This document shows positions 1 to 38,753 of a DNA stretch of 38,753 nt, one piece after another; position 1 is the first letter of the stretch, and each line of letters opens with the position of its first letter. The stretch comes from Deltaproteobacteria bacterium. Lineage in GTDB: Bacteria; SAR324; NAC60-12. Below the pieces are notes generated by a model. The model worked only from the letters and a program-made list of their open reading frames with translations. It was not told where the DNA came from and did no database searches. The stretch covers positions 1 to 38,753 of the forward strand of contig JABGPG010000126.1 in NCBI GenBank assembly GCA_018645085.1, in the 5' to 3' direction. Position numbers and translations under genes: made by a program.

Positions 1-918
1 TTTTTTAGCTGCGGTAATTAAGGCGTAGTCTTCAGGTTGACGGTGAAGATCAAAATTGAAAATATTTTCCTGAATTTCTTTACAACGCTCCAAATCGCAT
101 TCTGCAAGAATCACCTCATCTCCCAGTGTTTTACATTCAGCAACAATTTCACCTGTCGGTGCAATGATACAGGTGCCTCCAATCAAATCACAGTCTTCTT
201 CTTTGCCGGCTTTTGCAACACCGACAATCCAGGTACCATTTTGATACGCCGCCGCTTGTAAAACCAGGTGGTTATGAAACTCCTGCAGATGATCATGCTC
301 CGGTGCCGGCGGATAATGTTTTGGTGTGTTATAACCCAGCACTACAAGCTCAACTCCCTGCAGTCCCATGACCCGAAAAGTCTCCGGCCACCGACGGTCA
401 TTACAAATACACATGCCGATTTTACCGCCAAATAGCGGATGAACTTGAAAACCTAAATTACCCTTTTCAAAATATCTTTTCTCCAGATGTTGAAAAGCGC
501 GCCAGGGTTCATGTTCAGTGTGTCCCGGTAAATGTATCTTGCGGTATTTCGCAGCAATTTCACCCTGATTATTAACAAGCACTGCTGTATTAAAATGCCG
601 GGTGACTCCGTCTTCCACAACAAGTTCCGCAAAACCGAAATTAAAGCCGATTTTTAGTTTGCGTGCTTCATCAAACAAAGGCTGAGTAGCCTTGTTAGGC
701 ATTTCTGTTTCGAAATATTTATCAATTTCGGACTGATCCTCAGAATACCAACGCGGGAAGAAAGTCGTTAACGCTAGTTCCGGAAAGACAACCAGCTCTG
801 CGCCTTGCGCTTTTGCGTTTTGCATCAGAGCTATCATACGTTCGACTGCTGAAGAACGGGATTCTGCTACAGCGATCGGGCCGAGTTGTGCGGCCGCTAC
901 TTTTAAGATTCTTGACAT
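1..918 (-). CDS. N-carbamoyl-D-amino acid hydrolase (D-carbamoylase), 3' end cut by window edge
   Basis: This gene is not in the ORF track because no stop lies in the window; I translated it from the ATG at 918. The enzyme hydrolyses N-carbamoyl-D-amino acids to the free amino acid, CO2 and ammonia in the cytoplasm. The 306 visible residues align by eye along their whole length with the Agrobacterium enzyme of about 304 residues. The nitrilase-superfamily triad falls at E47 (FPELALTTFFPRW), K127 (KYRKIHLPGH) and C172 (CICNDRRWPE), the same numbers as in that enzyme. The visible end (HRQPEDYALI) matches the family C-terminus, so only a few residues are missing. It starts 14 bp after the M20 hydrolase and is the last visible gene of the ssnA operon. 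I see no clear Shine-Dalgarno, so it may depend on coupling. Its substrate in this pathway is unknown; a ureido acid from purine ring opening is my inference. Confidence 0.93.
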   Translation of the reverse strand, partial: MSRILKVAAAQLGPIAVAESRSSAVERMIALMQNAKAQGAELVVFPELALTTFFPRWYSEDQSEIDKYFETEMPNKATQPLFDEARKLKIGFNFGFAELVVEDGVTRHFNTAVLVNNQGEIAAKYRKIHLPGHTEHEPWRAFQHLEKRYFEKGNLGFQVHPLFGGKIGMCICNDRRWPETFRVMGLQGVELVVLGYNTPKHYPPAPEHDHLQEFHNHLVLQAAAYQNGTWIVGVAKAGKEEDCDLIGGTCIIAPTGEIVAECKTLGDEVILAECDLERCKEIQENIFNFDLHRQPEDYALITAAKK

Positions 919-932
919 TAAACTGTTATTGA

Positions 933-2165
933 TTATGATGATTTCTGCAGCAAAATTTGCAGGAGCACATCGGCACCCGCCTGAAGGTGCTTGGGTTCAG
1001 TATATTCTGCTACGTTATGACTTATGCCGTTTCGGCTTGGAACAAAGATCATGGCAGTTGGACAATTTGGTGCAAACATTTGTGCATCATGACCTGCTCC
1101 GGACGGCATTGATTTTACCCGGAAACCAAGTGTTGATGCTGTCTCTGCAACCAATGAAACCATTTCTTTATCAAATGAAACAGGCTCAAATCTGGCGAGT
1201 GTGCGGCTTGAAAAAGTCACCCCTTCTGCTTTACAAAGCTGTTCAATAAATGAGCTCATTGCCTGTTCAGCTTCTTGTAATTTCTGTTCGTCTGTATTTC
1301 GCAAATCAATGGTAATCAATGCTTCTTTGGCGATCACATTGATCAATCCGGGATTCAGTTTTGTCACTCCGACAGTGCCGATTTGATTCGCACCCATTTC
1401 ATTGGCAAGACGACGTACCTCTACCGAAATAGCCGCTGCCACATATCCTGCATCATGTCTGAGCCGCATCGGTGTTGTCCCGGCATGGTTTGCAGTTCCG
1501 CTTATTTTGTATTCATTCCACGAAATACCCTGAACACCTTCAACTGCACCTATTTCATAATCCTCCAGCTCCAGAATTGGACCTTGCTCTACATGCAGTT
1601 CAACATAACTATCTGCACGAAAATCACCTGTTGAGGTCTCACCGGCATAACCTATTTTGTCGAGTTCATCTCCAACGCGTGCCCCATCAATGTCAAGCAC
1701 ATCCAACATGCTTTTAAGTTCAAACGCACCCTGATGTACTCCACTTCCCATCATGTCCGGAGCAAAACGGGAACCTTCTTCGTTGGTAAAAAAACCAACT
1801 CCAAGCGGTTTTCGTGTCATAATCTCTGCGTCATTCAGGGTTGCGATTACTTCCAGACCTGCAAGAACCCCAAGGTTACCGTCATAACGTCCACCGCTTG
1901 CTACCGTATCTATATGTGATCCAGTCATCACCGGTCTTCCGGATTCCTGTCCTGCACGGATACCGATAACGTTTCCAATTTGGTCAACTGTAACTTCCAG
2001 ACCGAGTTCATGCATCCATTTAACAACGAGGTCACGCCCTTGGCGGTCTTCATCAGTCAGTGCCATTCTGCAGACACCTCCTCCGGCAATTGCGCCGATT
2101 TCAGCCAGCTCTTCAATTCTTGCGGAAAGACGGTCTATATTTATACGAAGATTAGCTAATGTCAT
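933..2165 (-). CDS. M20-family N-carbamoyl-L-amino acid hydrolase / allantoate amidohydrolase type
   Basis: A metal-dependent hydrolase of 410 residues in the family that includes N-carbamoyl-L-amino acid hydrolase (HyuC), beta-ureidopropionase and allantoate amidohydrolase. It cleaves a ureido group to release an amino acid, CO2 and ammonia. The di-metal ligands are visible: H84 (GSHIDT), D95 (GGRYDGNLG), E129/E130 (TNEEGSRF), H191 (ELHVEQGPILE) and a late His in GAGHDAQMF. Length is normal for the family. The ATG start is preceded by a good GAGGT ribosome binding site. It lies 88 bp downstream of the xanthine dehydrogenase and 14 bp upstream of the D-carbamoylase. A small inverted repeat (TGACT/AGTCA) overlaps the stop of the upstream gene. 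The exact substrate cannot be told from sequence; the position next to purine genes makes a purine-derived ureido acid likely. Confidence 0.9.
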   Translation of the reverse strand: MTLANLRINIDRLSARIEELAEIGAIAGGGVCRMALTDEDRQGRDLVVKWMHELGLEVTVDQIGNVIGIRAGQESGRPVMTGSHIDTVASGGRYDGNLGVLAGLEVIATLNDAEIMTRKPLGVGFFTNEEGSRFAPDMMGSGVHQGAFELKSMLDVLDIDGARVGDELDKIGYAGETSTGDFRADSYVELHVEQGPILELEDYEIGAVEGVQGISWNEYKISGTANHAGTTPMRLRHDAGYVAAAISVEVRRLANEMGANQIGTVGVTKLNPGLINVIAKEALITIDLRNTDEQKLQEAEQAMSSFIEQLCKAEGVTFSSRTLARFEPVSFDKEMVSLVAETASTLGFRVKSMPSGAGHDAQMFAPNCPTAMIFVPSRNGISHNVAEYTEPKHLQAGADVLLQILLQKSS

Positions 2166-2253
2166 TAAAATACCTCTACTTTATTTATCTCAGGATGGAA
2201 TGCTTAAACAAGGAACACCCCCACTATTTAAAATGTTGTCTGACTTTTTTCAG

Positions 2254-4803
2254 TCATTTAATTTTTTTTAAAGGCAGCTCATATTGTCGTTCGCCGCTGA
2301 ACTGGCAAAAAGCGTTTGCAACTGCAGAAGCAGTTGGAACGAGGCCGATTTCACCTACACCTTTTGCTCCACAGGGCCCGAACTCATCCGGTTCTTCAAT
2401 ACCGATTACGACGATACGCGGTGTAGCAGCGGCTCGGATCATACCAAGTTTGCCGAGCTTTGTGTGTACAGGGCGGCCTTCTTCCATCTCAAATTTTTCA
2501 GAAAGCGCGTAACCAAGACCCATGTGAACTGAACCTTCGAGCTGACCTTCGAATAAAATTGGATTAACGATCCTTCCTGCGTCATGCGCTGCATAAACGG
2601 TATCCACTTTTCCTGAGTCATCCAGAGTTACAACCTGTGTTGCATAGCTGTAGGAATAATGAGTTTTCGGCTCATCTACATCGTCCTCTATCGCAGTGGT
2701 CCAGTTACAAACCCACTCGCCCAGATATTCACGGCCTACCAATTCTGCCAGTGAATGTTTTTCCAAATCTGCTTTTAATTTCTTACCTGCGTCCAAAACA
2801 CTGTTGCCAATGAGAGAGGTGCCGCGTGAAGCAGTTGTCATTCCACAGGGAGCGTCTTTGGAAGTATCGACTTTTACTTTTACAAAATCCGGTTTCACGC
2901 CGGTTGCTTCACATAAAAACTGAACTGCCATCGTAAAAACGCCCTGTCCCATTTCCGTCCAGCCGTGGTGGATCGTAATTTCAGTAGGTGATTCAATCAC
3001 AACTCTGACCTTGCTTTCATCCTGAACCCCGTTGCCGATTCCGGTGTTTTTCATCCCGCAGGCAATTCCGGCGTATTTGGCGTTTTTAAACTGCTCTTTG
3101 ACTGCCAACAATGTTTTTTGAATTCCGATTCCGGAAGTAATTTTTTGGCCGGTCGAGGTACGGTCTCCCGGTTGGAGAGCATTGTCATATCGTATTTGCC
3201 AGCGGTCAAATCCGCCCTGTAGACAAAGTTCGTCAATACAACTTTCGATCGCAAAATTAATTTGATTTACACCAAATCCACGCATGGCACCACATGGAAC
3301 GTTATTGGTGTAAACAGCACGGCTGCGGAGATTTACCACAGGAATCGAATATGCGCTGGTGGCATGTCCCGCGGCGCGTTCCAAAACTTTCATGCCGACT
3401 GACGCATAAGCACCGGTGTCGCCGATGATGTCCGCGTTAACAAAAGTCAGCTTGCCGTTTTTGTCACAACCGAGCGACATTTCCATGTTCATCGGATGCC
3501 GCTTGGGATGCATGCAGAGTGATTCCGGACGAGTCAGTGCGACTCTAACCGGCACTTGAAGAAGATGCGCAAACAGAGCTGCGTGACCCTGCACAGAGAT
3601 GTCCTCCTTACCGCCGAATCCTCCTCCGTTTGGCATTAAAATCACCACCACTTTTTCCAGCGGTAGCCCTAATATTTTACTGATGCTGTTCCGGTCTTCA
3701 TAGACTCCCTGACTCTGAGAATAAACCTCAACGCCTTCTGCGGAAGGTTTCGCCAGACAGCATTCGATTTCCAAAAACGCATGTTCGATGCGTTGTGTTT
3801 TGTAAGTGCCTTTTGTGACAAAAACACTTTCTTTTTCCGCCTGCTTGCTGTCACCTCGCTTAATCTCAAGGTTCGACAACAAATTTCCATTTTCGTGAAT
3901 TTGTGCACAGTTTGCGGAAAGTGCTTCAAACGGATCAGTAACAGGCGGCAGCACCTCATACTCCACCTTGATCAGCGAAACAGCTTCACGCGCTGTTTTC
4001 TCTGTATCAGCAACAACTCCAGCGATGACATCACCAATGTAACGTGTTGTTTCTCCACGCTTTACCATCAGTGGCCAATCCTGAACAATTAGCCCGGTGT
4101 AACGTTCTCCTGGAATATCGTCCGCAGTAAAAACACGTAGTACACCATCCAGTTTTTCTGCATCCGCAGAGTCAATTTTCAAAACTTTTGCTCTAGGATG
4201 TTCACTAAATTTTAAAGCACCATGCACCATGCCTGAAAATTTAAGATCAGCTACATACGGTGCTTCTCCGGTGGCAAGTCGAAGTGCGTCATATTTTGGC
4301 AGGCTTTCACCAACTTTACCGCTGCTTTGAGGTAGCTCGATTTTAGCATTATTACGTAAAGCTTGCGCTGCAGATAGGCATGATTTGGTCACTTTTTTAT
4401 AACCTGTACAGCGGCAGAGGTTACTGTTTAAGGCTTTGTTGACTTCGCTTTCTGTCACAAATCCTTGATTCAGCAGGGGCCAGACTTTCATGATAATTCC
4501 TGGTGTGCAGAATCCACACTGCAGCCCACCTTCGGTAGCAAAGGCATTGATCACGGTTTCTTTTTTGCTTGCATCCAGCCCTTCCATTGTGACTACTTCC
4601 TTTCCGGCAACACGTCTCATGGGGGAAATACAGGCTTTAAGAGGATTACCGTCCAAAAGAACAGTACAGCATCCACAAACTCCTTCAGGAGCACAGCCAT
4701 CCTTAGGCGAGATTATATTTTTAACATCACGTAAATATGTCATCAAAGACAATTCCGGATCTCCGTCGTAATCTATGGTACTACCGTTTAGTTTGAATTC
4801 CAT
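2254..4803 (-). CDS. Fused 2Fe-2S/molybdenum xanthine dehydrogenase, selenium-dependent type
   Basis: This 849-residue protein joins a 2Fe-2S subunit (about 1-160) to a molybdenum-cofactor subunit (about 170-849), with no FAD domain. The plant-type cluster cysteines are C37, C43 and C46 plus C58. The second cluster is marked by CGFCTPG and CRCTGY. In the molybdenum part I see GGGFGGKED, GAMRGFG, EMGQGVF and the catalytic-glutamate motif GVGEIG near residue 817. Length and fusion fit the family annotated as selenium-dependent xanthine dehydrogenase, which hydroxylates purines such as hypoxanthine and xanthine. With no FAD domain it needs a separate electron acceptor; YgfK or another Fe-S protein is a candidate. 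AAGGAG precedes the ATG. The gene is separated from ygfK only by the RAYT gene and a palindrome. Selenium dependence is a family inference; no selD or yqeB is in the window. Confidence 0.88.
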   Translation of the reverse strand: MEFKLNGSTIDYDGDPELSLMTYLRDVKNIISPKDGCAPEGVCGCCTVLLDGNPLKACISPMRRVAGKEVVTMEGLDASKKETVINAFATEGGLQCGFCTPGIIMKVWPLLNQGFVTESEVNKALNSNLCRCTGYKKVTKSCLSAAQALRNNAKIELPQSSGKVGESLPKYDALRLATGEAPYVADLKFSGMVHGALKFSEHPRAKVLKIDSADAEKLDGVLRVFTADDIPGERYTGLIVQDWPLMVKRGETTRYIGDVIAGVVADTEKTAREAVSLIKVEYEVLPPVTDPFEALSANCAQIHENGNLLSNLEIKRGDSKQAEKESVFVTKGTYKTQRIEHAFLEIECCLAKPSAEGVEVYSQSQGVYEDRNSISKILGLPLEKVVVILMPNGGGFGGKEDISVQGHAALFAHLLQVPVRVALTRPESLCMHPKRHPMNMEMSLGCDKNGKLTFVNADIIGDTGAYASVGMKVLERAAGHATSAYSIPVVNLRSRAVYTNNVPCGAMRGFGVNQINFAIESCIDELCLQGGFDRWQIRYDNALQPGDRTSTGQKITSGIGIQKTLLAVKEQFKNAKYAGIACGMKNTGIGNGVQDESKVRVVIESPTEITIHHGWTEMGQGVFTMAVQFLCEATGVKPDFVKVKVDTSKDAPCGMTTASRGTSLIGNSVLDAGKKLKADLEKHSLAELVGREYLGEWVCNWTTAIEDDVDEPKTHYSYSYATQVVTLDDSGKVDTVYAAHDAGRIVNPILFEGQLEGSVHMGLGYALSEKFEMEEGRPVHTKLGKLGMIRAAATPRIVVIGIEEPDEFGPCGAKGVGEIGLVPTASAVANAFCQFSGERQYELPLKKIK

Positions 4804-4854
4804 TCTTCTCCTTGTATTTTGTAAATTGCATGCAGCTTTATGTTACGGTCCGTT

Positions 4855-4882
4855 GTAGGGGCACGGCGCGCCGTGCCCCTAC
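4855..4882. repeat. REP-like perfect 28-bp palindrome at the 3' end of the RAYT gene
   Basis: Each arm is GTAGGGGCACGGCG followed directly by its exact reverse complement. The RAYT stop codon (TAG, minus strand, 4879-4881) is part of this palindrome. A diverged copy with four differences lies at 7545-7572. Short GC-rich palindromes beside a RAYT gene are the normal setting for REP elements, so I read this as the cognate REP. It could also act as a stem-loop between ygfK/RAYT and xdh on the transcript. Confidence 0.85.
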
Positions 4883-5418
4883 CGAAACAATTTGTCTAAT
4901 TTCCAGTGTGCTGGATTATTTATAATGTACTCACGAAAATGTTTCAATTCAGTTTCGTTACGAATGACATGTTCCCAATAATTTCGTTGCCATAATTTCC
5001 CGCCGGGTGTTTGTCTAACTTCATTAAAACGCTTTGTGACTGCAGATTTAAAGGATCGAATGATACTTGGAATCGATCCCGAAACAGGTTTTCCAAATTT
5101 CTCAATATTTTTATCACTTGAGATGGATTCTTTTTCAACGGAGCTCTCTTTTTCAATTTGTATAATTCCGTGAAAATGATTTGGCATTACTACCCATGCA
5201 TCGAGTTTCAAATAATCTCGCAAATCTAAAGTTTTTCTCCATTCTTCAGCAACTACTTTCCCTAGATTATTCAACTGTATTTTTGCATTCTTTATCGTCC
5301 CAAACAGGCATTTCTTTTGTTGAACGCAGATAGTAATAAAATATGCTCCTTCCTGTGAATAGTTATAACCCTTCAATCGAATAGAGTATCGATGATGAAT
5401 TTTAGGGTTATATTGCAT
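4879..5418 (-). CDS. REP-associated tyrosine transposase (RAYT, Y1/IS200-like)
   Basis: A single-domain Y1 HUH nuclease of about 179 residues, of the kind that binds and cleaves REP palindromes. The family start (MQYNP, then HHRYSIRLKGYNYSQEGAYF), the HUH motif (MPNHFHGII) and the C-terminal helix with the likely catalytic tyrosine (REYIINNPAHW) are all visible. The track starts 14 codons earlier at 5460, overlapping ygfK. I chose the ATG at 5418 because RAYT proteins usually begin here and because it lies just after the ygfK stop. The gene sits inside the purine operon in the same direction, and its stop codon is inside a REP-like palindrome. The frame is open with all motifs, so it is probably functional. 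RAYTs are usually single-copy and domesticated rather than autonomous transposons. Confidence 0.9.
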   Translation of the reverse strand: MQYNPKIHHRYSIRLKGYNYSQEGAYFITICVQQKKCLFGTIKNAKIQLNNLGKVVAEEWRKTLDLRDYLKLDAWVVMPNHFHGIIQIEKESSVEKESISSDKNIEKFGKPVSGSIPSIIRSFKSAVTKRFNEVRQTPGGKLWQRNYWEHVIRNETELKHFREYIINNPAHWKLDKLFR

Positions 5419-5428
5419 ATCAATTTCA

Positions 5429-7516
5429 TCACCCGGAAGTGTGGCGTGACGTGTTCTCATATGAGGTTCTCATCATCTGCATTATCTCATAATTCAAAAA
5501 ACTTACACGACTTTTTGCCTCACCGGAAATTGTGTTTGCAGGATCGTTTTTGGAAAATTGAATGTCAAAATCTGGTCCGGAATAATTAACAGTATTTCCA
5601 GTTTCAGAAACACGATATTCCTTGCCGTCAAAACGGGAAAAGACTGTAGATTCCTGAGCAGAAGTTTCCACACTTTCAATATAAAAACCGTCTCGGTGGC
5701 TGAATTCCTGAAAAGTTTCCAGACTACCGAAAAACCGAGGTTTGAGCAAAAACGGACCACCGTCTTCCGGGCAGAAAATATCACAGTTTCCGCATTCATT
5801 ACAAAAATCTGCAAAGTTCGCAATTTGATATTTTTTCTCTAATTTCAGAGAATTCTTGGCTTTTACTGACCAGCCAGATTTATTGTTTTCAAACTCCAAT
5901 ATTTCAGTTTCACCCTGAGGAATATTCAGTGCAAAATTAGCATCGTTGGGGCAAACCGGAATGCACTTATCGCAGGTGAGGCAGTCGAATAGTTCAAGTG
6001 TTGTTCCGACTTTCCGGGGCGGATTTGAGTTTTTTTCTAAAGTATAACGTGCCTGTGTTGTGACCTCGTCGACATATGTTTTTGTATTCAGCAATTTAAC
6101 TTCGGAAAGCCATTTTTCAAAAATTTCATTCGCCAACGGTTCTTCTTGCGCTCCGGCAACTTTCCGGAATTCCCCACCGTTTTCCAACGTTTTACGCAGA
6201 GCATCCACCGTCGCAGCTTCTGTTCCGGAAGCGTTTACGCCGCCGGAAGCTATATTTTCCAGGGCCTGCTCAGCGTTTCCGTATGCTTTGAGGATGTAAC
6301 TTTCGATGTCACTTACGCCGAGTTTGTCCATACGTGAGTTTAACTCTTTGTAATAAGCACTGCTTCTGCTGTAACCGCCAACTTTCAGCAGATCACTGCA
6401 AACCGTGATTGGAGTCAAACCTAAAGCAACTGCATCCGCGAAGTTTGTTTTGTCAATGCCTGCAGAAAATGAAATTGGAAATTGGTCGCCGAATTTTTCA
6501 CGGAACTGCTGCACCAAATGGATTCCTAAAACGTGCAGGGGAGTTCCGGAAAGGTACATAACTTTTTCACTTTGCGGAAAGAAGTCCCGATGATTTTCCA
6601 CAATCAGCGTGTTATTAAATTTTACTCCAAAACCCAAACCCAGCGTTTTTGCGGTTTCACCGAGACGTTCAACAAAACCCTGCGCCTGTTCCCAACTGGC
6701 GTCATTTTCAAATGCTTCATCCGGAACGTGAATTTCCGCATAACCCAGAATTTCGTTGAATAAGTGTCGTACCTTTTCTTTTCCTAAAAGAGTTGGATTA
6801 AGTTTGATAATGCAGTTCAAATCGTGTTCACGGAAAAGATAATCAATTATTTTTTCAATTTCTTCCGGAGGACATCCGTGAAATGTACTTAGAGTCAGAG
6901 TGTCAGAAAGTTTCGTCTGGAAATCCAGCTTTCGGAATTCACGGTACTGCTCCGGAATTTGTTGTCGGTAATGTTCCACGATTGCGGACGCATCCTGCAT
7001 ACCTTCAATAAACTGCCGTACTTTGTCGGATTGAATTCCCGCTAAATCATAACCGACACTCATGTCATACAGCACGTCGCCGAAATTATCAGCCAGTTCC
7101 AGCTTTCCGCTGGCCTGCAGAATTTCAATCAGCATCGCACCTTTTACATATTCATGCAGTGACTGCTCAATCCGTAATTCCTGTGACCATTCAACATTGT
7201 AACCCACTGTCTGCATGTCAATACAGGGTCGTGGAATTTCCAGTTCATCTAGAATTTGTACGGTCTTCAATTCCATAATTCTGCATCCACCCAACCATGA
7301 AAGCAAAATATTTTGTGCCATTTGGGTTTGTGGCCCGGAAGCAGGTCCGAGAGCTGAAGAACTTTTTTTGCCGTGAAAATTTACGGAATAATCTTTTCCG
7401 GAAATACCGCAGAAAAATTTTTTTGCAGGAAAATCAAAAATGGATTGCTCTGTTTCTAACTCGTCAAACATTCGGTTTATGAGAGAACCAAATGGATGCG
7501 GAATTAATTCAGCCAT
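5429..7516 (-). CDS. ygfK: YgfK-type flavin/Fe-S oxidoreductase, short form
   Basis: This protein matches E. coli YgfK (annotated as putative selenate reductase subunit) at the N-terminus (FDELETEQSIF, LKTVQILDELEIPRPCID, STFHGCPPEEIE, KLNPTLLG). It also matches at the C-terminus, with two ferredoxin-type 4Fe-4S motifs, CLTCDKCIPVCP near residue 510 and CNECGNCDIFCP near 570. The N-terminal half looks like a dihydropyrimidine/dihydroorotate dehydrogenase-type barrel. It has 695 residues, about 340 fewer than E. coli YgfK, because the central GltD-like FAD/NAD(P) domain is absent. The track start at 7561 is a GTG inside a palindrome; the ATG at 7516 (MAELIPHPFG) matches the family start. YgfK is required for anaerobic uric acid use in gut bacteria. 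The C-terminus (ENTSRHTSG) next to the RAYT gene may not be original. Confidence 0.87.
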   Translation of the reverse strand: MAELIPHPFGSLINRMFDELETEQSIFDFPAKKFFCGISGKDYSVNFHGKKSSSALGPASGPQTQMAQNILLSWLGGCRIMELKTVQILDELEIPRPCIDMQTVGYNVEWSQELRIEQSLHEYVKGAMLIEILQASGKLELADNFGDVLYDMSVGYDLAGIQSDKVRQFIEGMQDASAIVEHYRQQIPEQYREFRKLDFQTKLSDTLTLSTFHGCPPEEIEKIIDYLFREHDLNCIIKLNPTLLGKEKVRHLFNEILGYAEIHVPDEAFENDASWEQAQGFVERLGETAKTLGLGFGVKFNNTLIVENHRDFFPQSEKVMYLSGTPLHVLGIHLVQQFREKFGDQFPISFSAGIDKTNFADAVALGLTPITVCSDLLKVGGYSRSSAYYKELNSRMDKLGVSDIESYILKAYGNAEQALENIASGGVNASGTEAATVDALRKTLENGGEFRKVAGAQEEPLANEIFEKWLSEVKLLNTKTYVDEVTTQARYTLEKNSNPPRKVGTTLELFDCLTCDKCIPVCPNDANFALNIPQGETEILEFENNKSGWSVKAKNSLKLEKKYQIANFADFCNECGNCDIFCPEDGGPFLLKPRFFGSLETFQEFSHRDGFYIESVETSAQESTVFSRFDGKEYRVSETGNTVNYSGPDFDIQFSKNDPANTISGEAKSRVSFLNYEIMQMMRTSYENTSRHTSG

Positions 7517-7544
7517 AAAAAGTTTAAAGTTAAACGGTTTCAGA

Positions 7545-7572
7545 GTAGAGGCACGGCACACCGTGCCCGTAC
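7545..7572. repeat. REP-like imperfect 28-bp palindrome between ssnA and ygfK
   Basis: This has the same length and layout as the palindrome at 4855-4882, with four substitutions (GTAGAGGCACGGCA then CACCGTGCCCGTAC). It lies in the 81-bp gap between ssnA and ygfK. It is flanked by two 9-bp direct repeats TCAGAGTAG (7540-7548 and 7579-7587), the first overlapping its left arm. Together the two copies bracket ygfK plus the RAYT gene. It could also form a hairpin in the ssnA-ygfK message. Confidence 0.75.
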
Positions 7573-7597
7573 AAAGTCTCAGAGTAGGAGAATGGTT

Positions 7598-8935
7598 CTA
7601 GTTGAAATTACTCCAAAGTTTTTTCGCCTGTTCGACAGCATTTGCTTTTATTTCCTGTTCGGAAACATCCAGCAGTTGATAATCACGAATCCGGAATTCC
7701 CCTCTTGTCATCACATCGCAGGGTAAGCCGCTCAAGCCAAAAAAAATGTTGCCAAAAATGGTGGATTCGCTAATCGGCGTTCTTGGCAAATAATCAAAAA
7801 TCGCTAAATCCGCTTGGTATTTCGGTAAGATGTAACCTAATTTTCTGCTGCTACCGTGACTTCCGGAGAAGAGTTTAGAGGCAATTTCGGCATTATTTTT
7901 AAATAACAACTGCATGTAGTCAACACTATCTTCTCCGCCTTCAAGGTGTGAACTGCGAATGAGCATGCCTTCTTTGCCTTCACGCAGCATGTTGCTCTGC
8001 ATGCCGTCCGTTCCAAGCCCTGATTTTAATTTATTTAAATTTTGATTTGGAGTCATGCCAACCCTGTTATTCGCATTTGAAGATGGATTGTGCACAAATT
8101 GAGAGCCATGTTTCTGTATCAATTCAAGATCGGAATCTTTGATATGCAGACCGTGAATGATGAGACCGTTTTCATTGAGCAGATCAAATTCCTCTAACCT
8201 TTCCAAAACCGAGTTGTAGCCTTTGTTCAGGGCATCGGCTTCATCTGCTTTGTCTTCAGAGACATGTGCATGAATTCCCCATGAATCGAGCTTGCCTGCA
8301 GCGTCCCTGATTTTTCTTAAAGAAGCATCTGAGAGAGTAAAAGATGCATGCAAACCAAGCATTGGATGAACATACTGAGTTGCGGAAAACTTGCTGATTG
8401 CAGCTATATTTTCCTGCAGACTTGCTTCAAATATTTCTTGACCGTTACGGTCAGAAATTTCAAATGCGGTACTGATATTTAAACCGAGCTTTTCCGAAGT
8501 TTCCGCCAGTAGAGAGAGTGAACCTTCAATGTAGGAAGGACTGCAGTGGTGGTCAATGATGGTTGTCGTTCCGGCTTTCAGTGAGTCTACTAATCCTGCT
8601 TCAAAACAAGCTTGCGTAGAATCGCGATCAAGAGCGAGGTCCATTTCCCACCAAACCTGTTCCAGGATTTCATTGAAGTTACGCGGATTATTTTTCGGAA
8701 GAGGCATCCCCACTGCAAGTGCAGAATACAAATGATGATGAGCATTGATCATGCCGGGCAGAGCGGTTTTTCCACAGAGATCATGGACAACATCAAACTC
8801 TCCGGAAGGTTCGCTGGAACTTACACTTTCAATCGTGTCTCCGGCAATTGCCACATAGGCATTTTCAAGCAATGCAGGATCAGCACATGGATTGATCACA
8901 TGTAAATTTTTCAACAGGGTTTTTTTCACGATCAT
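7598..8935 (-). CDS. ssnA: SsnA-type amidohydrolase
   Basis: A 445-residue metal-dependent amidohydrolase of the TIM-barrel superfamily, aligning along its length with E. coli SsnA (442 residues). Metal-site motifs are visible: AHHHLYS near residue 66, LHASFTLS, HAHVSED, FVHNPSSNANN and LGTDG. The motif DHHCSPSYIEGSLS is typical of SsnA (E. coli has DHHASPAYIGGSLS). SsnA takes part in anaerobic uric acid breakdown in gut bacteria, where it is thought to hydrolyse a ring of a purine intermediate; the exact reaction is not visible from sequence. It is the first gene of the minus-strand operon, behind a good sigma70-like promoter at 8970-8998. Spacing to the ygfK start is 81 bp and contains a REP-like palindrome. 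The ribosome binding site is weak (AATGAG). Confidence 0.9.
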   Translation of the reverse strand: MIVKKTLLKNLHVINPCADPALLENAYVAIAGDTIESVSSSEPSGEFDVVHDLCGKTALPGMINAHHHLYSALAVGMPLPKNNPRNFNEILEQVWWEMDLALDRDSTQACFEAGLVDSLKAGTTTIIDHHCSPSYIEGSLSLLAETSEKLGLNISTAFEISDRNGQEIFEASLQENIAAISKFSATQYVHPMLGLHASFTLSDASLRKIRDAAGKLDSWGIHAHVSEDKADEADALNKGYNSVLERLEEFDLLNENGLIIHGLHIKDSDLELIQKHGSQFVHNPSSNANNRVGMTPNQNLNKLKSGLGTDGMQSNMLREGKEGMLIRSSHLEGGEDSVDYMQLLFKNNAEIASKLFSGSHGSSRKLGYILPKYQADLAIFDYLPRTPISESTIFGNIFFGLSGLPCDVMTRGEFRIRDYQLLDVSEQEIKANAVEQAKKLWSNFN

Positions 8936-8961
8936 CTCATTAAAAAAATTGATAATTCAGC

Positions 8962-8979
8962 GACTTAGTATATTAAGTC
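8962..8979. promoter_or_regulatory. Candidate operator palindrome over the ssnA -10 box
   Basis: The minus-strand sequence GACTTAATATACTAAGTC is an 18-bp inverted repeat with one mismatched pair. It covers the -10 hexamer of the ssnA promoter, which is where a repressor would bind. The regulator is not in the window and I do not recognise the site. Confidence 0.4.
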
Positions 8980-8998
8980 TTCTTAGTTTAAGAGTCAA
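8970..8998 (-). promoter_or_regulatory. Sigma70-like promoter of the ssnA operon
   Basis: On the minus strand, TTGACT (8993-8998) and TAATAT (8970-8975) are separated by exactly 17 bp. The -35 matches the consensus at 5 of 6 positions and the -10 at 4 of 6. It abuts the lpxK stop codon, fits a transcription start near 8963, and leaves an untranslated leader of about 28 nt before the ssnA ATG. Confidence 0.6.
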
Positions 8999-10072
8999 TT
9001 ATTTTCCTTTTTTTTGAGTTTCAAATTTGTGACGTAGAAATTCCGCAAGAAAGTCGTTCCACAAATTATCGGGAATCATTTCCATTTCTAAAACCCAGAT
9101 TTGTTCTGCGAGTTCAGCAAAGCTTCTCAGTTTGACTGCGTCTTTTTCTGTAGTCAGGAGGTATGCCGGTTTTAGTATTTGCTGTTGTTCCAGAATTTTC
9201 CGTACATCTTCAGTGCTATAATCATGGTGATCCGGAAATTCAATTTTGCCGATTATTTCAACATCTTGCTGTTCCAGCAAGCGCTCAAATCCTTTAGGTT
9301 GAGCAATACCTGATGTGAGCAGCAGACGCTTGTTTATTATTTCATTTAAGTTTAACTGTACCTTGCCGTCAAGTCGAGTGAGTCCTTGTACTTCATACTT
9401 GAAATTGAAAACAGGACAGCTGACCTGCAGCTCATGCTTGAGCATTTGCGAAACGGCATCTGAGGCGGCTAAATTTGTTTTTGTGAGAATGATTGCGTCA
9501 GCACGTTTCCATTGATTTACAGGTTCACGCAGCACACCAAAAGGAAGCAGATGCCGGTTTCCTAAACCCTGCACTGCGTCTATCAAAAGCAAATTAAGAT
9601 CACGGTGAATTGCTAAATGCTGATATGCGTCATCGAGCAGCAAGATGTCAGGATGATCCTGTTTTTCTGCTAAACCTGCTGTAATGAACCGTGAACTGCC
9701 TACGTAAACGGGCACCTCCGGATTCCGCTGTGCCAGTAAATAAGGTTCATCTCCAAAAAAAGCAGGATCAATCTTACTGTCTTCACAAAAACGCAGCCTC
9801 TGCTGAGAAGATGCGTCTTTACGTTTGTAACCCCGACTTAACACAGCAGGTTGTTTTTTCAAGCGTTGTAATTCCTTTACCAGCAGATCAACAACCGGTG
9901 TTTTGCCTGTTCCGCCGACCGTCAGGTTTCCGACAGAAATAACAAGAGTGTTAACACGGTTCGTTTTTAACCAGCCCTTTCTGTAGGCAAACAGACGTAA
10001 AAGTACAAAACTTTTGAAAACCTGTGAAATTACAAAAAGCAAAGGTTTTAAAAATTTGTTTGAAAAAATCAT
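8999..10072 (-). CDS. lpxK: Tetraacyldisaccharide 4'-kinase (lipid A biosynthesis)
   Basis: LpxK phosphorylates the 4' position of the lipid A disaccharide precursor at the inner face of the cytoplasmic membrane. The 357-residue length is usual. An N-terminal hydrophobic stretch (about residues 8-27) that anchors the enzyme is followed by the P-loop GNLTVGGTGKTPVV near residue 50. Other family segments are LSRGYKRK, GDEPYLLA, LLLDDAYQHL and LLTTEKDAVKL. The ATG overlaps the stop of the secretin gene in an ATGA, so translation is coupled. The gene shows that the host makes lipid A and therefore has an outer membrane. The ssnA promoter starts immediately after its stop. Confidence 0.94.
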   Translation of the reverse strand: MIFSNKFLKPLLFVISQVFKSFVLLRLFAYRKGWLKTNRVNTLVISVGNLTVGGTGKTPVVDLLVKELQRLKKQPAVLSRGYKRKDASSQQRLRFCEDSKIDPAFFGDEPYLLAQRNPEVPVYVGSSRFITAGLAEKQDHPDILLLDDAYQHLAIHRDLNLLLIDAVQGLGNRHLLPFGVLREPVNQWKRADAIILTKTNLAASDAVSQMLKHELQVSCPVFNFKYEVQGLTRLDGKVQLNLNEIINKRLLLTSGIAQPKGFERLLEQQDVEIIGKIEFPDHHDYSTEDVRKILEQQQILKPAYLLTTEKDAVKLRSFAELAEQIWVLEMEMIPDNLWNDFLAEFLRHKFETQKKGK

Positions 10073-11961
10073 GGTTTTAATTCTACATTTTTTTGGACTT
10101 TTTCCATTTCAGAAAAAAGCGGTAATTGCTGTTTTTCATCAGCAAATACACGTGTCGGAGTTACAAAAACCATCACGTGATCGAAGCTGTTATTTGCACC
10201 ACTTGTCCTGAATAAGGGGCCTAGTAAAGGCAGATCTTTAAAAAATGGCAGCCCCGACAGGCTTTGACCGGTACTGCTTTTGATCAGTCCTCCAAGCAGA
10301 AAGGCCTGTCCATTTTTCACAATGACCTGAGTTTGCGCGCGCTGGGTGTTGATCGGCGGGATCCCGTCAATGCTGGATCCTTCAGTAGGATTACTCGTTT
10401 CCGCAAAGATCTTAAGCCAAATCCTGTCATTTGTGTGCTTATCAATGTCCTCAATCAAACGAGGAGTCACCCTGAGTGTAATGCCAGTTTTCAACTCTTG
10501 CAAGCGGCTCGTTTTATCATCAGTGATTTTGATATGCAGAACGGAACCACTATTCATTTCTGCTTCCACGTTATTCAGAGTGACCACCACAGGCCGTGAA
10601 AGCATACGACCTTTGCCTTCACTCTGCAGCAAACGTAAGACAGCATCTACCTGCAGAGCCTGCGATGCGGCTGCAGGACCCAAAGCCAAACCTGCAGAAA
10701 AAGCACCCTGATCTGTGACGCTGACAGTTCCGTCTGCGGAAATACTTTTTGCACGGAATTCCAGTCCAAGCTGCCGTGAATGTGTTTCGCTGGTTTCAAA
10801 CAAATGTGCTTCTATCCTGATCAAAGGCAGGGGTCGATCCCAAATCCGTACCAGTTTTTCCAACCATTCTACATGGGATTTGCTACCTTCCAGAATGAGG
10901 GTGTTGCTGAGCAAATCCGCAATTATTTGTGGCCGCATCACCGGGATTTCAGTTTCATCTTCAAGTCTCTGCTGGAGGGCTTTTCTCAAGCTCTCTTCAA
11001 CACCCGGAATTGTCAGGGACTGTCCGTTACTCTTTACGGTTTGCGGACCTACACTTAAATACTTTAGCTGCAGTCGTACCATGCTGGAATCCGGAACTGT
11101 TTCTGTTTCAGTAGCTTCAACTTCAATTTCTGACTCCAGCGTAAAAACTTCCGGATTTGCTGATGTAATGTCAGTGAGCCCGTTTTCCCATTGCTCAATC
11201 AATTGCGCTGTTAAATTGACGGATTCTTCCGAACCTCTTAAAACCAATGAATTAGGAGCAGGATATGCGACATGTACTAGACTGATTTCCTTCAGTTCTT
11301 TGCTGATTTCTGCTAAAAAGTCACGAATTTGTTTTTGCTCGGCAAAACGTATGTTAAGCGACTTTGTCACCAATGGAGGATCCTGTGTCCATGCTAAAAC
11401 ATGGATTCCCGGATAATAAACCGCAAGCGCATTCTGACGCCGTGCTAAATCGAAGATTGCGTCCTCTATAGAGTTATATGCTAAATTGCGGATTACTTTG
11501 CGCTGCTTTATTTTTTCCTCATTAAAATGTAAAGTAATCTGTCCGGCTTGAGCTAATTCACGCAGAATATTTGTTAATAAAACGGGTGAATTGATTATTT
11601 TTTTGAAAGCCCGAAAGCGCCAAACGTCGGAACGTAAGACAATTCGGTGACGACCGTTGCGGCTTATCAAGGCCAAATCGTGACGTGAAAGCAATAGTTT
11701 TAAAATAGTTTCAGGATGATGACCCTGAACTTCAGCTACTTCCGGAAGACTCTGTATTGCTGGATCTATTTGTATTTTTTCAGGATGCAGTGCGAACTCT
11801 TGAAGCAGTGCATCCAGCATTTCAGTTAAAGTATTACCTGAACTTGTGGAAAGGGTGATTCCGGAACTAGGTGCTTTTTTCCAGACAATTCCGGACTCAA
11901 CTGCTGAAACACTGAAGCCTGCTGCTGAAAATAAGATTATGGATAACAGCCACCGTTTCAT
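10069..11961 (-). CDS. Secretin with type III (SctC)-like features
   Basis: A 630-residue outer-membrane channel protein. A signal peptide (MKRWLLSIILFSAAGFSVSA) is followed by two similar STN/N0-like modules (about 40-115 and 125-195), an N1-like module (about 200-260), and a segment with LKY and TIPGVEESLRKAL that resembles type III secretins. The C-terminal secretin domain ends with the family signature LPFFKDLPLLGPLF and VMVFVTPTR. T2SS and T4P secretins are alternatives; assignment to the SctC group rests on the TIPGV-type segment only. No other secretion component lies nearby; the sole partner is lpxK, overlapping by 4 bp. No Shine-Dalgarno is seen before the ATG. It may be an orphan export channel or serve a system encoded elsewhere. 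Confidence 0.82.
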   Translation of the reverse strand: MKRWLLSIILFSAAGFSVSAVESGIVWKKAPSSGITLSTSSGNTLTEMLDALLQEFALHPEKIQIDPAIQSLPEVAEVQGHHPETILKLLLSRHDLALISRNGRHRIVLRSDVWRFRAFKKIINSPVLLTNILRELAQAGQITLHFNEEKIKQRKVIRNLAYNSIEDAIFDLARRQNALAVYYPGIHVLAWTQDPPLVTKSLNIRFAEQKQIRDFLAEISKELKEISLVHVAYPAPNSLVLRGSEESVNLTAQLIEQWENGLTDITSANPEVFTLESEIEVEATETETVPDSSMVRLQLKYLSVGPQTVKSNGQSLTIPGVEESLRKALQQRLEDETEIPVMRPQIIADLLSNTLILEGSKSHVEWLEKLVRIWDRPLPLIRIEAHLFETSETHSRQLGLEFRAKSISADGTVSVTDQGAFSAGLALGPAAASQALQVDAVLRLLQSEGKGRMLSRPVVVTLNNVEAEMNSGSVLHIKITDDKTSRLQELKTGITLRVTPRLIEDIDKHTNDRIWLKIFAETSNPTEGSSIDGIPPINTQRAQTQVIVKNGQAFLLGGLIKSSTGQSLSGLPFFKDLPLLGPLFRTSGANNSFDHVMVFVTPTRVFADEKQQLPLFSEMEKVQKNVELKP

Positions 11962-12286
11962 TACTAGTTTAGCTTAGATTGTGACTTTTTGCTGATGAAG
12001 AAGCATAATTCAACTTCACTCAGTTGCCTGGTGTCAACGGAAGAACATCGGGCTTTCTGCTAAATGCCTGCAGATTATTTTCTTTGCCGCGGCTTAGGTC
12101 AAACTTTTGATCTAGCTTTTAGATACGACATTTTTTGGAATTACTCAAGCGGAGTGATGATATGATGTTTAAAGTCTTTAAGAAAATGTATTGTTAATTG
12201 CACAGCAATGAATTACGTTTCCTTGGAGACGGTTTTGAATAATCAGAGAAAAACAATAATTTTTTAACCTTAAGTCAGAGAAAATC
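11962..12286. other. Divergent intergenic region between the secretin and cyclase genes
   Basis: This 325-bp region should hold promoters for both diverging genes. I see a -10-like TATGAT at 12161-12166 (plus) without a good -35. Right behind it is the inverted repeat TTAAAG-T-CTTTAA (12169-12181). No tRNA-like or coding structure is evident. Confidence 0.4.
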
Positions 12287-14362
12287 ATGCTAAAGCTCAT
12301 TCGACGTCCGGACATGTGGATCACACTCGTGTTGTTTCTATTGATGATTCCAGCAGAGCGGATGGAACTATTTTCTTCACTGGAAAATTGGCTGCTCGGT
12401 AACCGGCATATTGTCCGCTTAAATACTTTAGAACCGGAGAAGACTCAATTTTCCTACGATGAAATTGTGATTGTAGATACTGAGGAAACATTCTTTGATG
12501 AGTATGGAAGCTGGCCGCTTAAACGTGCTGATATTGCAAAACTGACTACAAATTTAAAAAGGCTGGGTGCAAAAGTAATTGCACTCGATATGTTGATGGA
12601 TTTTCCAAACGGATATGATGAAGATCCAATACTGGCGGAAGCCATGCAAAACACCGGAAATACCATTGTTGTCGCACAACTTGAATTCGGCGGTGATGGT
12701 AAATTCATAGAAGTTAATTATCCAACTGAAATTTTAAAAGCAGCAGCCGAAAGTGGTTACACCAATCACACCCTGATCGGGAACAAGATTTCACGCGTAC
12801 GCTTTTTTCCGCAAGAGATAAAGGATCATAATGTCTGGCCTTTTGCCATAAAAACACTTGCCATGTACAAAGGAGTAGAGCCTCAACTGGAAAATGGACA
12901 ACTCACAATTGGAGATATTGAAGTACCCTTGGATCCTTTTAATGATTTGTGGGTAGATTTTCCTTCACTTCCGCCGATGGCAACTTTTTTAGCAAAAGAT
13001 ACCCCTGCGGGAATTTCTGCTGCAGAAATTTTGCTGGAACTTGAGGATATTCCAGATGATGAATGGGACGAAGAAACAGAGGATCTGCAGGAACTGATCA
13101 GTGGAAAAATTGTTTTGGTTGGAGATACATCTGAAGTTTCCCACGATATCTTTACCAGTCCGATTGGAGAGGTTTACGGGATTGAGTTTCTAGCCGATAC
13201 AATCATGACATTGATGAAAAATGCGCCGATTCGTCCCGCCAGTTCACAAAATGAAATGCTGGTGCTGTTGATACTTTTTATCTGTTTCGTAATCGTTGCG
13301 TTGATTCCAAAATATGAAAACTTATTGTTTCTGCTGATCATTGCTGCCTATGCGGGATTTGGCGTTTTTACCTATGTTTATTATGGTGTCGCTTTTTCCA
13401 TGAGTTATGCACTGATTGCCTGTGTGCTGAGTACAGGTACCATTAACCTTTACCTGTTTATGATGGAACGTAAGCAGAAAGGATTTATTAAAGGCGCGTT
13501 TTCACAATATCTATCTCCAACAGTTATTGATCAAATTGTGGAAAATCCTGAGATGCTGCAGCTCGGTGGAGAGAGGCGTGAAATGACCCCGTTTTTTTCG
13601 GATATTCAGGGTTTTTCAACCATTTCAGAAGGTTTGACTCCGGAAGAATTGGTGCAGTTACTCAATGAATATTTAACGGCAATGTGTGACATTATTTCTT
13701 CACATCAAGGTACAATAGATAAATTTGAAGGTGATGCGATCATCGCATTTTGGGGAGCACCTTTAGACTTGCCGAACCACGCTACTGTCGCCTGTCACGC
13801 AACTATCGAGATGCAGCGACGCGGTGAAGAACTGCGTAAAATGCTGCGTGAGCAGAGCCGTCCCCTGCTCTTCACCCGTATGGGTTTGAACAGCGGTCCG
13901 GTAGTTGTGGGCAATATGGGTTCAGCAGAACGTATGGATTACACCATGATGGGTGATGTTGTCAATTTGGCAGCAAGACTTGAAGGTGCGAATAAATTTT
14001 ATAAAACCTTCAGTATGATTTCCGGTAGTACATATGAACTTGCAAAAGATGATATTGACAGTCGTCAGCTGGATATTATCAGGGTGGTTGGAAAAAATGA
14101 ACCAGTTCCGGTTCATGAACTGCTGGCCCGTAAGAATGAAACCAGCGGTGAAATGAGCGGAGTGGTGGAGCAATATATGAAAGGTCTGAAGCTCTATCAA
14201 GACAGAAACTTCAAAGATGCAATTGCGGAATTTGAAAAAGTCTTAAGCATCGATTCTGAGGATGGACCATCCCAGACTTATATTAAACGCTGCGGAATGT
14301 TCCTAGAGTCTCCTCCGGAAAAAGACTGGGACGGTGTGTTTACTTTTACAGAAAAAGGATGA
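12287..14362 (+). CDS. CHASE2-domain class III adenylate/guanylate cyclase
   Basis: A 691-residue membrane sensor that should make cAMP or cGMP. It has an N-terminal membrane segment (about 11-23), a periplasmic CHASE2 domain (about 40-315), three membrane segments (about 322-395) and a class III cyclase domain (about 425-610). The metal aspartates are in FSDIQGF and FEGDAIIAFWG. The lysine of TIDKFEGD and the aspartate of MMGDVVNLAARLE fit adenylate specificity. The tail has a TPR-like repeat (YMKGLKLYQDRNFKDAIAEFEKVL) and ends in KDWDGVF, a common end in this family. The ATG has no obvious Shine-Dalgarno. tlyA follows after 13 bp, then parB overlaps, so these three may form one operon. The signal sensed by CHASE2 is unknown. 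Confidence 0.9.
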   Translation: MLKLIRRPDMWITLVLFLLMIPAERMELFSSLENWLLGNRHIVRLNTLEPEKTQFSYDEIVIVDTEETFFDEYGSWPLKRADIAKLTTNLKRLGAKVIALDMLMDFPNGYDEDPILAEAMQNTGNTIVVAQLEFGGDGKFIEVNYPTEILKAAAESGYTNHTLIGNKISRVRFFPQEIKDHNVWPFAIKTLAMYKGVEPQLENGQLTIGDIEVPLDPFNDLWVDFPSLPPMATFLAKDTPAGISAAEILLELEDIPDDEWDEETEDLQELISGKIVLVGDTSEVSHDIFTSPIGEVYGIEFLADTIMTLMKNAPIRPASSQNEMLVLLILFICFVIVALIPKYENLLFLLIIAAYAGFGVFTYVYYGVAFSMSYALIACVLSTGTINLYLFMMERKQKGFIKGAFSQYLSPTVIDQIVENPEMLQLGGERREMTPFFSDIQGFSTISEGLTPEELVQLLNEYLTAMCDIISSHQGTIDKFEGDAIIAFWGAPLDLPNHATVACHATIEMQRRGEELRKMLREQSRPLLFTRMGLNSGPVVVGNMGSAERMDYTMMGDVVNLAARLEGANKFYKTFSMISGSTYELAKDDIDSRQLDIIRVVGKNEPVPVHELLARKNETSGEMSGVVEQYMKGLKLYQDRNFKDAIAEFEKVLSIDSEDGPSQTYIKRCGMFLESPPEKDWDGVFTFTEKG

Positions 14363-14375
14363 GTCAGAATAACAG

Positions 14376-15134
14376 ATGAAACAACGTCTTGATCGACTGC
14401 TTGTAGAGCAAAAACTTGCGCCTTCCCGGGAAAAAGCACAGGCGTTTATTATGGCAGGCATAGTGAGGGTTGACGGTCAGCCGGCGGGAAAATCAGGTCG
14501 TATGATCAGTACTGATTCACTTTTGGAAGTACTGGGGACAGACCAGCCGTTTGTGAGTCGCGGTGGAGTTAAGCTCAAAGCTGCTCTGGAATACTTTGAG
14601 ATAGAACCTAAAAGTCTTGTCGCACTTGACATTGGTTCCTCAACCGGAGGATTTACTCACTGTTTACTGCTTGGTGGAGCAGAAAAAGTTTTTGCAGTCG
14701 ATGTAGGTTATGGTCAGCTTGCGTGGGAATTACGTCAGGATCCACGGGTTAACTCACTCGAGCGTACAAATATCCGCTATCTGGAATTTGAAAAACTTGG
14801 TGAATATGTGGACCTTGTTGTTATTGATGTTTCGTTCATTTCACTGAGGTTGATTTTTCCAAAAGCTCTTGAGTTTCTAAAACCCGGCGGATCTCTTGTC
14901 GCACTAGTCAAACCGCAGTTTGAAGCAGGTGTTGATGATGTGGGGAAACGTGGCAAAGTCAGCGATACTGCGGTACATGAGAAAGTCCTTGAAACTCTAA
15001 AAGTTGAGGCTAAGACACAAGGTTTTATTGTTCTTGGACAAACAAAATCGTCAATTGTAGGAAAAAAAAGCGGCAACGAAGAATTTTTTCTGTGGCTGCA
15101 AAAACCTCAAAATTCTGACTCAAACCAGTCATGA
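14376..15134 (+). CDS. tlyA: TlyA-family rRNA 2'-O-methyltransferase
   Basis: A 252-residue protein with an N-terminal S4 RNA-binding domain (RLDRLLVEQKLAPSREKAQAF, about 3-65) and an FtsJ-like SAM methyltransferase domain. Motif I is ALDIGSSTGGFTHCLL near residue 83; VVIDVSFISL and LVKPQFEAG follow. TlyA proteins methylate cytidines in rRNA (known in mycobacteria, where loss gives capreomycin resistance); older annotations call them hemolysins. Length is normal. It begins 13 bp after the cyclase stop and overlaps parB by 4 bp (ATGA), suggesting co-translation with parB. Which rRNA site is modified here cannot be told. Confidence 0.92.
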   Translation: MKQRLDRLLVEQKLAPSREKAQAFIMAGIVRVDGQPAGKSGRMISTDSLLEVLGTDQPFVSRGGVKLKAALEYFEIEPKSLVALDIGSSTGGFTHCLLLGGAEKVFAVDVGYGQLAWELRQDPRVNSLERTNIRYLEFEKLGEYVDLVVIDVSFISLRLIFPKALEFLKPGGSLVALVKPQFEAGVDDVGKRGKVSDTAVHEKVLETLKVEAKTQGFIVLGQTKSSIVGKKSGNEEFFLWLQKPQNSDSNQS

Positions 15135-16006
15135 GCAGTGATCACGCACCATTTGATCTTCCGGACCAGACATTTCTTCGCGTTTCTCTGGAACATATAG
15201 TTCCTAACCCTCAACAGCCACGCAAACAATTTTCGGATAAATCACTACAGGAACTGGCACAGTCAATTCGAGCGCAGGGTGTGCTGCAGCCTTTAGTTGT
15301 CCGCAAACATCCAAGTCTGGAAAACCGTTATGAACTGGTTGCTGGGGAACGTCGCTGGCGTGCCTTAAAACAACTTGAAGTCCCTCAGGTTCCGGTAATT
15401 TTGCGGAAAGTGGGCGATGATGAAATGCTGGAAGTAGCGCTGCTGGAAAATATTCAGCGGGAAAACCTGAGTGTAATCGAAGAAGCACAGTCTTATCAAG
15501 TCCTCCTGCAAAGTCACGGATACACTCAGGAAGAACTAGCCCGTAGAATTGGTAAAGACCGTTCCACAATCGCCAATCAAATGCGTTTGCTCCTGCTTCC
15601 TTCACCCCTGAAAAATGATCTTGAAACAGGCCGCATTACGGCGGGACACGCCCGCTCAATTTTGGCACTACCCGGCACTGCTTTTCAGTTGGAAATGCGT
15701 GAACGTCTTTTACTTAACTCCTGGTCTGTACGTGAAACAGAACGACAGGTCAGGTTGAAGCTGGATTTTCTTGAAGTCAGTCCACAAAAACAGGGTGATA
15801 AAAATCCCGCGCCGGCAGGAACTTCCGAAACTCAGCTTTCAAAAGCGGAAAAGGACACGCATATACAAAATCTTGAAGAAGAACTCCAGCGTCGACTGAG
15901 AACACGTGTGGAGATAAAATTCCGTGAAGGCAAAGGGCAGATCAAGATTGATTATTTTTCTTTGGAGGAATTTGAACGGCTCTATGAATTGCTTACTTCT
16001 TGCTGA
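15131..16006 (+). CDS. parB: ParB/Spo0J-family chromosome partition protein
   Basis: A 291-residue ParB with the N-terminal CTPase/nuclease-fold domain (IVPNPQQPRKQF, then the nucleotide-binding GERRWRA), ALLENIQREN, a helix-turn-helix (YTQEELARRIGKDRSTIANQMRLL) and a C-terminal dimerisation region. ParB binds parS sites and loads SMC complexes near the replication origin. The usual parA partner is not upstream; tlyA is, with a 4-bp overlap. No convincing parS site (TGTTTCACGTGAAACA) is in the window. It may be the chromosomal ParB with a displaced parA, or a ParB-like nucleoid regulator. ParB identity is firm, role less so. Confidence 0.9.
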   Translation: MSSDHAPFDLPDQTFLRVSLEHIVPNPQQPRKQFSDKSLQELAQSIRAQGVLQPLVVRKHPSLENRYELVAGERRWRALKQLEVPQVPVILRKVGDDEMLEVALLENIQRENLSVIEEAQSYQVLLQSHGYTQEELARRIGKDRSTIANQMRLLLLPSPLKNDLETGRITAGHARSILALPGTAFQLEMRERLLLNSWSVRETERQVRLKLDFLEVSPQKQGDKNPAPAGTSETQLSKAEKDTHIQNLEEELQRRLRTRVEIKFREGKGQIKIDYFSLEEFERLYELLTSC

Positions 16007-16047
16007 TTTATTTGAGAAAAACTGCTCAAAAGCAAGTGAAAATTTGA

Positions 16048-16076
16048 TTTACTTTTTGTAGGTTTTCTTGTATAAT
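16048..16076 (+). promoter_or_regulatory. Sigma70-like promoter of the Bax-inhibitor-1 gene
   Basis: TTTACT (16048-16053) and a perfect TATAAT (16071-16076) are 17 bp apart in the 146-bp gap after parB. This predicts a start near 16083 and a leader of about 70 nt. Confidence 0.6.
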
Positions 16077-16152
16077 CAAGGGTTAATTCTAATATCGGGG
16101 AATATTTCCAATATTTTTTGTCAGACATTCTCAACTAAATCAGGAGATTATT

Positions 16153-16836
16153 ATGAGGTTAGGAACAACAACAACACTCACCCACGGCGTTACTGCGGCA
16201 GCCTCTGTCACAACAACAGAGAGGCTGGTTTTTATTAAGAAAGTATACAGCCTGCTAGCCATGTCAATGCTGACAGCTGCTGTTGGAGCATATTTGGGTT
16301 CTGGTCCACTGTTCCTCGTAGTGGCACCAAATATGATGCTTTTCTTTGTACTTCAAATTGGACTGATATTTTTTGCTTCTTTTGCAGCTCGAAAGCCCGG
16401 ATTAAATATCATTGCCCTTTTTAGTTTTACAACTGTTTCGGGATTAACATTGGGACCTATGTTGATGAGGGTAGGGCCTACTATCGCTGCAGAAGCTTTT
16501 ATCCTAACTGCGATCACCTTTGTGTGTTTGAGTTTATATGTAGTCTATTCTAAAAAAGATTTCAGCTTTATGTCTGGATTCTTAATGACGGGACTTATTG
16601 TCATAGTCGTAGGAGGATTACTGAATATATTCTTTATACAAAGTGGTATGATGCACTTCGTTATGTCAGGCGCAAGTGTGTTGCTGTTCAGTGGTTTCAT
16701 TCTCTATGATACCTCAAATATTTTGCGCTACTACGGCACCGACGAACACGTCTCCGCCACGTTGGCTTTGTACCTCGACGTGCTGAACCTGTTTATTGCG
16801 CTGTTGAGTATCCTCGGCATCATGAGTGATGATTAA
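16153..16836 (+). CDS. Bax-inhibitor-1/YccA-family membrane protein
   Basis: A 227-residue inner-membrane protein with about seven transmembrane segments after a short Thr-rich N-terminus. Typical family features are the segment TTERLVFIKKVYSLLAMSMLTAA and the end SGFILYDTSNILRYYG, then LALYLDVLNLFIALLSILG. Family members such as YbhL, YccA and YetJ are pH-sensitive calcium leak channels or modulators of the FtsH protease. The role here is not known. The ATG has a good AGGAG site 8 nt upstream. The gene has its own promoter and a likely terminator, so it is probably monocistronic. Confidence 0.93.
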   Translation: MRLGTTTTLTHGVTAAASVTTTERLVFIKKVYSLLAMSMLTAAVGAYLGSGPLFLVVAPNMMLFFVLQIGLIFFASFAARKPGLNIIALFSFTTVSGLTLGPMLMRVGPTIAAEAFILTAITFVCLSLYVVYSKKDFSFMSGFLMTGLIVIVVGGLLNIFFIQSGMMHFVMSGASVLLFSGFILYDTSNILRYYGTDEHVSATLALYLDVLNLFIALLSILGIMSDD

Positions 16837-16854
16837 CAGAAAGTTGCTTTAAGT

Positions 16855-16895
16855 GAGCGGGAATCCTGAACAATGTTCCGGCGTTCCCGTTCTTT
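16855..16895 (+). terminator. Terminator-like hairpin after the Bax-inhibitor-1 gene
   Basis: GAGCGGGAA (16855-16863) pairs with TTCCCGTTC (16884-16892), with one G-U pair, starting 18 bp after the stop codon. The loop is about 20 nt and the following T run is short (TTT), so efficiency is uncertain. Confidence 0.45.
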
Positions 16896-17056
16896 CATCC
16901 TTGTGCCTCAAACTTCAAATGTCCTCCCTGTATTTTAAGTCGATTCGCTGAGATTACTCTCAGAAATCACACTTAGAAAACTTTAGGCCTGTTGCTTTAA
17001 CTAAGACATTCCAAAGGTTTTGAGAACAATCTAAAATTATTTTGAAAAAAATTGAA

Positions 17057-17092
17057 AATATATTTGCTTTTCTTTAGAAAAAGAAATATATT
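17057..17092. repeat. 36-bp AT-rich inverted repeat in the rpoB leader
   Basis: The arms AATATATTT (17057-17065) and AAATATATT (17084-17092) pair perfectly. An inner TTTTCT/AGAAAA pairing gives 15 of 18 matched positions. It overlaps the best promoter candidate for rpoBC, so it may be an operator or a cruciform-prone site rather than an RNA hairpin. Confidence 0.6.
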
Positions 17093-17394
17093 AAGGGGTT
17101 AGATTTGAAAATGCCTTTAAAGGTGGCATATTTAATCAAAACTCCCTCCACATGAGCCTTGGCCATTATCCATATGCGTAACGTCTTTCAGTACCAACAT
17201 TGCGAATTTTCCGTCAGACGGGAAAAAACTGGAAAAGTGCCTCCGGAGAAAATAACGGATCAACGCTGTTTTTATTACAGCTCCGGATTGTGTGACAAAA
17301 CCATTCTGCGTTAAACAAGTTCCAAGTGAAAGCCTGCTTTCATTTTTTCAGCTGCAGATTAGACCAACAACAACCCTAACCTTAGTCAGTTCTT

Positions 17395-20300
17395 ATGCCT
17401 TCAACATTAGAAAATCGTCATCGTATTCGTAGATCTTTCGGAAAACTTTCTGCTCCGATCAAAGTTCCACATTTGTTGAAAGTTCAATTAGATTCTTTTG
17501 AACGCTTTCTTCAACGCGACGTTCCACCTGATCAGCGTGCGGACAAAGGTCTTGAAGCAGTTTTCCGCTCAGTATTCCCTGTTTCTGATTTTAGTGGTTC
17601 CTCTACATTGGAATATGTCCATTATCGTTTAGGGGATCCAAAATATTCAGTTGAAGAATGTCGGGTGCGCGGGGTTACTTTCGCTTGTCCTGTACGGGCA
17701 GCGCTACGTTTGATTGTCTGGGAAAAGGATACTGAGTCAGATGTAAAGCACATTCGTGATATAAAAGAGCAGGACATTTATTTAGGTGAATTACCGTTAA
17801 TGACTCCAACAGGTTCTTTTATCATCAATGGAACTGAACGTGTGATCGTGAGTCAGATGCACAAAAGTCCAGGTGTTGTTTTCACACATGACAAGGGTAA
17901 AAGCCACTCCAGCGGGAAGTTACTTTATTCTGCACGAGTGATTCCTCAGCGTGGATCATGGCTCGATTTTGAGTTTGACAAAAAGGATGTGCTTTATGTG
18001 CGTATTGACCGCCGCCGCAAATTTCATGCAACAGTACTGCTGAGAGCTTTGGGTTACACTGAGGATCAACTGCTGGAATATTTCTATCAGTTTGAAAAGC
18101 TTGACTTGAGCAAAGTTAAGGCAGGAGAGGATCTTGAAACGCAGAGTTATCTACGTGTTATGGATCCGAAAATAATTCTGGATCAGCGTCCGCAACTCCC
18201 AATCGCGGATCCAAAATCTGGCGAAGTTCTGATAAAATCCGGCCAACGGATTAATAAGCGTTTGTTAAAAAAACTTGAAGCCGCAAAAATCACCCGTATA
18301 AATGCGACCCTCAATGAAATAAAAGGCCGTATTATCGCAAAAACTATTTTCAAAGATGACGGTGAAGAAATCTTGGTGCCGTGCAATACGCCTTTAACGA
18401 CTGAGCTGTTGACGACTCTGGTAGAAAACGGTGTTAAAGAGGTTGAACTGTTACACATTGGTCCGCAAAAAACGGGTTCTGCTCTGCGTGATACTTTAGA
18501 ATTGGATAAAGTAACTTCACCGGAACAGGCTCTGATAGAACTTTATAAAAAAATGAAGCCGGGTGATCCTCCCACTCTCGAGGCCGCGCAATTGATGCTG
18601 GAAAATTTCTTCTTCAAAAGAGAACGCTACAGCCTTTCCAAGGTCGGACGGTTAAAGATAAATGAAAAACTGGAACTTGATGATCCACTGGAAAATACCG
18701 TACTGACGAAGGTTGATATTTTGAAGACAGTTAAATATCTGCTTGAATTAAAAGAAGGCTACCCGAACAGAATGATTGATGATATTGATCACCTGGGTAA
18801 CAGGAGAGTCAGGAGTGTTGGTGAACTTTTGGAGACTCAATTCCGGATTGGACTGGTAAGGATGGAGCGTACCATTAAGGAACGTATGTCCCTGCAGGAT
18901 TCAGAAACCATGATGCTGCATGACATCGTGAACGCGAAACCTGTTGCGGGTGCGATCCACGAATTTTTTGGCAGCAGTCAGCTTTCTCAATTTATGGATC
19001 AAACGAATCCACTTTCAGAGATCACCCACAAGCGTCGCTTGAGTGCTCTGGGACCTGGAGGTTTAACACGTGAACGCGCCGGTTTTGATGTGCGTGACGT
19101 TCATTCTTCTCATTACGGTCGGATTTGTCCAATTGAAACCCCTGAAGGTCCGAACATCGGACTGATTGCCTCACTTGCGACTTTTGGTAGAGTCAATGAA
19201 TTTGGTTTCATTGAAACGCCTTATTTGAAAGTTGAAAACGGAGTTGTTACGGACAAGGTTGAATATCTTTCTGCAATCGAGGAAGAAAAATACAGCATTG
19301 CTCAGGCGAATGCGAAACTTGACAAGAAAAAAGCCTTTATCAATGATTTCATTACTTCACGTGTAGGTAGTGAATTCAGCATGGTCTTAAAAGAAAATAT
19401 AGACTACATTGACATTTCTCCGCGTCAGCTCGTTTCTGTGGCAGCAGCCATGATTCCATTTCTTGAGCATGATGATGCAAACCGTGCCCTGATGGGGTCC
19501 AACATGCAGCGTCAGGGAGTGCCTCTGGTCAAACCAAAAGCTCCGTTAGTAGGTACAGGCATTGAACATCAAGCTGCACTTGATTCCGGAAGTTGTGTGG
19601 TCGCCAGTCGTACCGGTATTGTCGATAATGTTGATGCCGGACGTGTCGTAATTCAGGCAGATGTTGATCTTTCAAGTGAAGACACGATTGTTCCAGCAAA
19701 CGTTGATATTTACCACTTGATTAAATACCAACGTTCAAACCAGAACACCTGTATCAATCAGCGCCCTCTAGTTAAAAAAGGAGATCGTGTTAAGGCAGGT
19801 GATGTTATTGCAGACGGATCTTGTACAGAAAACGGTGAAATCGCACTCGGACAAAATATCAATATTGCTTTCATGCCTTGGCGTGGTTACAACTTTGAGG
19901 ATTCTATTTTGGTCTCTCAACGTTTAATGCATGAAGATACTTTTACTTCTGTGCATATTGATGTGCTTGATACAGTCGCCCGTGATACAAAATTAGGAAA
20001 AGAAGAGATCACCCGTGATATTCCAAACGTCAGTGAAGAAGCACTCAAAAATCTTGATGAAAGCGGAATTATTGCGGTTGGCACAAGTGTCAGTTCAAAA
20101 GATATTCTGGTCGGAAAAGTAACACCGAAAGGTGAAACACAACTCAATCCTGAAGAAAAGCTGCTGCGTGCAATTTTTGGTGAAAAAGCAGGAGATGTAC
20201 GTGACACTTCTTTACGAGTTCCTCAAGGAGTCGACGGAGTGGTAACTGATGTTGTGGTCTTTAACCGTGAAGGTGTTGAACGTGATGAGCGGACCAGACA

Positions 20301-21681
20301 AATTGAACAGGAGTTGCTGGCACGTTATGAAAACGATCATTATGACGAAATACGTATTGTTCACAGCAACCTCGTGAATCGCATACTTTCTGTTGCAGAG
20401 AAAAAACCTTTGGCCGCGGATGTATTGTCCGTGCAGGGTGAAGTTATTGCTTCAAAAGGCACAAAAATAACTGACGAAATACTGCAGCAAATCCCCTTAA
20501 ATTCTACTGACGGGATTCAGGTTACTGATAATAAGATCAACCTCAAAGTTGGAACATTTGTCCGCAATGCTCTCCAGCAAATGTACCTGCTGGAAAATGT
20601 TTATCAGGATCGTTGTGAAAAAGTTTCCAAAGGAGACGATCTTCCACCGGGCGTAATCCGGATGATAAAAGTATTTATTGCGATCAAACGGAAACTTTCG
20701 GTTGGTGACAAAATGGCAGGACGACACGGAAATAAAGGTGTGGTTTCTACTATCCAGCCTGTAGAAAATATGCCTTATATGGATGACGGTTCGCCTGTTG
20801 ATATTGTGCTTAATCCGCTTGGGGTTCCTTCCCGGATGAACGTGGGTCAGGTGCTGGAAACACATCTTGGTCGTGTAGCAAAAGGATTAGGCAAGAAGGT
20901 TGAGGAATTTCTTCAGCAAAATAGTCCTGTTAAGCAGATTCGTGAATTTCTTAAAAATGTCTATGAATGTGAGGTTGCCCAGAAACATTTTGACTCAATG
21001 GATGATCAGACATTTTTGGAGTTTGTTCAGAAGTACAAACCCGGAATTCATATGGCAACTCCGGTTTTTGATGGAGCAAAAGAAACAGATATTCATCGGA
21101 TGGCGGAAATGGCCGGATTATCAAAATCAGGACAAGTCTGGCTTTATGACGGGATGACAGGTGAAAGATTCAGTCAGAAGGTGACTGTCGGTTATGCTTA
21201 CATTATGAAGCTGCATCACCTTGTAGATGAAAAAATTCATGCACGTTCCATTGGTCCGTACTCTTTGGTCACTCAGCAGCCTTTGGGCGGTAAAGCTCAA
21301 TTCGGTGGTCAACGATTTGGTGAGATGGAGGTCTGGGCATTGGAAGCTTATGGTGCCGCTTATACTCTGCAGGAATTGCTGACAGTTAAGTCTGATGATG
21401 TCTTAGGACGTAACAAGATTTATGAGTCAATTGTCAAAGGTCGTCATCAGTTGGAAACAGGTCTTCCGGAATCGTTCAAGGTGCTGATCAGTGAACTGAA
21501 AAGCCTGTGCCTGAATATTGAATTGCTTAAAAAATCAGACGAAACTGACGAGGAAGATATTCTGGATGAAATAGAAAGTATTTCGGAGGCAGAAGTTGTT
21601 GCCGAAATGCCTGCTCAGCAAACAGAAACTGCTGCTCCGGAAGAGCCTTCTGAAGAAATAAAGGAAGAAGTTACTGCTTAA
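17395..21681 (+). CDS. rpoB: RNA polymerase beta subunit
   Basis: A 1428-residue RpoB of proteobacterial type ([42 protein letters not shown]). The rifampicin pocket reads [19 protein letters not shown] and then [12 protein letters not shown], the normal sensitive form. Active-site segments include [20 protein letters not shown] and [27 protein letters not shown]. It is longer than the 1342-residue E. coli protein, partly through an acidic C-terminal tail rich in Glu and Ala. The ATG has no Shine-Dalgarno. rpoC follows after 46 bp. Upstream is a structured leader and the BI-1 gene, not rplL, so rpoBC has its own promoter in this genome. Confidence 0.98.
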
Positions 21682-21727
21682 TTAATAGAAAAATATAAAC
21701 CATTAACCAACCAACCAGCAACTAAAC

Positions 21728-24700
21728 ATGGCGCTCAGAGATTTGTTTGAAATTGCAGAAAATCCGAAAAATTATTCCGCTGTTCGGATCAAAATTGCCA
21801 CTTCCGATGAGGTAACTTCTTGGTCTTTTGGAGAAGTTAGAACTTCAGAAACCATCAATTACCGTACATTTAAACCGGAACGTGACGGTTTGTTTTGTGG
21901 TAAAATTTTTGGTCCTGTGCATGATTATGAATGTATTTGCGGAAAATACAAGCGTATGAAACACAGGGGGATAACCTGCGAAAAATGTGGTGTAGAAGTT
22001 ATAGAATCCAAGGTACGCCGTGACCGCATGGGGAATATCAAACTGTCTTGCCCTGTTTCTCACGTTTGGTTTCTTAAAGGTGTACCAAGCAGAATTGCAA
22101 CCATCCTCGATATGATGTTAAGGGATTTGGAGCGTGTGCTGTATTTTGACGCATACATTGTGCTCGAACCTGGCGATTCTGAACTGGAAGTGCTCGAACT
22201 GGTAGAAGAAGACCAGTACAGGGAATTGGAAGAGAAACATCCTGATTTGAAATTGGGAATGGGTGCAGAGGCAGTACAGATCCTTTTACGCAGAATTCAA
22301 TTAGAAGAGCTTGAAAAGGAACTTCAGGTTGAAATGCGTGATGTGAACTCTGAAACCCGCCGCAAAAGAATTTCAAAAAGACTAAAAGTCGTCAGTCAAC
22401 TGTTGAAGTCAGGAAATGCAGTAGACTCAATGATTATTGATAATTTACCTGTCCTGCCTCCTGAATTGCGACCATTGGTTCCGCTTGAAGGGGGTCGTTT
22501 TGCAACCAGTGACCTCAATGATCTATACCGCCGTGTAATTCATAGAAACAACCGACTCAAACGTCTGATAGAATTGCGAGCACCAGGAATTATTGTAAAA
22601 AATGAAAAGCGTATGTTGCAGGAATCTGTAGATGCACTTTTTGATAACGGCCGTCGCGGTCGTCCGATGGTTGGTTCCAATAAACGGCCTCTCAAGTCAA
22701 TCAGCGATATGCTCAAAGGAAAACAGGGTCGTTTCCGTCAAAATTTACTTGGTAAACGTGTCGATTATTCCGGACGTACCGTGATTGTGGTCGGTCCTGA
22801 ATTAAAACTTCATCAATGCGGCTTGCCTAAAAAAATGGCTTTAGAACTTTTTAAGCCTTTTATTTTCCATAAATTGATTGATTATCAGGAAATTCACACG
22901 ATTAAGAACGCCAAGAAAGTTCTAGAGGAAAATCCGCCTGAAGTCTGGGCTATTCTGGAAGAAGTCGTTCGTGAACATCCTATTATGCTGAACCGTGCGC
23001 CAACCCTGCACCGTCTTGGTATACAGGCCTTTGAACCTGTTTTGATAGAAGGAAAAGCCATTCAGTTGCATCCTTTAGTTTGTACTGCATTCAACGCTGA
23101 CTTTGACGGTGATCAGATGGCAGTTCATGTTCCACTTTCTGTGGAAGCTCAACTGGAAGCAAAAATTTTGATGATGTCCACGAATAATGTACTCTCTCCT
23201 GCAAACGGAAAGCCTGTGATGACACCTACTCAGGATATGGTGCTTGGACTTTATTGGATTACCAGACTACGTGAAGGTGCCCTCGGTGAAGGTAAAATTT
23301 TCGCCAACCGTGGAGAAGTTATCGTTGCATTTGAGCATGGACGAGTTGATCTTCAGGCCAGCATAAAAGTGCGTTTAGCAGATGTTTTGGTATCTGAAAC
23401 TGATGAAAATTCAACAACAGCAACGAGTAGCCAAATTGTTGAATCAACAGTTGGACGTGTTTTGCTCTCTATGGTTGTTCCAAAAGAAGTGCCTTTTGAA
23501 ACAGTCAATGTGCATCTCAAGAAAAAACAAATGGCAGAACTTGTTGATGAGTCTTATCGTAAAGCAGGCAGTGTTAAAACTGTGAAGATGCTTGATGATC
23601 TTAAAAACTTAGGTTATACCTATGCCACTAAAGCTGGTTTTTCAATTGGAATGGATGACATGGTGATTCCAAAAGAAAAGGCCGGACAGCTGAAGAAAGC
23701 ACAGGGAGATGTCAACAAAATCAACATGCAGCACCAGGATGGTTTAATTACTGATGGTGAACGCTACAACCAGGTGATTGATATTTGGGCAAGGACGACA
23801 GAAAAAATTGCTGAAAAAATGTCATCCGGACTTTCTGAAGAAATCATTGATGAAGAAGGTGTTCATAAAGTAAACTCAATTTTCATGATGGCTGATTCCG
23901 GAGCTCGTGGTAGTAACCAGCAGATGAAGCAGTTGGCGGGGATGCGTGGTTTGATGGCCAAACCTTCCGGTGAAATTATTGAAACTCCAATTCACGCGAA
24001 TTTCCGTGAAGGACTTAACGTTCTCGAATATTTCATTTCAACTCACGGTGCCAGAAAAGGTCTCGCTGATACTGCTCTGAAAACCGCAAACTCGGGATAT
24101 TTAACCAGACGTTTAGTTGATGTCTCTCAGGATTGTGTAGTTCTGGAAGATGATTGCGGAACACTGGACGGGATTGAAATGACTGCGCTGATTGAATCTG
24201 GAGAAATCATCGAACCTCTTGGTGACCGGATATTAGGACGTGTTTTACTGGATGATGTGATAGATCCGGATGCGGAAAATAAAATTTTGATTCCTGCAGG
24301 AACACTCATCAATGAGTTAGAAAGAGATATAATCCAAAACTCCAGGATTGAAAATGTACGTATCCGTTCTGCTTTGACTTGTATGACAGAAACCGGAGTT
24401 TGCAGAGCTTGTTATGGTCGTGATTTATGCCATGGCGGTTTAATCAATTTGGGTGAAGCTGTAGGAGTAATTGCCGCTCAAAGTATTGGTGAACCTGGAA
24501 CTCAGCTCACTATGCGTACCTTTCATATCGGTGGTACTGCGAGTAGACTAGCGGAACAGAACAAATGGGAAGCAAGTTTCAGCGGTGTTTTACGTTTCAG
24601 TGAACTGAAGGAAGTAGAAAACCGTGAAGGAAATTTTGTGATTCTCGGACGTCGTGGAGAAGCAGTAATAGTTGAAGGAGACAAAAATGTTCCTACTGAT

Positions 24701-26008
24701 AAATTGGGTGACCTTGCAGCTGAAAGAGAACGTGAGAGACGTCCTTTACCGATGGGTGCAACTCTGCTGAAAAAAGAAGGCGAATTTGTTGAGCAGGGTG
24801 ATTTAATTGCTGAGTGGGACCCCTTCTCCATTCCTATTCTCACAGATGCTACAGGCATAGTTCATTTTCATGATATCAGTGAGGGTGAAACCTTCAAGGA
24901 GCAGGTTGATGAAGTCTCAGGTGTTTCACGAAAAGTAATTCATGAATCACAAAGTCTGGAGCAACGTCCTATGATTGCAATTCATAACACTAAGAAAAAG
25001 ACTATCATTCGTGAAAATGATACTCCAACAGAATTTGCCTTACCGATTAAATCTGAATTGATGGTAGAAAATGGATTAGAGGTACATGCAGGTGATGTCC
25101 TTGCGAAAATTCCAAGGGAACTTGCAAGGAACAAGGATATTACAGGTGGTCTTCCAAGAGTTGCCGAACTCTTTGAAGCACGTGTTCCGAAAGATCAGGC
25201 TATTATCACTGAGATTGACGGGATAGTAGAGTTCGACACTGATGTAAAGAAAAAGCAGAGAATCCGCATCCGTCCAGAAGATGGTAAAGGTGACTCAAAA
25301 GAATATTTGATTCCGCGCGGAAGACATATTACCGTTCATATGGGAGAATATGTCCGTGCCGGAGATCCACTGATTGACGGGTCCCCAAATCCGCACGACA
25401 TTCTTGCAGTTAAAGGTTCAAAAGCCCTGCAGAAATATCTGGTGGATGAAGTTCAACAAGTTTATCGACTACAGGGTGTCGGCATCAATGACAAACACAT
25501 TGAAGTGATTGTACGGCAAATGCTGCGCAAGGCATATATTGAAGATCCAGGTGATTCAAGTTTACTCGTGGGTCAAGAAATAGCACGTACAGAAATGAAT
25601 CATGTCAATCGTGAACTGGTTGCAGAGGGACGTCGTCCTGTTCGTTCAAAACCAAAATTACTTGGTATTACCAAAGCGTCTTTGAGTACGGATTCGTTCA
25701 TTTCCGCTGCTTCTTTTCAGGATACTACAAAGGTGCTGACAGATGCGTCTCTGGGTGGAAAACATGACACTTTCCGTGGATTGAAAGAAAATGTGATCCT
25801 CGGACGCTTGATACCTGCAGGAACTGGTTTTGATTCTTTCAGTGGTGTTGATTATGATCTCGGAGAAGGCACGATTGATCCGGAAGCAATGCGCCGTGCC
25901 GCTGACGAAGCAGCAAGGGCCGCAATGCAAAAGGCAATCGCGGAAGCAGAGGAAAATAAAAAACCTGAAGAAGTACTTCTTGAAGAATCAGTTCCGGAAG
26001 CAGCATAA
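21728..26008 (+). CDS. rpoC: RNA polymerase beta' subunit
   Basis: A 1426-residue single-chain RpoC. The N-terminal zinc site is C69, C71, C84 and C87 ([19 protein letters not shown]). The catalytic motif [12 protein letters not shown] binds the active-site Mg2+. The bridge/trigger region is [21 protein letters not shown], and the second zinc site includes [17 protein letters not shown]. Like rpoB it has an acidic Glu/Ala-rich tail. The start lacks a Shine-Dalgarno and is preceded by repeated AACC units (TTAACCAACCAACCAGCAAC). The next gene is a thioesterase 28 bp on, instead of the usual rpsL. Confidence 0.98.
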
Positions 26009-26036
26009 TTATTAGCAGACATGTTCGGAGTTAAGG

Positions 26037-26489
26037 ATGCTTCCAGACATAGAAACTCTTCACTTCACACATAAAATGACGGTCCGGGATTATGAACTGG
26101 ACCGTTTTGGAGTGATAAATAATGCTGTTTATCAGAACTATCTTGAACACGCACGCCACTTGTTTTTGGAGACAAACGGTGTCAGTATGGAGAATTTGGT
26201 CGAGCGCGGTTACAGCCCTGTAATTACGAAGGCTGAAATAGAATATCGCAGTTCACTGCAAAGCAGAAATGACTTTGTGGTAAATCTGGAATTAGCTTCT
26301 CTCTCCAAAATAAAGTTCATTTTCAGGCAGGAAATCCGGTGCCTGCCAGAAGATACGCTGATCATCAGTGCAAGAATAACCGGTACCATCCTCAATTCTT
26401 CCGGACGACCATGCTTTCCGGATTCTTTTCAAGATTTGCGTTCTATCCTCACCATTAATAAAAAAACTGAAACCAGGGTTTTAGGATGA
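26037..26489 (+). CDS. Acyl-CoA thioesterase, 4-hydroxybenzoyl-CoA/YbgC hotdog family
   Basis: A 150-residue single hotdog-fold protein. The segment VRDYELDRFGVINNAVYQNYLEHAR carries the family pattern with the putative catalytic aspartate and the central helix. It should hydrolyse a short or medium acyl-CoA thioester in the cytoplasm; the substrate cannot be told. GGAG lies 6 nt before the ATG. It starts 28 bp after rpoC and overlaps rpiA by 4 bp (ATGA), so it probably belongs to the rpoBC-rpiA transcript. Confidence 0.85.
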   Translation: MLPDIETLHFTHKMTVRDYELDRFGVINNAVYQNYLEHARHLFLETNGVSMENLVERGYSPVITKAEIEYRSSLQSRNDFVVNLELASLSKIKFIFRQEIRCLPEDTLIISARITGTILNSSGRPCFPDSFQDLRSILTINKKTETRVLG

Positions 26490-27163
26490 TTTCAGAAAAA
26501 CAGCGTGCCGCTGAAGCTGCAGTAGAATATGTGAAAGACGGGATGATAGTCGGTCTTGGAACAGGTTCAACTACTGAGTTTGCAGTTAAAAAACTTGGTG
26601 AAAGGGTACGTGACGGTCTGGCCATCAGAGGTATTCCTACCTCAGATGTTACCAAAAAACAGGCAGAAGAAGAAGGTATTCCTTTGATTGATTTCGCTGA
26701 GACAATGTACATTGATCTCACAATTGATGGAGCTGATGAAATTGATGCAGATTTAAATATGATAAAAGGTGGTGGTGCAGCTTTACTCAGGGAAAAAATT
26801 GTTGCCTCTGCTTCAAGAGAAGAAATAATTATCGTCAGCCGTGAAAAATATGTAAATCAGCTGGGAAGTTTCCCCCTGCCTGTTGAAGTGATTCCGTTTG
26901 GCTGGCAAGTGATTTTTAATAAGTTGGAAACTCTTGGCGGAAGTCCGGATTTAAGACTCCAGCAGGGACAGCCTTTACTCACTGATCAGGGTAATTATAT
27001 TATCGATTGCCGTTTTCGTCAGATCATAGATGCGGTTCAGTTGGAGCAGAGGTTGAACATGATTCCGGGTGTGGTGGAAAACGGTCTGTTTACAAGTTTG
27101 TGCTCACGCATGATAATGGCTGATGGTGAAAAAATTGTGGTGAAGGAACGCGCTAATGGTTGA
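26486..27163 (+). CDS. rpiA: Ribose-5-phosphate isomerase A
   Basis: A 225-residue RpiA that interconverts ribose 5-phosphate and ribulose 5-phosphate in the pentose phosphate pathway. Family motifs are GLGTGSTTEFAVKKL, RGIPTSDVT, DLTIDGADEID and IKGGGAALLREKIVA, containing the substrate-binding and catalytic residues. Length is typical. The start codon overlaps the thioesterase stop. gap follows after 108 bp with its own strong ribosome binding site. Confidence 0.95.
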   Translation: MISEKQRAAEAAVEYVKDGMIVGLGTGSTTEFAVKKLGERVRDGLAIRGIPTSDVTKKQAEEEGIPLIDFAETMYIDLTIDGADEIDADLNMIKGGGAALLREKIVASASREEIIIVSREKYVNQLGSFPLPVEVIPFGWQVIFNKLETLGGSPDLRLQQGQPLLTDQGNYIIDCRFRQIIDAVQLEQRLNMIPGVVENGLFTSLCSRMIMADGEKIVVKERANG

Positions 27164-27253
27164 GCAAAAAAGTCTGTATTCCAACACATTCCAGACTAGA
27201 CAAAATGGACGGAACAATCTAATCTGGTAGCAGGAGATATTTTACTTAATTAA

Positions 27254-28279
<1,026 letters not shown>

Positions 28280-28286
28280 AACAATT

Positions 28287-28321
28287 GCGAGGTTCGAGTT
28301 TTTCACCTTCTCGATCCTCGC
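28287..28321 (+). terminator. Hairpin downstream of gap
   Basis: GCGAGGTTCGAG (28287-28298) pairs with CTCGATCCTCGC (28310-28321) at 11 of 12 positions around an 11-nt loop. It lies 8 bp after the gap stop, where a terminator would be, but no T run follows. It may act as a 3' stabiliser or a factor-dependent stop. Confidence 0.45.
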
Positions 28322-28380
28322 ACCTCATTCCCCGCTTATACACCCTAGATTTCCTAAAACCCCTGACAACCTAAACTTTC

Positions 28381-29214
28381 ATGCACAAGGTTGAATTAAA
28401 AGAAGTTGGTCTTGACATAGGTTTGGCGTTTTCCAAACATTTTTATAAAACAGACTATCTGCATTATGGTTACTGGCCGGAGGGACTTACGGTAGAACCA
28501 GCCAATGTTTTTGAGGCGCAGGAAAACTATGCGAATTTTCTGCTGAAAAACATTCCTGCAGGAGTCAGTTCCATTTTGGATGTCGGTTGTGGTTCCGGAA
28601 AATTTGCGGAAAAAATGCTTGATGCAGGATATAGTGTGGATTGTGTTTCTCCAAGTCCGAATTTGACTAAACATGTCCGGAATCGGCTGGGTGATCGTGC
28701 AGAAATTTTTGAAAACCGCTACGAGGATGTAAGGACCGAAAAGCGATATGACCTGATTCTCTGCAGTGAAAGTTTTCAGTATCTGTTGTTGGAAGAAGCA
28801 ATTGAGCAGACAAAGAAATTTTTGAATAAGCAAGGATACCTGCTTATCTGTGATTTCTTTAAACGTGATGTGCCCGGTAAAAGTCCTGTCAGTGGAGGAC
28901 ACCGAATTGAACGTTTCTTTAAATATATGGACGAACAACCGTTCACTAAATTAACTGATATTGATCTCACCAAAGAAGCCGCACCGTCACTTGACATCAT
29001 GCGGGATTTGATTCAGGAAGTCATCGCGCCTACCTGGAATATTGTCGCCTATTACATGAGAAGCAATTACCCCCGTTTTACCAGGATGTTCAGTTTTGCC
29101 TTCCGCAAAAAAATCGCACAGGCTCACCGTAAATATCTTTCCGGAAGTACCAGCGGTGAACAATTTGCCCATTTCAAAACCTACCGCCTTTTTCTTTACC
29201 AGCAAAAAGGTTGA
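28381..29214 (+). CDS. Class I SAM-dependent methyltransferase, substrate unknown
   Basis: A 277-residue Rossmann-fold methyltransferase. Motif I is SILDVGCGSGKFAEKML near residue 66; YDLILCSESFQYL and KFLNKQGYLLICDFF follow. The N-terminal segment with HYGYWPEG resembles small-molecule or lipid methyltransferases such as the tocopherol and sarcosine families, but substrate cannot be assigned. The C-terminal third (YYMRSNYPRFTRMFSFAFRK) is rich in aromatic and basic residues, possibly a membrane or lipid contact. The ATG is not preceded by a Shine-Dalgarno but by a C/A-rich stretch like that before rpoC. It stands alone between gap and an MFS gene. Confidence 0.82.
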   Translation: MHKVELKEVGLDIGLAFSKHFYKTDYLHYGYWPEGLTVEPANVFEAQENYANFLLKNIPAGVSSILDVGCGSGKFAEKMLDAGYSVDCVSPSPNLTKHVRNRLGDRAEIFENRYEDVRTEKRYDLILCSESFQYLLLEEAIEQTKKFLNKQGYLLICDFFKRDVPGKSPVSGGHRIERFFKYMDEQPFTKLTDIDLTKEAAPSLDIMRDLIQEVIAPTWNIVAYYMRSNYPRFTRMFSFAFRKKIAQAHRKYLSGSTSGEQFAHFKTYRLFLYQQKG

Positions 29215-29414
29215 AGGCCGCTTTCAGAGTGGCACCTTACTCAGTTATTATGCTGAGATATAAAACTGTTGCCCTGCTGCGTTTAGCTTGCTCTGAGGAA
29301 AACCAACTCTCTCTGGACAATAAGTTACGCAAATAATTCCATTCTTGATGAAAGCTGAAGTGTCAGAAGAACGCATTGGTTTTTCATCATGCATCACATA
29401 ATTTAAAGAAAATC

Positions 29415-30698
29415 ATGACTGATTCAGAGACAAAATACGCTATCCGCATGATTTTGATCACGACATCCTTGGGCGGGATGTCATTCCTCTCTTTTAATAA
29501 TGGATTGCTGCTCGCCTATTTCTCCTATTTGGGCATTCCCAGCGCAACTATTCTAATCCTGCTGGCGCTTCTGCCATTATCTCAATTTGTCTTCATGATT
29601 CCCTTCAGTTATTTGTCAGATATTTACGGGAAAAAACTGATTGGGAATTTCGGCATGGTTTTATCAATCATTGGATTTTTATTGATAGCAGTTGCAGGTG
29701 TTTTTCCGGAGAGATACCTGATTTTGGTTGTCAGTCTGGGTGCAGGTGTCTTTGGTACAGGTTCCGCCTTAATTATCGGAAACTGGTTTGCCCTGCTTCA
29801 TCCAATCATTCCTGAAAATATTCGGGGCCGGTTTTTTGGTCGTTTACGTTTGACCTGGCAATCGATTGGCATCATTTTCACTTTGGTGGTTATTTACATT
29901 TTGGAACAGCATCCTACACTGGGAATGTATCAGGCTGTAATAGTAGTCATCACGATCTTGATGGCGCTACGGATGATTTATTATCAACGTATTCCTGAGT
30001 TGGATAAAGTTCTGCCCAAAAAAGAGACTTTCCGTAAATCATTTTTGAAAGTACTTGCGATTCCGGAATATTTATCCTTTTGCGCGTATTGTTTTTTGTT
30101 GACTCTTTTTACCGGCGCCTGTCCGCAAATTTTCAATTTAATTGAAAAAGATGTACTTCATTTGAGCAAAGTCGAAATGGTGTTCATCGGAAATTTATTG
30201 GTCGTCGGCGCTTTAGCCGGATTTTTTTTAGGCGGTCGTATGGTGGATAAATTCGGAACAAAATATGTTTTTCTCTGGTGTCATTTTGGCTTTGGTTTAA
30301 TTCTGTTTTTATTCCTCTGGCGTGATGTTTTTCCCGGAGAAGTTCAAATAACCGTTGGAGTTTTGACTATTTTATTTGGATTAGTACAAGCTGCTTCCAG
30401 CATTGCCATGACTTCAGAAACGCTTGTGCTGATACCAGTGGAAAATAAATCACTGGCAACTGGACTATGGTTCACACTCTACAGCGGCGGGACAGGGCTT
30501 TCAGGTGTGTTGAGTGGGCAGGCACTTGAGCTTGGACTTTTGAGTGACTCGTGGAGTTGGTTTGGACAGGCCATGAGCCGCTACGACGGACTCTTGATGC
30601 TCTGCGGCTCGATGGTGTTGTTGATGACAGTCACACTCGGACTGATCCCATCTGTTATTAAAAAAACTCCTGCAGGCTGGATTCCGCAAGGTTCGTGA
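29415..30698 (+). CDS. Major facilitator superfamily transporter
   Basis: An inner-membrane transporter of 427 residues with about 12 hydrophobic segments and a central loop near residues 190-215 (IPELDKVLPKKETFRKSF). The MFS loop 2-3 motif appears as YLSDIYGKKLIGN, and a second copy as GGRMVDKFGTKYVF in the other half. The substrate is not recognisable. The track starts at a TTG (29376); I chose the ATG at 29415 (MTDSETKY) because it lies just before the first membrane segment. It converges with the Mur-ligase gene 90 bp downstream. Confidence 0.85.
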   Translation: MTDSETKYAIRMILITTSLGGMSFLSFNNGLLLAYFSYLGIPSATILILLALLPLSQFVFMIPFSYLSDIYGKKLIGNFGMVLSIIGFLLIAVAGVFPERYLILVVSLGAGVFGTGSALIIGNWFALLHPIIPENIRGRFFGRLRLTWQSIGIIFTLVVIYILEQHPTLGMYQAVIVVITILMALRMIYYQRIPELDKVLPKKETFRKSFLKVLAIPEYLSFCAYCFLLTLFTGACPQIFNLIEKDVLHLSKVEMVFIGNLLVVGALAGFFLGGRMVDKFGTKYVFLWCHFGFGLILFLFLWRDVFPGEVQITVGVLTILFGLVQAASSIAMTSETLVLIPVENKSLATGLWFTLYSGGTGLSGVLSGQALELGLLSDSWSWFGQAMSRYDGLLMLCGSMVLLMTVTLGLIPSVIKKTPAGWIPQGS

Positions 30699-30788
30699 AG
30701 CTTCAGCTTTGCGTAATTGAGATCTATTTTTAGGGAAACTCTCTGGACCTGTTTACGGAAGTTTTTTCTTCCAAATAAAAACCGGAGT

Positions 30789-32525
30789 CTAGTTTTTAAG
30801 TTCTTCTAGAAAAGCAAGAATTTTGTCACGCTCAACCAGTCCAACGAGCAGCAGTAGGTCGCCTGCTTTTACACGCTGCACTGCCAGTTTCACAGCTTCA
30901 AGGCAGCTTTCTGTGGAACCGATATTTTCTTCCGTAAATCCCAAGAGACGCAATTCATCAAGCACGATTTTAGAAATTTCACCGGACTTTCTCCCACGTA
31001 AATAATCCTTCATTTGAGGGACTAAGAAAAAAACCGGTTGAATTTCAGCAATTACACGTGTCATCTCCCGGATTTCCTGATCACTGTGACTTCCAACATG
31101 ACCGGCTACAACGAGTCTTCGATTTGCCGGAAGCAGAGCAAGTGTTTCACAAACCGCGCTGAGTCCATGCGCGTTATGCGCGAAATCAATCAAAAGCTGA
31201 AAGCTCTGCTCAACGTCAGAGTCTTGAGAACGGTTTGCTGGAGGCAGAGGAAGTGTCAGATAATTGCCCCTGCCGGGATTATCGTCAATGTCACCCTTAA
31301 ATTCCTTGAGTGCTTTCACAATTATTTCATCTGCGAACCCCAGGTTTTTTGCCAGGGCAATGACACCCAGAGAATTGGCAACATTGTATCTGGCAGCACC
31401 GTTAAGAGTGAATGGTATTTCATTCACATTCAGCAAAATATTTACTGAATTTCCCTGTGCATAAAAAATCTTTCCCTGATCAGCATAACAAACAGCACCG
31501 CCCTTTTTCCGGTGATTAAGCAAAATCGGAGAATTCGCATCAAGACTGAACCAGCACAGGGGATGTTTTAATTTTCTCGAATATTCAACCAGTCCGGAAT
31601 CATCAGCATTGAGCACCAATGTACCACCGGAAACCTCCAGTGGACGGAGAATCGTGAACTTGACATCAATGAGATCGGCAAGACTCCGTACACCATATTC
31701 ACCCAGATGTTCTTCTGCGACATTGGTGATTATTCCCGCCTGAGCCTCAGTCACACCAAGTCCTCTGCGCATCATTCCTCCGCGTGCGGATTCCAGCACG
31801 CCGAACTCAACGCGCTGATCCCGCAGGATCTCACGTGCTCCTCCAGGACCGGAATAGTCTCCAACATCGAGGATTTCATCGCCAACTTTAATCCAGTCTG
31901 TAGAGGTCAGTCCAGAAGTATTTCCAGCAGCTTTGACGATGGAAGCGAGTAGACGTCCTACAGTAGATTTGCCGTTGGTTCCGGTGATGAGTGCAAGCGG
32001 TATGTTGCAGAGAGAGTTCCAGTCAACTTCATCGGCGGCAGGTAATTTATCGGCGGGCCAACTTTTTGATCCAATTCCAAGACCGAGAGTTACGGTTTCT
32101 TCATCAGCCAACAGTTGTATACCGTGTGAGTTTGCGGCAGCACTTAGTTTAAGCAGTTCAGGATTACTTTCCTGCTCAATACTTGCTTTGAGTTTTGAAA
32201 CTGTTTTTTCGAAATTTTCAGGGCTTGCTCCAATAAGCCGTGCGACAGTGCTGTTCCATGCTGCTTCATTGAGTTCAGTTGCAGCATAAACTGCATCCAT
32301 TGAAGAGCAAAAAGCCAAACTTGCACCTGCAGAACTGGTTCTAACAGTCAATGGAGTTTCCCCCCAGCCAGTCGCTGCCAACAGTTTTTGAACTTCTTCC
32401 TGCCAGCACTGTACGATTTCATCTACAGGAACACCTTCAACAGCAACATCCAGAACTGTTCCTGGTGAATGGAAATACAGATTTGGCCCGGTTAAGTGAC
32501 GGCTGCTTTCGAGTGTTAATTTCAT
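30789..32525 (-). CDS. CphA-like Mur ligase without the ATP-grasp domain
   Basis: A 578-residue protein related to cyanophycin synthetase. It has a CphA-like N-terminal motif (GPNLYFHSPGTVLDV; CphA has GPNLYAHFP) and a C-terminal Mur-ligase unit. That unit has a P-loop ITGTNGKST near residue 181, LESARGGMMRRGLG, ITNVAEEHLGEYG, the ADD loop and IDFAHNAHG. The ATP-grasp domain of CphA is missing; only about 140 residues of unclear fold replace it. Mur ligases join an amino acid or peptide to a carboxylate with ATP, and in CphA this half adds arginine. The track start is a TTG; the ATG at 32525 matches the CphA-like start. It begins 32 bp after cphA and is probably cotranscribed. Confidence 0.85.
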   Translation of the reverse strand: MKLTLESSRHLTGPNLYFHSPGTVLDVAVEGVPVDEIVQCWQEEVQKLLAATGWGETPLTVRTSSAGASLAFCSSMDAVYAATELNEAAWNSTVARLIGASPENFEKTVSKLKASIEQESNPELLKLSAAANSHGIQLLADEETVTLGLGIGSKSWPADKLPAADEVDWNSLCNIPLALITGTNGKSTVGRLLASIVKAAGNTSGLTSTDWIKVGDEILDVGDYSGPGGAREILRDQRVEFGVLESARGGMMRRGLGVTEAQAGIITNVAEEHLGEYGVRSLADLIDVKFTILRPLEVSGGTLVLNADDSGLVEYSRKLKHPLCWFSLDANSPILLNHRKKGGAVCYADQGKIFYAQGNSVNILLNVNEIPFTLNGAARYNVANSLGVIALAKNLGFADEIIVKALKEFKGDIDDNPGRGNYLTLPLPPANRSQDSDVEQSFQLLIDFAHNAHGLSAVCETLALLPANRRLVVAGHVGSHSDQEIREMTRVIAEIQPVFFLVPQMKDYLRGRKSGEISKIVLDELRLLGFTEENIGSTESCLEAVKLAVQRVKAGDLLLLVGLVERDKILAFLEELKN

Positions 32526-32557
32526 CAAGGATCCAGGCAATATGTGATGATTTTTTC

Positions 32558-35377
32558 TCAGTCCGCTTCTTCTTCATTTACTGGCATCTGATCAATCCGC
32601 ACTCCGCGTTCATCCCGGATAAATCTTTGTCCCGCGCCCAAAGTAAAAGGTTCGACAAAGGATTCAGCTGAATCCTCAACAATCGGCGGAGTTGTTTTTG
32701 CGGACGACAGGAGTTCTTCATCCTGATTAAAGTTGATGATTTGTTTCCAGCAACGTGTCACGTTGTCACCAAAGATCATCAGTAAATCTCCAGGTTCCGC
32801 CATTGAGAGACCGTGTTGAATCGATTCAACTTCGTCAGCAATTACTTCGATGTTCTCTTCAGCGACTCCGTTTTCCAGCAGGATTTTACGCAGCATTTGT
32901 GGGATTTCATCGTAGCCGCGTTTCCTTCGATTATCATCTGCTTTACAGATAAAATGATCAAAAACTCCTGAGACTATCTTTGCTACCTCGACAACATCCT
33001 CATCCCTTCTGTCTCCAGGCATGGAAATCACACAGATGTTTTTTCCATGAGTTTCCAAACGTGAAACGAGATGACACATTCCCTTAAAAGCAGCAGCATT
33101 ATGTGCATAATCCAGAATAACTTTGAAGGGATATTCATCAAAAATATTCATGCGCCCCGGTGCCTGGAAGAATGTAGTATTAAAGGTGCGCAGCCCATGA
33201 CGAATGTCATCCAGCGGCTTCCCCATGCTGTAAGCGAGTGCTGCGGCGAACATTGCGTTTTGTACGTTGTGAACCGCTTTTCCTTCCAGAGTAGCAGGAA
33301 TCAAGTGTGTCCAGAGCAGAGGTATATGCGAGCCCTTGTCGTACATGGTGATCATGTCACCATTGAGACCTTTTTCCAGCACAACTGCTCTGCCTTCTGC
33401 GCGGATATGTTCACGTACCAGAGGATGATTGTCTGCGAGTGTGATGTAACAGATATTTTCTGCTTTTGTGTGATTTGCCATTTCCAGACAAAGGTTATCG
33501 TCTGCGTTGAGCACAGCGGTATCAGTGGCAATTTCAATGAGAATACGCTTAATACGTGCCAGTTGCTCCACAGTATCTATTCCTCGAAGTCCAAGATGAT
33601 CACCTGAAACATTGAGGCAGGCGGCAACATCACAATTGCGAAAGCCAATTCCTGTACGTAGCATGCCGCCGCGCGCGACTTCCATTACAGCCACATCCAC
33701 TGAAGGATCACGGAGCACCATTTGCGCGGAAACAGGCCCGGTCATGTCACCTTTTACAGTCAGGTGTCCGTCGATATAAACTCCGTCTGTTGAGGTCATA
33801 CCGACAATATGTCCACTGGTTTTCAGGATATGAGAAAGCATCCGTGAAGTTGTTGTCTTCCCGTTCGTTCCGGTAATTCCGGCAATTGGAATTTGACTTG
33901 GAGTACCGGGAGGAAAAAGCATATCCATCACCGAGGCCGCAACATCACGCGGCTTGCCTTCACTCGGAGCAACGTGCATCCGGAATCCCGGTGCAGCATT
34001 CACCTCAACAATTGCCCCACCGATATCCTTGTAGGATTGAGTGATGTCATCTGTCAGAAAATCAACTCCGCCTACATCCAGTCCGATAGACTTAATGGCC
34101 CGCACCGCCATTTCACGATTATCAGGGTGAACCACATCAGTCATGTCAATCGCGGTTCCTCCCATCGAAAGATTTCCTGCTGCACAAAGATAAAAAATTT
34201 CATCTTTGGCCAACACAGTTTCATGGGTTTTATCTGCTTCACTTAACAGACGCTCGGCCTGTTCGTCAAATTTGAGGCGGGTTAGTACTTTTTCATGGCC
34301 AATTCCACGGCGGGGATCACTGTTTACTATTTCTACAAGTTCCTCAATTGTATTTTTACCGTCACCCACTACATGTCCCGGAACACGTTTGGAAACCGCT
34401 ACCAGTTCACCATTAACCACCAGCATCCGATGGTCGAGACCCGTCACGTAATTTTCAACTATAGTTGCTTTGTTGGTACTTTGAGATTGAGCCTCATTAA
34501 ACGCTACTACTACCTGTTCATCACTAGTGAGATTGACCGAAACTCCTCGTCCGTGGTTTCCGTCTAATGGTTTGAGAACCACCGGGAAGCCGATTTTATG
34601 CGCCTGCTGGAGTGCTTCTTCTTCATTATAGGCAATCCGCTGAGTAGTTGTAGGCAGTCCAAGATCATAGAGAATAGTGTGAGTTTCCTCTTTGTCACCG
34701 GCAATGCCGACCGCAATTTGCCTTGTTTCACTGGTGATCGTTGCCTGAATTCTGCGTTGATATTTTCCGTGACCAAACTGAACCAGACTGTAGCGGTTGA
34801 GCCGCAGGTAAGGAATATCACGTTCTTTTGCCGCATTGACCAAGGAGCCTGTGCTGGGACCGAATTCATGACGTTGCGAAAAACTGATGAAAGCGTCACG
34901 TTCCTCTTCAAAATTAAAATCCGCAGAAGGCACTGTTTCGATTTGCTTGCGGAGTTCTTCCGGCAGAAGATTCAGCAGTAGAGTCAAAGCCAGTTCACCA
35001 GCTTTAAGACCGACATCGCGCTGCATGTACTGGAACACCATGTTGTACTCAGCGTGTGTTCCAGTGGAACGTGTACGTCCAAAAGTCACATCGGAACCTG
35101 CAATGCATTGCAGTTCAATGGCAACGTGCTCCATGATGTGCCCCATCCAGGTGCCTTCGTCTTCACGCATCCTGCGGATGAAACCTCCGGATTTACGGTA
35201 TGAGCAACCGTGTTCTTCAAGTCCGGGCAGAGTCTCGACGAGTTGATCAATAAATTGCTGACCAATTTTTGCGGAGGGCCACTCTTCAAGTATGCCTAAA
35301 TCCAACACGTGCCGGATTACCGGAAAATGCGCATACAGATTAGGGCCTTGATAAACATTGGTGGAGATGATTTTCAT
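32558..35377 (-). CDS. cphA: Cyanophycin synthetase
   Basis: A 939-residue CphA that builds the storage polymer multi-L-arginyl-poly-L-aspartate with ATP. Order: N-terminal domain (about 1-160), ATP-grasp domain adding aspartate (about 210-470, VVLKPLDGNHGRGVSVNL and EVNAAPGFRMH), and Mur-ligase domain adding arginine (P-loop GITGTNGKTTTSRML near 500, EVARGGMLRTGIG, LDYAHNAAAF). It is about 65 residues longer than the 873-residue Synechocystis enzyme through an acidic C-terminal tail that includes FIRDERGVRIDQ. GAGGT precedes the ATG. It follows cphB (166-bp gap) and precedes the Mur-ligase paralogue, so synthesis and breakdown genes lie together. Confidence 0.96.
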   Translation of the reverse strand: MKIISTNVYQGPNLYAHFPVIRHVLDLGILEEWPSAKIGQQFIDQLVETLPGLEEHGCSYRKSGGFIRRMREDEGTWMGHIMEHVAIELQCIAGSDVTFGRTRSTGTHAEYNMVFQYMQRDVGLKAGELALTLLLNLLPEELRKQIETVPSADFNFEEERDAFISFSQRHEFGPSTGSLVNAAKERDIPYLRLNRYSLVQFGHGKYQRRIQATITSETRQIAVGIAGDKEETHTILYDLGLPTTTQRIAYNEEEALQQAHKIGFPVVLKPLDGNHGRGVSVNLTSDEQVVVAFNEAQSQSTNKATIVENYVTGLDHRMLVVNGELVAVSKRVPGHVVGDGKNTIEELVEIVNSDPRRGIGHEKVLTRLKFDEQAERLLSEADKTHETVLAKDEIFYLCAAGNLSMGGTAIDMTDVVHPDNREMAVRAIKSIGLDVGGVDFLTDDITQSYKDIGGAIVEVNAAPGFRMHVAPSEGKPRDVAASVMDMLFPPGTPSQIPIAGITGTNGKTTTSRMLSHILKTSGHIVGMTSTDGVYIDGHLTVKGDMTGPVSAQMVLRDPSVDVAVMEVARGGMLRTGIGFRNCDVAACLNVSGDHLGLRGIDTVEQLARIKRILIEIATDTAVLNADDNLCLEMANHTKAENICYITLADNHPLVREHIRAEGRAVVLEKGLNGDMITMYDKGSHIPLLWTHLIPATLEGKAVHNVQNAMFAAALAYSMGKPLDDIRHGLRTFNTTFFQAPGRMNIFDEYPFKVILDYAHNAAAFKGMCHLVSRLETHGKNICVISMPGDRRDEDVVEVAKIVSGVFDHFICKADDNRRKRGYDEIPQMLRKILLENGVAEENIEVIADEVESIQHGLSMAEPGDLLMIFGDNVTRCWKQIINFNQDEELLSSAKTTPPIVEDSAESFVEPFTLGAGQRFIRDERGVRIDQMPVNEEEAD

Positions 35378-35543
35378 GAAACCTCATTGAGCTAAGAAGA
35401 AGAGTGACAGAAAAGATGATCCAGGAAAAAGTCGAAAAGCACAAAAAAAATAACAGCACAGAATCTTAATAAGATAGAGGAGGATATTTATTTTTCTTCT
35501 CCATTTTATCTATGCATCGTTGAGGGTTTTGAGTCAGTCTGCC

Positions 35544-36362
35544 TCAGTCCAGAAAAACCTGTCTTGTGTTAATATCGTATTTTGCACCAGCGCTTAAAAG
35601 ATGTAATCGTAAATTTGTCAAATTGATGGGTGTACCCCTGCTTTTAGAACCCATTGAAGAATGAGATAATTCGCTGGGATCTACTACAGTAATTGAACCT
35701 GTACCTATCACCTCAAGCATTCCATCCGGATCAATAAAAGCGGCGGTGTTTTCGTCAATGCCTATTCCGGAAACAAACGGATTGTAAGCCACCGCGGACA
35801 GCAGACGTCCTAAACGGTCACGTTGTCGGAAATGCTGATCCACCACTATCCGGTTTGTTAATCCAAGCCCGGGAGCAAAAGTAACACCTCCTTCGCGGGG
35901 AGTAGGGCTGTTTTTCCCACCGGCTATCATGTGTTCCGGAACAAAAGCTGCGCCTGCGGAGGTTCCGGCAAAATGGACTCCATCCGCGTTTCTACGGCGT
36001 ATCATCTGTGCTACGGAAGTACCTCCCATGATAGTAGAAAGACGCAACTGATTCCCTCCTGTAATAAAAATACCATTCGCTTCTTTTAACTCACGCAGAT
36101 AATCCTCACGTTCGCTGTCCGCACGTTCTTCGATCGGCAGCCCAACACAGTGATCAACTCCAATATCGCGGAAGATATCAATGTAGTTCTGCCCTGTTTC
36201 CTTGAGTTTGGATGCTGTAGGAATGATGGCCAGTCGGGCGTTTTTGCCTCCGCAGAGTTCAGCGAATTTTTGTAAGATTATGGGTTTTTTTAGTTTTTCC
36301 TCCGCACCGCCGATCGGCACGATATATCCACGTTGAAGGCCTTCCGTACCTTGAATTGTCAC
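35544..36362 (-). CDS. cphB: Cyanophycinase
   Basis: A 272-residue serine exopeptidase that releases beta-Asp-Arg dipeptides from cyanophycin. The nucleophile is S135 in FAGTSAGAAF. GYIVPIGGAEEK, IFITGGNQLRLS and VDQHFRQRDRLGRL are family segments. No signal peptide is seen, so it acts inside the cell on stored polymer. The start is a GTG at 36362, supported by AAAAGGAT upstream at proper spacing. The gene is first of the cphB-cphA-Mur ligase set, with a 343-bp upstream region that should hold its promoter. Confidence 0.96.
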   Translation of the reverse strand: MTIQGTEGLQRGYIVPIGGAEEKLKKPIILQKFAELCGGKNARLAIIPTASKLKETGQNYIDIFRDIGVDHCVGLPIEERADSEREDYLRELKEANGIFITGGNQLRLSTIMGGTSVAQMIRRRNADGVHFAGTSAGAAFVPEHMIAGGKNSPTPREGGVTFAPGLGLTNRIVVDQHFRQRDRLGRLLSAVAYNPFVSGIGIDENTAAFIDPDGMLEVIGTGSITVVDPSELSHSSMGSKSRGTPINLTNLRLHLLSAGAKYDINTRQVFLD

Positions 36363-36393
36363 TAATTATCCTTTTGATGATAAATCTTTATTT

Positions 36394-36675
36394 GTGATAG
36401 CTGCTCTTTTTATTTCAACTTTAAAAGTACTTACTATAGCAACAAACCTGACTAAGACACCAGTAGTTTTACCTAAAACATATACTGATGGATCTCAAAA
36501 CACGCTGCTTTTTGATCGGTTTATTATCCGTAAAGTAAAAAAAGCAACAAAGCTTGCCGTTTATGGCGTGTTCCAATTCTTGTTCATGAAGAACCGGCCG
36601 TTGTTGCAGCAGTTCGCTGCTTCTCTTGGAACTACTCCAGGTTTCCGGGATATGATGAAAAACCCGGAAACATGA
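36394..36675 (+). CDS. Possible small protein, 93 residues or fewer, unrecognised
   Basis: This open frame begins with GTG and runs antisense to the cphB upstream region. The last 30 residues from the ATG at 36588 (MKNRPLLQQFAASLGTTPGF and onward) look protein-like in composition, while the first half does not. No Shine-Dalgarno precedes the GTG. The end of the frame contains the GTTTCCGGG/CCCGGAAAC hairpin. It may be a small gene, a remnant, or chance; I do not assign a function. Confidence 0.22.
   Translation: MIAALFISTLKVLTIATNLTKTPVVLPKTYTDGSQNTLLFDRFIIRKVKKATKLAVYGVFQFLFMKNRPLLQQFAASLGTTPGFRDMMKNPET
36641..36671. repeat. Inverted repeat downstream of the unknown 181-residue gene
   Basis: GTTTCCGGG and CCCGGAAAC pair perfectly over 9 bp with a 13-nt loop. 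It starts about 35 bp past the stop of the minus-strand gene at 36706. No T run follows on the minus strand, so it is not a classic terminator. Confidence 0.5.
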
Positions 36676-36705
36676 GCTTTCAAAGTACTTATGATTGGAG
36701 GGGTG

Positions 36706-37251
36706 TCAATTTAAAACATTTGACTCAACGAGGATACTCAGCGGTTCTTTCCTTTCTCCATGACGGCTGAGACTGAAATGATCATGAGCAAAAAATTCTT
36801 CTGCAATTTCGGCTAAAGCAGGTCGAAGCTGCTCAAAGGCTTGTTCAGTATTCGGCAGATTCAAACGGTCATTTGAAATCACCCAGAAACGTATCCGCTC
36901 AAAACTAAGCCGGCCCTTAAATTCCGCTTCCTGTTCTAAAAATTCCGCAGCATTCAATACAGCCTTCAAAGCGGTATTCAGTCGCACTGAGATTGTACCC
37001 TCATGAAAACGTTTACGCTGATAAAGCAGAGACAATTTTCCATCATCACTTGCCAGAGAATAATTTCCCTCATGAGTTACCAATAAAGTTCCGGGACCTT
37101 CAGGAACATGATTATAGTCAGCCACATCAATCATTAAATGGTCTTTCAGTTTTTTATTACGAATCCACGAATGAAAGACTGGCACAAATTCAGTTGCGTT
37201 AATATTCGTTTCTTCAGCGAGTAATTTAATGCTGAGTCGTTGCAGTTCCAT
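36706..37251 (-). CDS. Unrecognised 181-residue protein
   Basis: I do not recognise this protein. It is soluble in appearance, with no signal peptide or membrane segment. It has a beta-rich middle (GPGTLLVTHEGNYSLASDDG, LSLLYQRKRF) and helical later parts (NTALKAVLNAAEFLEQE, EQAFEQLRPALAEIAEEFF). The track begins at a TTG; the ATG at 37251 (MELQRLSIKLL) is better because GGAG lies 6 nt upstream. It lies about 115 bp downstream of the nitrite/sulfite reductase in the same direction, so it may be cotranscribed with it. A role linked to that enzyme is possible but unsupported by motif. Codon use and start signal suggest a real gene. Confidence 0.7.
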   Translation of the reverse strand: MELQRLSIKLLAEETNINATEFVPVFHSWIRNKKLKDHLMIDVADYNHVPEGPGTLLVTHEGNYSLASDDGKLSLLYQRKRFHEGTISVRLNTALKAVLNAAEFLEQEAEFKGRLSFERIRFWVISNDRLNLPNTEQAFEQLRPALAEIAEEFFAHDHFSLSRHGERKEPLSILVESNVLN

Positions 37252-37367
37252 AAAGTACTCCAAAAAGTGTTATTTGTTTAAGTTCCGAATAACCGCTAAT
37301 TAACAGCGAATGTTTCCGCATTCCTGTTGAATTAGGCGGAATCCCGGGCAATGCTTCATAAGACAGT

Positions 37368-38753
37368 TTATTCGACGGCGCAACGGGCGTAGCAGGCATA
37401 GGCCGCGTCAATGAACAACTGTGCTTGATCTATCAGTTGATGAACAGAATCCGCGTCAGCGTGAACCGGTCCTTGTTGATGCCGCTGCAGCAGATAGCGT
37501 GCAAATTTACCTTTTGCGTATTTATCGTAAAATAACTCTGTGTCCAAAAAGCGGTGGGTAAATTCTTCAACTACGATTTCCGGAGGTTCGGGAATATCAT
37601 AGTACTGTTGTTTAACCAAAGCACGTGAAGCGCCGACCATGCTACGATAAGCCAGTGCGTCAGCTTCTGCATAATTTTTCTTTTCCAGTTCCAACTGCGC
37701 TTCAAAGACTTCCCGCTCGGCATCCGCCAGATCGAATTGTGAAGATGAAATCACTTCTCCGGCACACTCTCCAATACCACGGTCGAGCATCGTAAATTCA
37801 CGGGGATCGCCCCAGTCACGATAGAAATCCGGATTTTCCTCAAAAGTCGGAGCGTTTTTCATCAAGTTTTCAATTTGCGAACGCAGCTCTTTTTTGCCGA
37901 TTCGTGCAATAAAATCACAAAATATTTCACCCTGTTTACGAGAACGAACATAGTGATCCGTAATCCTGTCCACCACTTCCGGGATACGTTTAGACGGAAC
38001 CGCACCGATTGTCATGCCGAAAGCACCGGCATTTTCCGCCCATTGTCCGCCCAGTATCACTTGAAAATGAGGTACTTTATAACCATTGAGGGTGCGGCTG
38101 TTACCGAAAAATCCAATGTCCGCCACATGGTGTTGTCCGCAGGAATTGAAACAACCGCTGACTTTGATTCGTAAATTCCGTACCGCTTCATCCATTTCAT
38201 AAGATTTTGCTGCCAGCCGTGTGCGCAATTCTTCCGCCAAACCGCGGCTCGCGGAAATTCCGAGTTTGCAGGTATCGGTTCCGGGGCAGGAGGTTACATC
38301 AATAATTGTATTCGCGCCAGAATCAGCCAGGCCAATTTTCTGCAGATCCAGATATAAATCCGGAAGGTCCGCTTCACTGACCCAGCGGAAAACAAAATTT
38401 TGTTCCACGGTTGTACGGATGCTGTCACCGATATAAAGTCGGGCAACATCAGCCAGCTTACGGGTTTGCTCACTGCTGAGATCACCAAGAGGTAAAGCCA
38501 CAGTCGCAATCGCATATCCCGGCTGCTTCTGCGCTTTGACGTTGGAACGCTGCCATTCCGTAAAACCTTCAGGAAATGGTTTTTCTTCAGAAAGTGTCGA
38601 AGGCGATTTCAAAGGCTTTTCAGCATATGCAGGCAATTCTTCAAGATAAGAAGTCCAGCGTGGATCGTCAGTTAACACTTGGCGTTCTTCCCAAACCAGA
38701 CGTCGAAATTCTTCAATGCCGAGTTTTGCTACTAAAAATTTCAAGCGTGCCTG
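37368..38753 (-). CDS. Siroheme nitrite/sulfite reductase, 5' end outside window
   Basis: This is the C-terminal part of a ferredoxin-type assimilatory nitrite or sulfite reductase. The siroheme/4Fe-4S cysteines are in CPGTDTC and SGCFNSCGQHH. Other family segments are FRWVSEADLPDLYLDLQ and VILGGQWAENAGAFG. The track start (38744) is a TTG read as Met; the frame is open to the window end (QARLKFLVAKLG), which is the mid-protein linker, so the N-terminal half lies beyond. After the reductase domain a helical tail of about 120 residues (residues after GECAGEVISSSQFDLADAE) is fused, as in many bacterial nitrite/sulfite reductases. Nitrite versus sulfite specificity cannot be decided from this half. 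Confidence 0.88.
   Translation of the reverse strand, partial: QARLKFLVAKLGIEEFRRLVWEERQVLTDDPRWTSYLEELPAYAEKPLKSPSTLSEEKPFPEGFTEWQRSNVKAQKQPGYAIATVALPLGDLSSEQTRKLADVARLYIGDSIRTTVEQNFVFRWVSEADLPDLYLDLQKIGLADSGANTIIDVTSCPGTDTCKLGISASRGLAEELRTRLAAKSYEMDEAVRNLRIKVSGCFNSCGQHHVADIGFFGNSRTLNGYKVPHFQVILGGQWAENAGAFGMTIGAVPSKRIPEVVDRITDHYVRSRKQGEIFCDFIARIGKKELRSQIENLMKNAPTFEENPDFYRDWGDPREFTMLDRGIGECAGEVISSSQFDLADAEREVFEAQLELEKKNYAEADALAYRSMVGASRALVKQQYYDIPEPPEIVVEEFTHRFLDTELFYDKYAKGKFARYLLQRHQQGPVHADADSVHQLIDQAQLFIDAAYACYARCAVE

Follow-up and report, generated by a model that had tools for sequence, protein, structure and literature searches.

A SAR324 gene cluster that probably encodes a hydrolytic variant of the reductive uric-acid pathway

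A gene cluster in a member of SAR324, a deep-branching lineage of ocean bacteria, probably encodes a variant reductive uric-acid pathway that removes both ureido groups of 2,3-diureidopropionate (DUPA) hydrolytically, and not by YgeW, carbamate kinase and YgeY. The window, which is the whole stretch of DNA analysed (38,753 nucleotides), corresponds to an entire contig (C88) of a 294-contig SAR324 MAG that is 88% complete, and its left edge is therefore the contig end. From position 8935 to position 1, the minus strand carries ssnA, a short ygfK, an XDH-family gene, an M20-family carbamoylase and a D-carbamoylase, all intact up to the contig edge (Table 1). A preliminary description of this DNA had placed purine genes and two carbamoylases in one direction here, and every gene that it named is present on one strand where it was said to be. 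Its reading of the locus as a variant purine/uric-acid cluster is supported.

Table 1. Features of the cluster and its surroundings, with positions in the window.
Feature	Positions	Strand	Remarks
D-carbamoylase	1..918	-	N-carbamoyl-D-amino acid amidohydrolase family, nitrilase superfamily
M20-family carbamoylase	933..2165	-	Hydantoinase/carbamoylase family amidase
XDH-family reductase	2254..4803	-	Fused 2Fe-2S and Mo domains, no FAD subunit; predicted to convert uric acid to yanthine
REP-like element	4856..4881		Perfect palindrome, adjoins RAYT
RAYT (REP-associated tyrosine transposase)	4879..5460	-	NF047646, 83 bits (cut-off 80)
Short ygfK	5429..7516	-	FMN-type reductase domain and two 4Fe-4S motifs; ATG start at 7516
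Second REP-like palindrome	7550..7567		Between ygfK and ssnA
ssnA homologue	7598..8935	-	Amidohydrolase; dihydro-yanthine is the predicted substrate, with opening of its pyrimidine ring

Work published in 2025 established the reductive uric-acid pathway in anaerobes of the gut and elsewhere, and in E. coli its genes are arranged as ygeW-ygeX-ygeY-hyuA-yqeA ... ygfK-ssnA-ygfM-xdhD (Li et al. 2025, PMC12507026). The window shares with E. coli the SsnA, YgfK and XDH-family reductase genes on one strand, and sister SAR324 genomes additionally share YgeW, carbamate kinase and a YgeY-like hydrolase. In contrast to the E. coli cluster, the window has M20 and D-carbamoylase genes in place of YgeW/YqeA/YgeY, its XDH is of the TIGR03311 type and lacks the FAD subunit YgfM, and its YgfK lacks the FAD/NAD(P)H domain. 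The source genome also has an unlinked hydantoinase, no strong YgeX and no YqeB.

Although the ssnA product scores below the cut-offs of its best models (NF005540, 377 bits against 444; TIGR03314, 354 bits against 455), SsnA is by far its best-matching family, and the gene was also profiled across the genus. The protein is 33% identical to E. coli SsnA, and the aligned metal-ligand motifs (HxH, HH, HxH, H, D) are kept. The YgfK homologue likewise scores below the cut-off of TIGR03315 (428 bits against 835, profile positions 5-403 of 1012) because it is a short form, in which an alignment gap of ~430 residues falls where E. coli YgfK has its FAD/NAD(P)H domain. A PDB profile search with the YgfK sequence gave no match, and the assignment comes from a fold search with an AlphaFold2 model (pLDDT 81), whose best folds are dihydroorotate dehydrogenase and the FMN domain of dihydropyrimidine dehydrogenase. 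Together, the TIGR03315 match and this fold identify it as a putative dearomatising reductase of the YgfK/UacX kind.

The XDH-family protein exceeds its TIGR03311 cut-off (919 bits against 830) and carries the MoCo motifs GGFGGK, AMRGFG and AKGVGE. It does not have the Glu606 insertion to which the yanthine specificity of E. coli XdhD is attributed. The proposal that this enzyme is of the selenium type was not upheld, with the selenium maturation factor gene yqeB (TIGR03309) found in none of 31 family genomes and a positive result for the E. coli control. In addition, selD is above cut-off in 27 of these 31 genomes, among them some that lack the cluster, and had no match in the incomplete source genome.

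The D-carbamoylase extends for 306 residues before the contig end, compared with an expected length of ~305-313, and its 90% identical orthologue in genome G004 matches the Agrobacterium N-carbamoyl-D-amino acid amidohydrolase at 417 bits (1fo6; also 1erz) over its full length. Every catalytic and carboxylate-binding position checked is kept, with the triad Glu47-Lys127-Cys172 as well as Arg175, Arg176, His129, His144 and Glu146 at identical positions. Unlike the Agrobacterium gene, the SAR324 gene adjoins ssnA, ygfK and xdh and has no hydantoinase beside it. The conserved D-carbamoylase residues are consistent with the ureido intermediates having the R (D) configuration, as has been proposed (PMC12990295). 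The M20 enzyme exceeds the cut-offs of TIGR01879 (413 bits against 204) and NF006769 (476 bits against 452), and its presumed metal ligands and carboxylate-binding Arg and Asn are conserved relative to PDB relatives that include N-carbamoyl-L-amino-acid hydrolase and beta-alanine synthase.

The strongest evidence that the carbamoylases act on a purine-derived ureido product, as the preliminary description had suggested and as now seems most likely, is their in-place exchange with YgeW and YgeY. In sister SAR324 genomes, the slot between xdh and phyH holds either M20 plus D-carbamoylase or carbamate kinase-YgeW-YgeY. For example, the order ssnA-ygfK-xdh-M20-D-carbamoylase in the window and in G004 (followed in the latter by phyH) has as its counterpart ssnA-ygfK-xdh-carbamate kinase-YgeW-YgeY in G001 and G008 (followed by phyH in G001). 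Genomes G005 and G013 are intermediates in which carbamate kinase is present with both carbamoylases. Across whole genomes of the genus, mixed MAGs aside, window-type M20 occurs only in G000, G002, G004, G005, G007, G012 and G013, and YgeW only in G001, G003, G008, G010 and G016. The two are found together only in MAGs G009 and G011, each of which carries two versions of one locus. The two sets never co-occur in the 15 unmixed genomes of the genus (hypergeometric 0.019, from a small count of incomplete MAGs), and the cassette states are interleaved in the within-genus tree, whose support is moderate (73-100). Because M20 and D-carbamoylase occupy the site that YgeW and YgeY have in sister genomes, and neither YgeW/UacY nor YgeY is present there, the cluster is a variant and not a standard member of the pathway. 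The arrangement is far beyond chance, since its order is repeated in several SAR324 genomes and a number of other phyla also have its parts together.

From the observed gene content, gene order, one-site replacement, family membership and residues, we propose the following reactions, order of ureido removal and source of electrons. The FAD-less XDH would reduce uric acid to 2,8-dioxopurine (yanthine), which the short YgfK would reduce further, drawing on ferredoxin or a PreT-like partner as a separate electron donor. SsnA would open the ring to yield ureidomethyl-hydantoin, and a D-hydantoinase encoded elsewhere (contig C121) may convert this to DUPA. The D-carbamoylase would remove the 2-ureido group, which is the job of YgeW or of Clostridioides difficile UacY, and the M20 enzyme would remove the 3-ureido group, which is the job of YgeY, to give 2,3-diaminopropionate. 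The latter would yield pyruvate and ammonia, probably by the action of a threonine-synthase-like PLP enzyme (TSL, C242:138-1325) instead of YgeX. Such a route would trade the recovery of carbamoyl-phosphate and ATP through YgeW and carbamate kinase for irreversible hydrolysis.

The variant in C. difficile, whose UacX is homologous to PydA and whose UacY is a D-aminoacylase (PMC12507026), is similar in that it also combines an FAD-less reductase with an FAD-less XDH, making a donor other than NAD(P)H likely. Its 2-ureido group is likewise removed by hydrolysis and not phosphorolysis, as predicted for SAR324. However, in SAR324 it is YgfK itself that has lost the FAD domain, the D-carbamoylase belongs to the nitrilase superfamily, and an M20 carbamoylase is used instead of YgeY.

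Several observations count against our proposal, namely the unlinked hydantoinase, the lack of a strong YgeX and the ordinary threonine-synthase score of its proposed substitute, the XDH without the Glu606 insertion, the different nitrilase clade in other phyla, the cytochrome oxidase of SAR324, and the small exclusivity count from incomplete MAGs. A hydantoinase had been anticipated just past the left edge, but in relatives with complete flanks the next genes are phyH, a biotin-carboxylase-type gene and amtB/glnK, and neither a hydantoinase nor a hydantoin racemase adjoins the carbamoylase pair. The genome's clear D-hydantoinase (589 bits) is located in the C121 pyrimidine cluster, unlinked to the purine cluster, and across 80 short-YgfK loci a hydantoinase is nearby in only two. 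The genome's best amidohydrolase match (C151) was rejected as a hydantoinase and is an SAH/deoxyadenosine-deaminase-like enzyme. A purine transporter had also been proposed as a gene to look for beyond the left edge. A purine permease that is 46% identical to E. coli XanQ is indeed present in the genome, but is located elsewhere (C246).

As the preliminary description noted, ygeW, ygeX and ygeY were not found near the cluster, and neither YgeW nor any strong match to YgeX was found in the whole source genome (88% complete). The YgeX-like proteins of G004, G007 and G015 were rejected as pathway members because they neighbour an unrelated polyamine-type ABC transporter and a peptidase. In relatives, TSL stands in place of YgeX, as illustrated by the order YgeW-YgeY-TSL-PLP488 in G028 versus YgeW-YgeY-YgeX-PLP488 in G020. 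Judged by TIGR00260 (166 bits, cut-off 167), the candidate TSL looks like an ordinary threonine synthase.

The preliminary description called the two enzymes D- and L-carbamoylases, and these terms hold as family labels. If they also described the division of labour, ureidomethyl-hydantoin and DUPA would partly racemise, and the D-type and M20/L-type enzymes would both remove the 2-ureido group, each acting on one of the two enantiomers. Some other enzyme would then take off the 3-ureido group, or this group would leave by beta-elimination; PLP488, which recurs beside the cluster and folds like enzymes of beta-substituted alanines (CysK, beta-cyanoalanine synthase), could act on albizziin. We consider this unlikely, as the locus has no linked third carbamoylase, the exchanged YgeW and YgeY remove two different ureido groups, and the M20 family also includes beta-alanine synthases, which cleave 3-ureido groups. 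Position (2-ureido versus 3-ureido) is the likelier split.

It is also quite doubtful that a different N-heterocycle is degraded, or that XDH is oxidative in oxic water, with something other than uric acid as the true substrate. SAR324 has cytochrome oxidase and respires oxygen (PMC9031357), making it an unexpected setting for a reductive pathway, and the sub-cut-off SsnA scores and the missing Glu606 insertion are in keeping with another substrate. However, the characterised pathway has YgfK, SsnA and XDH as its diagnostic core (PMC12507026), sister species complete it with YgeW, carbamate kinase and YgeY-like genes, and uricase is absent from the 31 family genomes. Moreover, C. sporogenes XdhAC, whose name reflects a fusion of A and C subunits like the one found here, makes yanthine (PMC12990295).

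Although both carbamoylase families are textbook components of hydantoin utilisation operons and the genome has a D-hydantoinase, hydantoin or pyrimidine salvage genes lying behind purine genes by accident are highly improbable, given that the pair has no linked hydantoinase, racemase or hydantoin transporter, that it takes the place of YgeW/YgeY and recurs at SsnA/XDH in distant phyla, and that the C121 pyrimidine cluster already carries its own nitrilase-type ureidopropionase, PreA and PreT.

Pairs of M20 and nitrilase genes recur beside short YgfK, SsnA and XDH in Planctomycetota, Myxococcota, Elusimicrobiota and Acidobacteriota. Among the 80 short-YgfK loci across phyla, 26 have M20 plus nitrilase, 11 have YgeW plus YgeY and two have both. 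The nitrilase partner in other phyla belongs to another clade, with about 22-27% identity to the window D-carbamoylase, and therefore these pairs and the SAR324 pair may divide the work differently. One locus, L150, has the order CNH-M20-YgeX-SsnA-XDH, and its YgeX scores 427 bits (cut-off 276) for diaminopropionate ammonia-lyase, which may be a clue that the product is diaminopropionate.

The pathway literature that we found assigns the ureido steps to YgeW or UacY, with YgeY, and mentions neither carbamoylases nor marine bacteria. A literature search on SAR324 and purines yielded nothing on uric-acid use by this group, and the paper on the SAR324 phylum does not mention purine, urate or xanthine. 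Our findings suggest that reductive recycling of uric-acid nitrogen is probably not just a gut process. Chances seem about even that environmental bacteria, often oxygen-respiring ones (SAR324, Myxococcota, Planctomycetota, Acidobacteriota, Elusimicrobiota), widely use an FAD-less, ferredoxin-type reductive uric-acid pathway that ends in purely hydrolytic carbamoylase steps and a lyase other than YgeX, and that close relatives have swapped the ATP-recovering (YgeW/carbamate kinase) and hydrolytic modules in place. If so, an abundant ocean lineage and several soil or sediment phyla would recycle uric-acid nitrogen reductively while respiring oxygen, and the irreversible enzymes would offer alternatives for uric-acid-lowering probiotics. 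The in-place exchange would also make it possible to test cleanly which ureido group is the first to go, a point unsettled in the field.

The RAYT gene that separates ygfK from xdh in the window, which the preliminary description did not mention, was not found at this position in relatives; it is a recent insertion and lies outside the pathway.

In the reductive uric acid pathway described by Li et al. (2025; PMC12507026), XdhD reduces uric acid to yanthine (2,8-dioxopurine), YgfK and SsnA reduce and open yanthine to ureidomethyl-hydantoin, and HyuA opens this product to 2,3-diureidopropionate (DUPA). YgeY together with YgeW (or UacY) takes the ureido groups off DUPA, and YgeX cleaves the ureido-free product to pyruvate. 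A commentary treats both the stereochemistry and the sequence in which the ureido groups leave as open, with R proposed (PMC12990295).

With the E. coli uric-acid cluster as the reference, we consider it reasonably likely that the operon examined here is a real, conserved variant of this pathway that carries a carbamoylase module, its chemistry being read from homology and genomic position. The window is an entire contig (38,753 bases) of a 3.1-Mb MAG comprising 294 contigs. Gene identifications made in the preliminary description (ssnA, ygfK, xdh and two carbamoylases) were correct, but it overlooked a RAYT transposase between ygfK and xdh. This gene is a recent insertion, because the nearest relative (locus L121, YgfK 96% identical) has a ygfK-xdh gap of ~40 bases. 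RAYT is missing from this site in relatives.

Features of the window and of own-genome contig C242
Feature	Position	Strand	Remarks
ssnA	8935-7598	minus	first uric-acid gene downstream of lpxK
REP-like palindrome	7550-7567		second palindrome; between ygfK and ssnA
short ygfK	7516-5429	minus	
RAYT transposase	5460-4879	minus	
perfect palindrome	4856-4881		immediately behind RAYT
xanthine dehydrogenase, TIGR03311	4803-2254	minus	
M20 carbamoylase	2165-933	minus	
nitrilase-superfamily carbamoylase	918-1	minus	cut by contig end
cyanophycin cluster	30789-36362	minus	nitrogen storage; same contig as uric-acid operon
nitrite/sulfite-reductase-like protein	37368-38753	minus	right contig edge; sub-cut-off scores to NirA
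threonine-synthase-like PLP protein (TSL)	C242:138-1325		
second XDH (L217)	C242:5681-9280		FAD subunit and fused Fe-S/Mo subunit; near dnaE and TSL gene

Where SAR324 genomes have complete flanks, xdh and phyH enclose a slot with three alternative fillings: carbamate kinase-YgeW-YgeY-like genes (G001, G003, G010 and G016), M20-D-carbamoylase (G004 and G009), and carbamate kinase-M20-D-carbamoylase (G005 and G013). Genome G008 also carries the first set, but with different genes beyond it. The identity of the slot YgeW is clear-cut (675 bits versus a cut-off of 453). In whole-genome searches across the genus, seven genomes had window-type M20 but no YgeW, five had YgeW but no M20, and two (G009 and G011) had both; with these two excluded, the chance of zero overlap is 0.019 (15 genomes). 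G009 (loci L108 and L236) and G011 (L113 and L237) each hold a YgeW-type and a carbamoylase-type locus version inside one MAG. Because both contigs have their own phyH, these would seem to be two versions of one locus binned together, through either mixed strains or true duplication. Carbamoylase and YgeW states are interleaved in the within-genus tree, in keeping with interchangeable modules. Both modules are present in G020, from another genus, as divergent operons (YgeX-YgeY-YgeW-carbamate kinase versus M20-D-carbamoylase). A few genes past the SAR324 uric-acid locus lie amtB and glnK (L108, L044, L110 and L112), hinting at a nitrogen-acquisition neighbourhood.

A genome-collection scan using the short-YgfK alignment as query yielded 251 relatives, and the 80 retained derive from Myxococcota, Planctomycetota, Acidobacteriota, Elusimicrobiota and others. 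Mapping of these loci by tblastn revealed recurrence of the cluster YgfK / CNH-M20-SsnA-XDH-PLP488-TSL, in which CNH is a nitrilase-type partner and PLP488 a CysK-like protein. M20 plus nitrilase occurs in 26 of the 80 loci, YgeW plus YgeY in 11 and both in two, many loci being on prematurely ending contigs. The nitrilase of other phyla forms a separate clade (about 22-27% identity to the window D-carbamoylase), and their M20 proteins are either 57-63% or about 44% identical to that of the window. In several loci from myxobacteria, acidobacteria and planctomycetes, the 57-63% class adjoins YgfK. Locus L150 has the order CNH-M20-YgeX-SsnA-XDH, with YgeX well over the diaminopropionate ammonia-lyase cut-off; this position of YgeX inside the cluster points to diaminopropionate as the putative product of the CNH/M20 pair.

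By all residues checked, whose roles are those generally described for the enzyme family, the window nitrilase is predicted to be a D-carbamoylase. The window M20 can be aligned to structures of N-carbamoyl-L-amino-acid hydrolase and beta-alanine synthase, and presumed metal ligands and substrate Arg/Asn are conserved in this alignment. In short YgfK the FAD/NAD(P)H region of the E. coli protein is missing; the predicted model of short YgfK is similar in fold to dihydroorotate dehydrogenase and to the dihydropyrimidine dehydrogenase FMN domain. The window XDH has no FAD subunit either, and electrons are therefore probably supplied by ferredoxin or a separate flavoprotein, similar to a proposal for C. 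difficile (PMC12507026). Our guess at a candidate partner for short YgfK is PreT (contig C121), which scores 205 bits to precisely the absent part of the YgfK model.

A hydantoinase had been expected past the left edge, but none follows the carbamoylases in relatives. The own-genome hydantoinase lies on C121, where its neighbours are PreA, PreT and a nitrilase of the ureidopropionase-like kind; given this setting, it may be common to the uric-acid route and pyrimidine degradation. The proposed selenium dependence of the XDH is likewise unsupported. No strong YgeX was found in the own genome. TSL and PLP488 are paired in most genomes of the genus and also recur within the cluster of other phyla; in G028 they directly follow YgeW-YgeY, where G020 has YgeX. 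The own TSL contig stops where PLP488 would start. PLP488 (~490 residues) consistently adjoins these uric-acid clusters (L221, L102, L154 and many others). Its model (pLDDT 93) has CysK and beta-cyanoalanine synthase as closest folds, and the protein scores far under known cysteine-synthase cut-offs.

None of the 31 genomes has a uricase, which would be expected if these bacteria do not use the oxidative route. Because the own genome has cytochrome oxidase subunit I, a pathway described from anaerobes would here lie in an oxygen-respiring lineage. A XanQ-like permease is encoded on contig C246, and the second XDH is possibly a xanthine-oxidising enzyme supplying uric acid. In the cyanophycin cluster, cyanophycinase accompanies a full cyanophycin synthetase (1121 bits) and a truncated second ligase resembling cyanophycin synthetase.
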